A stretch of 64,000 nt of DNA from Alphaproteobacteria bacterium (GTDB taxonomy: Bacteria; Pseudomonadota; Alphaproteobacteria; Micropepsales; Micropepsaceae): NCBI GenBank assembly GCA_028871345.1, contig JAGWNK010000016.1:1-64000 (forward strand), written 5' to 3'. Each line of letters opens with the position of its first letter. The first letter of the stretch is position 1. Made by a program: the position numbers and the translations under genes. This document shows positions 1-64,000 of the stretch, one piece after another. The notes under the pieces were generated by a model. It ran no database searches, was not told the DNA's origin, and worked only from the letters and a program-made list of their open reading frames with translations.

Positions 1-12
1 CGCCTTTAGGCA

Positions 13-33
13 CAAGGAGCCTCCCGCTCCTTG
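13..33. repeat. Hairpin, 8-bp stem with 5-nt loop
   Basis: CAAGGAGC at 13-20 pairs exactly with GCTCCTTG at 26-33 around CTCCC. No T-run follows on either strand, so it is not a classical intrinsic terminator. It could end a transcript entering from the left. Confidence 0.4.
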
Positions 34-113
34 CGCGGACTACGACGACTTATCCCTACGAACGATCTGACGTATTGGTCCCAAAATGTCCGCACTCCCC
101 GACTTAGTTATTG

Positions 114-135
114 CGACCCGTTCGCGAACGGGTCG
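114..135. repeat. Perfect 22-bp palindrome
   Basis: The half-site CGACCCGTTCG (114-124) is followed directly by its exact reverse complement (125-135). There is no loop, so a dimeric protein site is more likely than an RNA hairpin. It lies about 525 bases upstream of the symporter start, so the gene it would serve is unclear. Confidence 0.5.
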
Positions 136-332
136 GCGAGCTTCTTGCTCTGTCGAGGGTAGCGGTATCACGGATAGCGGTTACCTGCCACGATCCTGCG
201 GGTGCAACTTATTCCAATGTGAGAATTTGCGCCAAACTGCTTCATAAATGTCACGCTTCCGGTCGGACACTTTGGGCCATGGCCAGGCAGTTGTTTGACG
301 CAGCGTCATCCGGCGCGGGCAAATCCTGTTGC

Positions 333-359
333 TTTACAGTTCTCCATTTATCATATAAT
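333..359 (+). promoter_or_regulatory. Candidate sigma-70 promoter
   Basis: TTTACA (333-338) and a perfect TATAAT (354-359) stand 15 bp apart in an AT-rich island of an otherwise GC-rich sequence. If used, transcription would start near 366 and give the symporter mRNA a leader of about 290 nt. The short spacer weakens the call. Confidence 0.35.
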
Positions 360-659
360 TACAGAAACGCGGTGAGCGAACCTCTGCCGGGTGCGCGTTA
401 TCGGCCGGGCGGCTCGGCGGTTGTCTTGCCGCAGACGGTGTCGCGGCCATCGGCTTGATGCCGGGGCGAGCCAAAGCCAATAGTGTGCGGAGGCAGACTG
501 GCCGGGACGGTGTGTTCTGCCGGGATGGCAAATGATCCGGCCGGTGCGGCCGCCAGTGCGGGGTTTTCGGGGCTTGCCGGCAGGACATGCCCGGCATTGA
601 AACAACAACAACAAGTGCGTCACGCACGCGATGTGCGGACCAGCAGGGGATAAGCGTAC

Positions 660-2309
660 ATGCATCTCTCACCACTCGACATCGGCGTCGTCGTTGTCTA
701 CGCGATCTTCATCTTCGTCCTGGCTCAGCTCGTCTCGCGCGAAAAAGCGGGCCATAAGAAGAACGCGCAGGACTACTTCCTGGCCAGCCGCGCCTTGCCC
801 TGGTGGGCCATCGGCACGTCGCTGATCGCAGCGAACATCTCAGCCGAGCAGATCATCGGCATGTCGGGTTCGGGCTATGCCATCGGCCTGGGCATTGCCT
901 CATATGAGTGGATGGCGGCCCTGACGCTGCTCATCGTCGGCAAGTTCTTCCTGCCGATCTTCCTGAAAAACCAGATCTACACGATGCCCGAGTTCCTGAA
1001 GCGCCGTTACGGGCGGGCCACTCAGTTCGTCATGGCCATCCTGTGGCTGCTGCTCTACGTCTTCGTGAATCTGACTTCGATCCTGTGGCTGGGCGCAACG
1101 GCAGTGCACACCGTCTCCGGCCTGACGCAGGACCAGAGCATCACGGTTCTTGCCGTATTCGCGGGTGCCTACGCCCTCTACGGCGGTCTCAAGGCCATCG
1201 CACTGACCGACGTCGTCCAGGTATCGATGCTGGTGATGGGCGGTCTGGTGATCGTCTACATCGCCCTCGAACGCGTTTCGGGCGGCACGGGCGTCGCCGG
1301 GCTGATCAGCGGATTCCACACACTGATGACCCACTCTCCCGACCACTTCCACATGATTCTCAAGCCCGACAGCAAGTTCTACAAGGACCTGCCGGGCATC
1401 TCGGTGATCGTCGGCGGCATGTGGATCGCCAATCTGTCCTACTGGGGCTTCAACCAGTACATCATTCAGCGTGCCCTGGCGGCCAAGAGCATCAACGAAG
1501 CCCAGAAAGGCATCGTGTTGGCGGCGTTCCTGAAGCTGCTGATCCCGGTGCTCGTGGTCGTCCCCGGCATTGCCGCCGTGATGCTCGCGCCCGGACTGCC
1601 GCGCCCCGACCAAGCCTATCCGACACTGATGACATTCCTGCCGAGCGGCCTGCTGGGGCTCGTCTTCGCAGCCCTGATCGCCGCAATCATCGCGTCGATG
1701 GGGTCGAAGATCAATTCCATCGCTACGATCTTCACGATCGACGTGTTCAAGACGTTCAGCAGGAACGCGTCCGAGCGGACGCTTGTGATCGTCGGGCGGC
1801 TGACGGCGGTCACGGCGCTCGTCATCGCCTGGTACACGGCCAAGCCCTTGCTGGGCAGCTGGGACCAGGGCTTCCAGTTCATCCAGGACTTCACGGGCTT
1901 CTTCACGCCCGGCATCGTCGTCATCTTCGTGCTGGGCATGTTCTGGCGCCGCTCCACGCAGGCCGGGGCTCTGACAGGCGCCATCGGCTCCGTCGTGCTG
2001 TCGGCATTGTGTTATTACGTCAAGTGGCCGCATGTCCCGTCGACCGATGCCTTTTGGCAGTCGCCGTCGATGGCACCGGTCGCCGCGTTTCTGACCAGGC
2101 TGGCCGATATCCCGTTCATGAACCGCATGGGCTATGTCTTCCTGATCTGCCTCGGGCTCAGCGTTCTGGTATCGCTCATGGGCAGGCCGAAGCCGGAGCG
2201 CGTCACGGTCGACGTCACCAATGTGAGCTACAAGACCAGCGTCTTCTTCAACGGAGCGTCGCTGCTGATCATCGCGATCCTCGTGGCGCTCTACACGGTG
2301 TTCTGGTGA
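660..2309 (+). CDS. Sodium:solute symporter (SSS/SGLT family)
   Basis: Inner-membrane transporter of 549 residues expected to import a sugar or sugar acid with Na+. It has more than a dozen hydrophobic segments. Family signatures include the stretch around residues 40-70 (FLASRALPWWAIGTSLIAAN, then the SAEQ...GMSGSGYA segment) and MPEFLKRRYG at 109-118. The start is preceded by AGGGGA about 9 nt upstream. The SMP-30 lactonase gene follows after 6 bp, so the two are probably one operon for uptake and lactone hydrolysis of a sugar or uronate. A glucuronate isomerase at 10.6 kb fits that idea. The exact substrate cannot be read from sequence. Confidence 0.9.
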   Translation: MHLSPLDIGVVVVYAIFIFVLAQLVSREKAGHKKNAQDYFLASRALPWWAIGTSLIAANISAEQIIGMSGSGYAIGLGIASYEWMAALTLLIVGKFFLPIFLKNQIYTMPEFLKRRYGRATQFVMAILWLLLYVFVNLTSILWLGATAVHTVSGLTQDQSITVLAVFAGAYALYGGLKAIALTDVVQVSMLVMGGLVIVYIALERVSGGTGVAGLISGFHTLMTHSPDHFHMILKPDSKFYKDLPGISVIVGGMWIANLSYWGFNQYIIQRALAAKSINEAQKGIVLAAFLKLLIPVLVVVPGIAAVMLAPGLPRPDQAYPTLMTFLPSGLLGLVFAALIAAIIASMGSKINSIATIFTIDVFKTFSRNASERTLVIVGRLTAVTALVIAWYTAKPLLGSWDQGFQFIQDFTGFFTPGIVVIFVLGMFWRRSTQAGALTGAIGSVVLSALCYYVKWPHVPSTDAFWQSPSMAPVAAFLTRLADIPFMNRMGYVFLICLGLSVLVSLMGRPKPERVTVDVTNVSYKTSVFFNGASLLIIAILVALYTVFW

Positions 2310-2315
2310 GGTTCG

Positions 2316-3197
2316 ATGCAGCTCCTGGGGAGCATCCGCGTCGGCAACGCGCTTGGGGAGGGCGCGTTGTGGGATGCCGAGGCTCAGGCGCTGTGGTGGA
2401 CGGACATCGAGGAGCGAAAGCTTTTCCGTTATGATTGGAGGGGACGGTCGCTTGGGCAGTATGCGCTGCCCGAGCGGCTGGGCTCGTTCGGCTTCGTGCG
2501 CAACAGCGAAGAACTCGTGGCGGCCTTCGAGACCGGGTTCGCATTCTTCAGCCCCGCGCGCAATACCGCCTCTTGGCTGAAGCGCATCGACGGATTGGGC
2601 CACGGCATGCGGTTCAACGACGGGCGCGTCGACTGCCGCGGGCGCTTCTGGGCCGGAACGATGGCGGAGACCGAGGCCGATACCGGCAACGCGGAGCTCT
2701 ACTGTCTGACGGGCGACGGCAGCGTGCATCGGCGCGAGCGCGGCCTCACCGTGTCGAACGGCTTGTGCTGGAGCCCCGATGGCCGGGTCATGTACCTCGC
2801 CGATTCCCCGCGCCACGCCATCTGGTGCTACGACTTCGAGGCGGAGACCGGCTGCATTTCCAACCGGCGGACCTTTGCCGCAACGCCTGCTGATGCGTTT
2901 CCCGACGGAGCGACGGTCGACTCGGAAGGCTTCCTCTGGAGCGCGCAGTGGGGGGCGGGGCGGGTGGTGCGCTACGCCCCGAACGGCGGGATCGAGCGCA
3001 TCGTCGAGGTACCGGCAAGCCAGCCCACCTGTGTCGCCTTTGGCGGACCTGACATGGACCTCTTGTTCGTGACGTCCGCCCGCGATGGCCTGGGCGAAGA
3101 GGCGTTGCGCAGCCAGGACGGCGCCGGCGACGTGTTCGTCTATCGTTCGGACGTGAAGGGCCTGCCAGAACCGCAGTTCCACGCCGCACGCGTGTAG
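2316..3197 (+). CDS. SMP-30/gluconolactonase/LRE family lactonase
   Basis: A 293-residue six-bladed beta-propeller enzyme that hydrolyses sugar lactones to aldonic acids. The three metal ligands of the SMP-30 family appear in the expected contexts: Glu15 (GEGALWD), Asn148 (VSNGLCWSPDG) and Asp197 (FPDGATVD). The conserved NDGRVDCRGRFWAGTM stretch is at 101-116. Start is ATG with GAGG 5 nt upstream. It lies 6 bp behind the symporter, so both are likely co-transcribed. The substrate could be gluconolactone, arabinolactone or a uronic-acid lactone. Confidence 0.9.
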   Translation: MQLLGSIRVGNALGEGALWDAEAQALWWTDIEERKLFRYDWRGRSLGQYALPERLGSFGFVRNSEELVAAFETGFAFFSPARNTASWLKRIDGLGHGMRFNDGRVDCRGRFWAGTMAETEADTGNAELYCLTGDGSVHRRERGLTVSNGLCWSPDGRVMYLADSPRHAIWCYDFEAETGCISNRRTFAATPADAFPDGATVDSEGFLWSAQWGAGRVVRYAPNGGIERIVEVPASQPTCVAFGGPDMDLLFVTSARDGLGEEALRSQDGAGDVFVYRSDVKGLPEPQFHAARV

Positions 3198-3210
3198 AAA
3201 TCGCCCGACA

Positions 3211-3885
3211 TCAGCGCCTGCCACCGACCTCGTCGAGATGCTTGAGAAGATCGCGCGGATCCTCGTAGACCCGTACCGCCCCTGAACGCTCGAGCTCGTC
3301 CTGCCCGTAGCCGCCGGAAAGCAGGCCTACCCCCAGCGCCCGGCAGCGGCGCGCCGCCAGCATGTCCCAGATACTGTCTCCGACCACGACGGCGTTCTCG
3401 ATCGGCGCGCCAAGGCGCTCCGCAGCGGTCAGAAACAGATCGGGATCGGGTTTGGCATAGCGCACCTGATCGCGCGTGACGACCGGCACTTTCGAGGCAT
3501 CGACGCCCAAGGCGTCCAAATTGGCGGCGGCCGTTTCGATGCGTCCGCTGGTGGCGATGGCCCACGGAATGCCGCCAGCGGTCAGGCTAGCGAGCAGCTC
3601 GCGGGCACCCGGCAGCGGCTTCACGGACGCAATATTCCGCTTATAGGCCTCGGTGTGGCGCGCCCGCAGACGCGACAGTAGCTCCGGCGTGATTTCCAGG
3701 CCGGTCTCCCGAAGGAGTTGGTCGGTGAAAAGCCCGCCGCTCATGCCGATCTTGCGGTGAATCCGCCAGACGGAAAGCTCGATTCCCTCGGAATCCAGGG
3801 CTTCCATCCAGGCCATGACGTGCTGATACACGCTGTCGACCAGAGTTCCATCGAGATCGAACAAGAACACGGACTGGATGTGCAT
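3211..3885 (-). CDS. HAD-superfamily phosphatase (phosphoglycolate phosphatase/beta-phosphoglucomutase-like)
   Basis: A 224-residue cytoplasmic hydrolase with all four HAD motifs: the DLDGT nucleophile motif (Asp10, Asp12), ATSG at 111-114, Lys145 (RYAKPDP) and VVGDSIWD with Asp170 and Asp174. The helical cap between motifs I and II is of the type that acts on small sugar phosphates or phosphoglycolate. A good GAGG site precedes the ATG by 6 nt. It converges with the lactonase gene (13-bp gap) and diverges from the TPR gene. The substrate is unknown. Confidence 0.85.
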   Translation of the reverse strand: MHIQSVFLFDLDGTLVDSVYQHVMAWMEALDSEGIELSVWRIHRKIGMSGGLFTDQLLRETGLEITPELLSRLRARHTEAYKRNIASVKPLPGARELLASLTAGGIPWAIATSGRIETAAANLDALGVDASKVPVVTRDQVRYAKPDPDLFLTAAERLGAPIENAVVVGDSIWDMLAARRCRALGVGLLSGGYGQDELERSGAVRVYEDPRDLLKHLDEVGGRR

Positions 3886-3965
3886 GGGTTACCTCAATGG
3901 CCGGCGGTACGCCTTGCTTAAAGTGCATCCTGCACCGCGGCAAGGCGGACTGCGGCGTCAATGCC

Positions 3966-3995
3966 TTGGCGGCAGGGTAAGCGTTGCACTAAAAT
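3966..3995 (+). promoter_or_regulatory. Candidate promoter of the TPR gene
   Basis: TTGGCG (3966-3971) and TAAAAT (3990-3995) are 18 bp apart in the 170-bp gap between the divergent HAD and TPR genes. A start near 4002 would leave a 54-nt leader before ATG 4056. The match is partial. Confidence 0.3.
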
Positions 3996-4055
3996 TCGTC
4001 GGGTACGGCCGCGCCAAACGCGGGGAAACATGGCGCAGGTCTTAGGAGGGTTATC

Positions 4056-4730
4056 ATGCGACGCTTGCGCACTTCATCCGCCATCCTGGCCGTTGCGGCC
4101 GCTCTTGCCTTCATAGGACCGAGCAGCATGGCGTGGGCCGATGCGGCCTACGACCAGGCGACGGAACTCGAAATCGCTGCCATGGATCTGCAACAAAAGG
4201 GTGATCTTGACGGCGCGATCGCCAAGTACCGCCAGGCGGTGCAGACCTATCCGAAGTCGAAGGCGTTCAAGGAGAACCTCGCTGCGGCCCTAAACTCCGC
4301 CGGCGTCGCCAAGTATCAGGCCAAGGATTACGCGGGCGCCGTCGCGCTCTTCAACGAGGCACTGGCCAACGTTCCGGATTTCAAGCGTGCCAAGGACAAC
4401 CTGGCCATCGTGCAGGGCGACCAGATCAACACCGAAGGCATGGCCCTGTTCAAGGCGGGCGATTTCCAGGGCGCCATCGTGAAGTTCAAGCAGGTGCTTG
4501 ATCTGCAACCCAACAACAAGGGCGCGCGCGCCAATTGCGATGCCGCCGAGGCCGAACTTGCCATCAAGGCCGGAGACCCCGCAACGGCGGTCGCGAAACT
4601 GCAGGAAGCGGTGAGCATTGTGCCCAACAGCGCCTTCCTGCAGCAGAAGCTGGCGGAAGCACAGGCTGCCCTTGCGCAGGCGCAGGCAGAGGCGGAGAAA
4701 AACAAGCAGAACCAGAAGCCGCAGCAGTAA
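4056..4730 (+). CDS. Secreted tetratricopeptide-repeat protein
   Basis: A 224-residue protein with a signal peptide (Arg-rich start, hydrophobic core, likely cleavage after AWA near residue 29). TPR-type helices follow (GDLDGAIAKYRQAVQTYP, KDYAGAVALFNEALANVP, GDFQGAIVKFKQVLDLQP, GDPATAVAKLQEAVSIVP), then a Gln/Ala/Lys-rich helical tail. It is expected in the periplasm as a protein-binding scaffold. A very strong ribosome site (AGGAGGG) lies 6 nt before the ATG, suggesting high expression. No specific family or partner is evident. Confidence 0.8.
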   Translation: MRRLRTSSAILAVAAALAFIGPSSMAWADAAYDQATELEIAAMDLQQKGDLDGAIAKYRQAVQTYPKSKAFKENLAAALNSAGVAKYQAKDYAGAVALFNEALANVPDFKRAKDNLAIVQGDQINTEGMALFKAGDFQGAIVKFKQVLDLQPNNKGARANCDAAEAELAIKAGDPATAVAKLQEAVSIVPNSAFLQQKLAEAQAALAQAQAEAEKNKQNQKPQQ

Positions 4731-4741
4731 ACGCGCGGGCC

Positions 4742-5884
4742 CTACGACGACAGCGCCTGGTCGAGATCGGCCAGCAGGTCGGATTTGTCCTCGATGCCGA
4801 CGGACAACCGCAGCAGGTCGGGCGGGCATGGCGTATCCGGTCCCTCGACCGAGGCGCGCTGCTCCAGAAGGCTCTCGACTCCGCCAAGCGACGTCGCGCG
4901 CTTCCAGATCTGGACACGCGCGGCGGTCGCGATGGCCGCCGCCTCGCCGCCTTTGACCCTTATGGACAGCATGGCGCCAAAGCCTCCCGCCATCTGACGC
5001 GCGGCGACGGCGTGGCCGGGAGAATCCGGCAGGCCGGGGTAGAGCACCTGTCCCACGCGCGGATGCTTCACCAAGGCTTCCGCCAGATATTGTGCATTGG
5101 CGGCCGCCGCGCGCACCCGCGGAAACAGCGTGCGCATGCCCCGCAACAGGAGCCAGGACTCGAAGGAGCCCAGGATGCCGCCTTGCTGGGTGCGCACTGC
5201 GGCGATGCGCGCCCACGCCTCGTCCTTCTGGCGCGTCACCAGCGCGCCGGCCAGCAAGTCGGAGTGGCCGTTGAGATACTTGGTGGCCGAATGCATCACG
5301 ATGTCGGCGCCGAGCGCGAGCGGCTGCGTGAACACCGGCGTCGCCACCGTGGAGTCGACCACCATGCGGGCGCCGGCGCCATGGGCCAGCCGACCGATGG
5401 CATCGATGTCGAAGATGTGCCACAGCGGATTGGCAGGCGTCTCGACCCAGACCAGCGCCGTCTTGCCGGGGCGCAAGGCGCCCTTCACCGCGCCAAGGTC
5501 GGTCATGTCGACAAAATCGACGCCGAGACCCCAACGGTCCGCGAAATCGCGCAGCCAATGGCGGAACGACCAGTACATCACGGTCGGCGCCACCACGTGA
5601 TCGCCCGGCCTGAGCGCCTGGAACACGGAGGTTGCCGCCGCCATGCCGGAGGCGAACAGCATTGCCGCCTCGCCTTTCTCCAACGCTGCCAGGAGCTGCT
5701 CGGGTTGGTCGAAGGCCGGATTGTCGGTGCGCGCATAACTGCGCCCCGACCTGTACTGGTTGTCCGGATCGCGCAGGAAGGTCGAGGAGGCGTGCAGTGG
5801 CGGCGCCACCGCTTTGGTGTGTTCGTCGATCCAGCCCAATCCCTGGGCCGCCAGCGTCTCAGGCTTCTTCTTGTCGTGGTCCAT
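4742..5884 (-). CDS. metC: PLP-dependent trans-sulfuration enzyme (cystathionine beta-lyase-like)
   Basis: A 380-residue Cys/Met-metabolism PLP enzyme. The Schiff-base lysine sits in SATKYLNGHSDLL (Lys202 from this start). Other family landmarks are SGMAAAT, ETPANPLWHI and DSTVATPVFTQPL near the substrate and cofactor sites. It should cleave cystathionine to homocysteine, although cystathionine gamma-synthase/lyase relatives cannot be excluded. I chose ATG 5884 because GGAGG lies 5 nt upstream; the longer frame to 5923 lacks such a site. It converges with the TPR gene (11-bp gap) and diverges from the thiolase gene. Confidence 0.8.
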   Translation of the reverse strand: MDHDKKKPETLAAQGLGWIDEHTKAVAPPLHASSTFLRDPDNQYRSGRSYARTDNPAFDQPEQLLAALEKGEAAMLFASGMAAATSVFQALRPGDHVVAPTVMYWSFRHWLRDFADRWGLGVDFVDMTDLGAVKGALRPGKTALVWVETPANPLWHIFDIDAIGRLAHGAGARMVVDSTVATPVFTQPLALGADIVMHSATKYLNGHSDLLAGALVTRQKDEAWARIAAVRTQQGGILGSFESWLLLRGMRTLFPRVRAAAANAQYLAEALVKHPRVGQVLYPGLPDSPGHAVAARQMAGGFGAMLSIRVKGGEAAAIATAARVQIWKRATSLGGVESLLEQRASVEGPDTPCPPDLLRLSVGIEDKSDLLADLDQALSS

Positions 5885-5996
5885 GACCGCCTCCGCCGCC
5901 AGCTTACGGCAGACGAAGAGCATGTCACGATCTATTCTTGCCTTTCCCCTGCGCCAAACTGTTATGCCTGCATGACCAACAGAAAGGACGATGGCG

Positions 5997-7166
5997 ATGA
6001 GCGATGCTTACATCGTGACCGCCGTGCGCACGGCGGGGGGCCGCAAAGGGGGCCGTCTCAAGGACTGGCATCCCGTCGATCTGGCTGCCGCTGTGATCGA
6101 CGCCGTGGTGAGCCGCGCCGGTGCCGATCCCTCCGCGATCGACGACGTCATCCTGGGCTCGGTGATGCAGATCGGCGAGCAGGCGGTGAACGTGGCGCGC
6201 AACGCCGTGCTTGCCTCCAAGCTGCCCATCACCGTGCCCGGAACCAGCGTCGACCGACAGTGCGGCTCGTCGCAGCAGGCGCTGCATTTCGCGGCGCAGG
6301 CGGTGAAGGCGGGCGCCATGGACCTCGTCATCGCCGGCGGCGTCGAGAGCATGACGCGCGTGCCGATGGGACTGTCCGTGATGCTGCCGGCCCAGAACAA
6401 CTACGGCACGTACATGAGCCCGGCGCTTGCCGCGCGCTACGGCGTCGTGCCGTTCAGCCAGTTCCTCGGCGCCGAGATGATGGCGGAGAAATACGGGCTG
6501 TCGCGCGAGGAGCTGGACGCCTTCGCTTATGACAGCCACCGCAAGGCCGCCGCAGCCACGAAGGCCCAAGCCTTCGCCGACGAGATCCTGCCCTTGCCGG
6601 TCCAGGCGGAAGGCCGTGAGATCACCCATGACAGCGACGAAGGCATCCGCTTCGACGCCAGCCTGGAAGCCATCAGGGCCGTCAAGCTGATCCGGGAAGG
6701 CGGCATGATCACCGCCGCCACCTCAAGCCAGATTTGCGACGGCGCCTCGGCGCTGCTGATCGCCAGCGACGCCGGACTGAAGATGACCGGCACCAAACCG
6801 CTGGCGCGCATCCACACCATGTGCGTGCTGGGCGGCGATCCGGTGATCATGCTGGAGACTCCCATCGCCGCCACGGGGCGGGCTCTGGCCAAGGCGGGGC
6901 TGAGGCTCTCGGACATCGACCTTTTCGAGGTCAACGAGGCGTTCGCATCGGTGCCTCTGGCCTGGCTGAAGGAGACCGGCGCCGACCCGGCCCGGCTCAA
7001 TGTGCGCGGTGGCGCCATTGCCTTGGGCCATCCGTTGGGCGCCACAGGCACCAAGCTGATGACGACGCTGATCCATGCCTTGCAGGATGGAAACAAGCGC
7101 TACGGCCTGCAGACCATGTGCGAAGGCGGCGGCATGGCGAACGTGACGATCGTAGAACGGCTGTAG
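5997..7166 (+). CDS. Acetyl-CoA C-acyltransferase (thiolase)
   Basis: A 389-residue thiolase that condenses or cleaves acyl-CoA and acetyl-CoA. The acylated cysteine is Cys89 (SVDRQCGSSQQAL), the catalytic histidine is His345 (ALGHPLGATGTK) and the second cysteine is Cys375 (MCEGGGMANVTIV). ATG 5997 is preferred over ATG 5991 because AAGGA then lies about 8 nt upstream rather than 3. It stands alone, with no hydroxyacyl-CoA dehydrogenase or PHB synthase next to it. It could serve beta-oxidation, acetoacetyl-CoA formation or a branched-acid route. Confidence 0.9.
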   Translation: MSDAYIVTAVRTAGGRKGGRLKDWHPVDLAAAVIDAVVSRAGADPSAIDDVILGSVMQIGEQAVNVARNAVLASKLPITVPGTSVDRQCGSSQQALHFAAQAVKAGAMDLVIAGGVESMTRVPMGLSVMLPAQNNYGTYMSPALAARYGVVPFSQFLGAEMMAEKYGLSREELDAFAYDSHRKAAAATKAQAFADEILPLPVQAEGREITHDSDEGIRFDASLEAIRAVKLIREGGMITAATSSQICDGASALLIASDAGLKMTGTKPLARIHTMCVLGGDPVIMLETPIAATGRALAKAGLRLSDIDLFEVNEAFASVPLAWLKETGADPARLNVRGGAIALGHPLGATGTKLMTTLIHALQDGNKRYGLQTMCEGGGMANVTIVERL

Positions 7167-7705
7167 CGCGCCTATGCGAAAGGCGGGACACTGGATGCGC
7201 CGCGACAACCGTCGCAACGATCCTGACCCGCCCTGCGCACAAAAGCGGCCGGCAAGCGCCTTCTGCCATCGCAGAAACCGACATGCACCTTGGCTTTATT
7301 CCACGGATGGCGCGGAGCAGGCGTTTGCCATGCGGCCTCGGCCGCTACGCCGGCTTGCTTCGCTGGGAGGCGCGCGAGTTCGCTTCCCGGGGTCCTGTAT
7401 GGCCTCGCGTCATCTTCGGATCGGAACCTTCCAACGTTCGCGATCGAACATCGTCGACACTCCCAGGCCACGTTCGAACAAATGGGGAACTGCAATCGCG
7501 GGTTCAAGGGGTGCGACAAAATATACTTTCTTGATACGGCATCTCAGTCGCGGGGAGAAAATCACGGTCCGTCGCTTCGCAGGCATGGTCCATATCCCGC
7601 CTCACGGCTGCACTCTTGGACGGGCAATCCAATTCGGAAATTGAGACACACCGACGGACGCCGCGGGTCATTCCGCCGCGGGCGATGACGGCGGTCGCGC
7701 CAGCA
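7167..7705. other. 539-bp gap without a supported gene
   Basis: Several overlapping open frames exist but none has a ribosome site, protein-like composition or known family. The region holds short inverted repeats around GTTCG/CGAAC at about 7436-7450. I see nothing else. Confidence 0.4.
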
Positions 7706-8062
7706 TCACCGGCCCGCGTAAGCCAGCCAGATCCGCGAAAGATAGCGCAGCGGATCGGGCAGCGTGCTGTCCACGGGATGGCTTTCGACGATGCGCAAGC
7801 CGGCCTTCACGCCCGTGGCCCACACGACGATGACCTTGTGCGCCATCCGGTTGCGGACGTCGAGAAGGACGGCGCCGGGCGGGATCGTGCGCGATCGCGG
7901 CAGGCGGACGCGGGCGCCCGTGGACGACATATCGAGGATCGTGCAATCGAAGTATTGCGCGCCGCCACCATGCACGATGGCTGCGGAGCGAAGAACGCCG
8001 GCGCGCGCGTCGCGACGCCTGGCGCGCCCGATGTCTTCTCCGCCCTCGTCCATGCCGGACAT
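7706..8062 (-). CDS. PilZ-domain protein (c-di-GMP binding)
   Basis: A small protein of 118 residues made almost entirely of one PilZ domain. It has the arginine cluster RARRRDAR near the start and the DMSSTGARVRLP motif about 30 residues later, the two elements that bind cyclic di-GMP. The open frame runs much further upstream, but its codons there do not look protein-like. GAAGGA lies 5 nt before ATG 8062 (3 nt closer for ATG 8065). A stand-alone PilZ protein usually relays c-di-GMP to motility or polysaccharide production; its target here is unknown. Confidence 0.7.
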   Translation of the reverse strand: MSGMDEGGEDIGRARRRDARAGVLRSAAIVHGGGAQYFDCTILDMSSTGARVRLPRSRTIPPGAVLLDVRNRMAHKVIVVWATGVKAGLRIVESHPVDSTLPDPLRYLSRIWLAYAGR

Positions 8063-8198
8063 CATCTTCCTTCGAGCGCATGCACGCTCATGGCCAATCA
8101 AGGCGAACACTACGCGCAGTGCAACGAGGAACCGTGAATCGGCGCCAGGCAGACGGCATTGGCCGGTCATCGTGGTTACCCAGACGTTGACGCCGCAC

Positions 8199-8224
8199 GG
8201 GGGGCCAATGCGGGGGGGCCAATG
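8199..8224. repeat. Short direct repeat, two 12-bp copies
   Basis: GGGGGGCCAATG occurs at 8199-8210 and again at 8213-8224. The copies lie between the PilZ gene and the PEP-CTERM terminator. They could reflect slippage at a G-run and carry no clear signal. Confidence 0.5.
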
Positions 8225-8225
8225 A

Positions 8226-8255
8226 AAAGGGCCGCCCGACTGCGGACGGCCCTTT
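8226..8255 (-). terminator. Intrinsic terminator of the PEP-CTERM gene
   Basis: AAAGGGCCG (8226-8234) pairs with CGGCCCTTT (8247-8255), and an inner CCG/CGG pair extends the stem. On the minus strand it is followed by TTTTC. It lies 19 bases past the stop codon at 8275. Confidence 0.75.
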
Positions 8256-8274
8256 GACAGGCTCGATATGAGGC

Positions 8275-9066
8275 TCAGCGGGCCTTGCGCTTGCGGCGCA
8301 GCGCCGTGACACCCGCAAGCCCGGCGCCGAACAGCGTCAGCGTCAAGGGTTCGGGCACGCTGGTGCCGCTGCGCGTCGCGGCCGAGCCGACCGTGTTCCA
8401 GTTGATCGACTCGTTGCCATCCTCGCCGAAGGCCCCGTTGTTGACGAAGTCCCATTCACCGGTGTCCAGGATATGGCCCGTGTCGTTGAAGACGTAATGC
8501 GTCAGGCCGATGTCGAAGGAGATGACCGGGATGGTCGCCGCGCAGCTTGACTGGTAACCGGACCCCGACAGGATCGAAGCAGTGCTGCTGCAGCCGCCGA
8601 TCAGGTTGTTACCGGGCACCGTCGGATAGAGGGACGACGGCGGGTAAGCGCTGAAGATCCCGAAATCGCTGGTGTCGAAGTTGTAGCTGCCGGTCTGGGT
8701 GAAGATGCCGGTCTGACCGTTGCCGATCACCAGGTCGTTCCAAAACGCGTAGGTGCTGCTGTTGCTGGGAAAGAACACCTGGAAATTCGACACCGTGATC
8801 GATCCGCCGCTGTTGTTGTCGATGCGGATGGCGCCCGAATCCAGGCTCTGCCCCGTCGGCGTCTGCGACACCACATTGGAATCGCCCAGCCACACCGTCG
8901 GGAAGAATCCGCTCGAACGCAGATTGTCCACATAGCCGACGTCGACCGTGATGCCAGAGGCCGCGGCCGGGCTCACGGCCAGCGCGCCGAACAGGCACGC
9001 CGACGCTCCAAGCAACAGCGCCGCCGTCCGTTTTGTTATGCGCTTTTTTATATTGCCACCGTTCAT
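8275..9066 (-). CDS. PEP-CTERM sorting-domain secreted protein
   Basis: A 263-residue exported protein. It starts with a Lys/Arg-rich signal peptide (hydrophobic core, likely cleavage near AASG about residue 37). A Ser/Thr/Gly/Asn-rich body with several cysteines follows, then a VPEP motif at about 237, a hydrophobic helix and an RRKRKAR tail. That tripartite end is the PEP-CTERM signal processed by exosortases, often linked to exopolysaccharide. No exosortase gene is in the window. ATG 9066 is chosen because GGGGAG lies 7 nt upstream. The function of the body is unknown. Confidence 0.85.
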   Translation of the reverse strand: MNGGNIKKRITKRTAALLLGASACLFGALAVSPAAASGITVDVGYVDNLRSSGFFPTVWLGDSNVVSQTPTGQSLDSGAIRIDNNSGGSITVSNFQVFFPSNSSTYAFWNDLVIGNGQTGIFTQTGSYNFDTSDFGIFSAYPPSSLYPTVPGNNLIGGCSSTASILSGSGYQSSCAATIPVISFDIGLTHYVFNDTGHILDTGEWDFVNNGAFGEDGNESINWNTVGSAATRSGTSVPEPLTLTLFGAGLAGVTALRRKRKAR

Positions 9067-9434
9067 TGTCGTGCTCCCCATTTGCCCGGTCCCGGCCGAG
9101 CGTCCGAGAGGCTTGGGAGCAAACCGTGTGCCAAATCGGCTCATCAAGGGAATCAGTACGTTGGGGAAGTCGCCGCATCGCGATTGTAAACAAGATTAAC
9201 ATAAGGCCGCCGCCAGGTGATCGCCGGTCGAACGCCTGCCGCATATTGCGTGCCGCGAGACGCGTTCACGTGCACGAAAAAAGGCGTGGGCGTCATCCAT
9301 GACCCGCCCGGGAATCCCGGCTCGCAGCGAACCTGCAAGCATGACGCGGTGACAACGACCGGCGATCGGCGCAAGAATCGCCGAGGCGTCCGGTATCGCA
9401 CCCGGACGGGGCACGCTCGGAAAGGGCTCGCACC
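9067..9434. other. Divergent 368-bp promoter region
   Basis: This gap separates the leftward PEP-CTERM gene from the rightward secreted-protein gene. An AT-rich patch around 9182-9206 is the likely promoter zone of the former. I find no gene or clear operator. Confidence 0.4.
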
Positions 9435-9884
9435 ATGAAAGCTCCCATCGTCTTGGCGGCGTTGTTGAGCGGCGTACTCTTCGCTCCTGCAGCTTCGGCC
9501 GAACCGCCGGCCTTGTTCATCAATCTGCTCTACGCCCACTACGCCGACATGGATCACTGGGCCAAGAATTATGATCCGTGCCACACCTATTGCGAGGCGG
9601 ATTTCGCCAAGCTCGTGGCTGCGGCGCGGCACAAGCACGTGATCGACTACGATCCGATCTGCCAGTGCCAGCACGGCGGCGAGAAATACATGATGTTCAC
9701 CGGCGGCACCGGGGCCACCGACAACGACTACATGGCGACGATGAAAAAGCTGAGCGACCCGCGCGGCAGCTGGGTGCTGGTGCTGCGCTGGGTGGAAGGC
9801 GAGTGGAAGATCCGCGACATCGTCGAGCTGCGTGGCGGCAAGCAGGTCAGCCTGCGCCAGAGGCTGACCGCGGCCGGGGCCTGA
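9435..9884 (+). CDS. Small secreted protein of unknown function
   Basis: A 149-residue protein with a clear signal peptide (MKAPIVLAALLSGVLFAPAASA, cleavage near 22). The mature part has three cysteines in DPCHTYCEADF and DYDPICQCQHGGEK, then a conserved-looking C-terminal half (GSWVLVLRWVEGEWKIRDIVE). That pattern resembles NTF2-like secreted proteins such as the DUF3828 group, but I am not certain. It is probably periplasmic. It converges with the PAS gene (47-bp gap). Confidence 0.7.
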   Translation: MKAPIVLAALLSGVLFAPAASAEPPALFINLLYAHYADMDHWAKNYDPCHTYCEADFAKLVAAARHKHVIDYDPICQCQHGGEKYMMFTGGTGATDNDYMATMKKLSDPRGSWVLVLRWVEGEWKIRDIVELRGGKQVSLRQRLTAAGA

Positions 9885-9931
9885 GGAAGCGCGGCGATCG
9901 CCCCGCGCGGCTGTTTCCCCGCGGGCAATCT

Positions 9932-10534
9932 CTACGACATCCACACGGCCGTGCCGTGTGACGACGCCATGTCGTGCTGCCAATGGGCGGCCAGTTCGTC
10001 CCAGCTCCAGGCTTCGCTGAAGCGGCCGGCGCTGAGGAGAAGATCGGGGCGCCCTTCGGCGGTCAACATGGGGGCGGCGAAGATTTCGCCCGCCAGCTTC
10101 ATCTTGGCGAAACCATCAGCGCGCACCAGGAAGCGCACGGGACCGCCGTGGACAAACACCGCCTCGGCCATGGCGCTCCACATCCGTACCATCTCGGGCG
10201 TCAGGTATTCCTCGTAGAACTTGCCGCTGGCCTCGCCGATCATTTCGGCGACGGACTCCCCCATCAGCCGCGAGCGGTAGCGATGACCGTCCGCCGCGGG
10301 CACGCGCTCGTGAATCAGGATGAGGCGCAGATAAGGCTTGAGCAGGCGCGCGGACATTTCGCTGCGCGGCGGCGGGTGCCCATCGACCGCCTTGCTGCGC
10401 CACAAGGCGCAGACCGCCCTGGTTTCCGGCAGGTAGAACAAGCCCTCCCCGTCGGCACAGAGCGGCCAGCCGCGCGAGCGCGCCAGCGCATTGAGCGCGG
10501 ACAGGCTGAGGACTTGGGAAATCGGCACCGTCAT
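9932..10534 (-). CDS. PAS_5-type (alphaproteobacterial PAS-like) protein
   Basis: A 200-residue cytoplasmic protein without a membrane segment or output domain. The layout ALWRSKAVDG, then LKPYLRLILIHE, HRYRSRLMGES and GKFYEEYLTPEMV matches the PAS_5 family common in alphaproteobacteria. In that family a single PAS fold of about 140 residues stands alone and its ligand is usually unknown. No neighbour suggests a pathway. Confidence 0.6.
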   Translation of the reverse strand: MTVPISQVLSLSALNALARSRGWPLCADGEGLFYLPETRAVCALWRSKAVDGHPPPRSEMSARLLKPYLRLILIHERVPAADGHRYRSRLMGESVAEMIGEASGKFYEEYLTPEMVRMWSAMAEAVFVHGGPVRFLVRADGFAKMKLAGEIFAAPMLTAEGRPDLLLSAGRFSEAWSWDELAAHWQHDMASSHGTAVWMS

Positions 10535-10648
10535 GGGCGCGTGGTCTAGCGCCTAGGCGTCAAAAACGGCTTAACATGGCGCCTGGGTATGGCCTTTCCC
10601 GCCCCTTTGTGCGCCGGAATCGTAGCGCGACGGCGGAAAGCCGTCCGC

Positions 10649-12061
10649 TCACAGCTTGTAGGCCGCCCTGGGCAGGTCATAGGCGAGATCGACGGCGATC
10701 TCGGCGGCTTCCGCCTCGTCGAGCCGGTGGCCGGCGACGAGCTCGGCGAGATAGGCGCAATCGATGCGCCGCGCCACGTCGTGTCGTGCCGGTATGGAGA
10801 AGAAGGCGCGCGTGTCGTCGTTGAAGCCGACGGTGTTGTAGAAGCCGGCGGTCTCGGTGGTCTGCCGGCGAAACCGCATCATGCCTTCGGGCGAATCGTG
10901 GAACCACCACGCCGGACCCAGCCTGAGACACGGATAGTGCCCCGCCAGCGGCGCCAATTCGCGCGCGTAATTGGTCTCGTCGAGCGTGAACAGGATGATC
11001 GTCAGATCGCGGCGGTTGCCGACGCGGTCGAGCAACGGCTTGAGCGCGTCGACGTAACTCGTGCGCATCGGGATGTCGGCGCCGCGATCGCGGCCGAAGG
11101 AAGCGAACAAGGTCGGATTGTGGTTGCGCCAGGACCCCGGGTGAATCTGCATCGTCATGCCATCGTCGCACGACATCAGCGCCATCTGGGTCAGCATCTC
11201 GGCACGAAACAGCTCGGCCTCCCCGGCGGCGAGCGTGCCTTTCAGCGCACGGTCGAGCAGTGCCTGGCATTCCGCGGGCGTCAGGTCGGCGGTGCGCGCC
11301 GTGGGATGGCCATGATCGGTGGCGGTCGCACCGTGGGCGCGGAAATAGGACCGGCGGTTGGCAAGCGCGGCCAGATAGCCTTTCCACGTCGCCGTGTTCT
11401 CCTTCGCCATCTCGCCCAGGCGGGCCACGGCGCCGGCGAAGCCTTCCATGTCGGGATCGACCACGCCGTCGGGGCGGAAGGTCGTGATGACGCGCCCGCC
11501 CCAGTCCGACTTGATCTTGGCGTGGTGCCGCAAAGGATCGGTGGCCGCTTCGGTGGTGGCCAGGACCTCGATGCCGAAGCGCTTGAACAGCGCCCGCGGA
11601 CGGAAGTCGGGATGCTTCAGGGCCTCGCCGATGGCGTCGTAATAGAGATCGGCCGTGGCCTCTTCCAGGCGCACCTCGAGCCCGAATACGGTGGCAAAGA
11701 CATGATCGAGCCAAAGCCGCGATGGCGTGCCGCGGAAGAGGTCGTAGTGCTTGGCGAAGGTCTGCCAGATCGCCCGGCGGTCCGTCGCCGCCGCCTTGCC
11801 GCCGGCCGGAGCGATGCCCATGCGGCTCAAATCGATGCCCTGGCTATAGAGCATGCGCAGCACGTAGTGATCCGGCCAGAGGAACAGGCTGGTGGCATCT
11901 TCGAAAGGCGCATCGGTGGCGAACCAGGCCGGATCGGTGTGCCCGTGCGGGCTGATGATCGGCAGCTTCTCGACATGGGAGAACAGCCGCCTGGCCAGAC
12001 GGCGTTCCGCCTCGTCCGTCGGGAAAAGCCGGTCGGGATGGAGGCGGAGCGCGGCGGCCAT
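10649..12061 (-). CDS. uxaC: Glucuronate isomerase
   Basis: A 470-residue enzyme that converts D-glucuronate to D-fructuronate or D-galacturonate to D-tagaturonate, the first cytoplasmic step of hexuronate breakdown. It shows the family signatures PIISPHGHTDPAWFA near the N-terminus (metal-binding HxH), LWLDHVFATVFG and the C-terminal VGFNDDTRAFFSIPARHDVARR. ATG 12061 is preferred, with GAGG 6 nt upstream; the in-frame start 12 bases further upstream is a TTG that overlaps this ribosome site. No uxuA, uxuB or kdgK is present nearby. The symporter and lactonase at 0.7-3.2 kb may serve the same pathway. Confidence 0.93.
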   Translation of the reverse strand: MAAALRLHPDRLFPTDEAERRLARRLFSHVEKLPIISPHGHTDPAWFATDAPFEDATSLFLWPDHYVLRMLYSQGIDLSRMGIAPAGGKAAATDRRAIWQTFAKHYDLFRGTPSRLWLDHVFATVFGLEVRLEEATADLYYDAIGEALKHPDFRPRALFKRFGIEVLATTEAATDPLRHHAKIKSDWGGRVITTFRPDGVVDPDMEGFAGAVARLGEMAKENTATWKGYLAALANRRSYFRAHGATATDHGHPTARTADLTPAECQALLDRALKGTLAAGEAELFRAEMLTQMALMSCDDGMTMQIHPGSWRNHNPTLFASFGRDRGADIPMRTSYVDALKPLLDRVGNRRDLTIILFTLDETNYARELAPLAGHYPCLRLGPAWWFHDSPEGMMRFRRQTTETAGFYNTVGFNDDTRAFFSIPARHDVARRIDCAYLAELVAGHRLDEAEAAEIAVDLAYDLPRAAYKL

Positions 12062-12189
12062 GGCAGACCTCAAAAAACCTGACGCCGGTAACGTAAGCGC
12101 CCGCTCGTGCGAATGTCCATGCGAGGATCGCCCTGTGGCACGGGGTGAGACCTCTTGTTACGGTGGCAATCCATGATCGGAGCCCGCAG

Positions 12190-13047
12190 ATGCACGCCGA
12201 GCTGAAGTCGATCATCCGCCGGGTCCTGGGAGTTGTCCCGGCGGGACATTCGTTCCTGATCGACCGGCATTCGGCGACGGTGCGCGTCTCGCACTGGATC
12301 AATGCCGTGTGCCTGCTGTTCCTGCTGATGAGCGGGCTGCAGATCTTCAATGCGCATCCGGCGCTGTACTGGGGCAAGAGCTCGGATTTCGATCATCCGA
12401 TCCTGTCGCTGACGGCGCGTAACGGTCCGCAAGGCCTCGTCGGCGTGACTCAGATCGGTTCGCGCCAATTCGACACCACCGGAATCCTCGGTGCCTCGGA
12501 CGAGGACGGCGTGCGCATGGCGCGCGGCTTCCCGGCCTGGGCCACGCTGCCAGGACCGCAATGGCTGGCGATGGGCCGGCTGTGGCACTTCGCCTTCGCC
12601 TGGCTGTTCGCAATCAACGGCGTCCTGTTCTGGATATACGCCTTCGCCCGCGGCCATGCAGGGCGCGACCTGATGCCCACCGGCGGCGACATCCGCCATC
12701 TCGGCCGCGAGATCCTCGATCACCTGCGCCTCAAATTTCCCAAGGGCGAGGCGGCGCGCCGCTACAACGCGCTGCAGAAGCTCGCCTATGTCGCCGTGAT
12801 CTTCGGGCTTGGCCCCCTCGTCGTGCTCACCGGGCTCACCATGTCGCCCACCATGGACAGCGCCTTCCCCGCGCTGTTGTGGATCTTCGCGGGCCGGCAG
12901 AGCGCGCGCACCATCCACTTCATCTGCGCCTTCTCGTTCCTGGGATTCTTCGTTGTGCACATCGTCATGGTGATGCTGTCGGGAACCTGGAACAATTTGC
13001 GCTCCATGATCACGGGACGCTATGCGATCGAGGATCACGATGGCTGA
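12190..13047 (+). CDS. Cytochrome b561-type membrane subunit
   Basis: A 285-residue integral membrane haem protein. Histidines in the hydrophobic segments (VRVSHWINAVCLL, GRLWHFAFAW, RTIHFICAFS, FFVVHIVMV) are typical b-haem ligands of the Ni/Fe-hydrogenase or thiosulfate-reductase cytochrome b family. A periplasmic loop between helices 1 and 2 is long. GGAG lies 7 nt before ATG 12190. The next gene starts inside this one's end (ATGGCTGA overlap), so the two proteins probably work together, with this one exchanging electrons between quinone and the periplasmic molybdoenzyme. Confidence 0.85.
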   Translation: MHAELKSIIRRVLGVVPAGHSFLIDRHSATVRVSHWINAVCLLFLLMSGLQIFNAHPALYWGKSSDFDHPILSLTARNGPQGLVGVTQIGSRQFDTTGILGASDEDGVRMARGFPAWATLPGPQWLAMGRLWHFAFAWLFAINGVLFWIYAFARGHAGRDLMPTGGDIRHLGREILDHLRLKFPKGEAARRYNALQKLAYVAVIFGLGPLVVLTGLTMSPTMDSAFPALLWIFAGRQSARTIHFICAFSFLGFFVVHIVMVMLSGTWNNLRSMITGRYAIEDHDG

Positions 13048-13810
13048 CGACCGCCGCCGCTTTCTCACCCGCTCCGCCGCAGTCGCGGCCGCCGCGCTGT
13101 TGTCGGGCTGCAGCGGCCTGTCGGAGAAGAAATGGGTGTCGGACGCGCTGTCCGAAGTCGAGAACCTGACGCGACGCGCCCAGCGGCTGTTCGCCGGCCG
13201 GCAGGCGCTGGCGCCCGAATTCACCAAAGCGGACATCGCACCGGTGTTCCGCGCCAACGGCACGCTCGATCCCGCCAGCGACGATTATCGCGCCCACGCC
13301 GCGAAGGACTTTCGCGACTGGCGCGTCGAGGTCGGCGGGCTGGTCGAACGCCCTTTGTCGCTGTCGATGGAGGCGCTGCGGGCCATGCCGTCGCGCACCC
13401 AGATCACGCGTCACGACTGCGTCGAGGGCTGGAGCTGCATCGGCGAATGGAAGGGAACCCCGCTGCGCCTGGTGCTGGCCGAAGCGCGGCCGCGCAACGA
13501 TGCGCGCTACGTCGCGTTCTTCTGTGCGGACAACATGGCCGAGGAAGGCGTGCCGGCCCAGTATTATTACGAAAGTCTCGACCTGGTGGAGGCGACCCAC
13601 CCGCAGACCCTGCTGGCCTATGAACTAAATGGCCAAGCGTTGCCCATCGAACACGGCGCTCCGGTCCGGCTGCGGGCCGAGCGACAATTGGGCTACAAAA
13701 TGGCAAAGTACATCCAGCGCATTGAAATCGTTGCAGACCTTGGCAGTTTCGGCGGCGGACGCGGCGGCTACTGGGAGGACCAGGGCTACAGCTGGTATGC
13801 CGGAATCTGA
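13040..13810 (+). CDS. Sulfite-oxidase-fold molybdopterin lipoprotein
   Basis: A 256-residue periplasmic molybdoenzyme of the sulfite oxidase/MsrP superfamily. The N-terminus combines a twin-arginine-like motif (RRRFLTR) with a lipobox (LLSGC, Cys24), so the protein is probably Tat-exported and lipid-anchored. The molybdenum-binding cysteine is Cys127 in RHDCVEGWSCIGEWKG. It overlaps the cytochrome gene by 8 bp and should receive or donate electrons through it, in the manner of MsrPQ. The substrate (sulfite, methionine sulfoxide or another S-/N-oxide) cannot be assigned. Confidence 0.85.
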   Translation: MADDRRRFLTRSAAVAAAALLSGCSGLSEKKWVSDALSEVENLTRRAQRLFAGRQALAPEFTKADIAPVFRANGTLDPASDDYRAHAAKDFRDWRVEVGGLVERPLSLSMEALRAMPSRTQITRHDCVEGWSCIGEWKGTPLRLVLAEARPRNDARYVAFFCADNMAEEGVPAQYYYESLDLVEATHPQTLLAYELNGQALPIEHGAPVRLRAERQLGYKMAKYIQRIEIVADLGSFGGGRGGYWEDQGYSWYAGI

Positions 13811-13909
13811 GGTTGCGCCCTCTTGTTTGCCGGGGGCTGAAACCCGATATTCACATAAGTTCTGAATCATAGCCGATTGATTCTCAAGATCATCCGGCGG
13901 GGTGTTGGC

Positions 13910-14641
13910 ATGCACAAAGGTTTGCTGGTTCTGGCGTTCGCGGTGATCGGTTTGTCGGCTGCCGGCTGCACGACCAGCCATGACCCCGAAGCCGTCGCCC
14001 AGAACGACCCGTATGAGCCGACCAACCGCGCCATCTTCGACTTCAACATGAAGATCGACAACGCGGTCGCCAAGCCGGTGGCGAAGTTCTACAACCACGC
14101 CGTACCGCAGCCCGCGCGCACCGGCATCCACAATTTTCTGACCAACCTCGACAAGCCCGTGACGCTGGGCAACGACGTGCTGCAGGGATCGCCCGACCGC
14201 GCCGCCGAGACCATCGGGCGCTTCACCGTCAATTCGACGGTCGGGCTCGCCGGCTTCGTCGACGTCGCCACCATGGTCGGCATCCCCGACCACAGCGAGG
14301 ACTTCGGCCAGACGCTGGGCGTGTGGGGCGCCGGGGAAGGCCCCTATCTCGTCGTCCCCCTCCTGGGACCCGATCCGCCGCGCGACCTTGCCGGCGACGT
14401 GGTCGACATCTTCATGGATCCGCTGACCTACATCCGCTTCCACGGGGCGGACACCTGGAGCGTGGTGCGCGGCGGGCTCAACGTGCTCGACATGCGCGCG
14501 CGCAACGTCGACACGGTGGAGCAGATCGAGCGCTCGTCGATCGATTTCTACGCCACGACGCGCAGTCTCTACCGCCAGTACCGCAACGCCGAGATCCGCA
14601 ACGGCCAGCCGGATACCTCGACCGGCGATTCCGACCTCTGA
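13910..14641 (+). CDS. mlaA: MlaA (VacJ) outer-membrane lipoprotein
   Basis: A 243-residue lipoprotein with lipobox LSAAGC (Cys20). The VacJ signature runs through NDPYEPTNRAIFDFN, PARTGIHNFLTNLDKPVTLGNDVLQG and GLAGFVDVA. MlaA removes misplaced phospholipids from the outer leaflet of the outer membrane and passes them to the Mla pathway. No mlaBCDEF genes are adjacent. ATG 13910 is preferred over an upstream TTG since it gives a normal signal peptide. It ends directly against the convergent RND gene. Confidence 0.92.
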   Translation: MHKGLLVLAFAVIGLSAAGCTTSHDPEAVAQNDPYEPTNRAIFDFNMKIDNAVAKPVAKFYNHAVPQPARTGIHNFLTNLDKPVTLGNDVLQGSPDRAAETIGRFTVNSTVGLAGFVDVATMVGIPDHSEDFGQTLGVWGAGEGPYLVVPLLGPDPPRDLAGDVVDIFMDPLTYIRFHGADTWSVVRGGLNVLDMRARNVDTVEQIERSSIDFYATTRSLYRQYRNAEIRNGQPDTSTGDSDL

Positions 14642-17600
14642 TCATTCCGCCGCGTCAGGCATTGGATCGCCCAACAGCCGCGCATAGAAACGGTTCCACG
14701 AGCGCTTGGTGCGCAGGCGGAAGCGGTCGAGATAGAGGTAGATCACCGGCGTCGTGTAGAGCGTCAGGATCTGGCTGACCACGAGCCCGCCGACGATCGA
14801 AACGCCGAGCGGCTGGCGCATCTCCCAGCCTTCGCCGAAGCCGATGGCCAGCGGCAGCGCCCCCAGGATGGCGGCGAAGGTCGTCATCATGATGGGGCGG
14901 AAGCGCAGCTGGCAGGCCTCGAAGATCGCTTCGCGCGGCTTCAGGCCCCGCTCCCGCTCGGCGATCAGGGCGAAGTCGATCATCATGATGGCGTTCTTCT
15001 TGACGATGCCGATCAACAGCAGGATGCCGATCACCGCCATGATGTCGAATTCTACCTTGGTGACGAGGAGCGCAATGAAGGCGCCGACGCCGGCCGAGGG
15101 CAGCGTCGAAAGAATGGTCACCGGATGCACCAAGCTCTCGTAAAGGATGCCCAGCACGATGTAGACGGCCAGGATGGCCGCCAGGAAGATGTAAGGCTCG
15201 TCGCCCAACGACTCCTGGAACTGCTTGGCGTTGCCGGCGAATTCCCCGTGCAGCGAGATCGGGGCGCGGATCTTGGCCATGGTCGACTGGATCGCCGCCG
15301 TGGCCGCGCCCAGCGATACGCCCGGAGGCAGGTTGAATGAGAAGGTCGTCGATACGAACGGCCCCTGGTGGGCGATCGACAGGGGCGTCGTGCCGGGGCC
15401 GAAGGTGGCGAACGCCGCCAGCGGCACCATGGTCTCGAGGCGCGTCGATACCGATGTGCCCGCCGAGGCCCCGCCCGAGCTGGTCACCAGCGCGTTGAGC
15501 TGCTGGTTGCGCAGGGAGTTGCCGGCGACGTCGGCGGCGGTCGGCGCCGTCTGGCCGGCGACCAGCGTGGTGCCCGCCACGGCGCCAGTCGCCTGGGTGC
15601 CCGACACCGCGCCGCCCGACGTCGAGACGTAGATGTCCCTCAGCGTCTCCGGACTCTGCCAGAACTCCGGCGCCACGCCCATCACCACGTGGTACTGGTT
15701 GAGGTCGTTGTAGATGGTGGAGACCTGACGCTGCCCGAAGGCGTCGTAGAGCGTCGAATCGATCTGGGAGGTGGATACGCCAAGGCGCGCCGCCGCCGCC
15801 CGGTCGATCGCCAGGTTGACCTCCAGGCCACCCGTGTTCTGGTCCGAGTTGACGTCCTGCAGCTGGGGCACGTCGGCGAGCGCGGCGGTGATCTTCGGCA
15901 CCCACAAATTCAAGTCGTCGAGGGTGTCGCCCAGGATGGAGTACTGATAGTTGCCCTGTCCTGCACGGCCGGTGCCCGGGCTCGCGTTTCCCGGATCGCG
16001 CAGGAAGATGCGGGCGCCGGCGATGCTGCCGAGCCGGTCGCGCAGCCGCTGCACGACGTCGTTGGTGCTGACATAGCCGCCCCTCTGGCTCAGCGGCTTG
16101 AGCTGCACGAAGACGTTGGCGGAGTTGGTTCCGCCGCGTCCCGGTCCCGGTCCGCCGCCGCCGCCGGTGAATCCGACGACGTTCTGCACCGCGGGATCCT
16201 TGGCGATGGTCTGGACGAAGCTCACCACCTTCTGCTTCATCAGCTGGAATGAAATGCTCTGGTCGCCGCGGATGCCGCCCATGATCTCGCCGGTATCCTG
16301 GCTGGGGATGAACCCCTTGGGGACCTTGTAGGCGAGGAAGCCCGTGAGGAAGACGGCAATGAACACGAACATGATGATGATCTTCGGGTTGTAGAGCGCC
16401 CAGTTCAGCGACCTGGCATAGATGCGCCTCGCCCCCTCATAGGCTCTCTCCGCCTGGCGCAGCAGCCAGCCCTGCTCCCGGTCGCGGCTGTGCAGATCGA
16501 TGTGGCCGCAGATCATCGGCGTGACCGTCAGCGAAATGACCAACGAGATCAGGATCGCGGAGGTCAGCGTCACGCCGAACTCCTTGAAGAACATCCCGAC
16601 GATTCCAGGCGTCAAGAGGATGGGCAGGAAGACCGCGACCAACGACAGGCTCATCGCCAACACGGTGAAGCCAACCTCCTTGGCGCCCAAGAGCGCGGCC
16701 TGGAAACGCGGCATGCCCTGTTCGATGTGGCGCGTCACGTTCTCCAGCACGACGATGGCATCATCGACCACGAACCCGGTCGACACCGTCAGCGCCATGA
16801 GCGACAGGTTGTCGAGCGTGAACCCCGCCAGGTACATCACGGCGAAGGTGCCGATGATCGACAGCGGAACGGCGATGCAGGGCACCAGCGCGGCGCGCGC
16901 GCTGCGCAGGAACAGGTAGACCACGAACATCACCAAGGCGATGGCGGCGAGCATGGTGATCTCGACGTCGTGCAGCGAGGCGCGGATCGAATTCGTGCGG
17001 TCATTGGCGACGATCACGTGGATCGAAGGCGGCAGCGCCGCCTGGACCTGCGGCAGCGCCTTCTTCACGTTCTCGACGGTCGAGATGATGTTGGCGCCGG
17101 GCTGGCGGTAAAGGATCACCAGGATGGCCGGCTTGCCGTTGGCCATTCCCAGGTTGTGGACGTCCTCCACCCCGTCATAGACGTTGGCGATGTCCTTGAG
17201 GCGCACCGCCGCATCATTGCGGTAGGCCACCACCAGGTCCTTGTATTCGGAGGCCTGGCTGGCCTGATCGTTGACGTAAATCTGGAAGCGGCGCGAGCCG
17301 TCCTCCACCGCGCCCTTGGGCGCGTTGGCGTTGGCGGCGGAAAGCGCGGCGCGCACGTCCTCCAGGCCGATTCCGTACTTGAAGAGCGCGCGCGGATTGA
17401 GTTCCACGCGCACCGCCGGCAAGGACGAGCCGCCGATCTGCACCTGGCCGATGCCTTGGACCTGGCTCAGCTTCTGCTGCAGGATGCTCGATGCGGAATC
17501 GTAGATCTGTCCCGGCGACAACGTATCCGAGGTCAGCGCCAGGATCAGCACCGGCTGGTCGGCGGGATTGAGCTTGCGATAGGTCGGATTGGAGCGCAGC

Positions 17601-17965
17601 GACGCCGGAAGATCGGCGCGGGCCGCGTTGATCGCCGCCTGGACGTCGCGCGCCGCGCCGTCGATGTTCCGCCCGGACGAAAACTGCAGGACGATGGTCG
17701 CCGATCCCGCGTTGCTCGTCGACGTCATCTCGTCCACATCGGCGATGCTGCCGAGATGGCGTTCCAGCGGCGTGGTGACGCTGGTCGACATGGTGTCGGG
17801 GCTGGCCCCCGGCATCTGTGCCATCACCATGATCACGGGCAGGTCGAAGCTGGGCAGGGGCGCCACGGGCAACAGGAAATAGGCGACGATGCCGGCGATC
17901 GCCAGGCCCATCGTCAAGAGCGTGGTGGCGACCGGACGTTCGATGAATGTCCGCGAGAAATTCAT
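14642..17965 (-). CDS. mdtC: RND efflux pump, MdtC-like permease
   Basis: A 1107-residue inner-membrane proton-driven exporter. It begins [20 protein letters not shown] and shows the RND helices with the paired Asp of TM4 ([16 protein letters not shown]) and the [11 protein letters not shown] motif in TM11. It is longer than the usual 1025-1040 residues. Extra Gly/Pro-rich residues follow VVGFTG, and an Ala/Gly/Ser/Thr-rich insert of about 60 residues occupies roughly 783-845 in the second periplasmic half. Its ATG overlaps the stop of the MdtB-like gene by 4 bp. The open frame continues upstream only by reading through that gene in another frame. Confidence 0.9.
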
Positions 17966-20900
17966 GGCGCGATCGGGTCCGGCGCGGCCGCGCGCGGCCC
18001 TCGCAGCCGCCGCATCATGCCGTCGAAGTAGATATAGATGACCGGCGTGGTGAACAGCGTGAGAAGCTGACTCACCAGCAGGCCGCCGACGATCGCAATG
18101 CCCAGCGGATGGCGCAGCTCCGAGCCCGTCCCCGAACCCAGCATCAGCGGCAGCGCGCCGAACATGGCCGCCACCGTCGTCATCATGATGGGCCGGAAGC
18201 GCAGCATCGCCGCCTGGTAAATGGCGTCGCGCGGGCTCTTGCCCTCGTGGCGTTCGGCCTCGAGCGCGAAATCGATCATCATGATGGCGTTCTTCTTGAC
18301 GATGCCGATCAACAGGATGATGCCGATGATCGACACCACGTCGAGCTCGTGACCCGTGAGGATGAGCGCGAGCAGCGCGCCGATGCCGGCCGACGGCAGC
18401 GTCGAAAGGATCGTCACGGGGTGGATGAAGCTCTCGTACAGCACGCCCAGCACGATATAGACCGTGACCAGCGCCGCCAGGATCAGCAGGAGCTCGTTGC
18501 CCAGCGTCGACTGGAAGGCCAGAGCCGAGCCCTGGAACGTGGTGCTGATGCTGGCCGGCAGCTGCGCCGCCGCTTCGGCCTGTCTGACCGCGTCGACCGC
18601 CGCCCCCAGCGAGCTGCCGGGCGCCGTGTCGAACGAGAACATCGCCGCCGGGAACTGGCCGAGGTGGTCGTTCTCGAGCGGCTTGGGGGTCGTCACGACG
18701 CGCGCCAGCGCCGACAGCGGCACCTGGCCGCCGCCCGCCGACGGCAGATAGATGTTCGACAGCGCGGCCACCGAGTTCTGGATGTCTGGGCTGGCCTCCA
18801 GGATGACGCGGTACTGGTTCGATTCGGTGAAGATGGTGGATATGATGCGCTGGCCGAAGGCGTCGTAGAGCGCATTGTCGATGGTCGCCGCGGTGATGCC
18901 GAAACGCGCCGCGGTGTCGCGGTCGACCGTGACTACGGCCGACAAGCCGTTGTCGAGGAAGTTCGTGGAGACGTTCGTCAACTCGGGCCGCTGCGCCAGC
19001 TTGGCCAGCAGCCTGGGGACCGCCTGACGAAGCACGGCCGTCGAGGCGCCCTCGATCACAAATTGGTACTGCGCGCGGCTGACCGTCGAATCGATCGTCA
19101 GATCCTGCACCGGCTGCAGATAGAGCGAGATTCCGGGCACCGAGCGCGCCGCCGCCTGAAGCCGTCGCAGTACCGTCTCGAAATCCGAACTGCGCTGGTC
19201 CTTGGGCTTGAGATTGATCAGCAAGCGGCCGCTGTTGAGCGTCGTGTTGGTGCCGTCGACCCCGATGAACGACGACAGGCTCTGCACATCGGGGTCCTTC
19301 CGGATGCTGGTGGCGAGCAGTTCCTGGCGCCGCGCCATCTCCCCGAAGGATACCGTCGGTCCCGCCTGGGTGATGCCCTGGACGAGTCCGGTGTCCTGCA
19401 CCGGGAAGAAGCCCTTGGGAATCGCGACATAGAGCAGCGCCGTGACCACGAGGGTCCCCGCCGCCACCAGGAGCGTGAGCGGCTGGTGATCCAACACCCA
19501 GATCAGCGCCCGGTCGTACTGGGCGACCAACCGGTTGTAATACTCCTCGGCGCGCCGCGCGACCGGCCCCTGGGGCTTGGCCTCGGAGCGGTGGCGCAAG
19601 AGCTTGGCGCACAGCATCGGCACGAGGGTCAGCGACACCACCGCCGAGATCAGGATGGTGATGGCGAGCGTCACCGCGAATTCGCGGAACAGGCGGCCGA
19701 CCACCTCCTGCATGAACAGCAGCGGGATCAGGACGGCGATCAGCGACACCGTCAAAGACACGATGGTGAAGCCGATCTCGCCGGCACCTTTCATCGCCGC
19801 CTCGACCGGGCGCATGCCCTGCTCGAGGTAGCGGCTGATGTTCTCGATCATGACGATGGCATCGTCGACCACGAAGCCGGCGGCGATGGTCAAGGCCATC
19901 AGCGACAGGTTGTTGAGCGAATAGCCGAGCAGATACATGGCGGCAAACGTGCCGACGATGGACAGCGGCACCGACATCGAAGGAATGAATGTGGCCGACA
20001 GGTTGCGCAGGAACAGGAATATCACCAGGACGACCAGCACCACGGCCAGGGTCAGCTCGAACTGCACGTCGGCCACCGAGGCGCGGATGGTGTTGGTGCG
20101 GTCGGTCAGCACGTCCACCTTCATGGAAGCGGGCAGGCTCGCTTCGATCTGCGGCAGAATCTCCTTGACCGAATCCGCCACGCTGATGACGTTGGCGCCG
20201 GGCTGGCGTTGGATGTTGAGCAGGATCGCCGGCGTCGTGTTCATCCAGCTCGACAGCTTGCTGTTCTCGGCGCCCTCGTCGATGGTGGCGACATCCGACA
20301 GGAACACCGGGGCGCCGTTCTTGTAGGCGACGACGATGTGCTTGTACTCCTCGGCCGTCTTGATCTGATCGTTGGCGTTGATGGTGTAAGAGCGCGAGGC
20401 GCCGTCGAAGCTGCCCTTGGGAGCGTTGGAGTTAGCGTTGGCGATCGTGGTCCTGAGGTCGTCGATGTTCAGTCCGTAGGCGGCGAGCGCCTGGATGTTG
20501 GCGCGCACGCGCACGGCGGGACGCTGGCCGCCGTTGATCGACACCAGGCCGACGCCGGGCAGTTGCGAGATCTTCTGCGCGATGCGGGTGTCGGCGATGT
20601 CTTCCACCTGCGTGATCGGCATGGTCTTGGAGTGCACCGCCAGCGTCAGGATCGGCGCATCGGCTGGATTGACCTTGGCGTAGATGGGAGGCGCCGGCAG
20701 GCTCTGCGGCAACAGGTTGCTGCCGGCGTTGATCGCCGCCTGCACTTCCTGCTCGGCCACGTCGAGGCTGAGGCTGAGGTCGAACTGCAAGGTGATGATG
20801 GAGGCGCCGCCCGAGCTGATCGACGACATCTGCTTGAGCCCCGGCATCTGGCCGAACTGACGCTCGAGCGGGGCGGTGACCGACGTCGTCATGACGTCCG

Positions 20901-21066
20901 GGCTGGCGCCCGGCAGGAAGGTCTGCACCTGGATGGTGGGGTAGTCGACCTCAGGCAGCGCGGACAGCGGCAGGAATTTGTAGCCGAGCACGCCCAGAAG
21001 CATGATCGCCGTCATCAGCAGCGACGTCGCCACCGGACGGCTAATGAACGGCCCGGATATGTTCAT
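17962..21066 (-). CDS. mdtB: RND efflux pump, MdtB-like permease
   Basis: A 1034-residue RND permease starting [20 protein letters not shown]. It has the TM4 acidic pair ([15 protein letters not shown]), [15 protein letters not shown] in TM11 and standard length for MdtB. In MdtABC-type pumps two different permeases form a mixed trimer and export bile salts, novobiocin and similar compounds through an outer-membrane channel. It is followed with a 4-bp overlap by the MdtC-like gene and preceded by the adaptor gene (28-bp gap). No TolC homologue is in the window. Confidence 0.93.
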
Positions 21067-21094
21067 ATCGCCTGCGCCCGATCAGTCCCGATCA

Positions 21095-22636
21095 TCAGCC
21101 GTGAATCCGGAGGCCGCCGCCGTGTCCGCCGTGGCCGCCCGACATGCTCCTCAACGATGTCTGGCATTCGCTGCTCAGCTTGCCGACGTTGTCCCTGAGA
21201 CACTTCATGACGGCGAAACCCTGGGAGCTGGCGCAGTACTTCTTGATGTCCGCGGCGCATGCCTTCATCAGCTTGGCGCGGCGTTCGGCGCGCGCCCTCT
21301 CGGTGGCGGGAATCGCAGTGGCATTCTGCGCCGCGACGACGCTGGCATCGGCCTTCGGCCCGCTCGGAATGGTGACCTCGGCGCCGTCGCTGAGGCGGTC
21401 GGCACCGTCGGTCACCACGATCTCGCCAGGGTTGAGGCCTTTGAGGACCGCAACGCGGTCATCCTGCTGCGGCCCCAGCGTGATGGTGCGCATCATGGCG
21501 GTGTTCTGCGGCGTGATGACGTACACATAGATCCCCTCGGCTCCGCGCTGGATGGCGGCCGCGGGTACCACGACCTGGTTGCGGTCGGTACGCACCAGCA
21601 GGCGGATATTGACGAACTGGTTGGGGAACAGCGCCCCGTCCGTGTTGTCGAACAAGGCACGCAGCTTGACCGTGCCGGTGGTGGTGTCGATCTGGGTGTC
21701 GACCGCCGAGAGCTTTCCCGTCGCCAGCTTCTCCGCCTGGCTGCGGTCGTAGGCGTCGGCCCGCAGCGTGTCGCCGGCGCGCAGGCGCGTCACCACCTCG
21801 CCGACATTGTCTTCGGGGATGCTGAACAGGACCGACATCGGCTCGAGCTGCGTCACCACCACGATGCCGGTCGTCTGTCCGCTCGTCACGTAGTTGCCGA
21901 TATCGACCTGGCGGATGCCGACGCGGCCCGCCACCGGCGAGACGATCCGCGTGTAGCCGAGATTGATGGCCGCGGTCTCCGCCGCGGCTTTGTCGGCCAT
22001 GACCACGCCCTGGTCCTGCTTGACGAGGGCGGTCTGCGTGTCCAGCACCTGTTGCGACACCGCCTTCTGGGCATAGAGAGCCTGGTCGCGCTTGAGATCG
22101 AGCTCGGCGTTGTTCAGGGCGGCGGTGTCGCGGGCGAGTTGTCCCCGAGCCTGGTCGAGCGCCGCCTGGAAGGAACGGGGGTCGATCTCCGCCAGAAGAT
22201 CCCCGGCCTTGACCAGCTGGCCCTCCTGAAAGTCGATGCGCAGCAACTGTCCCGAAACCTGGGGGCGCACCGTGACGGTCGCCAATGGCGTGACGGTACC
22301 CAAGGCGTTGAGGGTGATGTCGATGTCGCCGCGCACGGCCTTGGCCACGCCCACCGGCTGCGGTCCGTTCTGCCTGAAGCCTGGTCCGCCCGCCTGGTCG
22401 CCCGGCAGGATGGTCCAGATAAAAATGACGAGAAGTATGAGCCCGACGGCGACCCACAGCGTGCGTTCGCCGCCCGGCAGATGGCGAGACGACCAGCCGC
22501 GGACACCGCGGAGGGCATCACCGGCGCGGCTGCCCAACTGATCGCCGGCGCCATGAAGGCGGCGTCGGGCGTCATCCATGTTGCGGCGCGCCTGGTCAGA
22601 GGCGGATTGGAATCGGCTCTGGTCGCTGCTGTTCAT
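21095..22636 (-). CDS. mdtA: MdtA-like membrane-fusion adaptor with cysteine-rich tail
   Basis: A 513-residue periplasmic adaptor of an RND pump. A cytoplasmic N-terminus of about 57 residues precedes one membrane helix (VAVGLILLVIFIWTIL). The biotinyl/HlyD halves, alpha-hairpin and beta-barrel follow (VRPQVSGQLLRIDFQEGQLVKAGD, RIVSPVAGRVGIRQVDIGN). The last 55 residues are unusual: four cysteines (460, 468, 479, 491) in CAADIKKYC...VMKCLRDN...LSSEC, the pattern of the GLG1-type cysteine-rich repeat found in small secreted proteins, then a Gly/His tail. It is first in the three-gene operon. Confidence 0.88.
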   Translation of the reverse strand: MNSSDQSRFQSASDQARRNMDDARRRLHGAGDQLGSRAGDALRGVRGWSSRHLPGGERTLWVAVGLILLVIFIWTILPGDQAGGPGFRQNGPQPVGVAKAVRGDIDITLNALGTVTPLATVTVRPQVSGQLLRIDFQEGQLVKAGDLLAEIDPRSFQAALDQARGQLARDTAALNNAELDLKRDQALYAQKAVSQQVLDTQTALVKQDQGVVMADKAAAETAAINLGYTRIVSPVAGRVGIRQVDIGNYVTSGQTTGIVVVTQLEPMSVLFSIPEDNVGEVVTRLRAGDTLRADAYDRSQAEKLATGKLSAVDTQIDTTTGTVKLRALFDNTDGALFPNQFVNIRLLVRTDRNQVVVPAAAIQRGAEGIYVYVITPQNTAMMRTITLGPQQDDRVAVLKGLNPGEIVVTDGADRLSDGAEVTIPSGPKADASVVAAQNATAIPATERARAERRAKLMKACAADIKKYCASSQGFAVMKCLRDNVGKLSSECQTSLRSMSGGHGGHGGGLRIHG

Positions 22637-22829
22637 GCGAAATCCGATCTGGCGCTGCGGCGCGGGGACGCACGCCCCATCCTTCGGTCAGGGGCGGGGA
22701 CCGCTCGGAGTGGGATAACAAAGTGCCTGCGGGGAAGTATGTCCGAATTGTCGCGAAATGGCAGGCGCGTCGGAGCCCGGCACGGCCCGTCACAGCATCG
22801 CCATGGCCCGATGGATCAGCAGCTGGAAC

Positions 22830-22867
22830 AAAAAGCGAACCGCGCCACAGCTTGGCTGCGGCGCGGT
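22830..22867 (-). terminator. Intrinsic terminator after the IalB genes
   Basis: ACCGCGCC (22839-22846) pairs with GGCGCGGT (22860-22867), with a further CAG/CTG pair inside. On the minus strand a TTTTT run (22830-22834) follows. It separates the IalB pair from the efflux operon. Confidence 0.75.
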
Positions 22868-22886
22868 GTTCAAGAACATCAAAGAG

Positions 22887-23531
22887 TCAATTGGCGCCGG
22901 AATTGTCGGCCGGTGTCGCCGGCGCCTGCGGAGCTACGGCCTTCTGCTTGGCCAGCTCGACAAGCGCGCTATGCGCTTGCGTAAAGCCGTCGAGCGAGAA
23001 CACCAGATTGTATTTGCGCCCGTCCACCGAGACGATCTGCATCTGTGCCTTGGTCGCACGTCCCAAGGTGGCGACCGTCTGGTTGTCGATGGGCATTTCG
23101 ACATAACAGGCCTGCATGTCGCAACGGCGGAAATGCAGGACTCCGGAATTGTAGGTGTCGGAATTCAGCACCAGACCGTTCTGCAGCGCGACGCCCAGCG
23201 GCACGGAGATCTGCATGATGTGCTCGTCGCGCGAGGGGACATAGGCGAGCAGCACGCCGAGGATGCGCTGTCCGGTCTTCTTGGCGACGCGCAGCTCCAG
23301 CATTTCGCAGGGCGACGCCGACTTGACCGTATAGCAGTGGACCGTCCAGTCGCCGAACACCTTCACGTCCGTGACCTGCGGGGCCTTCGGGGCACCGGCC
23401 TGGGCCGGAGCCGCGGGCGCCGCGGCGGGCTTGGCAGCAGGCTTGGCGACGGCCGCCGACGGGCCGGCCAGAAGTGATATTACGGCAAAGCCGGCAACGA
23501 GCCCGGCAAAACGAGTTCCGACCAAAGTCAT
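22887..23531 (-). CDS. Invasion-associated locus B (IalB) family protein
   Basis: A 214-residue secreted protein. A signal peptide (to about residue 30) is followed by a Pro/Ala/Lys-rich linker, then the IalB core: VFGDWTVHCY, SPCEMLELRV, ISVPLGVALQNGLVL, FRRCDMQACYVEMPID and KYNLVFSLDGFTQA. The paired cysteines are typical. Named for a Bartonella invasion factor, the family is common in free-living alphaproteobacteria, where its role is unclear. Its ATG overlaps the stop of the next paralogue (ATGA), so both are co-translated. Confidence 0.85.
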   Translation of the reverse strand: MTLVGTRFAGLVAGFAVISLLAGPSAAVAKPAAKPAAAPAAPAQAGAPKAPQVTDVKVFGDWTVHCYTVKSASPCEMLELRVAKKTGQRILGVLLAYVPSRDEHIMQISVPLGVALQNGLVLNSDTYNSGVLHFRRCDMQACYVEMPIDNQTVATLGRATKAQMQIVSVDGRKYNLVFSLDGFTQAHSALVELAKQKAVAPQAPATPADNSGAN

Positions 23532-24139
23532 AGCCACACTCTCCGCCACCAGGACGCGCGCTTCGCTTCATTGTTCAGGAATGCCTTGCGCGCCTCGGCA
23601 AAGCCCTTCGTCGAGAACGGCAGCTCGACCGCCTTGCCGTCGCGCCCGGCCACCGCGATGCCGGCGTCCGAGACGGTGGCGAGCGTCTTCTCCATCTGCG
23701 CGTCGATCGGAATCACCGACAGGCAGCCTTCCTCCGTACACGTCTTGTATTGGAAGACGCGCACCTGGTCGCCGCCCAATTTGAGGCCGAGGCCGGGTTC
23801 GAGCAGCACGTTGAGCGGCACCGTCACGGCCAGCACCGTGGCCTTGCTCTTGTCGCGCAACAGCACCAGACGGGCCACCGGCTGATGGGCCTTGGTGTCG
23901 ATGACGTCCTGGCTCATTTCGCAGGAAACGTCCTTCTCTTTGCTGGCAGGGCAAAGAAGGCGCCAGTCCTGGTACATGCTCATGGTGGCGACATCGGCCG
24001 GTCCGGTGAGGACACCGCGTCCGATCCAGCCAGCCATCGCGCCGACCACAAACAAGCCGACAAAGGCTGAAACTTTCACCGCCCAAGGCGGCAAACTACC
24101 GGACCGACCGGACTCCGGCATTGCAGACGTTTCGCTCAT
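23528..24139 (-). CDS. IalB-family protein with N-terminal membrane anchor
   Basis: A 203-residue paralogue of the downstream IalB protein. Instead of a cleavable signal it has a membrane helix at about 20-42 (VKVSAFVGLFVVGAMAGWIG). The core then shows DWRLLCPASKEKDVSCEMSQ, VTVPLNVLLEPGLGLKL, YKTCTEEGCLSVIPID and VELPFSTKGFAEARKAF. It is probably anchored in the inner membrane facing the periplasm. It is the first gene of a two-gene operon ending at the terminator at 22.8 kb. Confidence 0.85.
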   Translation of the reverse strand: MSETSAMPESGRSGSLPPWAVKVSAFVGLFVVGAMAGWIGRGVLTGPADVATMSMYQDWRLLCPASKEKDVSCEMSQDVIDTKAHQPVARLVLLRDKSKATVLAVTVPLNVLLEPGLGLKLGGDQVRVFQYKTCTEEGCLSVIPIDAQMEKTLATVSDAGIAVAGRDGKAVELPFSTKGFAEARKAFLNNEAKRASWWRRVWL

Positions 24140-24188
24140 GTGGTGATTCGCTTCACTCGTGAAGTTGGGCAGGACGAAAATTTCGCCT

Positions 24189-24210
24189 ATCTCATATCTT
24201 TTGATGAGAT
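24189..24210. promoter_or_regulatory. Dyad operator candidate upstream of the IalB pair
   Basis: ATCTCAT (24189-24195) and ATGAGAT (24204-24210) are exact inverted repeats with an 8-nt AT-rich spacer, 50-71 bases before the IalB start. A second small dyad, ATCTT-CGT-AAGAT, follows at 24222-24234. Position and symmetry suggest a regulator site; the regulator is unknown. Confidence 0.4.
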
Positions 24211-24293
24211 GCTCAACGAAAATCTTCGTAAGATGGTTACTCTGAACGCGCCGCGTATGAACTGCGCGCGGATCAAAAAGTCAAGCCAGGCAA

Positions 24294-26435
24294 TCACCTA
24301 CGCAATACGACAAGGCCGGCAAGACGGACGCCGGACGCGGCCAAGCCGCGCAGAGACCACAACAGCTGGTCCTGCGTCACATCCCCCGACGCAACGATCA
24401 CGGTCTGATCGCACAGTCTGGCCGGGAATGGCGCGGCGATGCCGGCGTCAACGATCACGAGGTCGCAGGACCGGCGGAAATAGTCGAACAGGCGGGCCAT
24501 CTTGGGCAAGGCCCAGACGGCCGGCGCCGCCGGCGCAGCCGACAAGAGCAAGGCCGGAGAACGCCGGTCCCTGAGCAGAACGCGATCCAGGCCCGCCCGG
24601 CCCGCGAGGACGGCGGCAAACCCGGGTACCGCTCCATAGCCGAGCGCACGCGCGAGCGAAGGATAGGCGAGGTCTCCGTCCACCAGAATCGTGCGAAGGC
24701 CGGCCCGGGCGGCCAGCCGCGCCAGGCCGACCGCCAGCGCCGCGCGCAGCGGTTCCGGCCCCGGCGACGCCAGAGCGATGACGCTGCGCCCGCCGCCCTG
24801 CGCCAGCAGCTGGTATAACAGGCGGCCTTCGACGCCCTGCGCATCACCGTCGGCCAGGGCGCCGGAGGCCGGCAGGTCGGCCAGCACCGGAGGCCAGGCT
24901 GTCTGCAGCGGCGCCGGCATTGCGGCCGGCATTGCGGCCATTGGCATCGCCGTGGCGCGCATTGCTGCAGCCGGAGGAACCCTGTCCCCGCGCATATCCC
25001 CCGTCGGCAAGGGTGCCTGCAGGCGTTCCGCCAAGAGAGCGGCAAGGATGCCCAAGAGGAGCCCGAGCGGCAGGGACGCGGCAATGAACAACATGCGGTG
25101 CGGCGAGCTGGGTCCGCTGGGGATCGGCGCCTCGGAGATGACGCGCGCTTCGGGGATCTGGATATCGTCCTGATCCTGCACGGCGCGCAGCCGCGTGACG
25201 AACGATTCGTACATCGCACGCGTCGAGGCCAGGTCGGCCTCGAGTGCGTTCAGCCGGATGCGGGCGACGTTCTCGACGCGCGCCTGCTTCTCGACTTGCG
25301 CCAGACTCGCCTGGATCGATCCGACATGGGCGCGCGCCACGGCCAGGTCGTTGGCGATCGATCCTGAGATGCGCCGGACCTCCTCCGCGATCTTGCCTTC
25401 GAGGTCGCGCTTCTGGGCGCGGATCGCCTGCATCTTCGGATGATTGGGACCGTAGCGGGTCAGCAAATCGCCCTCTTCGCGGATCAATTCGGTCTGCTGC
25501 GTGCGCAGCTGGACGATCAGCGGCGAGGCGACGATCTGGGAAACGTCCGAGGCGTTGCCGCTCTTCATCAGGGCCTGGACGCCGTCGTAGGCGGCCTTCT
25601 TCTCGGCGAGGTCGGAGCGGGCCGCTACCAGCTGGGCGTTGATCGCCACCAGTTGCTGATCCACCAGCGAATTGCCTTGCGCCGACTCCACCAGATTGTG
25701 CTCGGTCTTGTAGGCTTCGACCGCGGCCTCCTGGTTCTGAACCTGTTGCGCCAGCTGGCGCATGCGCTCGCTCAGCCATTGCGCCGCCTGGCGCGAGGCT
25801 TCGATCTTCGTGCGCACCTGATCGCGGGTGTAGCTCTGGGCCAGCGTGTTGGCGATCAGGGCCGCCTTGGCGGGATCGCGCGACGAGAAGGTGACGTTGA
25901 TCGTGGTCGACAGCCCCAGCGCGGACACGTCAAGGCGGTTGAGAAAAGCGCTGATGATGGTGTCGCGCTCGTAGTCGGGCGACGACCTGCGATCGGCGGC
26001 AAACCACTGTCTCGGATCGACCAGCCCGACGACGACCGAGATAGCCGATGGGCCGGCAAGCGCCGGATTGAATTCGGGATCGTCATAGAGCTTGAGCTTG
26101 CCGATCACGCGCAGCGCCAGGTCGCGCGAGGTCAGCATCTGGATCTGGTTCTGCACCGAAGGCTGGTCGGTCGGAAGCGACGACAACACCGACGAAAGGT
26201 CGGCCACGGTGTTCTTGCGCTGATCCAGCATGACCTCGGCGGAAGTGGCGTACATGATCGGCAGCGACATCATGACGACGGCGGTGACGGCCACCACCGC
26301 GAGCGTCACGTTGCGAATCAGGGCGCGTCGCTCGTCGAGCAACCGCAGGAAATCGGAGAAGCCGAACGGCTGATCGCCGGAGGCGGGTGTCACAGAGGAG
26401 ACTGGCGCAGTTCGGGTCATGGAACGGGTGATCAC
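24294..26435 (-). CDS. Polysaccharide chain-length/export protein (Wzc-like) with degenerate kinase domain
   Basis: A 713-residue inner-membrane protein. Helix 1 is at about 45-65, a large periplasmic Wzz domain with coiled coils follows, and the Pro-rich PEARVISEAPIPSGPSSPHR region leads into helix 2 (MLFIAASLPLGLLLGILAALL). The cytoplasmic BY-kinase-like domain (from about 550) keeps a Walker A'-like VDGDLAYPSL (585-594) and Walker B VIVDAG (660-665). The P-loop position reads ASPGPEPLRAA, without the GK(S/T), and there is no C-terminal tyrosine cluster. It probably controls chain length without kinase activity. The start is uncertain (GTG 26435 or ATG 26420). Confidence 0.8.
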   Translation of the reverse strand: MITRSMTRTAPVSSVTPASGDQPFGFSDFLRLLDERRALIRNVTLAVVAVTAVVMMSLPIMYATSAEVMLDQRKNTVADLSSVLSSLPTDQPSVQNQIQMLTSRDLALRVIGKLKLYDDPEFNPALAGPSAISVVVGLVDPRQWFAADRRSSPDYERDTIISAFLNRLDVSALGLSTTINVTFSSRDPAKAALIANTLAQSYTRDQVRTKIEASRQAAQWLSERMRQLAQQVQNQEAAVEAYKTEHNLVESAQGNSLVDQQLVAINAQLVAARSDLAEKKAAYDGVQALMKSGNASDVSQIVASPLIVQLRTQQTELIREEGDLLTRYGPNHPKMQAIRAQKRDLEGKIAEEVRRISGSIANDLAVARAHVGSIQASLAQVEKQARVENVARIRLNALEADLASTRAMYESFVTRLRAVQDQDDIQIPEARVISEAPIPSGPSSPHRMLFIAASLPLGLLLGILAALLAERLQAPLPTGDMRGDRVPPAAAMRATAMPMAAMPAAMPAPLQTAWPPVLADLPASGALADGDAQGVEGRLLYQLLAQGGGRSVIALASPGPEPLRAALAVGLARLAARAGLRTILVDGDLAYPSLARALGYGAVPGFAAVLAGRAGLDRVLLRDRRSPALLLSAAPAAPAVWALPKMARLFDYFRRSCDLVIVDAGIAAPFPARLCDQTVIVASGDVTQDQLLWSLRGLAASGVRLAGLVVLRR

Positions 26436-26579
26436 CAGCGTCCGGCCGGCAGTGAGCCGTCCGTTCGAGTCTCCGGTGTAGTCCGTGAGGGGCTGACGAA
26501 TGGTTAACGCCGCGAGGTCCTGTCAACCGCGTGCGCTCCGGACAGGGCCGACCGGCGCCCTCTCGCCCGGGGGCTGGGG

Positions 26580-27734
26580 TTAAGAAACGGCCCCGCGGAC
26601 GACGGCAGGATGCGGCGGCCAGAGCGGCGCAGACGCATCCGCACGAACAGCCTCCACCAGTCCTGGATCATCCCCCGGGAAATCGTAATACGCCCCTGCC
26701 TGGCCGTCCCCGGCGGCACGGGGAAAGAGCGCGATCACGGGCTTGGAGGTCACAGGCGGCCGGGCGGGCAGGTCCAGAAGCGCCGCAGGCAGGTCGTGGC
26801 CGGGGCCGAGCGCGAGATGGCAGATCTGGGTGGCGCGCGGGTTGATCTCGATCAGATGGGCCCGGCCCGCCTCGTCGCGCATGAAGTCGAAGCCTTGCAG
26901 GCCGCTGAGACGAAATCGGCGCACCAGGCGCCGGGCGGCTTCCGCCATCTGCGGGCAATCGGTGCGCCGCATGACGGTGGCGGGTCCGGCGGCGCCGCGC
27001 CAGGAGACGACATCCATGTGCAGCGCGGCCAAGACCTCGCCGTCGCGGCAGGCCACGGCGCTGGTGGCGGGGCGGCCGTCGATGAAGGCCTGCACGATGA
27101 CATCGGCCTTGCGAGGGTGCGTGGCGTCGAGCAGGAAATGCGGGTCCCGCCGCAAGACCGAGCGCGCCAGACTGCGCAGCCGCGACGGCGGCCCTGCGAG
27201 ACGCCAATAGGCCTGCAACGCCTCGTCATGCGTGCGGACGACGGCGACGCCGTCGCCGCCCCAGCTGCCTTCCGCCTTCAGCACCGCAGGCAGGCCCACA
27301 GCCTCGATGGCGCGCGGGAGATCGCATTCGTCCTGCAAGGCGATCGTCTGTGGCGCTTCGACATGCTCGTCATGAGCGGTCGCAACAGCGCGGGCCCGCG
27401 CCATCATCACCGGATAGGCGTCAAGCGGTCCGAAAGAGCGCGTCAATCGTCTCCGCGCCTCCGCGTCCGCCTCTGCCAGCGACAGCAGCAGCACCAAGGC
27501 GCGATCGTCGCAGGCGACGATACGATCAGGTTCCGAGCTGCGAATCGCCGCAGCAAGTGATGACAGCCCGCGCAGCGGACGATAGGCATGGCCGCGCGTC
27601 AGATAGCGGCTGGCAGCGATCGGATGGCCGGCGGGAAACACCGCCTCGACGCTGCAGCCGAGCGCCGCGAGAGCGCCCGCCAGCCGTGCAGCGGAAGGCC
27701 ATTTGACGGTGGTTGCCAGCAGAATGCGCGCCAT
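26580..27734 (-). CDS. ATP-grasp family ligase-like protein
   Basis: A 384-residue cytoplasmic protein with an ATP-grasp fold of the carbamoyl-phosphate-synthase type. An N-terminal Rossmann-like part (ARILLATTVKWPSAARLAGAL) precedes VLKAEGSWGGDGVAVV (ATP-binding loop), VIVQAFIDGRPATSAVAC, GLQGFDFMRDE and the metal-binding HLIEINPRATQICHLA. Such enzymes join a carboxylate to an amine or thiol. Its place inside the polysaccharide cluster suggests it attaches an amino acid or other acyl substituent to the polymer, but that is inference. Confidence 0.75.
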   Translation of the reverse strand: MARILLATTVKWPSAARLAGALAALGCSVEAVFPAGHPIAASRYLTRGHAYRPLRGLSSLAAAIRSSEPDRIVACDDRALVLLLSLAEADAEARRRLTRSFGPLDAYPVMMARARAVATAHDEHVEAPQTIALQDECDLPRAIEAVGLPAVLKAEGSWGGDGVAVVRTHDEALQAYWRLAGPPSRLRSLARSVLRRDPHFLLDATHPRKADVIVQAFIDGRPATSAVACRDGEVLAALHMDVVSWRGAAGPATVMRRTDCPQMAEAARRLVRRFRLSGLQGFDFMRDEAGRAHLIEINPRATQICHLALGPGHDLPAALLDLPARPPVTSKPVIALFPRAAGDGQAGAYYDFPGDDPGLVEAVRADASAPLWPPHPAVVRGAVS

Positions 27735-27800
27735 CGCCCGACATTAGGCCGTCAGGGTCAAACATCGATGAACGAAGCCGTCCCGATGTGGCACGCCGAC

Positions 27801-28727
27801 CTATCCGTGGTGCCGCACGCGCCGCAGACCGGCCCCCAGATGGGAGATGGCGCCGTCGGCGAGGCGCCGATAGGCGTCGTCCGACAGAAAGATCTGCAGA
27901 AAGATGATGACAGCGAGCGAGGGGCGGTAGCAGCGATGGCCAAGTGCGGTCAGATAGAGCTTGAGCGCCTCCGGCCGGCTCCGCGTCGCAACGAATTTGG
28001 CATAGGACCAGCCGCGACAGCCGAAATAGGCTCTTGCCGGAATGGATGGCCGCAAGCCCTCGAGCCAGTCGCCAATGGTGGCGCCGCGCCGGCCGGACGA
28101 CAGCCGTGCCGGATCGCGCAGGTCGCGGCAGATGGCGCCGGGCTCCTCGATCATGAGGAAGCGCGTGCCCGCCAGAGCCGCGCGGATGGCGAAGTCCGTA
28201 TCCTCGGAGGCTGCGAGGTCGTCGGGATAGCGGATCGCCTGCGCCACCGCGCGTTCCACGACCACCGTGCTGGTCGGCACGAAACCGCGATCGCACATCA
28301 GATAGTTCGCCATGTCCTCGCCTGCGGCGATGCCGCGCGGCGGCTTGAGGATGGTGACGCCGTCGCCGCGGTCGACCACCATGCGCGCATAACCGGCCGA
28401 TCCCGGATTGCTTTCGAGCAGCGCGCGCATCGCGGCGAGATGGTGCGGCAGGAAGCGATCGTCCGAATCCAGGAAGGCGACGAAACGGCCGCGGGCCAGG
28501 TCGATGCCCGTGTTGCGCGCCGGGCCGCCGCCGCGATTGGGCTGGCGGACGAAGACGATGCGGGCATCGGCGCATTCGGAGACGACGCTCTGCGGGTCGT
28601 CACTCGAGCCGTCGTCGACGACGATGATCTCGAAATCCTGCTCGGTCTGTGACAGCACCGAGGCAATCGCCTGCCGCAGCAGCCCCGCGCGGTTGAAGAC
28701 GGGAATGACGACCGAGAAGAGCGGCAT
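27801..28727 (-). CDS. Family 2 glycosyltransferase
   Basis: A 308-residue GT-A glycosyltransferase. It has FSVVIPVFNRAGLL, the DDGSSDD nucleotide-sugar site at 38-44, the metal-binding FLDSDD at 85-90 and AASEDTDFAIR with the likely catalytic acid. The C-terminal part has a hydrophobic patch. Its ATG shares one base with the stop of the upstream ligase gene (TGATG), so translation is coupled. It should add one sugar to the lipid-linked repeat of the exopolysaccharide. Confidence 0.88.
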   Translation of the reverse strand: MPLFSVVIPVFNRAGLLRQAIASVLSQTEQDFEIIVVDDGSSDDPQSVVSECADARIVFVRQPNRGGGPARNTGIDLARGRFVAFLDSDDRFLPHHLAAMRALLESNPGSAGYARMVVDRGDGVTILKPPRGIAAGEDMANYLMCDRGFVPTSTVVVERAVAQAIRYPDDLAASEDTDFAIRAALAGTRFLMIEEPGAICRDLRDPARLSSGRRGATIGDWLEGLRPSIPARAYFGCRGWSYAKFVATRSRPEALKLYLTALGHRCYRPSLAVIIFLQIFLSDDAYRRLADGAISHLGAGLRRVRHHG

Positions 28728-30031
28728 CACGGTGAGGCCTCGCGCCGCAGGCGGTAGAGCATGGCGAGCATCAGGAGGTAGGCGACCCACGCCACGCCGT
28801 CGCCTTCCAGGAAGTCGGTCTCCATCAGATTGTGCAGCAACAGGAACACGAAGAGGGAAAACAGCATCGCCTTGAGACCGAGATCGCCGCACCGATCCCA
28901 GAACGCCATTGCGGGCGCCGCCACCAGTGCGGCGAAGGCGAGAACGAAGCCGACGGCGCCGACGGTGACCAGCAGCTGCAGATAGCCGTTGTGGCCGTGG
29001 CTGGCCGCGACGACCCAGCCGCCGACATAATCGTGCAGCGGCGACAGTCCTCCCGTGTCGGAGAACGTCCCGAATCCGGCCCCCAGCAGCGGATGGTCGA
29101 TGATGTAGGCGACCTCGGCCTGCCAGATCGCCGTGCGTCCGGTGAGCTCGTCAGGGCTGGCGAAGAAGCGCAAGAGGACGGACTGATCGGAGATGAGCAC
29201 GACCACCGCCGCCACCACGACGGCGCCGGCCGCCACGGCGGCGATCAGACGATCGATGTCACGGCGCCAGGCGAGCCTGTAGAGCGCCGCCGCCAGCGTC
29301 GCAACGACGAGCATGCCGAGGGAGGATTTCGAGCGCGTCATGACAGTGAACGCAACGGCCGCCGCCACGACCACCAGGTCGAGCGCCTTGTGCCACAGCT
29401 TCGCCCGCGGCGCGTAGAGGAAGATGAGCGCGGTCATCGCCCCCACGGATCCTGCGATGTTCTTGTGGCCGTAAAGCCCGCGCCAGTCACCGACGAGCTG
29501 AGGATCGGCTTCGCCGGGCAGATGCACCGCCTGCGCCACGAAGCGGATCGAGACGATATTGACGACCAGCACGGCCAGCAGGATCCAGCGCCATAGGGCC
29601 GCGGCCCGCGCCGCACCCAAGGTCTCCACGCTCAGCATCGCGATGACCACAAGCACGGCCGCGAGGCCCGCGCGGCGGACCGTGACGGCAGGTTCGGGCG
29701 ACCAGGCGGCGCTGACGACGCACCAGGCGAGCAGGATCACGAGCAGAACAGGCACCAGCCGCATCGTCTGCATGCGATAGCGGCGCGCGGCGGCGATCAG
29801 GACGGCGGCGAAGACAAGAAGGTAACAGAGCTGGCGGGCGATATCGCCGGCGCCCGTCGTCGCCACGCCGCCGAACTGGGCCACCGCCGGCGGCGGCGGC
29901 GAGAACGGGGACAACCCGACGAAGGCGAGCAGCAGGAAGGCGACGAAGATGGCCTGGTCGATCCACGTCGCGTCGAGCGGCGGGGCAGCGGCCGCAACGT
30001 CATTCGCCGTGGGTAGTGGCATATTCATCAT
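28727..30031 (-). CDS. O-antigen ligase/polymerase (Wzy-type) membrane protein
   Basis: About 434 residues with 10-12 hydrophobic helices. The Wzy_C signature is visible in GDWRGLYGHKNIAGSVGAM, with a periplasmic loop containing LGAGFGTFSDTGGLSPLHDY and SHGHNGYLQLLVTVGAVGF. Proteins of this family polymerise or ligate lipid-linked oligosaccharides in the periplasm. The start is ambiguous (ATG 30031, 30028 or 30022); all lie inside the end of the neighbouring glycosyltransferase gene. It is probably the polymerase of this cluster. Confidence 0.82.
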   Translation of the reverse strand: MMNMPLPTANDVAAAAPPLDATWIDQAIFVAFLLLAFVGLSPFSPPPPAVAQFGGVATTGAGDIARQLCYLLVFAAVLIAAARRYRMQTMRLVPVLLVILLAWCVVSAAWSPEPAVTVRRAGLAAVLVVIAMLSVETLGAARAAALWRWILLAVLVVNIVSIRFVAQAVHLPGEADPQLVGDWRGLYGHKNIAGSVGAMTALIFLYAPRAKLWHKALDLVVVAAAVAFTVMTRSKSSLGMLVVATLAAALYRLAWRRDIDRLIAAVAAGAVVVAAVVVLISDQSVLLRFFASPDELTGRTAIWQAEVAYIIDHPLLGAGFGTFSDTGGLSPLHDYVGGWVVAASHGHNGYLQLLVTVGAVGFVLAFAALVAAPAMAFWDRCGDLGLKAMLFSLFVFLLLHNLMETDFLEGDGVAWVAYLLMLAMLYRLRREASP

Positions 30032-30923
30032 AATGCCGGCCAAACAATGCGGAGACCTTGCCCGCATTCCGGAACAACCGACGCAGGACGTCGGCGGCAC
30101 GATTCGGTACGGCGGCCAGAATGACGAACAGGGGCGGAGACAACAAGAGCACGAGGGCGATCTTGGCGCATTCCCGCGCGCGCGCGCCCAGCCGGCGGTC
30201 ATGCTTCAGTAAGATGCGCATCTCGGCGTTGCCGATGCTGAAGGCGCGCCTGAGCGTCCATGCGAGGCTGCGGCGCACCGAAGCCACTGCGCCGTAGGCA
30301 ATGGCCCCATCCGCCCAGGCGAAGCGGGCGCCCTTCTTCTTGAGGTTCTCGAAGAAATCGCGATCCTCCCCGCCGGTCAGCGCGAAGGCGCGGTCGAACC
30401 ATTCCCCATCGAAGCGCTCCAGAGCCCGGCGCATGACGAGGAGATTGCCGGCCCCCCTCAGCATGCCGATCGGTCCGGTAGCGCCGCGGATCGGGGCGAT
30501 ACCGTCGAAGCCGGCGTTCCAGGACCTGATCCGATCGTCCTCTCCGAAAAGTATGGAGCCGCCGACGGCATCGGCGCCGGTGTCGCGTTGCACCTTCAGC
30601 AATTCGGCAAGCCATTGCGGCGAAGGCCATTCGTCGTCATCGATCATGGCGATGGCACGCATCTCGCCGTCGGCCATCGCTTGCGCCACCAGCGTGTTGC
30701 GCGCCTGCGCAATGCCGCGCTCGCGCGCCAGCACGGGAATCAGCGGCCAGCGATAGCCGCGCCGGGCGAGGCACACCTCGTAGCCTTCCTGCCGTTCCGC
30801 ATCATTGTCGGCGACGATCACGGCGATCGAGGCATCCGTCTCGACCTTCTCCAGCGCGTCGAGCAGCCTCGACAGGCTGCGGGGGCGGCGGAAAGTCGGA
30901 ATGCCCACAACGATCTCAGCCAT
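30000..30923 (-). CDS. Family 2 glycosyltransferase
   Basis: A 307-residue GT2 enzyme: AEIVVGIPTFRRPRSLSRLL at the start, IVADND and the AMIDDDEWP metal site (95-97), and GGEDRDFFENLKKKG as the probable catalytic region. A hydrophobic C-terminal segment (IALVLLLSPPLFVILAAV) suggests membrane association. Its ATG overlaps the flippase stop by 8 bp. The ligase/polymerase gene begins within its last 32 bases. It adds a sugar to the growing repeat unit; donor and acceptor are unknown. Confidence 0.88.
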   Translation of the reverse strand: MAEIVVGIPTFRRPRSLSRLLDALEKVETDASIAVIVADNDAERQEGYEVCLARRGYRWPLIPVLARERGIAQARNTLVAQAMADGEMRAIAMIDDDEWPSPQWLAELLKVQRDTGADAVGGSILFGEDDRIRSWNAGFDGIAPIRGATGPIGMLRGAGNLLVMRRALERFDGEWFDRAFALTGGEDRDFFENLKKKGARFAWADGAIAYGAVASVRRSLAWTLRRAFSIGNAEMRILLKHDRRLGARARECAKIALVLLLSPPLFVILAAVPNRAADVLRRLFRNAGKVSALFGRHYDEYATTHGE

Positions 30924-32214
30924 GGGCCGCCCTCCAGCGCCGGGTCAGCGGAAAAACGGTGGCGACGATGACGATTTCCCCCGCCAGCACGCCGCCCAGC
31001 GACGCGACAGGTCCCGCCAGGCACAGCAGAATGAAGGTCACGGCAACCGAGGTTGCCCCTGACCAGGCGCTGATGCGCGCCAGCTCCCGGTAGCCTCCCG
31101 TCGCCTGGATGAACACCGCCTCGGGCGTGCGCACGACGCGCAGCAGCGTCACGCCAACCCACAGCGCCAGCACGACAAGCACATCCGTGAAGTCGTAGTG
31201 CTTGCGAAGCAGCAATTGCGGGAACCAGATCAAGATCGCGGCCGACAACAGGACGTTGCTCGCCAAAACTGCTCCCGCCGCGGTTCGGAATTCCTTAACG
31301 ACCTTGAAGGCGCCCTTGGTGTCGCGCAGCGCGAGGCGGCGCGCCATCACCGGCTGATCGATATCAGGCAGCGCCGAGAGCACCAGCGACACAGGGCGCA
31401 TGAATAGGGCGCCGAGCGCCAGGAGGCCGAAGGCTCGCGGCCCACACAGGAAGGTGACGAAATAGGCGTGGGCGTTGGCCGTGACTTCGGTGAGAACCAC
31501 GCCCAATACCGACCAGCGCGCGATATCGCGCCACATCGGCAGATAGCGCACCAGGATCGGCTGGCGCACAGCCTGCAACAGCCCGCGGAAATAGCTCGCG
31601 CCGAAGGGAGCGAAGCTGACGACCGTGGCCATGGCAAAGACGATGGCGGCGTTGTGCAGGGACAAGGACTGCGACAGCACCAGCCCGACAAGGCCCGAGA
31701 TCACCGCCGCCGCATAGACAAGATCCGAGCCGGCGACGTTCAACAGCCTGGCGCGGACATTGGACAGGCTGCGCCCGAAGCTGCGCAAGGTCGACGCGGC
31801 TCCGTAAAGCCCGAAGATCGGGGCGATGTCCCAGCCCGCGCCGGTCGACAGCATCAAGGCGGTCACCAGTCCGCCCGCCAGCAAGGAGACGACCAGACTC
31901 GCCTTCTGGAGCGTGGCGATTTCCGCCTGGGCGGTGGCTTCGTCCTTGCCGCGGGTTAGCGATGCCGGGGCGCCGAGCAGGGCACCGGTCGCGCTGAGAC
32001 AGAAGGGGACGACGATCAAGAGGAACGAGAACTGTCCGAAGTCCTCCGGACGCAGTAGGCGCAGGAAGATCAGCGAAGCCACGAAGTGGGCCCCGGACAC
32101 AGCCACCGGACCGAGGGTGGACAATCCGTAGCGATAGCAGCTGATGAGCGCTTCCTGCAGCCGCGACGCATTCGTCCGCGGGGACGACAGCGCCTGTTCT
32201 GCGACCGAGATCAT
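30916..32214 (-). CDS. Polysaccharide flippase (Wzx/MOP superfamily)
   Basis: A 432-residue membrane protein with about 12 predicted helices. It matches oligosaccharide flippases of the MOP group: a long N-terminal helix pair (GPVAVSGAHFVASLIFLRLL, PEDFGQFSFLLIVVPFC) and evenly spaced hydrophobic segments. It should turn the undecaprenyl-linked repeat unit to the periplasmic side. It lies 9 bp behind the WecG/TagA gene and overlaps the next glycosyltransferase. Substrate specificity cannot be inferred. Confidence 0.82.
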   Translation of the reverse strand: MISVAEQALSSPRTNASRLQEALISCYRYGLSTLGPVAVSGAHFVASLIFLRLLRPEDFGQFSFLLIVVPFCLSATGALLGAPASLTRGKDEATAQAEIATLQKASLVVSLLAGGLVTALMLSTGAGWDIAPIFGLYGAASTLRSFGRSLSNVRARLLNVAGSDLVYAAAVISGLVGLVLSQSLSLHNAAIVFAMATVVSFAPFGASYFRGLLQAVRQPILVRYLPMWRDIARWSVLGVVLTEVTANAHAYFVTFLCGPRAFGLLALGALFMRPVSLVLSALPDIDQPVMARRLALRDTKGAFKVVKEFRTAAGAVLASNVLLSAAILIWFPQLLLRKHYDFTDVLVVLALWVGVTLLRVVRTPEAVFIQATGGYRELARISAWSGATSVAVTFILLCLAGPVASLGGVLAGEIVIVATVFPLTRRWRAAHG

Positions 32215-32223
32215 GGCTCCCGC

Positions 32224-33042
32224 CTACGCCGCCTGCGCGGCGCTGCGCGTCCGCAACAGCAACACGGCGATGGCGACCGGATTGGTGACCAAGTAGCGCC
32301 AGAACAGGCGCCTGGGCTCGCGCCACATCCGGAAGAGCCATTCGAACCCCCAGGCCTGCATCCACGCCGGGGCACGCACGTAATCGCCTGCCGCGAAGTT
32401 GAAACAGCCGCCGCAGGTCACGATCCAGCCCGGACGCAGCCGCGCCTTGTTGCGCAGGCAGAAATCGTATTCCAGGGGAATGCCCATGCCGACCCACAGG
32501 ACGTCGGCGCCCGAGCGGTTGATCTCGTCGCACAAAGCCGCTTCCTCGTCGGCGCCGAAATAGCCATGGTGGCGACCGACGATCTCGAGGTTCGGGTGGC
32601 GGGCGTGCAGGGCCGCCGCACAACGGGCGTTGATCTCGTCGGTGGAGCCCAGAAGGAAGAATTTTAGCCCCTGTGCCTCGGCCACGGCGGCAGCGTCAAA
32701 CAGGAAGTCCGTCGTGGCGCTGCGCTCCGGCACCGGCGTGCGGGTCAGGAGCCTGGAGGCGAAGACGACCGGCTTGCCGTCGGCGTGGATGAGGTCGGCC
32801 CCGACCAATCGGTTGTGGAAGGCGCGGTCCAGTGCGGCCATGGCGATGCTGTGACCGTTGGCGGAGAATACCAGCCGGGGCGGACGGCTGTCGCTGCGAG
32901 CCGCGAGACAGTCCCCGGCCATCAGGTGCGCCAGCTGGGACCGCGAAAGACAGGCCGTCGGCACGCCGCCGACCGTGACGCGGGCGTAGGCGCGAAGTCC
33001 CGAACGCCGCTCCTTTGGATATGCCCGGTCGACCGCGCGCAT
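32224..33042 (-). CDS. WecG/TagA/CpsF family glycosyltransferase (GT26)
   Basis: A 272-residue cytoplasmic enzyme with the GT26 signature in RLVFSANGHSIAMAALD, ADLIHADGKPVVFASRLL (about 82-98), FFLLGSTDEINARCA, DVLWVGMGIPLEYDF and CGGCFNFAAGDYVRAPAWMQAWGFE... The family transfers N-acetylmannosaminuronate or a related sugar to the lipid-linked primer, usually as the second sugar. The ATG at 33042 shares one base with the stop of the sugar transferase (TGATG). This coupling fits sequential action after the priming step. Confidence 0.88.
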   Translation of the reverse strand: MRAVDRAYPKERRSGLRAYARVTVGGVPTACLSRSQLAHLMAGDCLAARSDSRPPRLVFSANGHSIAMAALDRAFHNRLVGADLIHADGKPVVFASRLLTRTPVPERSATTDFLFDAAAVAEAQGLKFFLLGSTDEINARCAAALHARHPNLEIVGRHHGYFGADEEAALCDEINRSGADVLWVGMGIPLEYDFCLRNKARLRPGWIVTCGGCFNFAAGDYVRAPAWMQAWGFEWLFRMWREPRRLFWRYLVTNPVAIAVLLLRTRSAAQAA

Positions 33043-33758
33043 CAGCAGGCATTCCTTCCGCGCAGGACCTCGAGCGGCGTGCGGAGAAGGATCTTCAGAT
33101 CCAACCGCAGGCTCGCGTGCGCGGCGTACCAGACGTCCAGGTCGACGCGGCGCGCCATGACCTCGTCGGTGGGAGTAGGTCCGCGCAGCCCGTTGACCTG
33201 GGCCCAGCCCGTAAGGCCCGGCTTCACGACCTGGCGTTCTTCGTACTGCGCGATCCTTTTGCCGTAGTACGCATCGTGGGCGCGCGCATGTGGCCGCGGC
33301 CCCACCAGCGACATCTCCCCGCGCAGGACGTTGATGAGCTGGGGCAATTCGTCGATGCTGTAGGCCCTGAGCCACCGCCCGACGCGCGTGTGACGGGCGT
33401 CGCCGGGGCGAGCCTGCACGATATGATCGCCATCCTCGAGAACCGTCATGGTACGGAATTTCAGGATGTCGAAGGGACGCCCGCTGCGGCCGCGGCGCGT
33501 CTGCCGGAAAAGGATCGGGCCCTTCGAATCCAGCCGGATCAGCAGCGCCACAACCAGAAGGAACGGGGACACGATGAACAGCACCACTCCTGCGATTGCC
33601 ACGTCGAGGGCGCGTTTCGGCCATCCGTTGGCCCAAAGGGCGTTGTCATTGGCGCCCGCCTGACGAGGGCCGGGCGACGCGAAATCGACGGCGCCGGCCT
33701 GGAAGTCGGAAGCCGGCAACCGGAACGACACGAATTGCGACTGCTGATGGCTGCTCAC
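33042..33758 (-). CDS. Priming sugar-phosphate transferase (WcaJ/ExoY type)
   Basis: A 238-residue initiating enzyme that moves a hexose-1-phosphate to undecaprenyl phosphate. It has a variable N-terminal tail, one membrane helix at about 52-72, KFRTM at 100-104, the DELPQLINVLRGEMS catalytic stretch at 136-150 with LVGPRP (151-156), and a C-terminal KPGLTGWAQVNG. It lacks the extra N-terminal helices of long WcaJ proteins and so resembles ExoY. It is the first gene of the leftward cluster. The 390-bp gap upstream probably carries its promoter. Confidence 0.9.
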   Translation of the reverse strand: MSSHQQSQFVSFRLPASDFQAGAVDFASPGPRQAGANDNALWANGWPKRALDVAIAGVVLFIVSPFLLVVALLIRLDSKGPILFRQTRRGRSGRPFDILKFRTMTVLEDGDHIVQARPGDARHTRVGRWLRAYSIDELPQLINVLRGEMSLVGPRPHARAHDAYYGKRIAQYEERQVVKPGLTGWAQVNGLRGPTPTDEVMARRVDLDVWYAAHASLRLDLKILLRTPLEVLRGRNAC

Positions 33759-33888
33759 GAGACGACGAGCCCAGGGTGCTGCAGGCCGACCGCTGCATCG
33801 CGCGCGCCAGCAAAAGCGGCCCGATCCGTCTCAGAAGGTGACGCCCGCGTCGCGAATCTGCGACCAAATCGCCCAGCGCCGGCGCCCG

Positions 33889-33909
33889 AGCGTCCCGCAG
33901 CGGGACGCT
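33889..33909. repeat. Hairpin, 9-bp stem
   Basis: AGCGTCCCG (33889-33897) pairs exactly with CGGGACGCT (33901-33909) across a CAG loop, 131 bases upstream of the sugar transferase start. No T-run adjoins it. Confidence 0.5.
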
Positions 33910-33920
33910 GCAGGGTTAAT

Positions 33921-33950
33921 GCACACGGCTTGCGTTCATTGTCCGTGTGC
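33921..33950. promoter_or_regulatory. Spaced inverted repeat, operator candidate
   Basis: GCACACGG (33921-33928) and CCGTGTGC (33943-33950) are exact inverted copies with a 14-bp spacer. The centre-to-centre distance is 22 bp, two helical turns, which suits a dimeric regulator. Confidence 0.45.
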
Positions 33951-34148
33951 GGTTTATCGCGAATTTTCCGGATTTATGAATACCGCCCAAGCTTCAGTTA
34001 ACCCGACGGCGCGAACGCCGCTGAACGGCGCCGCGCAATGTGGCCAGCTTTCAACCGATGGATGCGCAGCGAGCGAACTGATGGTCTTGGTTGTCAATCG
34101 ACTTCAGGGGCGATGAATGCTCTTTATCGGCGCAGCAAAGGACTCGGC

Positions 34149-34577
34149 ATGACTACCCTCACCGGGAGTGCAACTCCTCACCCCCTCGATATCGCGCTTG
34201 GCTCGCGCATACGTCTCAGACGGCGCGAGCTTGGCCTGTCCCAGGAGCAGCTGGCCCGCCAGGTCGGCATCACCTTCCAACAGGTGCAGAAGTACGAGCA
34301 CGGCACCAATCGCGTGAGCTTCTCGCGGCTCGTGGAGATCGCACAGGCGCTGGATTGCGGCGTCATGGACATCGTGGGCGACCTCGACAAGTCGACGGCA
34401 TCGCTGTTCGCCGGCCATCTGTCGCGGTTGAACGAGCCCGGCGCCCCGGAACTGCTGGAAGCCTATGCCGCCATCCAGTCGCCCAAGCACCGCCGCGCGA
34501 TCCTCAATCTCGCCAGGCAGCTGGCGGGGGGAAATATGGCTGCCGTTTACGGCGCCGAGGACGAAGTCGTCCGCTGA
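34149..34577 (+). CDS. XRE-family transcriptional regulator
   Basis: A 142-residue DNA-binding protein. The helix-turn-helix lies at about 20-70 (IRLRRRELGLSQEQLARQVG, then the FQQVQKYEHGTNRVS segment). A C-terminal part follows with LEAYAAIQSPKHRRAILNLARQL, a layout frequent in alphaproteobacterial XRE regulators. AAAGGA lies 6 nt before ATG 34149; in-frame codons further upstream look non-coding. Facing the polysaccharide cluster across a repeat-bearing gap, it may regulate that cluster. Confidence 0.88.
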   Translation: MTTLTGSATPHPLDIALGSRIRLRRRELGLSQEQLARQVGITFQQVQKYEHGTNRVSFSRLVEIAQALDCGVMDIVGDLDKSTASLFAGHLSRLNEPGAPELLEAYAAIQSPKHRRAILNLARQLAGGNMAAVYGAEDEVVR

Positions 34578-34589
34578 GGGCAAACCGCG

Positions 34590-37322
34590 TCAGCCGCTGT
34601 TGCGCAGCCCGGCCGAGACGCCGTTGATCGACATGTGGATCGCCCGGCTGGTGTGCTCGCTGTCGTCGCCGCCGCGGCGCCGGCGCAAGAGGTCCACCTG
34701 CAGGGGGTTGAGGGCGTCGATATAGGGCAGACGGAGCAGAATCGAGGCCTTGAGCCGCGGGCTGCGTTCCAGCAGCGAGGACTGCCCGGTGACGTCGAGC
34801 ACGGCCTGCACGGTCAGCGCCCATTCCGCCTCGATCCGCCCGAACACCTCTGCGGCGAGCGCCGCGTCTTCCACGAGCTCGGCATAGCGGCGCGCGATCG
34901 GCAGGCTCGATTTCGCCAGCACCATCTCCATGTTCGACACCGTGCTGCGGAAGAATGGCGACTTGGCATAGAGCGGCTTGAGCCGGGCGGCGCCGATTTC
35001 GCGCGCTGCCGTGCCGAACCCATACCAGCCCGGCAGCATGACGCGGGCCTGGGACCACGAGAAGACCCAGGGGATGGCGCGCAAATCCTCGATGCGTCCC
35101 GAGGTGGAGCGCGACGCCGGACGACTGCCGATCTTGAGGTCGGAAATCTCCGGCAGCGGCGTCGACTGCCGGAAATAGCGGTCGAAGCCGGGAACCTCGT
35201 AGACCAGGCTGCGATAGGCCCGGTAGGCCGCAGCGCTGAGGCCGGCGAGCAGTTCGCCCGCCTCGCCGTCCGCCGCATCAGGCTCGTGGTTGAGCTCGGA
35301 CAGCAGGGCGGCGACCACGATCGTCTCCAGGCTGGAGCGGCCGATCTCGGGATCACCGTACTTGGAGGCCACGACCTCGCCTTGTTCGGTGATGCGGATG
35401 CCGGTCGCGTTGGCGTGGGCGGGCAGCGCGCGGATGGCGTCGAAGCTGGAACCGCCGCCGCGGCCGACGGCGCCGCCGCGACCGTGGAAGAAACGCAGCC
35501 TGATGCCGCGCTTGCGCCCCAATTCGGTGAGGCGCGCGATGCTGGAGTGGATTTCCCAGTTCGAGGTCAGGTAGCCGCCGTCCTTGTTGCTGTCGGAATA
35601 ACCGATCATGACTTCCTGGATGCCCGACTGGGCCTCGATCATGGCCTTGACGAAGGGCAGATCGAGATACGCAGCCATGACATCGGCGCTGGAGCGCAGA
35701 TCGTTGATCGTTTCGAACAGCGGGATGACGCGCAGGGCCGCGCCGGGCGCCGCCTCGCCGGCGCCGAACAGGCCGGCCTCCTTCATCAGTGCCAGGGTTT
35801 CGAGAAAATCCGACACGCTCTCGGTCTTGGAGATGACGTAGTTGGCGATCGACCCTGCGCCGAACGCCCGCTTGAGCTCGGCGGCCTTGTCCACGACCTC
35901 GAGCTCGCGCTGGGTCTCTTCCGAATAAGTGCGGAACGGCGAACGCAGCAAGCGTGGGCTGGCAAGCTCCCCCACCAGCAGTTTCACGCGATCGCCCTCC
36001 GGCAGGGCGCTGTACGACTCCACCACTCCCGCCTCGCGCAGCAGTTCGTCGAACGTGCGCTCATGGACCGCCGCGTTCTGACGCAGGTCCATGGTGGCCA
36101 GGTGGAAGCCGAAGGCGCCCACCGCTTCGCGCAGATTGTGTAGGCGGCCGTCCGCCAGATCGGCATCGCCATTGTCGCGCAGCGAATCCACGATGGTCGT
36201 CAGGTCGGCCTCGAATGCCTCCGGCGAGGCGTAGGGCTCGGCCTCCCAGCGCGGCGCCAGCGCCGGCCAACGCCCGATGAGCGCCTTGCGCGTCGCGGCC
36301 AGGCGCGAATAGCAGGTCACGAGGGCGCGCCGGTAGGGCTCGTCAAGCTGGTGGCGGCTGGAGTGTTCGGGACTGGCGGCCAGCGCCTTGAGGGGCGCGC
36401 TCGTGGTAATGAACTCGTCGCTCAGCGACAGTTCGGTCCCCAGGATATTGACCTGGTTCAGGTAGTGATCGAGCACCGCCTCGGCCTGGCGGCGGATCGC
36501 GTATTCCAGCGTCTTGGCCGTGACGAAGGGATTGCCGTCGCGATCGCCGCCAACCCAGGAGCCAGGCTTGAGGCAGGCCATCACCGAACCATTGAGGCCG
36601 TAAAGCTGCGCCAGCCGGCGCTTCACGACCGGCAACTGGGCCAAAAAGGTGCGGGAAAAGACGGCGACCGCATTCTCGATCTCGTCCGTCACGTGGATGC
36701 GGACCGCGCGAAACATGCGCGTCTGCCACAGGGTGCGAATCTCGCGCTTGAGCTGGGCTTCGATCTCGGCGGCCTCGCCGGTGTGGGCGCTGGCGTGCTC
36801 ACGGGCAATCAGCAGGGCGGCGATGTCGCTTTCACGGTCGAGGATGCTCTTGCGGCGCACCTCTGTCGGATGGGCCGTGATCACGGGCGACAGCAGGGCG
36901 CCCGAAAGATAGGCACCGGCATTGCGGGCGTTGACGTTCGTGAAGTTCTCAAGATGCTGAAGAGGGCCCGGACCCTTCTCACAGCGGGCCATATGGTCGT
37001 CGGCGATGTTGGCCAGCTGGGAGAAGATCGAGAAGGCACGGATCAGGAGGGCGACCTGAGGTTCGTCAAGCCGGCTCAGGCGGCGGTCGAGTGGGACTTC
37101 GGCGACGCCGTGGCGGTGTTCGCCCACGGACTGCTGACGGATCTCTTCCACCAGATCGAGGTCCGCCTGCCCGCGCGCCAGGCTGGCCGCATCCTGGCCG
37201 TATTGCTCGCGGATGACGGTGCCCAGAATCCGGCCGAGAAGCCGGATGGTCTCTCGGCTTGCCTTGTGTTGCAGATTGGCGCGCGGCGACAGCGCCAGAC
37301 GCTGCAGGGTCCCATCGGTCAT
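34590..37322 (-). CDS. ppc: Phosphoenolpyruvate carboxylase
   Basis: A 910-residue enzyme that forms oxaloacetate from phosphoenolpyruvate and bicarbonate. The catalytic histidine is His151 (VITAHPTEVRRKS). The second signature is IGYSDSNKDGGYLTSNWE, and the mobile loop reads FFHGRGGAVGRGGG. Length and motifs are normal for bacterial PEPC, with no plant-type N-terminal phosphorylation site. It refills the TCA cycle and under fermentation can feed succinate. It converges with the XRE gene (12-bp gap) and follows the stress-protein gene on the same strand. Confidence 0.97.
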   Translation of the reverse strand: MTDGTLQRLALSPRANLQHKASRETIRLLGRILGTVIREQYGQDAASLARGQADLDLVEEIRQQSVGEHRHGVAEVPLDRRLSRLDEPQVALLIRAFSIFSQLANIADDHMARCEKGPGPLQHLENFTNVNARNAGAYLSGALLSPVITAHPTEVRRKSILDRESDIAALLIAREHASAHTGEAAEIEAQLKREIRTLWQTRMFRAVRIHVTDEIENAVAVFSRTFLAQLPVVKRRLAQLYGLNGSVMACLKPGSWVGGDRDGNPFVTAKTLEYAIRRQAEAVLDHYLNQVNILGTELSLSDEFITTSAPLKALAASPEHSSRHQLDEPYRRALVTCYSRLAATRKALIGRWPALAPRWEAEPYASPEAFEADLTTIVDSLRDNGDADLADGRLHNLREAVGAFGFHLATMDLRQNAAVHERTFDELLREAGVVESYSALPEGDRVKLLVGELASPRLLRSPFRTYSEETQRELEVVDKAAELKRAFGAGSIANYVISKTESVSDFLETLALMKEAGLFGAGEAAPGAALRVIPLFETINDLRSSADVMAAYLDLPFVKAMIEAQSGIQEVMIGYSDSNKDGGYLTSNWEIHSSIARLTELGRKRGIRLRFFHGRGGAVGRGGGSSFDAIRALPAHANATGIRITEQGEVVASKYGDPEIGRSSLETIVVAALLSELNHEPDAADGEAGELLAGLSAAAYRAYRSLVYEVPGFDRYFRQSTPLPEISDLKIGSRPASRSTSGRIEDLRAIPWVFSWSQARVMLPGWYGFGTAAREIGAARLKPLYAKSPFFRSTVSNMEMVLAKSSLPIARRYAELVEDAALAAEVFGRIEAEWALTVQAVLDVTGQSSLLERSPRLKASILLRLPYIDALNPLQVDLLRRRRGGDDSEHTSRAIHMSINGVSAGLRNSG

Positions 37323-37398
37323 GGGGCCAGCCTACAGACCGGCGGCGTTCGAGCAAGAAAAATACGCTCTTCCCGCCAACAAAATGCGCGAGAAGCGC

Positions 37399-38265
37399 TC
37401 AGTGCATCATGAAGACGGGAATCCGGGGATGCGAGACGATATGGTCGGTGACCCCGCCGAAAATGGACTCCAAAAGGCGGGAGTGGCCATAGCCGCCGGC
37501 GACAAGCATGTCGGCGCCCTGGCTTGCCGCCGCCTCGAGCAGCGCTTCGGCGGTCGACTGGCCGTCGCGCGTGATCGAACGAAGGCTGCAGTCGATGCCA
37601 TGCAGGGCAAGGTAGGCCGCCACGTCTTCGGCCCCGCGGGCCTGCGACGGAGGTTCCTGCACCGACAGGATCTCAACACCCTCCGCCTGTTCGAGATAGG
37701 GCAAGGCCGACATCAAAGCGTGGGCGCAGGCGATGCCGCCGTCCCAGCCGATCGCCACGCGCCGCCCGATCGCCTTGGGCGGATTCTCGGACGACAAAAG
37801 GACGGGGCGCTCGAGCTTGGTCAGCGCGCGGATGAAACCGTCCTGGACCTCGGGATCATCCGTCTCGCGGATGGGCGGAAAGACGACGAGGTCGCACAGC
37901 CTGGCTTCCCGGTCGAGAGCGCGCGCCAGATGCCCGGTGACCTCGCGGCAGGAGACCGTGACCGCGCTGCTGCGCTCGGGCGCACCGACGATGCGAATGC
38001 CGGCCTCCGCCGCCATCAGCGCCAGGGTAGAACGGGCGGCATTGGAGGATACCTTCTCCAGATCGGCGGCGGTGTCGATCAGGTCCTGGACGATGTCGGG
38101 CGACAACGGAAGTTCGCCATAAGGCACAGCTTCGCGCGGGTCGGCATGGACAAACAACGCCACGACATGGGCGTTGAAAGGGGCGGCAGCCGCAAACGCC
38201 GTCGCCAGGGCAAAGCGGTCGCGCGCGGCGCCTGCCACCGGCACGACGATCTTGACGAACGGCAT
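37399..38265 (-). CDS. Tandem universal stress protein (UspA family)
   Basis: A 288-residue protein with two Usp folds. The first (KIVVPVAGAARDRFALATAFA...) looks degenerate. The second (RVAIGWDGGIACAHALMSALPYL) ends in the ATP-binding GGYGHSRLLESIFGGVTDHIV motif. A near-perfect GGAGGA site lies 4-5 nt before ATG 38265. An FNR-like box is centred 64 bases upstream and should place the start of transcription about 23 nt before the ATG. Usp genes under FNR/FixK control are known in oxygen-limited alphaproteobacteria. Confidence 0.9.
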   Translation of the reverse strand: MPFVKIVVPVAGAARDRFALATAFAAAAPFNAHVVALFVHADPREAVPYGELPLSPDIVQDLIDTAADLEKVSSNAARSTLALMAAEAGIRIVGAPERSSAVTVSCREVTGHLARALDREARLCDLVVFPPIRETDDPEVQDGFIRALTKLERPVLLSSENPPKAIGRRVAIGWDGGIACAHALMSALPYLEQAEGVEILSVQEPPSQARGAEDVAAYLALHGIDCSLRSITRDGQSTAEALLEAAASQGADMLVAGGYGHSRLLESIFGGVTDHIVSHPRIPVFMMH

Positions 38266-38322
38266 GGGTCCTCCATGAAGCTGGTCGTGCCCGCAAGGTG
38301 GAGCCAGACCGCTTCGGGCGCA

Positions 38323-38336
38323 TTGAGACTTGTCAA
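38323..38336 (-). promoter_or_regulatory. FNR/FixK-type binding box before the stress-protein gene
   Basis: TTGAGACTTGTCAA keeps the TTGA-N6-TCAA core of the consensus (TTGAT-N4-ATCAA). It lies in the 67-bp gap between the FNR-type regulator gene and the stress-protein gene, overlapping the regulator's stop codon. Activation at -41.5 would put the transcript start near 38288, leaving a short 5' leader for the stress-protein gene. Confidence 0.6.
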
Positions 38337-39106
38337 ATCCCCTTGCCGGAGGCGCCCTCGGCAATGGCCCGAAGCCCGGCCAGGTCCCGGATGATGATGC
38401 GCCGCCGGCTGGGCGTGTCGATGATATTCTGGCGCTTGAGCTCGCTCAGCGCCCGGCAGGTCGTCTCGATGGTGAGGCCGAGGTAGTCGGCGATGTCCTG
38501 GCGGCTCAACGGCAGATCCAGCGTTTGCGCGTCGCCGCTGCGCCGCTGCAATTCCAGGGCCACGAAGAACGAGGCTACGCGCTCGCGCGCGCTCTGATGA
38601 CCGAGCATCGCCACATGGCGTTCGGCGGCGGCCAGACTGCGGCTGAACATCGCCAACCGCTTGTGGCGGATGTCGGGATCGCCTTCGGTCATCTGGGCGA
38701 TGCAGATGCGGGGGCAGCGCAGGGCCACCACGTCTCCCACGGCCTCGGCGGTGGCGGTGTACTCCTCGGAGAGCTCGATACCGAAGGTCTCGTCGGGCAG
38801 GTAGAAATTGACGATCTGGCGCCGGCCGTCGGCGAAGATGCGCGACAGGCGCACCGCGCCCTCGACGACCTTGTAGGAATTGCGGGCCTCATCGCCTTTG
38901 GCGTAGATCGTCTCGTTGCGGGTAAACCTGACGACGGTGCCCGCCTTCTCGAGATCGGACTTCTTGATGCAGGCTTCGTCGATGAAGAACCGACAGCCGC
39001 TTTCGCAACCGGACGGCCGCGCGGCCTCGCCCGACGGCGGGGCCTCGGGAGCCGCATTATCCTGGCTGAGCTTGCGCGGCATGGAACCGGCCTGACTGCT
39101 CGACAT
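38333..39106 (-). CDS. Crp/Fnr-family regulator with FNR-type cysteines
   Basis: A 257-residue transcription factor: cyclic-nucleotide-like sensor fold, dimer helix and C-terminal helix-turn-helix (LSRQDIADYLGLTIETTCRA, then LSELKRQNII). The N-terminal cysteines Cys34, Cys38 and Cys46, with Cys131 or Cys135 in the core, resemble the [4Fe-4S] ligand set of FNR/FnrN. The protein is therefore likely a direct oxygen sensor rather than a cysteine-free FixK. The first spacing (C-x3-C) is a little different from E. coli. It probably activates the adjacent stress-protein gene and other anaerobic genes here. Confidence 0.88.
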   Translation of the reverse strand: MSSSQAGSMPRKLSQDNAAPEAPPSGEAARPSGCESGCRFFIDEACIKKSDLEKAGTVVRFTRNETIYAKGDEARNSYKVVEGAVRLSRIFADGRRQIVNFYLPDETFGIELSEEYTATAEAVGDVVALRCPRICIAQMTEGDPDIRHKRLAMFSRSLAAAERHVAMLGHQSARERVASFFVALELQRRSGDAQTLDLPLSRQDIADYLGLTIETTCRALSELKRQNIIDTPSRRRIIIRDLAGLRAIAEGASGKGI

Positions 39107-39246
39107 CGCCCCGCCGGGCTGCGGCGCAGGCGACGCCTGGCCGTTGCTCAACGCGGTGTCGCGATGATAGTCCCGCCGAGCCGCATTCTGCAAAAGATGC
39201 CGGTCTCGCACCGGCCCGATTCCGCGGACCTGGCCCGGACCTTTGT

Positions 39247-41934
39247 TCACAGCGTCAAACTGGCGCGAACGATGCCGGCCGAGCCCTTCAACGGCGCGAC
39301 CCTGAAGTCCAAATCGCGGCACAGCGAGAGCATCATCGTGTTCTCCTCGAGCACATCGCCGAAGATCTCGCCCACGCCGTAGTTCCTGGCGTATTCGATG
39401 ATCCGCTTCATCAGCGCCGTGCCGATGCCGTGACCCTTGAGGTCGCTGCGCACCAGTACCGCATACTCGCCCTTCACGCGGTCCGGGTCGGCCGAGAAAT
39501 GCGCGATGCCCACCATCTCGTCGTGGTCGTCGAACAGCGCGAAGCCCATGTCGCGGTCGTAATCGATGTGGGTGAGCCGCGACAGCAGGTTGTTGGGCAG
39601 GCTGCGCATGGGCGAGAAGAACCGCAGCCGGACGTCGTCGGGCTGCAGGCGCGAGAAGAATTTCGTGAAGCTCGCGGCGTCCTCCGGACGCACCGGACGC
39701 AGGAAGAATGCGCCCATATCGGAGATGTTCTCGCGGCTTTCGAGTTCCTTGGGATACGGCTTGATCGCCAGGCGGCTGTCGCGCGGCCCCGCCTTCGGCT
39801 TGGCCAGCTTGATGCGCGCATCGACGGATACGACGCCCTGGGCATCGGCCAGCAACGGGTTGATGTCGAGCTCGACGATTTCGGGGAAATCGCAGATGAG
39901 CTGCGACAGGCGCACCAGAACGTCGACGATGTCATCGAGGGCCACCGGCGGGCGGTCGCGGAACCCCTTGAGCTGGCGATAGATGCGCGTGCGCGAGATC
40001 ATGTCGCGCGCCAGTGCGGCATTGATCGGCGCCAGCGCCAATGCCTTGTCGCCAACCACTTCCACCGAGACACCGCCCTGCCCGAACAGCAGGAAGGGGC
40101 CAAAGGTGTTGTCGACCGCCATGCCGCAAATCAGTTCGTAGGCATCCGGCCGGCGCACCATCTGCTGTACAAGAAAGCCCTCGATGCGGGCCTTGGGACA
40201 GTTCTTCTCAATGCGCACCAGCATGTCTTCGGCGGCGGCCTTGGCGACCTCGGGATTCTTGAGATTGAGGGCCACGCCACCGACATCGGACTTGTGCGTG
40301 ATGTCAGGCGACATGATCTTGATCACGACCGCGGAACCGAATTCGGCCGTCTTCCGGGCGACCTCGGCGGGCGTCACGGCCTTCGCCGAACGGGCGATCG
40401 GAATCTGGTAGCAGTCGAACAGCTGCTGCAGCCGCGGGGCGTCGAGCCACACCTGGTTCTCGGCCATGGCTTCGGCCATGATGGCGCGCGCCTTCTTTTC
40501 GTCGGGCACGAAGTTTTCGGCGGCGGACGGGGGAACCTCCATCAGCACGTTCTGGCCGCGGGCGTAGCGCGCCATGTGCATGAAACCGCGGACCGCCTTT
40601 TCCGGCGTCTCGTAGGTCGGGATGTGCGCGCTCTGGAACAGCAGGCGGGCGCGGTTCATCTCCTCGCTGGAGCCGAGCCAGTTGGTGAGGATGGGCCGCT
40701 CGATGTGCTTGGCCGCTTCGACGAGCGCTTCGGCGCCTTCCAGCGCCGAGGCCACCGCCGTCGGGCAATAGAGCACGATCAATCCGTCAACGTCCGGCGT
40801 ATCGGCCAGCGCGTTGAGCGTCGCCGAGAAGCGTTCGCCGTTGGCATCGCCGATGATGTCCACCGGATTGCCGTGCGACCAGGTTGGCGGACATACCTTG
40901 CTGATCTTGTCGATCGTTTCGCTGGGAATTTCCGCCAGCGTGCCGTTGAAATCCGACAGGGCGTCGACCGCCATCACGCCGGCGCCGCCGCCGTTGGTGA
41001 CGATGATCACGCGGTCGCCGGTGACGCGCGGACGCATCGCCAAGGTCTCCACGGCGTCGAAAATCTCGTCGAGGTCGATGGCGCGCAGGATGCCGGCGCG
41101 TTCGAAGGCGGCGTCATAGACCGCGTCGACGCCCGCCAGGGCGCCGGTGTGCGAGGCGGCTGCCTTGGCGGCGATGGCGCTGCGGCCCGCCTTGATGGCG
41201 ATGACCGGCTTGACGCGCGCGGCGGCGCGGGCGGCCGACATGAACTTGCGGACGTTGAAGTCGTGGGCGCTGGCGATGGCCTCGATGTAGAGCACGATCG
41301 AATCCGTGTCGGGATCGGTCGCCAGATAGTCGAGCATGTCGCCGAAATCGACGTCGGCCTGGTCGCCCATCGAAACGAGGTGCGAGAATCCGAGGCCGCG
41401 GGTGGATGCCCAGTCGAGGATGGTGGCGATCATGGCGCCGGACTGGGCGACAAAGGCGACACGGCCCTTCAACGGCTTTGCCTCGGCAAACGAGGCGTTG
41501 ATGCCGGCCGGCGTCGAGGTGAGGCCGATGCAGTTCGGGCCGACCACGCGCAACAGCTTGGGCTTCGCCGCGGCGAGCACCTTCTGCTCCAGCGTCACGC
41601 CCTTGTCGTCGCGGATGTCGCGCAGGCCCGCGGTGATGATGACCGCGGCCCTGGTGCCGCGCTCGGCGAGTTCGGCGACGATGTCCGGAATGCTTTCGGG
41701 CGGCGTCGCGATCACCGCGAGGTCCGGCGTGATCGGCAGATGCGCCACATCCGGATACGCGAGCACGCCGTTGACCGATATGTTCTTGGGATTCACCGGC
41801 ATGATGGGACCCTTGAATCCGCCGGTGAACAGGTTGGACGCCACCACCGCGCCGATCGATTTTGGCCTCGTCGCCGCACCGATCAAAGCAATGCTTTTCG
41901 GGTGGAAGAAGGCATCTAGATTGCGTATCGACAT
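39247..41934 (-). CDS. NDP-forming acyl-CoA synthetase fused to GNAT acetyltransferase
   Basis: An 895-residue multidomain protein: CoA-binding Rossmann domain (about 8-105), succinyl-CoA-ligase-like domains with the phosphohistidine motif SHTGALAG (His262), an ATP-grasp domain (about 490-710) and a C-terminal GNAT domain (VRSDLKGHGIGTALMKRIIEYAR). Relatives are the ADP-forming acetyl-CoA synthetases and the protein lysine acetyltransferase Pat/PatZ. With His262 kept it could make ATP and acetate from acetyl-CoA during fermentation, or act as a protein acetyltransferase sensing acyl-CoA. It precedes the FNR-type gene with a 140-bp gap. Confidence 0.9.
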   Translation of the reverse strand: MSIRNLDAFFHPKSIALIGAATRPKSIGAVVASNLFTGGFKGPIMPVNPKNISVNGVLAYPDVAHLPITPDLAVIATPPESIPDIVAELAERGTRAAVIITAGLRDIRDDKGVTLEQKVLAAAKPKLLRVVGPNCIGLTSTPAGINASFAEAKPLKGRVAFVAQSGAMIATILDWASTRGLGFSHLVSMGDQADVDFGDMLDYLATDPDTDSIVLYIEAIASAHDFNVRKFMSAARAAARVKPVIAIKAGRSAIAAKAAASHTGALAGVDAVYDAAFERAGILRAIDLDEIFDAVETLAMRPRVTGDRVIIVTNGGGAGVMAVDALSDFNGTLAEIPSETIDKISKVCPPTWSHGNPVDIIGDANGERFSATLNALADTPDVDGLIVLYCPTAVASALEGAEALVEAAKHIERPILTNWLGSSEEMNRARLLFQSAHIPTYETPEKAVRGFMHMARYARGQNVLMEVPPSAAENFVPDEKKARAIMAEAMAENQVWLDAPRLQQLFDCYQIPIARSAKAVTPAEVARKTAEFGSAVVIKIMSPDITHKSDVGGVALNLKNPEVAKAAAEDMLVRIEKNCPKARIEGFLVQQMVRRPDAYELICGMAVDNTFGPFLLFGQGGVSVEVVGDKALALAPINAALARDMISRTRIYRQLKGFRDRPPVALDDIVDVLVRLSQLICDFPEIVELDINPLLADAQGVVSVDARIKLAKPKAGPRDSRLAIKPYPKELESRENISDMGAFFLRPVRPEDAASFTKFFSRLQPDDVRLRFFSPMRSLPNNLLSRLTHIDYDRDMGFALFDDHDEMVGIAHFSADPDRVKGEYAVLVRSDLKGHGIGTALMKRIIEYARNYGVGEIFGDVLEENTMMLSLCRDLDFRVAPLKGSAGIVRASLTL

Positions 41935-41994
41935 GCGCCGCGCCTCAAGGAAATTTGGCCCCTACTAGACCACGCATTGAGGCTTTGCCAGCGC

Positions 41995-42588
41995 TCAATG
42001 TGGGCCGAATTGTCTCGCCACGGCGTCGCGTACGGCTTGCTGATGACGTGCGACAACGTCACCGCGGATGCCGGGCACGACGCCTCCGAAATGGATATGA
42101 TCGGCGATCGCAAGACCGCATACCGCGGCGAAGTGTTCGTCGAACAATGTCCGCACCGCTTCCCACGCACCGGTCCTCCTGACCCAGTCGGCGGGCGCTC
42201 CGGAAGCCGTGAAACTGATCAGTTTGCGACCGCCCAACAGCGGTTCGTTGCCGTCTCTGCCTTTTCCATAGGCAAAGCCCATCCCGAATACGCGATCGAG
42301 GTAGCCCTTGAGCATCGCCGGCGGCGCGTTCAGCCAGAAGGGATAGAACAGCGCGAAGACGTCGGTGTCTTCGATCACCAGGCGTTCCGCCACAATGTCG
42401 TCACGCGGCGCGAAGCCCGACGACGATGGAATCTCGTCCGCCTTGAGGCAGGGATCGAACGCCATACCGTAAAGGTCCCGCATGATTGTTTTGTGTCCCA
42501 GGCTCTCGGCGGCTTCGCCGTAGGCGATCGCCAGCGAGGCGACGAAGCTGCGTGGGTTGGGATGGGCGACGATCAAGGCATGCTGCAT
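41995..42588 (-). CDS. NAD(P)H:quinone reductase, flavodoxin-like fold
   Basis: A 197-residue flavoprotein of the NQO1/Flavodoxin_2 family. It has the N-terminal HALIVAHPNPRSFVASLA flavin-phosphate loop, FALFYPFWLNAPPAMLKGYLDRVF and GRKLISFTASGA. It performs two-electron reduction of quinones or similar electrophiles. GGGGAA lies about 9 nt before ATG 42588. The acyl-CoA synthetase fusion follows 60 bp downstream on the same strand. The physiological acceptor is unknown. Confidence 0.85.
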   Translation of the reverse strand: MQHALIVAHPNPRSFVASLAIAYGEAAESLGHKTIMRDLYGMAFDPCLKADEIPSSSGFAPRDDIVAERLVIEDTDVFALFYPFWLNAPPAMLKGYLDRVFGMGFAYGKGRDGNEPLLGGRKLISFTASGAPADWVRRTGAWEAVRTLFDEHFAAVCGLAIADHIHFGGVVPGIRGDVVARHQQAVRDAVARQFGPH

Positions 42589-42917
42589 GGCCGGTTCCCC
42601 GCTTGGGCGAGGTTCATTCTCAGAAACGGGTCCGCGCCGGGCATTGCGCATTGTCAATTTGGTACAGGGCGCCGCAATCCGTATGTCCCCTGTTTGTGAT
42701 GCGTATTTTCACCTAGGCGGGGGGTACCGACGCCGACAAAAGGTCGGCTATGTCACTGGTTGTCGCGGGCCGGCGAATCGCGCCCGGCGAACTTGCGCAC
42801 CGCGACTGCGGCAATATGCTTCCGGGCACCCGTTAGGAGTCCCGTAGCCGGACTTGGCTATTGTCCGGATGACCGGAACGTATAAGTTAACGCTTCAGCA
42901 ACAGGACCGAGCGAGCC
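42589..42917. other. Divergent 329-bp intergenic region
   Basis: No gene is supported. It separates the quinone reductase from the DUF883 gene. Visible elements are CCGGAC (42848-42853) with its inverted copy GTCCGG (42863-42868), and a TATAAG box at 42881-42886 ahead of the DUF883 gene. None forms a convincing complete promoter. Confidence 0.4.
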
Positions 42918-43193
42918 ATGGCAAACGAAGACGTCAAGAAGCTGTCGGACGACGTGACCGAACTCAAGGCCGGTTTCACGCGGATCGCCGAAACGCTGGC
43001 GGATCTCGTGCGTCAGCGGGGGCAGGAAGCGGCGACCAAGCTGCAGGGTTCCGCCGAGGACGCGTGGGGCGAGGCCAAGCAGACCTTCGAGGGCGTGAAG
43101 CAGAAGATCCATGACGAGCCCGTCACAGCGGTGTTCGCGGCGTTCGGGATCGGCATGCTGCTCGGCATCCTTCTCTTCGGCGGCCGGCGCTAG
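42918..43193 (+). CDS. DUF883 (ElaB/YqjD) family membrane-anchored protein
   Basis: A 91-residue protein: a charged amphipathic helix (VKKLSDDVTELKAGFTRIAE and onward), the EAKQTFEGVKQKIHDEP junction, one C-terminal membrane helix (VTAVFAAFGIGMLLGILLFGG) and a final RR. E. coli relatives (ElaB, YqjD) attach to the inner membrane and bind ribosomes in stationary phase. The next membrane-protein gene follows closely in the same direction, as in yqjD-yqjE pairs. Confidence 0.85.
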   Translation: MANEDVKKLSDDVTELKAGFTRIAETLADLVRQRGQEAATKLQGSAEDAWGEAKQTFEGVKQKIHDEPVTAVFAAFGIGMLLGILLFGGRR

Positions 43194-43235
43194 CGCTCCG
43201 CAACCGCAGAAAGACCGGCCATGAGGGAGTTGCCG

Positions 43236-43643
43236 ATGCGCATCGCGATCATGGCCGCGGCCCTGCTGGTGGCCGCGGTCGGCGTCGTGGTGACGGCCGT
43301 CTTCCTGTGCCTTGCCCTCTATGCCTACCTCCTGACGATGCTTGCGGCGCCGCTCGCGGCGCTGGCATCGGCTCTCATCGTGTTCGTCCTTTCCATCGTC
43401 GTGATCTTCCTGGGCGGTGCCCTGGGCAGCCTCCTGGCGGCGCGGGCGCGCCGGCGACGCGCCCAACGCGGCGGGCGGGCGAGCTTCATCAGTGCGGAGA
43501 TCGGACGCCTTCTGGGAGAGAACGCGCAGTCCTTTGTCAGCGAAAAGCCGATGCTGTCGTTGATCATCGCTCTGGCGGGGGGCTTTGCCATCGGGGCCAA
43601 TCCGCGGCTGCGCTCGTTCTTGCAGACGATCCTGAACAGCTAG
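43236..43643 (+). CDS. Small integral membrane protein, YqjE/holin-like
   Basis: A 135-residue protein with two long hydrophobic helices (about 2-30 and 38-63), a basic cluster ARARRRRAQRGGR and a third hydrophobic stretch (MLSLIIALAGGFAIG). The arrangement after a DUF883 gene recalls YqjE/DUF1469 proteins, although I cannot assign the family firmly. ATG 43236 is preferred because AGGGAG lies 6 nt upstream; the open frame begins at 43221. It is likely co-expressed with the DUF883 gene in stress or stationary phase. Confidence 0.65.
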   Translation: MRIAIMAAALLVAAVGVVVTAVFLCLALYAYLLTMLAAPLAALASALIVFVLSIVVIFLGGALGSLLAARARRRRAQRGGRASFISAEIGRLLGENAQSFVSEKPMLSLIIALAGGFAIGANPRLRSFLQTILNS

Positions 43644-43846
43644 GACTCCGTGGCCCGACGGACCGCCATCGTGGGCCTGGGTCGCGACACCGCACGCCAG
43701 GCGCCTGCTTGACCTCAGAGACCGTTACGGCGCTGGCGAAGACCGGCGAGCATGTGCTGCGCTGCTCAAGATCACCGCGGAAGGCGCAGGGGCAGTGTCA
43801 CCGCGGGCCGGTGGCGGGCGGCCCGTAGCGACCGGTCGCTGCCTGG

Positions 43847-46534
43847 CTACTGCGGCGCCGGTCCCTGGGTGATGCGCACGATGTCGTCCGGGCGCATCCA
43901 TTTGGCGAAGGCGGCCTGGACGTCGGCCGGCGTCAGATCGATATAGCGGTGCGCCGCGCGCGTGGGCTCGTCGAGCGGCAGGTCGAGATCGCGATCCTGC
44001 AGGAAGGCGCGGGCGATGCTGTCGACGCTCGCCTCTCGCAACGGCAGTTGCCGGACGACCATCGCCTTGACGCGGTCCAGTTCGTCCTTGCCGGTCGGCG
44101 TCGTCTGCATCGTCTTGATTTCCTGTCGGACGATGGCTTCCGCCTTGCTGACGTTCTGCGGGTCGCTCGCGTAGTCCACATAATAGACCCCGCGCGTGCG
44201 TCCGGACTGCAGCGCGGCGCCCACCGAATAGACCAGGCCGAGATTCTTGCGCAGCTCGATGCTGAGCCGCGTCGAATAGAAGCCGCCCCCGAGCACCTCG
44301 TTGCCCAGCGAAAGCGCGTAATAGTCGGGGTTGGAGCGCGGCAGCGCCAGATTGTAGGCGAGCGTGACGTTGTCCTGCACCCGGCTCGCATCCGGGACGG
44401 CGACCGTCGCACCCTTGTTGGGCGGTGCGAGCGGCAAGTCCGTGTTGGGTTGCGGACCCGTTGCCTGCCAGCCGCCGAAATACTTCTCGATGACCGTCCG
44501 GGCGGCATCCGGCGTGATGTTGCCGATGACGACGATGGTCGTCAGGTCCGGCCGGAATACCGTGCGGAAATAGGTCCGCAGGTCGTCGAGCGTCAGCGCC
44601 GAGACGGACTCCGCCGTGGCCTCACGCAGGCTCGGGTCGCCGGCGGGAAACAGCGCCTTGACGAGTGAGCGCTGCGCCAGATAGCCGGGGCTCTGGTTGC
44701 GGGCCTCTACCGAGCGCGCGATCTGCGGCTTGATGGCATCGAACGCCTCCTGCGGCATGGCGGGATGAAGTTCGTGATCGGCCAGCAGCGCCACGGCGCG
44801 ATCGAAATCCTGCGCCAGCACCTGCACGGAGAAATCGGTCCCCGCCTGTTCGCGCGCCCCGATCGCGTCGAGGGCTTTCTCAAACGCCAGCCGGTCGAGA
44901 TGCTCCGTGCCGAAGTTCAGCATCGAGCCCAGCAGCAGATTGACGCCGTCCTTTGCGGGCGCGGTTTCCGTCTCGGGCCGATTGCGGATATGGCCGTACA
45001 CGCCGATCGTGTCGCTGACGCGCTCCGGCTGCACGATCAAGGTCACGCCGTTGGGCAGGGTCGACACAACGGGGTGCAGCGTCGACGGCGGAACTTGCAG
45101 GCGGCTGATCGCGGCCTCCGCCCAGTCGGGAAGCGGTGTCGGCTTCGCCTCGCCCAGCGAGATGGTCTCCATGCCCCCGAATCCACCGCCGGAGGCCACG
45201 GGCTTTCCGGCGCCCGCCGGAAGCAGGAGGCCGGAGACGGCGCGGTCCAGGCGCAGGTATTGCCGCGCCACGCGGTTCACGTCGGCGACAGTGACCTTCT
45301 TGATGCGCTCAAGGTCCTCGTCGGGCGATTTCAGGTGGTAAAGAGCGATGGCATCGGACCACACCGACGCCAGGTCGGCGATCGAGTTCTTCTGGAGTTC
45401 GGTCTCCCGCGTTTCCTGGAGCTTGGCGGCCGCCACCAGATCCGGCGGGACGCCGTCCTTCACCACCCTGGCCAGGATCGCGCGGATCTTGCCTTCGATG
45501 ACCTTGGGGTCCCCGCCCGGAGGATAGCTCACGGCTGCATAGCCGATGCTGGCCTTGGGCAGCGGATCGAGGGCGAATTCCGCGCCCAACGCCTCGCCCC
45601 GGGCCACGAGCCCGTAAAGGTCGAATCGCTGGCTCGACAGAACGTCGGCGAGCACTTCGACGGCCGGGAAATCGGGGCTTTCCATGCCCGGCAGCCGCAT
45701 CGCCACCACCTGGGTGGCATTGGGGTAGTCCGACGGAATGCTGAAGGACTGGGCGGTCACCGGTTTCAGGGTGATCTTCGGCCTCGGCGGCAGGGTCTTG
45801 GCGGCAATGGGTCCGAACAGCTTCTTGATCTCGGCCAGCGCAGCCTGCGGATCGACGTCGCCGACCACGACCAGGATGGCGTTGTTGGGGGCGTACCATT
45901 GTGCATGGAAGCGTCCCAGCATCTGCGCCGTCGTCTTGTCGAACGAGGGACGCGTGCCGAGCGCGTCGTGCTCGTAAGGCGTGCCGGCGAACATCAGCTC
46001 CCGCAGCCGCTCATAGAGCTTGTAGCCGGGCTGGGAGATGTCCTGGGCGACCTCCTGTTCGATCGCGCCGCGTTCCTTGCCCCAGTCCTCGTCGCTGTCT
46101 AGGACGGCCTTCATGCGGATTGCCTCGATGTGCAGCGCCACATCCAGATCCTCGGAAGGCACGGTATAGAGATATTGCGTGATGCTCTCGCGCGTGTTGG
46201 CGTTGAAGTCCCCGCCCATGACGCTGCCGATGTTAGCGAGCTGATCGGCGCTGAGGCCCGGACTGCCGCGGAACATCATGTGCTCCTGGGCGTGAGCGGT
46301 GCCAGGGAATCCCTTGGGGGCCTCGTCCGAACCGACCAGATAGTTGACCGAGGTGGCGACGACGGGTGCCAAGGTGTTGCGTACGATCACGACCCGCAGG
46401 CCGTTCGGCAGCGTCGCCCGCAAAACGGCTGTCGTCGCCGGTTCGGGCTGCGCGTCAACCGACGAGGCCGCAAAAAGCGCTACGCAAAGAACCGCGGCCA
46501 GGCGCATGGCGCGGCCCCGAGCGAACATCAGCAT
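43847..46534 (-). CDS. M16-family zinc metallopeptidase (PqqL/pitrilysin-like), secreted
   Basis: An 895-residue tandem M16 protease. A signal peptide ends near SSVDAQ. The N-terminal half carries the inverted zinc motif HAQEH (His81, Glu84, His85) and the downstream Glu in ERGAIEQEVAQD. The second half is an inactive M16 repeat, as is normal for the family. It is expected in the periplasm, degrading peptides. AAAGGA lies 6 nt before ATG 46534; the frame continues upstream through a terminator, so longer starts are unlikely. It stands alone between convergent small membrane genes and PstS. Confidence 0.92.
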   Translation of the reverse strand: MLMFARGRAMRLAAVLCVALFAASSVDAQPEPATTAVLRATLPNGLRVVIVRNTLAPVVATSVNYLVGSDEAPKGFPGTAHAQEHMMFRGSPGLSADQLANIGSVMGGDFNANTRESITQYLYTVPSEDLDVALHIEAIRMKAVLDSDEDWGKERGAIEQEVAQDISQPGYKLYERLRELMFAGTPYEHDALGTRPSFDKTTAQMLGRFHAQWYAPNNAILVVVGDVDPQAALAEIKKLFGPIAAKTLPPRPKITLKPVTAQSFSIPSDYPNATQVVAMRLPGMESPDFPAVEVLADVLSSQRFDLYGLVARGEALGAEFALDPLPKASIGYAAVSYPPGGDPKVIEGKIRAILARVVKDGVPPDLVAAAKLQETRETELQKNSIADLASVWSDAIALYHLKSPDEDLERIKKVTVADVNRVARQYLRLDRAVSGLLLPAGAGKPVASGGGFGGMETISLGEAKPTPLPDWAEAAISRLQVPPSTLHPVVSTLPNGVTLIVQPERVSDTIGVYGHIRNRPETETAPAKDGVNLLLGSMLNFGTEHLDRLAFEKALDAIGAREQAGTDFSVQVLAQDFDRAVALLADHELHPAMPQEAFDAIKPQIARSVEARNQSPGYLAQRSLVKALFPAGDPSLREATAESVSALTLDDLRTYFRTVFRPDLTTIVVIGNITPDAARTVIEKYFGGWQATGPQPNTDLPLAPPNKGATVAVPDASRVQDNVTLAYNLALPRSNPDYYALSLGNEVLGGGFYSTRLSIELRKNLGLVYSVGAALQSGRTRGVYYVDYASDPQNVSKAEAIVRQEIKTMQTTPTGKDELDRVKAMVVRQLPLREASVDSIARAFLQDRDLDLPLDEPTRAAHRYIDLTPADVQAAFAKWMRPDDIVRITQGPAPQ

Positions 46535-46599
46535 GGGATTCCTTTCCCGTGACAAGCCGAGAAGTCCAGGGAAGAGGCAAATCAGCCGATCCGCAAGTG

Positions 46600-46635
46600 A
46601 AAAAAGCGGGAGGAAGCTGAGGGCTTCCTCCCGCT
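46600..46635 (-). terminator. Strong intrinsic terminator after pstS
   Basis: AGCGGGAGGAAG (46605-46616) pairs perfectly with CTTCCTCCCGCT (46624-46635) across a 7-nt loop. The minus-strand transcript then runs into six T (46600-46605). It lies 28 bases after the pstS stop codon. Confidence 0.9.
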
Positions 46636-46663
46636 GATTCGGAACTCCCAACCGTTCAGAGAC

Positions 46664-47701
46664 TTACGGCCAAGCGTGCAGCTGGGCGGTCCAGGACGCC
46701 TCGATCTGCTTCACCACCGTTTCCGGGAACGGCACGTAGTCGAGCTTCGTGGCGTCCGCCGCACCTTCGTGCAGGCCGTAATCGAGGAACTTCAGGATGT
46801 CGCGGTTCTTGGCAGCCGGATAGTCGTTGCGCATCAGCATGTAGGTCGCCGCAACGATCGGCCAGGAGTTGGCGCCGGGCTGGTCGGTCAGGATCAGGTA
46901 GAAGTCCTGCACCTTCGAGAAATCGGCGTGGGCGGCCGCGCTCTGGAAGGTCTCCATGTTCGGCTTCACCAGCTTGCCGTCATGGTTGATCATGTTCATG
47001 TACGTGATGTTCTTGTTTTCCATGAGGTAGGCGTATTCGACGTAGCCGATCGAGCCCACGGTTTGCGCCACATTGGCGGCGACGCCGGCGTTGCCCTTGC
47101 CGCCGATGCCGGCCGGCCAGGAAACCGAGGTGTCGGAGCCGACGCTCGACTTCCATTCGGGGCTGACCTTGCCCAGATAGTTGGTGAAGTTGAAGGTGGT
47201 GCCCGATCCGTCGGAGCGATGCACCACGACGATCGACATGTTCGGCAGCGGAACGTGCGGGTTGAGCTTCTTGATCGCCGCGTCGTTCCACTTGGTGATC
47301 TTGCCGAGATAGATGTTGGCGAGCGTCGGGCCGTCGATCACCATCTCGCCGGACTTGATGCCCGGAAGATGGACGACCGGGACGATGGTGATGATGACTT
47401 GCGGGAATTGCACCAAGTGGCTGGAGGCCAGCTCGTCATGCATCAGCGGCTTGTCCGAATTGCCGAAGTCGACGGTCTTCGCCTTGATCTGGGCGATGCC
47501 GCCGCCGGAGCCGATGGCCTGATAGTTCACGGCCGTGCCGGTCTTCTGCTGATACTTCTGCGCCCAGACCGAAAGCACCGGATAGATCGCGGTGCCGCCC
47601 GCGCCGTTCAGCGTACCGGCGGCAAGTGTTCCTGTGGTCAGCGCGGCTGCCGTGACAAGGCCGGCCAGAGCGCTGAGCCCGAACTTCAAAGTTCCGTTCA
47701 T
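46664..47701 (-). CDS. pstS: Phosphate ABC transporter substrate-binding protein PstS
   Basis: A 345-residue periplasmic phosphate receptor. The signal peptide ends near LAAGTLNGAGG. Ligand-loop motifs are AIGSGGGIAQI (about 62-72), GNSDKPL and RSDGSGTTFNFTNYL. GAGGAAGGAAATACG precedes ATG 47701. The permease genes pstCAB are not adjacent. It lies downstream of a phosphate-type porin on the same strand, so the two may be induced together under phosphate limitation, and it ends in a strong terminator. Confidence 0.95.
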   Translation of the reverse strand: MNGTLKFGLSALAGLVTAAALTTGTLAAGTLNGAGGTAIYPVLSVWAQKYQQKTGTAVNYQAIGSGGGIAQIKAKTVDFGNSDKPLMHDELASSHLVQFPQVIITIVPVVHLPGIKSGEMVIDGPTLANIYLGKITKWNDAAIKKLNPHVPLPNMSIVVVHRSDGSGTTFNFTNYLGKVSPEWKSSVGSDTSVSWPAGIGGKGNAGVAANVAQTVGSIGYVEYAYLMENKNITYMNMINHDGKLVKPNMETFQSAAAHADFSKVQDFYLILTDQPGANSWPIVAATYMLMRNDYPAAKNRDILKFLDYGLHEGAADATKLDYVPFPETVVKQIEASWTAQLHAWP

Positions 47702-47767
47702 CGTATTTCCTTCCTCAGGTTGGTCCGTCACCCCGGACCGGGAAACCAAGATGGCGGCGGGGTATGA

Positions 47768-47787
47768 GCGGCCGCTCGCGCGGCCGC
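47768..47787. repeat. GC hairpin between the porin gene and pstS
   Basis: GCGGCCGC occurs at 47768-47775 and 47780-47787 around TCGC, forming an 8-bp stem. It lies in the 105-bp gap and has no T-run. It could attenuate or protect the transcript at the porin-pstS junction. Confidence 0.45.
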
Positions 47788-47806
47788 CCGCTTCACCCCA
47801 CCGAAC

Positions 47807-49054
47807 TTACCACTGGAAATCGCCCCAGATGCCGATTTCGGTGTCTTTGCCGTTGCTGCCCGGAGCAAAGGCGGTTCCGCCGATCGTGCCGTTGGAGTCG
47901 CCGTAGAAGCCGTTGCTGCCCGAGTCCTGCTTGAACACGAGGGCGAGGTCCACGATCTTCGTCGGACGGTAATCGATGCCGACGTTGTAGTAGTTGTTGT
48001 GGTAGCTCGTCCGCGCCGCGTCCGAATACGGCTTCACGTAGTCATAGCGGCCGAATACCGACCATTCCGGCGTGAATTGGTAGGAGGCAAAGGGCGAATA
48101 GCCGTAGGCGTGCGACGAAGTCGTCGACGTCACCTGCGTGAAGTTTGACGCCGTGAAGTACTCCACGCCCACCTTGAGGCCTTCGATCGTGTAGGCGGCC
48201 AGAGCGTCGAGACGTTGGGCCGTGTGGTAGGTGGTCGTACCGTGCTGCGCTCCGAGGTGGCCGATATAGCCGCCGACGGCGAGATCAAGGCCTTCCCAGT
48301 GCAGGCTGACGCGGCCCTCATAATCGGGCTGGTTGGTGCGGATGATCTTCTTGTAGCCGGCGCCAGTCGTGGCCGAGAACTTGTACTCGAGGAGGCCATC
48401 GGCCAGCTTGCCCGTCAGGAACACGCCCCAGTCCGCCGAATTGCCGAACTTCACCCGGTCGATCAGCGTATTCTCGACGAAGCGGTAGCCATAGATGCCT
48501 TCCGCATACGGGATCCATGGCATGTCCGTGGAACCGACGATCACGGTGAACGCCGGATCAAGCTTCGCCTGCAGGAAGGCCTTCTTGATATAGATTTGGC
48601 TGACGCTGATGTTCGAGTCGTAGGTCACGTCTGTCGTGACGTTGGCCGAGAACGTGTCGTCGAACTTGTGGTCGATGCCGATATAGAAGCGCTTGATGTC
48701 GAAGCTGACGCCGTTGTTCTTAGACGCGGCCCCGGCATTTTTCAGGTTCAGGTCCGTGATGTCGAAGTACATGCGCCCGCTGATCGACGTGTTGTCGAAC
48801 CAGCCGCTGACCGCCTTCCAGGACTCGACCTTGTCGTGGTCGGTTGCCTGACGCATCTCGGACTGCTGCAGCTCGGCTTCGATGGCGTCAAGGCGCTGCG
48901 ACAGCTGATCGACCTGCTCCTGCGTCTGCTGCTGCTGAGCCGCGACGTTCGAAATTGCCGCGTCGGAATTGCTCTTCGCGGCAAATCCCGCCTGCGAAGA
49001 TGCAAGAAGCGTGATAGTCGCGGCGCTCGCGACCAGTGCGCTGTTGATTTTCAT
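47807..49054 (-). CDS. Outer-membrane porin, OprP/OprO-like
   Basis: A 415-residue outer-membrane protein. It has a signal peptide (cleavage near GFAA, about 26), an N-terminal coiled coil (about 35-68, QQQTQEQVDQLSQRLDAIEAEL...) that probably trimerises, and amphipathic beta-strands ending in an aromatic residue (GDFQW). That is the layout of phosphate/polyphosphate-selective porins of the OprP group. It is followed by pstS on the same strand. A candidate Pho box lies 131-148 bases before the start. Confidence 0.82.
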   Translation of the reverse strand: MKINSALVASAATITLLASSQAGFAAKSNSDAAISNVAAQQQQTQEQVDQLSQRLDAIEAELQQSEMRQATDHDKVESWKAVSGWFDNTSISGRMYFDITDLNLKNAGAASKNNGVSFDIKRFYIGIDHKFDDTFSANVTTDVTYDSNISVSQIYIKKAFLQAKLDPAFTVIVGSTDMPWIPYAEGIYGYRFVENTLIDRVKFGNSADWGVFLTGKLADGLLEYKFSATTGAGYKKIIRTNQPDYEGRVSLHWEGLDLAVGGYIGHLGAQHGTTTYHTAQRLDALAAYTIEGLKVGVEYFTASNFTQVTSTTSSHAYGYSPFASYQFTPEWSVFGRYDYVKPYSDAARTSYHNNYYNVGIDYRPTKIVDLALVFKQDSGSNGFYGDSNGTIGGTAFAPGSNGKDTEIGIWGDFQW

Positions 49055-49184
49055 CGTACCCCTTCTTCATCTGAGAGAAGCCCCGCTCGGGCGTCTCGGT
49101 CCCACCGCCGCTCTTGGAGCGCGCCCGTCTAACCGGCGCACGCCTTCGGCGCCGGCACATCTGCCCGTCCCGTGCAAAAGTGGG

Positions 49185-49202
49185 ATGATGGTTTCGTGAC
49201 GG
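49185..49202 (-). promoter_or_regulatory. Candidate Pho box
   Basis: On the minus strand the sequence reads CCGTCAC-GAAA-CCATCAT, two 7-bp half-sites with a 4-bp AT-rich spacer. Each half matches 5 of 7 bases of CTGTCAT. It is 131-148 bases upstream of the porin start, oriented for the porin-pstS unit. Confidence 0.45.
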
Positions 49203-49505
49203 ATATGCGACGCTCCGGGGAGTGCGTCTTCTGGGCCACGCCACCGCCGGGCCTAGCGGTGATTGGAGAACCCGAACAACCTGCCGGAGCAACACTTATC
49301 CCTTATGTAGACACTGTCTTCTCGTACCGGCAGCTTGCCAGAGCACTCCTGTTGCGGACGGGGTCGGCGCCGGGGCGACTCACCCGAAAAAACCGGACGG
49401 TGCCATTTCGTCGCGGCTCTAACGCCGCGGAAATACGTAACTTTGCGCATAGCGGGACAGCTTTTGATGGCGTTTCATGCTCTCGAGACCGAGGTGCGTG
49501 AAACG

Positions 49506-49703
49506 ATGGGAACGCTGATCCAAGTCATCTTCCGTGAAGGCAATCCGCGCCGGCGCACCGCGTCTGTCGGTGCAAGCCATTCGCGAAAACTCTCCGGCTC
49601 CTTGGCGCGCGAACGTGGCCTCAAACTGTGGCGCGAGCGCGAAGACCTGGTGACCGCGGTCGCCTACCGCATCTGGCCGGAAGAACAAAAAGCAAAGCCA
49701 TGA
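49506..49703 (+). CDS. Possible small basic protein
   Basis: An open frame of 65 residues (MGTLIQVIFREGNP..., many Arg/Lys/Glu, ending EEQKAKP) with GAGG about 11 nt upstream. Composition is plausible for a small cytoplasmic protein, but no family is recognised and spacing is poor. It may be a chance frame in the long gap. Confidence 0.25.
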   Translation: MGTLIQVIFREGNPRRRTASVGASHSRKLSGSLARERGLKLWREREDLVTAVAYRIWPEEQKAKP

Positions 49704-50119
49704 TGGGCCTGTCTGGTGCACGCCCGGCCGATGGAAACGGACCCGAATTCATCCGCCAGGCGCGACACCATGTACGGCAGAATCCCGCCTCCCCCATCGC
49801 TTATACAGACGCTCGAAGCTTCCCCGGCCGCACACGGAGTGGTGGCCCCGCCCTGATGCGGACTGCGATCGGGCTTGGCGTTTCGGTGCCGGGAAACCGG
49901 CGAATGACAGCATATTCAGCACGGACTTCAGGGGGATTTCCGGCCGCCGCCGTGTAGCGCGGCTTCCGCGCGTCCAGATAGACAGGAGGCACCATGCTCC
50001 ATCTTTGCATCGCCTCCCCAGGCGGTCAGGTGTGCAGTGCAACCGGCGCCGCCCCAACCCCGCCGTCAAGCATCATTCGACGACCGCTGCACAAAGGCCG
50101 CGGACGGATCGGGACAAAC

Positions 50120-50133
50120 TTGATCCATGTCAT
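50120..50133 (+). promoter_or_regulatory. FNR-like half-consensus box before the PFOR gene
   Basis: TTGATCCATGTCAT matches the left half of TTGAT-N4-ATCAA exactly, while the right half differs at two positions. If it acts at -41.5, transcription would start near 50168, 55 bases before the ATG at 50223. A TGCTAG-like -10 element lies at 50154-50159, close to the expected place. Confidence 0.4.
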
Positions 50134-50222
50134 GTTTCGCATGCGGGCGGCGATGCTAGTGCCTGACGATCCTCGCAGAAAATTCGACGAAGCGGGCAGA
50201 GCAACTTGGAACGGGCTGAACA

Positions 50223-53200
50223 ATGAACGCGAAATACCCTGGGATTCCCTGCGTTATCCACGGTAACGGCGCCATCGCGGAAGTGATGGGGCATGTGTGC
50301 GGCGGCGTGATCGGTTATCCCATTACGCCATCGACGGAAATCTCAGAAATTTACGAGGCGTTCCGGGCCGGCGGCGGCTGCAATGTGTGGGGCAAGCACC
50401 CCTTCTTCTTCGAGCCGGAAGGCGAGCATTCCGCGCAATCGGGCGCCCTGGGCGCCGCGCTGACCGGCGGCAAGTACATCTCCAACGCCTCGTCGAGCCA
50501 GGGCATCCTGTACGGTCTTGAGTCACATTATGTGACGGTCGGCAAACGGGCGGGCGGCTTCGTGCTGCAGGTGGCGGCACGGGTTGTCTCAAAGCATTCG
50601 CTGAACGTCATGGCCGGCCATGACGACGTCTACGCCCTGCTGCAGTCGGGATACACCATCCTGTTCGGGTCGAACCCGCAGGAAGCCGCCGATCTGGCCG
50701 CCATCGCCTACAAGGTCAGCGCCATGTCGCTCATCCCCGTCACCAATGCGATGGACGGGTTCACCACCAGCCATATGCTCAGCGAGACGCTGATGCCGGA
50801 ACCGGCGTTGCTCAAGGAATTCCTGGGCGATCCGGCGGGCCGCATCCCGTGCCCCACCGTGGCGCAGGAAATGCTGTTCGGCGCCAAGGGCCGCGTCTTC
50901 CAGCTCAAGCAGTATATCGCCAAGCATGCCGCCGACCTGACGGCCGACGGCAACAAGAAGCTGGTCGCCTTCCTGGACTCCAATGCCGAGGCCGTCGAGA
51001 AGGACAATGCAGGCAAGCTGGTCGACAAGACCCTCGCCTTCGTGCCCGAGGAGATGCACGCCCAGTGGCGTCGCCAATGGCTCAACGCCTATGAGAAAGG
51101 CACCCGCCAGCGCGTTCCCGCGCTTGTCGACATCCACAATCCGGGACTGACGGGGCCGGTGCAGAACCAGCCCGACTTCCAGGCCGGATCGGCCGACCAT
51201 CGCACCCATTTCGTGCGCGATGTGCCGCGCTTCGTGCGCGAAGCGATGAAGGAGTATTCCGCGCTCGCCGGGCGCGACTACGCCCCGATCAAGACCTATT
51301 TCTGCGAAGACGCCGAGACCGTCATGATCGGCCTCGGTTCGGTCACCGACGACGCCCAGGCGGTGGCCAGATATCTGCGCAGCCAGGGCAAGAAGGTCGG
51401 CGTCATCTCCGTCAAGCTGCTGCAGCCCTTCCCCGAGGCGGAAATCGTGGCCGCCCTGAAAGGCAAGAAGGCCGTGACCGTTCTGGAGCGTTGCGACGTC
51501 ACCGCGCTGACCAGCTTCGTCACCCAGGCTCTCTACAAGGCGCGCGAGAACGCCGACGGCGTCCGCCACGAGGGCATCCCGGCGATCACCGCCGCCCCCA
51601 AGGTCACCACCGCGATCTTCGGCCTCGGCGCCCACGACCTGCAGCCGCGCCATCTCGTCGCCGCATTCAAGAACATGGAGACCAGGCAGGCGCCCTTCAT
51701 CTATCTGGGCTCGCAGTTCTTCGCCAAGAATCCGAACCCGCGGGTCGCCGAACTCCAGGCAAAGCTGAAGGCCGCCTATCCCGAAACCGAACTCATGGCG
51801 CTGGAGACGGAGGCCAATCCGAACCTGCTGCCCAAAGGCGCCTTCCGCATCCGCTTCCACTCGGTGGGCGGCTACGGCACGATGGCCACCGGCAAGCTGC
51901 TGACGGACATCCTGGCCGGCGTGCTCAATCTGCATTCCAAGGCGGCACCGAAATACGGTTCGGAGAAGAGCGGCGCCCCGACCAACTATTACATCACATT
52001 GAGCCCCGAGCCGGTGCTGCAGTCGAACGCCGAGATCGAGGACGTCGAGATCGTGGTCTCTCCCGACCACAAGGTGTTCATCCACTCCAATCCGCTGCGC
52101 GGCATCGTGGAAGGCGGCACGTTCATTCTCCAGTCGCAGCTTTCCCCCGTGGAGGTGTGGAAGGAGCTGCCGGCGCAGACCCGCAAGACCATCCGCGACA
52201 AGAAGATCAAGTTCTTCATCATCGACGGTTTCGCGGTGGCCAAGCCCCACGCACCCACGCCGGAACTCGAGACCCGCATGATGGGCATCGCCTTCATCGG
52301 CGCCATCTGCGGCCATGTCGACCGCATCGTGGCGGGCGCCACCCAGGAGGTGATGCTGGAGAAGATCCGCAAGGATCTCACCAAGAAGTTCGGCGCCAAG
52401 GGCGCCGCTGTCGTGGAAGGCAACCTCACCGTCATCAAGGAGGCTTTCGCCGCCACGAAGAAGGTCGATTACGCGAAGCAGGAATTCGCCGAGATCGAAA
52501 AGGCGCCTGCGAAGGCCAACGGCCGCGGCGTGGCGATCTCCGCCGCGATGTGCCAGGCCGTGCGCCCCACGGCGAGCGCCAATTTCGGCGACCACCAGTA
52601 TTACGACGACATGGTGGCGGCGCCGTTCCGCGACGGGACCATCGCCGAAGCGCCCGTCCTGCCGGGCACGGGCCTGTTCATGCCGTCCGGCAGCGCCGCC
52701 TTCAAGGACAAGGGCCTGTTCCGCCGCGACGTGCCGGAATTCATCGCCGACCTCTGCACCGGCTGCATGGAATGCACGCTTGTCTGTCCCGATGCCGCGA
52801 TTCCGAACACGGTTCACGACTTCCGCGATCTGCTCAAGACGGCGATTGCCCAGCTCGACATCACCGAAGCCCAACGCGAAGCGCTGCGCGACCAGGTGCC
52901 CGCCGTCGCCGACGCCGCCCGCGAGATCTACCGCCAGGAAAAGGACTCCAGGCCCTTCCACGACGTCGTGGCGGCCGCGGTCGAGAAGGTCGAGATCGGC
53001 AATATCACCGTGAAGCGCAACCTCGGCAGGCTTGCCGAGGCGCTCAAGGTGTTTCCGGTCTCGCGCACCCGGCCATTCTTCGACGCCATGGAGAAGGCCG
53101 TGCCAGGCTCGGGCGGCCTCTATTCTGTCGCCATCGATCCGTGGAAATGCTCGGGCTGCCTCGAATGCCTGGAAGTCTGCGGACCGCATGCGCTGGTGGA

Positions 53201-55187
53201 ACGCCAGCAGGATGCGGCCCTGCTCGAGACGCTGCAGACGCGCTTCGAATTCCTCAGCCGGTTGCCGAACACCCCCGCCCGCTTCATCGACGGCGCCACC
53301 AAGCCCGACGGCGAGACCAAGCGGCTGATGCTCGACCGCAACAACTACTACACGACAACAGGCGGCCACGGCGCCTGCCGCGGTTGCGGCGAGGTCACGG
53401 CCATCCGTCTGGTGACGAGCGCGAACCATGCGATCTACGACCGCCGGCGCAAGGACCACATCAAGGAACTCGAAGGCCTGATCGCCGAGCTCAACGCCAA
53501 GCTGGCGACGATAGACGACGCCAAGCGGCGCGAACGCATCGAGAGGACCCTCAAGACCCTCGAGAAGCGGCTCTTCAACTTCGAGACGGGACCCAGCGGG
53601 AACGGGCCGTCGGCGTCGGTCATCGCCAACGCCACGGGCTGTTCGAGCGTGTATGCCTCGACGTTTCCCTTCAACCCCTACAACGATCCGTGGGTCAACA
53701 GCCTGTTCCAGGATTCGCCCGCGGTGGCCAAGGGCATCTTCGAAGGCTTGGCCGCAGAGGCCGCGGACGACGTTCGCGCCTTGCGCACGGCCAGGCTCGA
53801 ACTCGCCGACGAATACGACCCCCAGGTCCACGACAAGGTCCTAAAGACCTTCAGCTGGCCGGATTTTACGGCGGAAGAGTTGTCATTGATGCCGACGGTG
53901 TTCTCGATCGGCGGTGACGGCGCGACCTACGACATCGGCTTTGGAGCCCTGTCGCGCGTGCTGGCGACCCCGACCCCGCTCAAGGTCGTGGTGCTCAACA
54001 GCGGCGGCTACTCCAACACCGGCGGGCAGGCCTCGACCTCGAGCCTCACCGGCCAGGATGCCGACCTTGCCCGCTTCGGCGCCGCCCACCACGGCAAGCA
54101 GGAGGATCGCAAGGAACTGGGCCTGATCGCCGCGTTCCATCCCAACGTCTTCGTGGTCCAGACCACCGCCGTGATGCAGGGCCATTTCCTGAAGAACGTC
54201 ATGGAGTATCTGAGCCACAGCGACTCGCCGGCGGTGCTCGATGTCTACGCGCCGTGCCAGGCGGAAAACCTGATCCCGGACGCGGCCGGCAGCGCGCACG
54301 GCCGCATGGCCGTCGAGAGCCGCACCAACCCCGTGTTCGTGCATGACCCGCGTCGCGGCGGCGATCTGCACAGCCGCTTCGTCCTCGACGGCAATCCCGA
54401 TGTCACGCAGGACTGGACCAAGACCTCGATCGAATATGTCGAGGACGGACAGGCCAAGCTCCTCGAAGTACCGCTGACGCCGGCCGACTTCGCCGCCACC
54501 GAGGGCCGCTTCAAGAAGCAGTTCCGCAAGCTGCCGGCCGATGCCGACGCGGTTCCGATCCATGAGTACATCGATCTTCCGCCGGCCGGGCGCGCCGGCA
54601 AGGCGCCGTTCATCTGGTCGACCGACGGGGCCAAGAAACTCATCAAGCTCGAAGTGTCCGAGGCCCTGGTTCGCCTGGTGGAGGAGCGCCGCAAATACTG
54701 GCGGACGCTGCAATACCTGGCCGGTCTCGACGTAGCCAAGCTCGACGCCGACCACCGTTCCGAACTCGATGCACTGCAGGAGCAGTACAAGGCGGCGGTC
54801 AACGAGCGGGAATCCTCGCTCGACGCGATCGCCAAGGCGATGAGCGAGCTGGCGGCCTCGTCCAACGCGCCGGCCAGCGGCATCTCGCTGGGCGGCTTCG
54901 GCACGGCTCCGGCAGCCGCGGCGGCCCCGCCAGCGGCGGCCGCCAACGGCTCGGCGGTGGTCTCGCTCGCCGAGGAAGACATCACCAAGTGTTCGAACTG
55001 CAAGACCTGCTACCAGGACCTTCCCGAGCTCTTCGAGAAGACGAAGATCGTCGTCGACGGAAGTGCGAAGGAAGTCGCGCATCTCATTCCGGGCGCCCTG
55101 GCGAAGGTGAAGGTCACGCCGGACCTCAAGAGCAAAGTCGCGCGGGTTGCCGCCAACTGCGACTCGGAGATCATCCATGAGCAGTGA
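50223..55187 (+). CDS. nifJ: Pyruvate:ferredoxin oxidoreductase with tethered ferredoxin domain
   Basis: A 1654-residue single-chain 2-oxoacid:ferredoxin oxidoreductase, most likely pyruvate-specific, that makes acetyl-CoA, CO2 and reduced ferredoxin. Domain order: alpha (GYPITPSTE...), gamma (about 540-700, FHSVGGYGTMATGKLL), two [4Fe-4S] clusters (Cys845/848/851/855 and Cys976/979/982/986), and the thiamine-diphosphate beta domain (Cys1052/1055, Cys1140, GDG 1231-1233, Cys1345). It far exceeds the usual 1170-1200 residues. A charged helical insert at about 1069-1128 splits the proximal-cluster ligands. An Ala-rich linker leads to a one-cluster ferredoxin (Cys1590/1593/1596/1646). It overlaps the Nfn fusion gene by 11 bp. 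Confidence 0.9.
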   Translation: MNAKYPGIPCVIHGNGAIAEVMGHVCGGVIGYPITPSTEISEIYEAFRAGGGCNVWGKHPFFFEPEGEHSAQSGALGAALTGGKYISNASSSQGILYGLESHYVTVGKRAGGFVLQVAARVVSKHSLNVMAGHDDVYALLQSGYTILFGSNPQEAADLAAIAYKVSAMSLIPVTNAMDGFTTSHMLSETLMPEPALLKEFLGDPAGRIPCPTVAQEMLFGAKGRVFQLKQYIAKHAADLTADGNKKLVAFLDSNAEAVEKDNAGKLVDKTLAFVPEEMHAQWRRQWLNAYEKGTRQRVPALVDIHNPGLTGPVQNQPDFQAGSADHRTHFVRDVPRFVREAMKEYSALAGRDYAPIKTYFCEDAETVMIGLGSVTDDAQAVARYLRSQGKKVGVISVKLLQPFPEAEIVAALKGKKAVTVLERCDVTALTSFVTQALYKARENADGVRHEGIPAITAAPKVTTAIFGLGAHDLQPRHLVAAFKNMETRQAPFIYLGSQFFAKNPNPRVAELQAKLKAAYPETELMALETEANPNLLPKGAFRIRFHSVGGYGTMATGKLLTDILAGVLNLHSKAAPKYGSEKSGAPTNYYITLSPEPVLQSNAEIEDVEIVVSPDHKVFIHSNPLRGIVEGGTFILQSQLSPVEVWKELPAQTRKTIRDKKIKFFIIDGFAVAKPHAPTPELETRMMGIAFIGAICGHVDRIVAGATQEVMLEKIRKDLTKKFGAKGAAVVEGNLTVIKEAFAATKKVDYAKQEFAEIEKAPAKANGRGVAISAAMCQAVRPTASANFGDHQYYDDMVAAPFRDGTIAEAPVLPGTGLFMPSGSAAFKDKGLFRRDVPEFIADLCTGCMECTLVCPDAAIPNTVHDFRDLLKTAIAQLDITEAQREALRDQVPAVADAAREIYRQEKDSRPFHDVVAAAVEKVEIGNITVKRNLGRLAEALKVFPVSRTRPFFDAMEKAVPGSGGLYSVAIDPWKCSGCLECLEVCGPHALVERQQDAALLETLQTRFEFLSRLPNTPARFIDGATKPDGETKRLMLDRNNYYTTTGGHGACRGCGEVTAIRLVTSANHAIYDRRRKDHIKELEGLIAELNAKLATIDDAKRRERIERTLKTLEKRLFNFETGPSGNGPSASVIANATGCSSVYASTFPFNPYNDPWVNSLFQDSPAVAKGIFEGLAAEAADDVRALRTARLELADEYDPQVHDKVLKTFSWPDFTAEELSLMPTVFSIGGDGATYDIGFGALSRVLATPTPLKVVVLNSGGYSNTGGQASTSSLTGQDADLARFGAAHHGKQEDRKELGLIAAFHPNVFVVQTTAVMQGHFLKNVMEYLSHSDSPAVLDVYAPCQAENLIPDAAGSAHGRMAVESRTNPVFVHDPRRGGDLHSRFVLDGNPDVTQDWTKTSIEYVEDGQAKLLEVPLTPADFAATEGRFKKQFRKLPADADAVPIHEYIDLPPAGRAGKAPFIWSTDGAKKLIKLEVSEALVRLVEERRKYWRTLQYLAGLDVAKLDADHRSELDALQEQYKAAVNERESSLDAIAKAMSELAASSNAPASGISLGGFGTAPAAAAAPPAAAANGSAVVSLAEEDITKCSNCKTCYQDLPELFEKTKIVVDGSAKEVAHLIPGALAKVKVTPDLKSKVARVAANCDSEIIHEQ

Positions 55188-58014
55188 GGCATCGGTGCCC
55201 GGATCGGACGATTTCGAGCGCTTCCGGCGCGCGGCGAACGCCCTCGAATCGACGCAGAGCGAACTCGAGGAACTCGAGAACAGCGAGGCCTTCAAGGTCT
55301 TCCAGAAGCAGCTCACCTTGCTGCGCAAGCGGCTGTTGAATGACCCGAAGTCGCTCAGGCAGGTATTCATCGCCGACGGCACGCAGGCGATCGTCTGGGA
55401 GTTCAAGCAGGACAAGCTGGGCCCCAACTTCGTCAAGACCCTATGGAACCTGCTGCTGCGCGACGACGACATGTCGACGATCCTGCAGCGCTTCGTCTGG
55501 GCCGTGCCGCTCAAGTTCAAGCGCAAGTTCATCGCGGGGCTCGATGAGCACCTCTCCGACCGCTACCCGATGTTCAAGGGACTGTCGAAAGGGTGGCCGG
55601 GCGAGAACTACATCCCGCCCTATATCCGCCCGGCGGAGGAGCGCAAGAAGGACTTCGACCTCGTGACCATGGGCTATCTGGGTTATCTGACCCAGGGCTA
55701 TAGCCAGCGCGAAGTCGATCTCTTCGTCTGGCTCGAAGTGCTGCGTGACAAGCAGTGCGACGACCGTCCCTGCGAGCAGGGCGTGTGCGACGCCAAGGGC
55801 CGCAAGAAGGGCGGTTGCCCGGTCGTCATCCACATTCCCGAGATGCTCAACCTGATGGGTTCGGGCAAATACAAGGAGGCGATGAAGCTCATCCAGGCGT
55901 GCAATCCGCTGCCGAACGTCACCGGCCGCGTCTGCCCGCAGGAACTGCAGTGCCAGGGCGTCTGCACCATGACCGGGCGACCGATCGAGATCGGCCAGCT
56001 CGAATGGTTCCTGCCCGAGCGCGAACGGCTGTTGAACAAGGCGAACGGCGAAGAGCTGAACGGCTGGACGAACTATCAAACGCCGTGGGCGAGGGCCGAG
56101 AAGCCGCCGATCGCGGTGGTCGGCTCGGGGCCCGCAGGCCTGATCAACGCTTATCTGTTGTCCGTCGAAGGATTCCCGGTCACGGTATTCGAGGCCTTCC
56201 ACGACCTCGGCGGTGTGCTGCGCTATGGCATCCCGGAATTCCGTCTGCCCAACGCGCTGATCGACGACGTCGTCGGCAAGATCGACCGTCTAGGCGGCAA
56301 GTTCGTCAGGAACTTCGTCGTCGGCAAGACGGCAACCCTGCAGGACCTCAAGGACGCGGGCTTCTGGAAGATCTTCGTTGGCACCGGCGCGGGACTGCCG
56401 CGGTTCATGAACATTCCCGGCGAGCATCTCAACGGCGTGATGAGCGCCAACGAATTCCTCACCCGCGTGAACCTCATGCAGGCCAGGCTCGACGACTACG
56501 AGACTCCGCTTCCCGTCGTGAAAGACAAGCACGTCATCGTCATCGGCGGCGGCAACACCGCCATGGACGCGGCGCGCACCTCCAAGCGGCTGGGTGCAAA
56601 GGTCACCATCGTCTATCGACGCACCAAGAAGGAGATGCCGGCCCGCGTCGAGGAGCTGCATCACGCGCTGGAGGAAGGCATCGAGCTGCAGGTGCTGCGG
56701 GCGCCGCGCGAGTTCGTCAGCGGCGGCGAGCATCACGTCTGTCACACGGTTCTTGACGTCATGGAGCTGGGCAAGCCGGATGCGTCCGGGCGGCGTTCGC
56801 CCATCGCCACCGGCCAGACCGAGACCATGGCCGTCGATCTCGTGATCATGGCGCTGGGCAACGATTCCAACCCGATCATCAAGGACTCGGAACCTCGCAT
56901 CAAAACCTCGAAATGGGGCACGCTCCTGGTGGAAAACGGCGCCGAGACGACGTTGAAGGACGTCTATTCTGGCGGCGACGCCACCCGCGGCGGTTCGACG
57001 GCCATCAATGCGGCCGGCGACGGCAAGGCGGCGGCCGAGCAGATCGCCAAGGAAATCCCCTTCACAGCCGCCGAGATCAAGGACCTGGTGGCCAAGGCCG
57101 CGGCCTACACAACCCAGGCCCAGACCGCGTACACGATCATCAAGCGCAAGGATCTGGCCACCGGCATCGTGGAGGTCACGGTCAAGGCCCCGGTGGTCGC
57201 CGGCGCCGCCAAGGCGGGCCAGTTCGTCCGCGTGCTGCCCGGTCCCAAGGGCGAACTCATACCGCTCACCCTGGCAGACTGGGATGCCAAGGCCGGCACC
57301 ATCGATCTGGTGATCCAGGGCGTGGGCACCAGTTCCATCCTGATCAATCAGATGAAGGTGGGAGAAGCGTTGGACGGCGTCGCCGGACCGCTGGGCCAGC
57401 CCTCCAAGCTGCACAAATACGCGGCGGACGAGACGGTGGTGTTCTGTGCCGGCGGCGTTGGTCTTCCCCCGGTCTACCCGATCATGCGCGAGCACTTGCG
57501 GCTCGGAAACCACGTCACGTTGATCGCCGGCTACCGCACGAAGACGGCACTGTTCTGGACGGGCGAAGGCGAGCGCGTCGACATGCTGCAGAAGAAATAT
57601 GGCAAGCAGCTCGACGTGATCTATGCCACCAACGACGGCACCTTCGGCGTCAAGGGCTTCGTCACCACGCCCTTGCAGGAGATGCTGGACGACAACAAGT
57701 CGAGCAAGGGACGCAAGATCGCCGAAGTGATCGCCATCGGCCCGCCGCTGATGATGCGCGCCGTGGGCGAGCTGACGAAGAAATACGAAGTGCCAACCGT
57801 CGTCAGCCTCAACTCGATCATGGTGGATGCCACGGGCATGTGCGGCGCCTGCATGGTGCCGGTGAACATCGGCGGCAAGATGGTGCGCAAGCACGCCTGC
57901 ATCGACGGGCCCGAACTCGACGCCCACTTGATCGATTGGGACAAGTACCTGCCGCGCTTCAATCAGTTCAAGGTGCAGGAACAGGAAAGCAGGGCGAAGC
58001 ACGGCCTCGCCTGA
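55177..58014 (+). CDS. Fused NfnB-NfnA ferredoxin:NAD(P) transhydrogenase-like flavoprotein
   Basis: A 945-residue fusion. Residues 1-190 form a helical domain that I do not recognise. Next is an NfnB/GltD-like half: Cys194/199/204/214 and Cys242/253/259/263 for two [4Fe-4S] clusters, VVGSGPAG (FAD, about 314-321) and VIGGGNTAMDA (nucleotide, about 455-465). From about 650 an NfnA/PyrK-type ferredoxin reductase follows, with FCAGGVGLPP and a [2Fe-2S] site made of Asp884, Cys889, Cys892 and Cys908, the Asp-plus-three-Cys set of Nfn. ATG 55177 has GGAGA 7 nt upstream and lies inside the PFOR gene. It probably passes PFOR electrons to NAD(P)+. Confidence 0.85.
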   Translation: MSSEASVPGSDDFERFRRAANALESTQSELEELENSEAFKVFQKQLTLLRKRLLNDPKSLRQVFIADGTQAIVWEFKQDKLGPNFVKTLWNLLLRDDDMSTILQRFVWAVPLKFKRKFIAGLDEHLSDRYPMFKGLSKGWPGENYIPPYIRPAEERKKDFDLVTMGYLGYLTQGYSQREVDLFVWLEVLRDKQCDDRPCEQGVCDAKGRKKGGCPVVIHIPEMLNLMGSGKYKEAMKLIQACNPLPNVTGRVCPQELQCQGVCTMTGRPIEIGQLEWFLPERERLLNKANGEELNGWTNYQTPWARAEKPPIAVVGSGPAGLINAYLLSVEGFPVTVFEAFHDLGGVLRYGIPEFRLPNALIDDVVGKIDRLGGKFVRNFVVGKTATLQDLKDAGFWKIFVGTGAGLPRFMNIPGEHLNGVMSANEFLTRVNLMQARLDDYETPLPVVKDKHVIVIGGGNTAMDAARTSKRLGAKVTIVYRRTKKEMPARVEELHHALEEGIELQVLRAPREFVSGGEHHVCHTVLDVMELGKPDASGRRSPIATGQTETMAVDLVIMALGNDSNPIIKDSEPRIKTSKWGTLLVENGAETTLKDVYSGGDATRGGSTAINAAGDGKAAAEQIAKEIPFTAAEIKDLVAKAAAYTTQAQTAYTIIKRKDLATGIVEVTVKAPVVAGAAKAGQFVRVLPGPKGELIPLTLADWDAKAGTIDLVIQGVGTSSILINQMKVGEALDGVAGPLGQPSKLHKYAADETVVFCAGGVGLPPVYPIMREHLRLGNHVTLIAGYRTKTALFWTGEGERVDMLQKKYGKQLDVIYATNDGTFGVKGFVTTPLQEMLDDNKSSKGRKIAEVIAIGPPLMMRAVGELTKKYEVPTVVSLNSIMVDATGMCGACMVPVNIGGKMVRKHACIDGPELDAHLIDWDKYLPRFNQFKVQEQESRAKHGLA

Positions 58015-58099
58015 CACGTTTGCAGTATCCGGCCCGTGGGCGACCGCGGGCCGGCAGCGTTCCAGCCCAATGGCCGCGCCACGGTGAAAGGAGTTCGGG

Positions 58100-58129
58100 A
58101 TGCTGACGGATGCGGAGGGCCTGCGATGA
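58100..58129 (+). CDS. Nine-codon coupled leader ORF (MLTDAEGLR)
   Basis: ATG at 58100 has an ideal AAAGGAG site 6 nt upstream. The ORF ends in a TGA that overlaps the ATG of the PorB-like gene (ATGA at 58126-58129). It may be a translational-coupling device, a leader peptide, or a remnant of an older gene start. The PorB-like gene also has its own GGAGGG site within this ORF. Confidence 0.35.
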   Translation: MLTDAEGLR

Positions 58130-58941
58130 CCATCCCTTCAAACGGCGCGTTCACCATCGGCGATCGATTGAGTCCGCCCGGCGAGAGCGCCTTGCAGGCG
58201 TCGGCCAACCGGCCCAACGCCATGCTCTGCGCCAAGCCCGATTGCGCCGGCTGCGGCGTGGCGCTGGCGGCGCGCACGGTCATCGATGCGGCGATCCGCG
58301 TCTCGAGGCGGCTGACGGTCGTCACGGTGACGGATTGCCTGAAGCCGGCGCCCAACCCTGCATCGCGAGCCGTGACATTCAAATCCGCAACAGCCGTGAA
58401 AGCTGCGGAGGGAGCCGCGCCCATTCTCGTCCATACCGACGAGGCGTCGGACGGGCTCGAGGCTCTGGCAGGCCGGGATATGCTGCTCGTCTGCTATGAC
58501 AAGACGACGGGCGAGAGGCCACAACTTTTCCAGGAGATCATCGCCGCGCCGGGCCTGCGGTATGGTGCGACGGCGACGATTGCCGATATCCGCGATCTGG
58601 AAAGCAAGATCGCGAAGGCTATGGCTCTCACAGGCCCGCGCCTCGTTGTTGTTTTGGCGCCGTGCCCACTGGATTGCGGCTCGCAACCCCAGGACACCGT
58701 CCGGCTTGCGCGTCTGGCCGTCGAGTCGGGATTGTTTCCGGTGCTCGAAGCCGAGAACGGCCGCATCACGCGCAGCCGGCGGATCCGGCGACGCCTTCCC
58801 GTTCGCGACGTACTGAAACTCCAGGCCAGGTTTGCGGACGTCCTGAAAGTCGACGGCGATCCGCGCCTGGCCGCGCTGCAAGCCGCTGCGAACGATCATA
58901 TCCGAGCCTTCAATTTGCTTCGCCGCGACGGAGAGGTCTGA
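58126..58941 (+). CDS. PorB-like protein lacking the thiamine-diphosphate motif
   Basis: A 271-residue protein resembling the beta subunit of 2-oxoacid:ferredoxin oxidoreductases at both ends. CAKPDCAGCGVALAARTVI (Cys35/40/43) recalls the N-terminal cluster site. LVVVLAPCPLDCGSQ, LAVESGLFPVLEAENG and LKLQARFADVL match the C-terminal PorB segment. The middle lacks the GDGD...N thiamine-diphosphate motif, so it should not catalyse decarboxylation alone. GGAGGG lies 6 nt before ATG 58126. It sits next to the GltD-PorD fusion (0-bp gap) and has no alpha or gamma partner. It may be an electron-transfer or scaffold subunit. Confidence 0.65.
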   Translation: MTIPSNGAFTIGDRLSPPGESALQASANRPNAMLCAKPDCAGCGVALAARTVIDAAIRVSRRLTVVTVTDCLKPAPNPASRAVTFKSATAVKAAEGAAPILVHTDEASDGLEALAGRDMLLVCYDKTTGERPQLFQEIIAAPGLRYGATATIADIRDLESKIAKAMALTGPRLVVVLAPCPLDCGSQPQDTVRLARLAVESGLFPVLEAENGRITRSRRIRRRLPVRDVLKLQARFADVLKVDGDPRLAALQAAANDHIRAFNLLRRDGEV

Positions 58942-60483
58942 ATGCGCCCCGTCTTCGTATCCCTCGAGCCCCCCTGCAACAGGGCCTGTCCGGCCGGCGA
59001 GAACATCCAGGGCTGGCTGTCCTACGCGCAGAGCGGAGATCACGAGCGCGCCTGGCGTCTGCTGACCCAGGACAACCCGCTGCCGGCGTGCACGGGCCGG
59101 GTCTGCTATCACCCGTGCGAATCGCGCTGCAACCGAATCGAGATCGATGCCGCCGTCGGCATCCAGTGTGTCGAGCGATTCCTGGGCGACGAAGCGATCC
59201 GGCAACAATGGAGTTTCACGCCCCCGTCAGCCGAGACCGGCAAACGCATTCTCGTGATCGGTGCGGGACCGGCGGGTCTGTCCGCCGCCTGTCATCTCCG
59301 GCTTGCGGGACATGCCGTCGTCATCCGCGAAGCGTCACCCAAGGCCGGGGGATTGCTGCGCTACGGCATTCCCGCCTACCGGCTGCCGCGCCAGAGGCTC
59401 GACGCCGAAATCGCGCGGATCACGGCAATGGGCGTGGTCCTCGAATGCAACACCAGGGTCAATGACATCGAGAGCGCCCGTCGCGACGGCCGCTTCGACG
59501 CCGTCTTCCTGGCCATCGGCGCCGGTCTCGCCAAGCGCACGGCCATTCCCGGGGCGGCGGCCGCGAACGTGCTTGATGCCGTGAGCGTTCTGCGCAGCCT
59601 GGAGCAGGGGGAGAAGCCGCGTCTGGGCCGCAGGATCGTTGCCTATGGCGGCGGAAACTCGGCATTGGACGTGGCACGCAGCGCGAAGCGCCTGGGCGCA
59701 GGAGACCCCGTCATCGTCTATAGGCGCAACCGCGCCAAGATGCCGGCCCATGACTTCGAGGTCGAGGACGCGCTGGCGGAGGGCGTGCGTGTGACCTGGC
59801 TTTCGACCATCACCCAGGCCGGCGAAGGCACGATCACGGTCGAGAAGATGGAACTCGATCGCAACGGGTTTCCTCAACCGACCGGCGCCTTCGAAACGCT
59901 GGACGCCGACACGGTCATCCTCGCGCTGGGCCAGGACGTCGACAGCTCCTTGCCGCGATCGGCCGGGCTGGCGCTCAGGAACGGCGCGGTCCCCGTCGGC
60001 CAGGACATGATGACGGCGACCGATGGCGTGTTCGCCGGAGGCGACATGGTTGCGGGCGAGCGCACGGCCACGGTGGCGATCGGCCACGGCAAGAAGGCGG
60101 CACGTCACATCGACGCCTGGCTGCGGGGAACCCGTTGCGAAGCGGCCGAACCTCGCCAACCGGCGCGGTTCGATCAGATGAACAGCTGGTATTACGCCGA
60201 CGCCGAGCGCAGCGAGCCCGCGATGTTGCCGATGCAGGAGCGGCAGAAGACATTCGGCGAGGTCGTCCAGGGAGTCAGTGAGCCAACGGCGATCAGGGAG
60301 TCCAGACGCTGCCTGTCCTGCGGGAACTGCTTCGCCTGCGATAATTGTTATGGTGTTTGTCCCGACAACGCGGTGACAAAGCGCGGCATCGGGCTGTACG
60401 AGTTCGACTACGACGGCTGCAAGGGCTGCGGGCTATGCGCGCAGGAATGCCCAAGTGGCGCGATCGCCATGACGTCAGACTGA
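58942..60483 (+). CDS. GltD-like NAD(P)H flavoprotein fused to a two-cluster ferredoxin
   Basis: A 513-residue electron-transfer protein. The N-terminal cluster domain (Cys12, 16, 50, 55, 59, 63) precedes the FAD site VIGAGPAG (about 105-112), RYGIPAYRLPRQRLDAEI and the nucleotide site AYGGGNSALDVA. A Cys-dense PorD-type ferredoxin ends it (Cys457-473 and Cys493/496/499/503). Similar flavoprotein subunits link 2-oxoacid oxidoreductases to NAD(P), for example in phenylglyoxylate:NAD+ oxidoreductase. Immediately downstream of the PorB-like gene, it could form a separate electron module or dock onto the PFOR. Confidence 0.85.
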   Translation: MRPVFVSLEPPCNRACPAGENIQGWLSYAQSGDHERAWRLLTQDNPLPACTGRVCYHPCESRCNRIEIDAAVGIQCVERFLGDEAIRQQWSFTPPSAETGKRILVIGAGPAGLSAACHLRLAGHAVVIREASPKAGGLLRYGIPAYRLPRQRLDAEIARITAMGVVLECNTRVNDIESARRDGRFDAVFLAIGAGLAKRTAIPGAAAANVLDAVSVLRSLEQGEKPRLGRRIVAYGGGNSALDVARSAKRLGAGDPVIVYRRNRAKMPAHDFEVEDALAEGVRVTWLSTITQAGEGTITVEKMELDRNGFPQPTGAFETLDADTVILALGQDVDSSLPRSAGLALRNGAVPVGQDMMTATDGVFAGGDMVAGERTATVAIGHGKKAARHIDAWLRGTRCEAAEPRQPARFDQMNSWYYADAERSEPAMLPMQERQKTFGEVVQGVSEPTAIRESRRCLSCGNCFACDNCYGVCPDNAVTKRGIGLYEFDYDGCKGCGLCAQECPSGAIAMTSD

Positions 60484-60502
60484 AACCGAGCGGCGAACGA
60501 AA

Positions 60503-60706
60503 ATGAAAGCAAAGGTCGATATCCGCAAACAGATCGAGGTGCGCGCCTATCATATCTGGGAGAGCGAAGGGCGGCCGCACGGACGCAGCGACGAGCATTG
60601 GCGCAGGGCCGAGGCCGAAATCCTGGCGAACGGCAAGGCGAAGCCCCGCGTGCGGGCCAAGGCCGCGGCGCCGAAGGGACGAAAGACCAAAGCCGTCAAG
60701 TCCTGA
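60503..60706 (+). CDS. DUF2934 small basic protein
   Basis: A 67-residue cytoplasmic protein with the DUF2934 signature IEVRAYHIWESEGRPHGRSD followed by EHWRRAEAEIL, and a Lys/Arg/Ala-rich tail. Function is unknown in the family. It lies 19 bp after the GltD-like gene, and its last 11 bases overlap the end of the convergent hypF gene. Confidence 0.85.
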   Translation: MKAKVDIRKQIEVRAYHIWESEGRPHGRSDEHWRRAEAEILANGKAKPRVRAKAAAPKGRKTKAVKS

Positions 60707-62954
60707 TCCGGCGCGAAGCCCAGACCGCCTGGCCAAGAGCGATGCTTCCATCGTTGGGCGGAACACGGCGATGCCATAGCGGCCTGTGACCGGCTTCGCG
60801 GAGCGCATGGATGGCCATCTCCGTGAGGCTGGCGTTCTGGAAACAACCGCCCGTCAGAACAACCTGGTCGACGCAAGCCTGTCGGGCCGCCGCCGCGATC
60901 GAAGTCGCCAGTCCGGCATGGACCGCCCGGGAGATGGCGCCGAGCGTCACGCCGGATCGCAGGTCTGACAGCAACCGTTCCAGCGCGGGCTGCCAATCGA
61001 GCAGCACTTCGCCGTCCAACAGCGGGAACGGATAAGGCTCGATCATTGCCTGGTCGCTTGCTGCCCATTCGAATTCCGCCGCGGCCTGGCCTTCGTAGGT
61101 GGATCGCTGCCGGACGCCACAGAGGGAGGCAAAGGCGTCGAAAAGCCGTCCCATGCTGGATGTCAGGGGAGCGTTCGTCGGATCGCGCAGCATGGCCCGG
61201 AGCACATCGCGCTCCCGGGGCGTGAATTCGGCCAGCGGCGCCAGATTTTCCATCTCAAAGGTGCGATCGCCGAAGGCCTGATAGAGAAGGCCAAGCGCTG
61301 CCCGGCGCGGTTCGCGCGCCGCCATTTCTCCCCCAGGCAGGCGGAACGGACGCAAGTGTCCCAGGCGTCGCCAGCAATCGTTCTCCACCACGAGAAACTC
61401 ACCGCCCCAGATGGTGCCGTCGGTGCCGTAACCCGTGCCGTCCCAGGCCACGCCGAGCACAGGTGGCTGAACACCGTTCTCGGCCATGCATGCAACGACG
61501 TGGGCCAGATGGTGCTGCACCGCGACCGTTTCCCCCGCCCGTTCCGGCGCCATGCGGGTGGTGGCATAGTCGGGATGCAGATCGTGCGCGACGGTCCGCG
61601 GTTCGATGCCACGCAAGCGCAGCAGATCGTCGGCCAAGCGCTCGTGCGTCGCCCGTGCCCCCGGCGTATCAAGGTCGCCGACGTGCTGGCTGACCAGAAC
61701 CGCATCCTCGAGCGTCGCGGCGATGGTTGTCTTGAGGTGCCCCCCCAGGGCGAGAATCCCGGGCTTTGCGCCGGACAGCGCGATGGAGACCGGTGCGTAA
61801 CCTCTGGCGCAGCGCAGAACCTGCGGCTCTCCGCTGAGAATCCGTGCGACAGAATCGTCGACCGGGCGGACAATCGGGCGGTCGTGGACCAGGAAGGCAT
61901 CCGCGATGGCGCCGAGACGGGCGAGCGCTTCACTTTCATCGATGACGATCGGTTCGTCCGACACGTTGCCGCTGGTGGCCACGACGGGGAATCCCAGTTC
62001 CCGCAACAACAGGTGGTGCAGCGGAGCATAGGGCAGAAAAGCGCCGAGCCATGGATTGCCGGGAGCCACGGCCTGGGCAATGCCGTCGCGGTCCCGCCGC
62101 ACCAAGACGATGGGATGCGCGGGGGATGCGAGAAGGTCCCGCTCTTGGGGACTGACCGCGCAGGCCGCTTGGACGTCCGCCAAGGCGGGGAAAAGCACGG
62201 CAAACGGCTTGTCGGGCCGGTGCTTGCGCGCCCGCAACAGCGCGACCGCCGCCTCATTGCGCGCATCGGCGAGAAGATGGAAGCCGCCGATGCCTTTGGC
62301 GGCCACGATGCGGCCGTCACGGATGGCATCAGCCGCCCGGACGATGGCCGTCTGATCCCGCGCTTCCTCGGCGCCCCTTGCGTTGCACAAGACCACCCTG
62401 GGCCCGCAGACCGGACAGGCATTGGGTTCGGCGTGGAAACGGCGGTTCAGCGGATCGGCGTACTCCGCCGCGCAGGCGGGGCACATCGCGAATCGGCGCA
62501 TCGATGTGCGGCTGCGATCGTAAGGCAAATCCTCGATGATGCTGTAGCGCGGGCCGCATTGCGTGCAATTGATGAACGGGTAGAGGTGGCGCCGGTCCGA
62601 GGGATCGAACAGCTCACGAAGGCAGTCGTCACAGGTCGCGAGGTCCGGCACGATCCGCGCCAAGCGCGCGCCTTGCATCGCACTTTCGCGGATCGCGAAT
62701 CGACCGCCACCGAGAATTTCCATCGGCTCGACGGTCAAGGCCTCGACGACGGCGTGCAGCGGCCCCGACGATTTCAGCGCGCCGAGAAGCTGATCGAGCA
62801 TTTTCGCCGGTCCTTCGGCTTCCAGGCTGACGCCCGTGGGCGTGTTGGTGACGAAACCGGAAAGGCCCATGCGGCTGGCAACGCGGTAGACGAACGGACG
62901 GTAGCCGACACCCTGAACGATGCCGCGAATGTCGACTCGGATGCGACGGTTCAC
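60696..62954 (-). CDS. hypF: Carbamoyltransferase HypF, hydrogenase maturation
   Basis: A 752-residue enzyme that makes the cyanide ligand precursor of the NiFe site from carbamoyl phosphate. Order: acylphosphatase domain (RGIVQGVGYRPFVYRVA), two zinc fingers (Cys108/111/130/133 and Cys158/161/180/183), YrdC-like domain (AIRDGRIVAAKGIGGFHLLADA) and Kae1-like domain (VQHHLAHVVACMAENG, GVAWDGTGYGTDGTIWGGEF). Start is GTG 62954, overlapping the stop of the upstream remnant (GTGA). Its presence confirms that the adjacent hydrogenase is maturated locally. hypCDE are not in the window. Confidence 0.95.
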   Translation of the reverse strand: MNRRIRVDIRGIVQGVGYRPFVYRVASRMGLSGFVTNTPTGVSLEAEGPAKMLDQLLGALKSSGPLHAVVEALTVEPMEILGGGRFAIRESAMQGARLARIVPDLATCDDCLRELFDPSDRRHLYPFINCTQCGPRYSIIEDLPYDRSRTSMRRFAMCPACAAEYADPLNRRFHAEPNACPVCGPRVVLCNARGAEEARDQTAIVRAADAIRDGRIVAAKGIGGFHLLADARNEAAVALLRARKHRPDKPFAVLFPALADVQAACAVSPQERDLLASPAHPIVLVRRDRDGIAQAVAPGNPWLGAFLPYAPLHHLLLRELGFPVVATSGNVSDEPIVIDESEALARLGAIADAFLVHDRPIVRPVDDSVARILSGEPQVLRCARGYAPVSIALSGAKPGILALGGHLKTTIAATLEDAVLVSQHVGDLDTPGARATHERLADDLLRLRGIEPRTVAHDLHPDYATTRMAPERAGETVAVQHHLAHVVACMAENGVQPPVLGVAWDGTGYGTDGTIWGGEFLVVENDCWRRLGHLRPFRLPGGEMAAREPRRAALGLLYQAFGDRTFEMENLAPLAEFTPRERDVLRAMLRDPTNAPLTSSMGRLFDAFASLCGVRQRSTYEGQAAAEFEWAASDQAMIEPYPFPLLDGEVLLDWQPALERLLSDLRSGVTLGAISRAVHAGLATSIAAAARQACVDQVVLTGGCFQNASLTEMAIHALREAGHRPLWHRRVPPNDGSIALGQAVWASRRIRT

Positions 62955-63049
62955 GTGCCCACCGTCAGAAGCCGCGTCTCGGACCGCGCGCCGGCATGCC
63001 CGCGGGCCGCGCCGTCCATCAGGATTTTCATCGCCGGCGCCTCGTGCAT
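62951..63049 (-). pseudogene. Possible hypA remnant (N-terminal 32 residues only)
   Basis: A 32-codon frame starting MHEAPAMKILMDGAARGHAG and ending LLTVGT. It begins inside the end of the protease gene and stops over the hypF GTG. The MHE start, helix, and GAR...RLLTVG match the first third of HypA, the nickel-delivery protein, which is often encoded at this place. The rest of HypA, including the CxxC zinc site, is absent. It could be a decayed gene now serving only to couple translation, or a coincidence. Confidence 0.35.
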
Positions 63050-63522
63050 GGAGGGCTCGATGCGTCCATTTCCTCGATTTCGCAGCGTATCCGATCCGCG
63101 ACGATGGTTGTAGCGGTCGAAACGGCCGGCGACAGCGGCGCGCCGACCTCGAAACATTCGCCTTCGATGGCATAGACGATCACGGCCGAGGGCAGCCGAG
63201 CCAGCGTACGGCCAAGCTCGATGGCAGCCGCTACTCCGAAACCGTGGCTGGAAAGATCGGAACGGGATTGCGGCAGCGGACCCTGCGCCGCATCGATACG
63301 GTGAACCGTGCCTGGCGGCGCCTGCAACCTGGAGGCGTCGATCATGAAGACCGCAGAAGCATCCTCGATCTTCGCCAGGATGGCCGTCGCCTCGCCGTCG
63401 AGCTCATAGACCTCGGCACGGCCAGCCAGCATATGACGCAGGAGGCGGGCGGTAACGCGGCCGGCCCCGTCATCGCCCCGCTCAAGATTGCCGATGCCCA
63501 GAACGACGATGGTCGAGGTCAC
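63028..63522 (-). CDS. NiFe-hydrogenase maturation endopeptidase
   Basis: A 164-residue protease of the HyaD/HybD/HoxM family. It trims the C-terminus of the hydrogenase large subunit once nickel is inserted. The nickel-sensing residues fit exactly: Glu14 (GIGNLERGDDGAG), Asp62 (FMIDASRL) and His93 (SSHGFGV). It starts with GTG, overlapping the hydrogenase stop by 4 bp (GTGA), so it is dedicated to that enzyme. Confidence 0.9.
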   Translation of the reverse strand: MTSTIVVLGIGNLERGDDGAGRVTARLLRHMLAGRAEVYELDGEATAILAKIEDASAVFMIDASRLQAPPGTVHRIDAAQGPLPQSRSDLSSHGFGVAAAIELGRTLARLPSAVIVYAIEGECFEVGAPLSPAVSTATTIVADRIRCEIEEMDASSPPCTRRRR

Positions 63523-64000
63523 CCTTGGCCCCGATCCACGTCGAGGCGCAGGAAATGCGCCGAGCAGGAGATGCAGGGGTCGTAATTGCGGATGGCCTGC
63601 TCGCAGCGGTGCTGCAGCTCCTTGTCGGGAAGGTCGAGCCAGTCGCCGACGAAGCTCGTCAAATCCTTCTCGATGGTCGGCTGGTTCTGCGACGTGGGGG
63701 CGGCGATGCGCGCGAAGGTCACCGAGCCGCTGTCATCAATCGTGTAGCGGTGATAGCAGATGCCGCGCGGGGCCTCGGTGGCATGGCAGCCGGAACCGGC
63801 CCGCATCGGCCCATCGATGAAAGGCCTGTCCGGCGGCTCGTAGGCCTGGACGATCCGCAGCGCCTCTTCGCAGGCGTAGACCACTTCTACCGCCCGCACG
63901 ACGATGCTCTTGAAGGGATTGTTGCAGGTCTCTCCCAAGCCGGCTTCGCGCGCGACCTGCTGCGCTGTCGGCGTCAGCCGGTCGAAATTGAGGCTGTAGC
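63519..64000 (-). CDS. NiFe-hydrogenase large subunit, group 3-like (partial, 3' end)
   Basis: The last 159 codons of the catalytic subunit; the 5' part lies beyond the window. It ends with DPCISCSAHFLRL, giving two cysteine ligands of the NiFe centre and the His after which the maturation protease cuts, leaving an 11-residue tail to be removed. Upstream residues (CNNPFKSIVVRAVEVVYACEEAL, EAPRGICYHRYTID, NQPTIEKDL) resemble soluble group 3 enzymes (HoxH, sulfhydrogenase or F420-type), which use NAD(P) or ferredoxin. The subgroup needs the missing part. Confidence 0.9.
   Translation of the reverse strand, partial: YSLNFDRLTPTAQQVAREAGLGETCNNPFKSIVVRAVEVVYACEEALRIVQAYEPPDRPFIDGPMRAGSGCHATEAPRGICYHRYTIDDSGSVTFARIAAPTSQNQPTIEKDLTSFVGDWLDLPDKELQHRCEQAIRNYDPCISCSAHFLRLDVDRGQG

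Follow-up and report, generated by a model that had tools for sequence, protein, structure and literature searches.

A PorB-like protein without a thiamine site and its GltD-PorD neighbour correspond to half of a por operon in Micropepsaceae

The NADH-dependent phenylglyoxylate dehydrogenase PadEFGHI is a POR-type enzyme that uses a GltD-like subunit to couple to NAD(H) and, unlike the gene pair described here, it is a complete catalytic set. By its model, the PorB-like protein of our pair shares its fold and aligned Cys residues with the beta subunits of the Methanosarcina acetivorans POR (9bt4 chain C) and of the Moorella oxalate oxidoreductase (5c4i/5exd/5exe), but it has neither their alpha partners nor their thiamine site. 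The por operon porG-porA-porB-gltD/porD contains homologues of both members of the pair in the same order, and it is found in G448, G436 and G427, which belong to the genus, in G449, and also in Accumulibacter, Rhodobacteraceae, Acidimicrobiaceae and other loci. In the beta subunit of the Sulfolobus OFOR, a GDG motif and Asn118 bind the Mg of thiamine diphosphate, and a CXGC loop supplies ligands to the proximal cluster and, in a docking model, contacts ferredoxin (PMC5020499).

The pair lies in a 64,000-nucleotide stretch of an alphaproteobacterial contig (JAGWNK010000016.1), the whole of which is here called the window. The PorB-like ORF (271 aa, 58126..58941, + strand) ends in a stop codon that touches the ATG of a GltD-PorD fusion (513 aa, 58942..60483, + strand); these coordinates are exact, and the original prediction that a PorB-like protein directly abuts a PorD-type flavoprotein is borne out. 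The two proteins are respectively 38% and 65% identical to their G448 homologues. Unlike the por operon, however, the window locus is without alpha and gamma genes, and its PorB has no thiamine-Mg site and falls 70 residues short of the G448 protein. The PorB-like protein matched no Pfam family at E<=1, and its scores against four PorB-type NCBIfam models all fall far below the cut-offs (89.0 bits against 405, 82.1 against 405, 74.9 against 590, and 25.5 against 700 for PadI, the phenylglyoxylate dehydrogenase beta model). Residues ~6-79 and ~136-271 match PorB, in agreement with the predicted retention of the terminal segments, and the stretch between them is unmatched. In alignment, the thiamine-Mg motif GGDGG of intact PorB reads TDEAS, such that the Mg-ligand Asp of GDG has become Glu and the next Gly has become Ala, both at positions at least 98% conserved among 60 intact relatives; the loop carrying the Mg-ligand Asn is deleted. 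The predicted loss of the thiamine-diphosphate motif is thus confirmed, and a preserved thiamine site, sought by alignment as a check set beforehand, was not found. All four conserved cluster-type Cys residues are retained (C40, C43, C71 and C180) as candidate ligands of a proximal [4Fe-4S] cluster. By its sequence, the window PorB is predicted to be catalytically dead. An assembly artefact or frameshift can be rejected as the cause of the lost centre: the anchors on either side leave no room for the missing residues in another frame, and a like loss occurs in a second species.

An AlphaFold model of the window PorB (pLDDT 75.5, with residues 1-27 below 50) has as its best PDB match 9bt4_C, an archaeal POR beta subunit (TM 0.70, VIA Z 24.0, rmsd 2.5 over 230 residues), and also matches the oxalate oxidoreductase beta subunit. 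The model of the G428 homologue introduced below (pLDDT 72.5) has the same best match (TM 0.67). The window protein is accordingly modelled with a PorB fold, in models that lean toward that fold because the alignment rows are mostly intact PorBs.

The partner flavoprotein consists of an N-terminal Fer4_20 domain, a flavin/NAD(P) domain and a C-terminal PorD-like two-cluster ferredoxin. It passes the cut-off of the PRK12771-type model NF009410 (692.5 bits against 516), from which it differs by having a dead PorB as partner, and its PorD-like C-terminus scores below the cut-offs of NF040684 (61.6 against 120 bits) and TIGR02179 (56.5 against 60.05). All 15 conserved Cys columns of the Fer4_20 and PorD parts are occupied, both in the window and in G428, and the window protein is without the N-terminal extension found in G448 and G428. 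The protein is probably still a working NAD(P)H:ferredoxin-type flavoprotein. Neither an alpha nor a gamma gene stands next to the pair at the locus, as had been predicted, and a close alpha was found elsewhere neither in the genome of the window species (G000) nor in G428. The nearest separate alpha found in the window genome belongs to a complete POR set on contig C89, which encodes an alpha subunit (431 aa, 40% identical to the alpha of the por operon), a beta subunit with a GDG-type string (309 aa) and a gamma-GltD-PorD fusion (878 aa). The check for alpha/gamma genes elsewhere gave a divided answer: a set exists, but one already provided with a beta and a flavoprotein.

The PorB-like query matched 19 of 385 genomes in a class sample, 21 of 398 in a phylum sample and 14 of 96 in the family; the class and phylum samples are partial, and the three sets share genomes. 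The closer matches almost all fall into the same two pieces (~6-79 and ~136-271), mostly in open frames of ~330-400 aa, and those read out are complete PorBs in the order porG-porA-porB-gltD/porD, some on contigs that end within the operon. Searching the named genomes with the PorB-like protein alone gave no match; a two-row alignment as query gave 56 loci, whose titles place them in Alpha-, Beta- and Gammaproteobacteria, Actinomycetota, Acidobacteria and Chloroflexi. At 55 of these 56, PorB is 68-80% identical to that of G448 over the best segment, as compared with 38% for the window and 40% for G428. Among 94 loci, which include six distant POR types at 34-41% identity to the G448 PorB (L054-L056, L058-L060) and two at 51-53% (L053, L057), a GDG, GGDG or GGGG-type string, by a permissive pattern allowed anywhere in the PorB frame, was present in 91. 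The three loci without it are the window (L061) and one genome, G428, represented twice (L102; L182 = PMKE01000132.1). A porA-like match on the same strand within 2.5 kb accompanies 87 of the 91 string-bearing loci, and three of the other four (L053, L150, L185) have PorB at a contig edge. No wider family of dead PorBs emerged beyond the window and G428 among the 94 loci, and no report of a thiamine-less PorB, or of this pair, was found among the listed titles and abstract openings of open-licence PMC papers.

G428 provides a second case. As the proposed search of other genomes for the pair showed, it has this pair at the equivalent position, again lacking the thiamine site, in the window's gene order: a PFOR (read in two frames, with the sequence left as is), a PRK12779-type protein, a dead PorB of 242 aa and GltD-PorD, the last two in overlapping ORFs. 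Identity between the two species is 87% for PRK12779 and 64% for GltD-PorD. At the GGDGG position the G428 PorB reads SGEDA, with the Mg-ligand Asp replaced by Glu as in the window and the next Gly changed, and ~24 residues of the Asn-ligand loop are missing from both dead PorBs. It keeps three of the four cluster Cys; the third is absent, so a four-Cys cluster is not common to both dead proteins. The same pair at the same place in a second species makes chance very unlikely, and it excludes the pair as an oddity of the window genome alone. A single origin of the dead state is favoured by these common losses and the common position, although common descent is not certain. The GltD tree agrees with moderate support: window and G428 group together (80/69) beside G448, G436 and G449 (97/99), with branch lengths of 0.53 changes per column for the window, 0.16 for G428 and 0.025-0.039 for the three sisters. 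Against a single origin, in a ParE tree of 14 genomes, in which G428 is partial (508 of 638 residues), the two were grouped in 1% of 200 bootstrap trees; G000 goes with G436, G449 and G021 (81/88), and G428 stands apart in what is a weak tree. For a species tree, rpoB was present in 11 of 16 genomes (one partial), and a protein search of the other five found nothing beyond the control G000. Differences at fourfold sites between window and G428 also speak against it, as they are larger in the pair (0.56 for PorB and 0.52 for GltD) than in PFOR, PRK12779 and the hydrogenase large subunit (0.31-0.37), though the maturation protease has 0.57.

The surroundings of the pair place it in a locus with several states among related species. 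Upstream in the window are a peptidase-like gene (43847-46651), a single-chain PFOR-like protein of 1654 aa (50223..55187, +; TIGR02176, 398 bits, below the cut-off of 911), and a PRK12779-type fusion of GltD and an FNR-like part (55171..58014, +; NF009415, 1722.6 bits against 1519), the latter being the upstream neighbour of the pair in both species that have it. Downstream follow a small ORF that is presumably DUF2934-like (60503..60706, +) and marks a conserved right-hand boundary, then the convergent hypF (60696..63173, -; TIGR00143, 771.9 bits against 466.1) beside [NiFe] hydrogenase genes, namely a maturation protease (63028..63522, -; TIGR00072, 102.7 bits against 47.45) and the C-terminal part of a large subunit (63519..63998, -; best NCBIfam model the sulfhydrogenase ShyA, 307.7 bits, below the cut-off of 700), whose gene is complete in L061 (5520-6833). 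The hydrogenase in the neighbourhood has an NAD(P)-type gamma subunit (match below cut-off), and farther upstream lies an acetate--CoA ligase-type protein (39247-41934, match below cut-off). Together, PFOR, PRK12779, the acetate--CoA ligase-type protein and the hydrogenase form a neighbourhood that fits fermentation of pyruvate to acetate and hydrogen. Promoter and terminator scans gave no signal above shuffles.

At this same spot, G448, G436 and G449 hold an intact operon porG-porA-porB-gltD/porD, and the PFOR-like gene of the window stands in place of the sister species' porG-porA. To the right of the intact genes in all three come the DUF2934-like ORF and convergent HypF, followed by the maturation protease and hydrogenase large subunit in G448 and G449; the stretch examined in G436 ends at HypF. 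On the left, a homologue of the window's peptidase-like gene lies within ~0.9 kb of porG in G448 and G436, and the G449 contig ends in porA. The G427 operon has neither flank within the 16 kb examined. In G021, PFOR-PRK12779 stands alone, flanked on one side by a 96-residue peptidase match at the edge of the stretch examined and on the other by the DUF2934-like ORF with the HypF-hydrogenase genes, and no por operon remnants were found at its locus. In six more genomes PFOR-PRK12779 is followed by genes that are sited beyond the hydrogenase block in the window contig, with the DUF2934-like ORF between in five. Window and G428 are hybrids that combine PFOR-PRK12779 with porB-gltD/porD; HypF follows the pair in the window, and in G428 there is only a 52-residue HypF match overlapping the maturation protease gene. 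Since the same spot holds the whole operon in sister species, the pair is the counterpart of the 3' half of porG-porA-porB-gltD/porD, with the 5' half missing where PFOR-PRK12779 now stands. PFOR-PRK12779 may have replaced the por operon, or an ancestor may have held both in tandem. A constant link of the pair to PFOR can be rejected, given that seven of the nine family genomes with PFOR-PRK12779 lack the pair.

To gauge selection on the two genes, columns at which G448, G436 and G449 agree were classed by the share of intact rows (55 for GltD-PorD, 60 for PorB) that carry the G448 residue, with invariant meaning at least 98% conserved and G427 serving as control. In GltD-PorD, changes at invariant columns number 11 of 166 in the window, 5 of 166 in G428 and 0 of 166 in G427, and at the most variable columns 54, 37 and 40 of 75, so that in the window protein they are ~tenfold rarer at invariant columns. 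The corresponding figures for PorB are 34, 17 and 6 of 87 invariant columns and 20, 23 and 12 of 31 most variable ones, and 58 further invariant columns are gapped in the window, G428 or both; the two middle classes lie in between for window and G428. By NG86, dN/dS of GltD is 0.26-0.28 in window pairs and 0.15-0.27 in the other G428 pairs; for both genes the values of window pairs are rough estimates, because dS is 0.99-1.44. PorB gives 0.35-0.43 and 0.40-0.64, respectively, and its C-terminal half 0.27-0.31 and 0.29-0.51; among the three intact sisters the range is 0.08-0.23 over both genes. Neither gene looks like a pseudogene: both are open in both species, and third-position differences exceed those at first and second positions. 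By these measures, GltD-PorD is clearly constrained and the dead PorB is constrained but loosened.

How, then, is the pair to be read? We tentatively favour, at somewhat less than an even chance, the simplest reading in which the pair works: an electron arm between NAD(P)H and ferredoxin has been retained, and PorB serves as its docking or relay core. The intact operon encodes a 2-oxoacid oxidoreductase that carries its own flavin/NAD(P) arm, in which, judging from PFOR structure and domain order, electrons would pass from thiamine to the PorB cluster, the PorD clusters, FAD and finally NAD(P). The window pair has lost the thiamine end of this path and would keep the rest: the dead PorB may have shed its thiamine- and alpha-facing parts and kept the CxGC cluster loop as a docking and relay core for GltD-PorD. 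Without carrying out any 2-oxoacid chemistry, the two proteins would shuttle electrons between NAD(P)H and the ferredoxin-level carriers that PFOR generates. The intact state of the same locus in sister species and the matching thiamine-site losses in two species count for this electron arm, as do the open frames, the kept GltD-PorD Cys residues, the constraint on both genes, the PorB fold and the role of the CXGC loop in Sulfolobus OFOR. Counting against it are the long window GltD branch and the 34 of 87 invariant PorB residues lost, as relaxed selection would give, together with the absence of the pair from seven of nine PFOR-PRK12779 genomes, the lost third Cys of G428 and the uncertain common descent of the two hybrids.

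Quite possible as well is that the pair is a fading relic: PFOR-PRK12779 would have displaced the por operon, the 3' half would be on its way out, to end as in G021, and the signal of selection would mostly date from before the loss. The succession of locus states (intact operon, hybrid, PFOR only), the long window GltD branch, the cluster Cys lost in G428 and the PorB dN/dS of 0.35-0.64 in pairs with a dead copy, as against 0.09-0.23 among the three intact sisters, would all be expected of such decay. Against this, both genes are open in both species, 15 of 15 GltD-PorD Cys persist in each, changes in the window GltD-PorD avoid the invariant columns, and the hybrids are far apart (GltD 64% identical), yet neither pair has a broken frame. 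The relic is a close rival because the intact operon has the same hydrogenase neighbour and because the pair is missing from seven of nine PFOR-PRK12779 genomes. As regards the predicted repurposed orphan module, the parts that stand are a PorB dead by sequence, a pair orphaned from a 2-oxoacid oxidoreductase operon, and a flavoprotein under selection with its Cys and flavin/NAD(P) domain; the repurposing itself competes with the fading remnant.

Rather improbable is a third reading, in which GltD-PorD alone works as an NAD(P)H:ferredoxin reductase, while PorB is carried along inert or helps its partner to fold and persists through translational coupling. Selection is indeed stronger on GltD-PorD than on PorB, and the PorB stop touches the GltD-PorD ATG in the window just as the ORFs overlap in G428, but in both species the C-terminal half of PorB has been preserved, at the dN/dS values given above, and no stand-alone example exists among the seven other GltD-PorD matches in the 96 family genomes (E<=1e-100), each of which adjoins por-type genes. 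That the pair still forms an enzyme with borrowed alpha and gamma subunits is hardly credible: C89 does hold alpha, beta and a gamma-GltD-PorD fusion, but the window PorB has no thiamine site, and the C89 set has its own GDG-type beta and flavoprotein and an alpha only 40% identical to that of the operon.

Returning to the electron arm, it is enticing to ask what it would serve. Service to PFOR or hydrogenase, as originally proposed, was read from the neighbourhood and did not find backing: the pair adjoins both, yet seven of nine PFOR-PRK12779 genomes lack it. The hydrogenase neighbourhood is inherited and gives no evidence of a new role, since these hydrogenase genes also adjoin the intact por operon of sister species. 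A more specific version, in which PorB, reduced to its cluster and ferredoxin-docking core, is a dedicated non-catalytic electron adaptor that plugs the GltD-PorD arm into the single-chain PFOR or the neighbouring hydrogenase, the output arm having been kept and the engine swapped, is unlikely in our estimation.

Related species thus present three states of one locus, the whole por operon, the hybrid and PFOR alone, and these afford a view of oxidoreductase exchange in which part of the old system is still under selection. If the pair works, a PorB would have become an electron adaptor that needs no thiamine, and the modular build of 2-oxoacid oxidoreductases, with a catalytic engine on the one hand and an electron-output arm on the other, would become testable with two small proteins.

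The genome that carries the PorB-like protein lacking a thiamine site and its GltD-PorD partner also encodes a complete second POR set on contig C89 (locus L054, 3277-7996, minus strand), which comprises alpha and beta subunits together with a gamma-GltD-PorD protein read as a single fused frame of 878 aa. Sets resembling it are present in further genomes of the genus, e.g. at loci L104 and L105. GltD-PorD proteins ~54% identical were also found in genomes G009 (L197, 444-5502) and G010 (L198, 7153-12293), in both with segments of alpha, gamma, ferredoxin and thiamine type downstream, arranged as in PFOR; the G010 GltD-PorD copy has one in-frame stop. This arrangement is another pairing of the GltD-PorD flavoprotein with a 2-oxoacid oxidoreductase.

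At the corresponding locus of G428 (L102), the second species with the pair, the PFOR gene (12052-16994) is split over two overlapping frames, a frameshift or an assembly error. A GC-rich inverted repeat ahead of a T-rich stretch (9150-9200, minus strand), spotted by eye and unflagged by the promoter/terminator scan, lies in the gap between the PRK12779 and dead PorB genes. Both family and protein searches failed to find rpoB in the assemblies of G428, G436, G427, G021 and G007, four of which have a listed completeness of 92% or more. In six further genomes with PFOR-PRK12779 (L117-L122), no hydrogenase block was found between these genes and those lying beyond the block in the window contig.

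Upstream of PFOR in the window, the stretch that separates it from the peptidase-like gene (46664-49054, minus strand) holds PstS and a 415-aa ORF without an NCBIfam match at E<=1e-10; in G448 and G436, sister species with the intact operon, porG starts at most ~0.9 kb from that gene. An open frame of 1656 aa occupies 14642-19612 (minus strand). About 8 kb ahead of PFOR lies a gene whose product is of the acetate--CoA ligase type and ends in an acetyltransferase-like part (39247-41934, minus strand; NCBIfam matches all below cut-off); this may indicate an ATP-yielding acetate fermentation.
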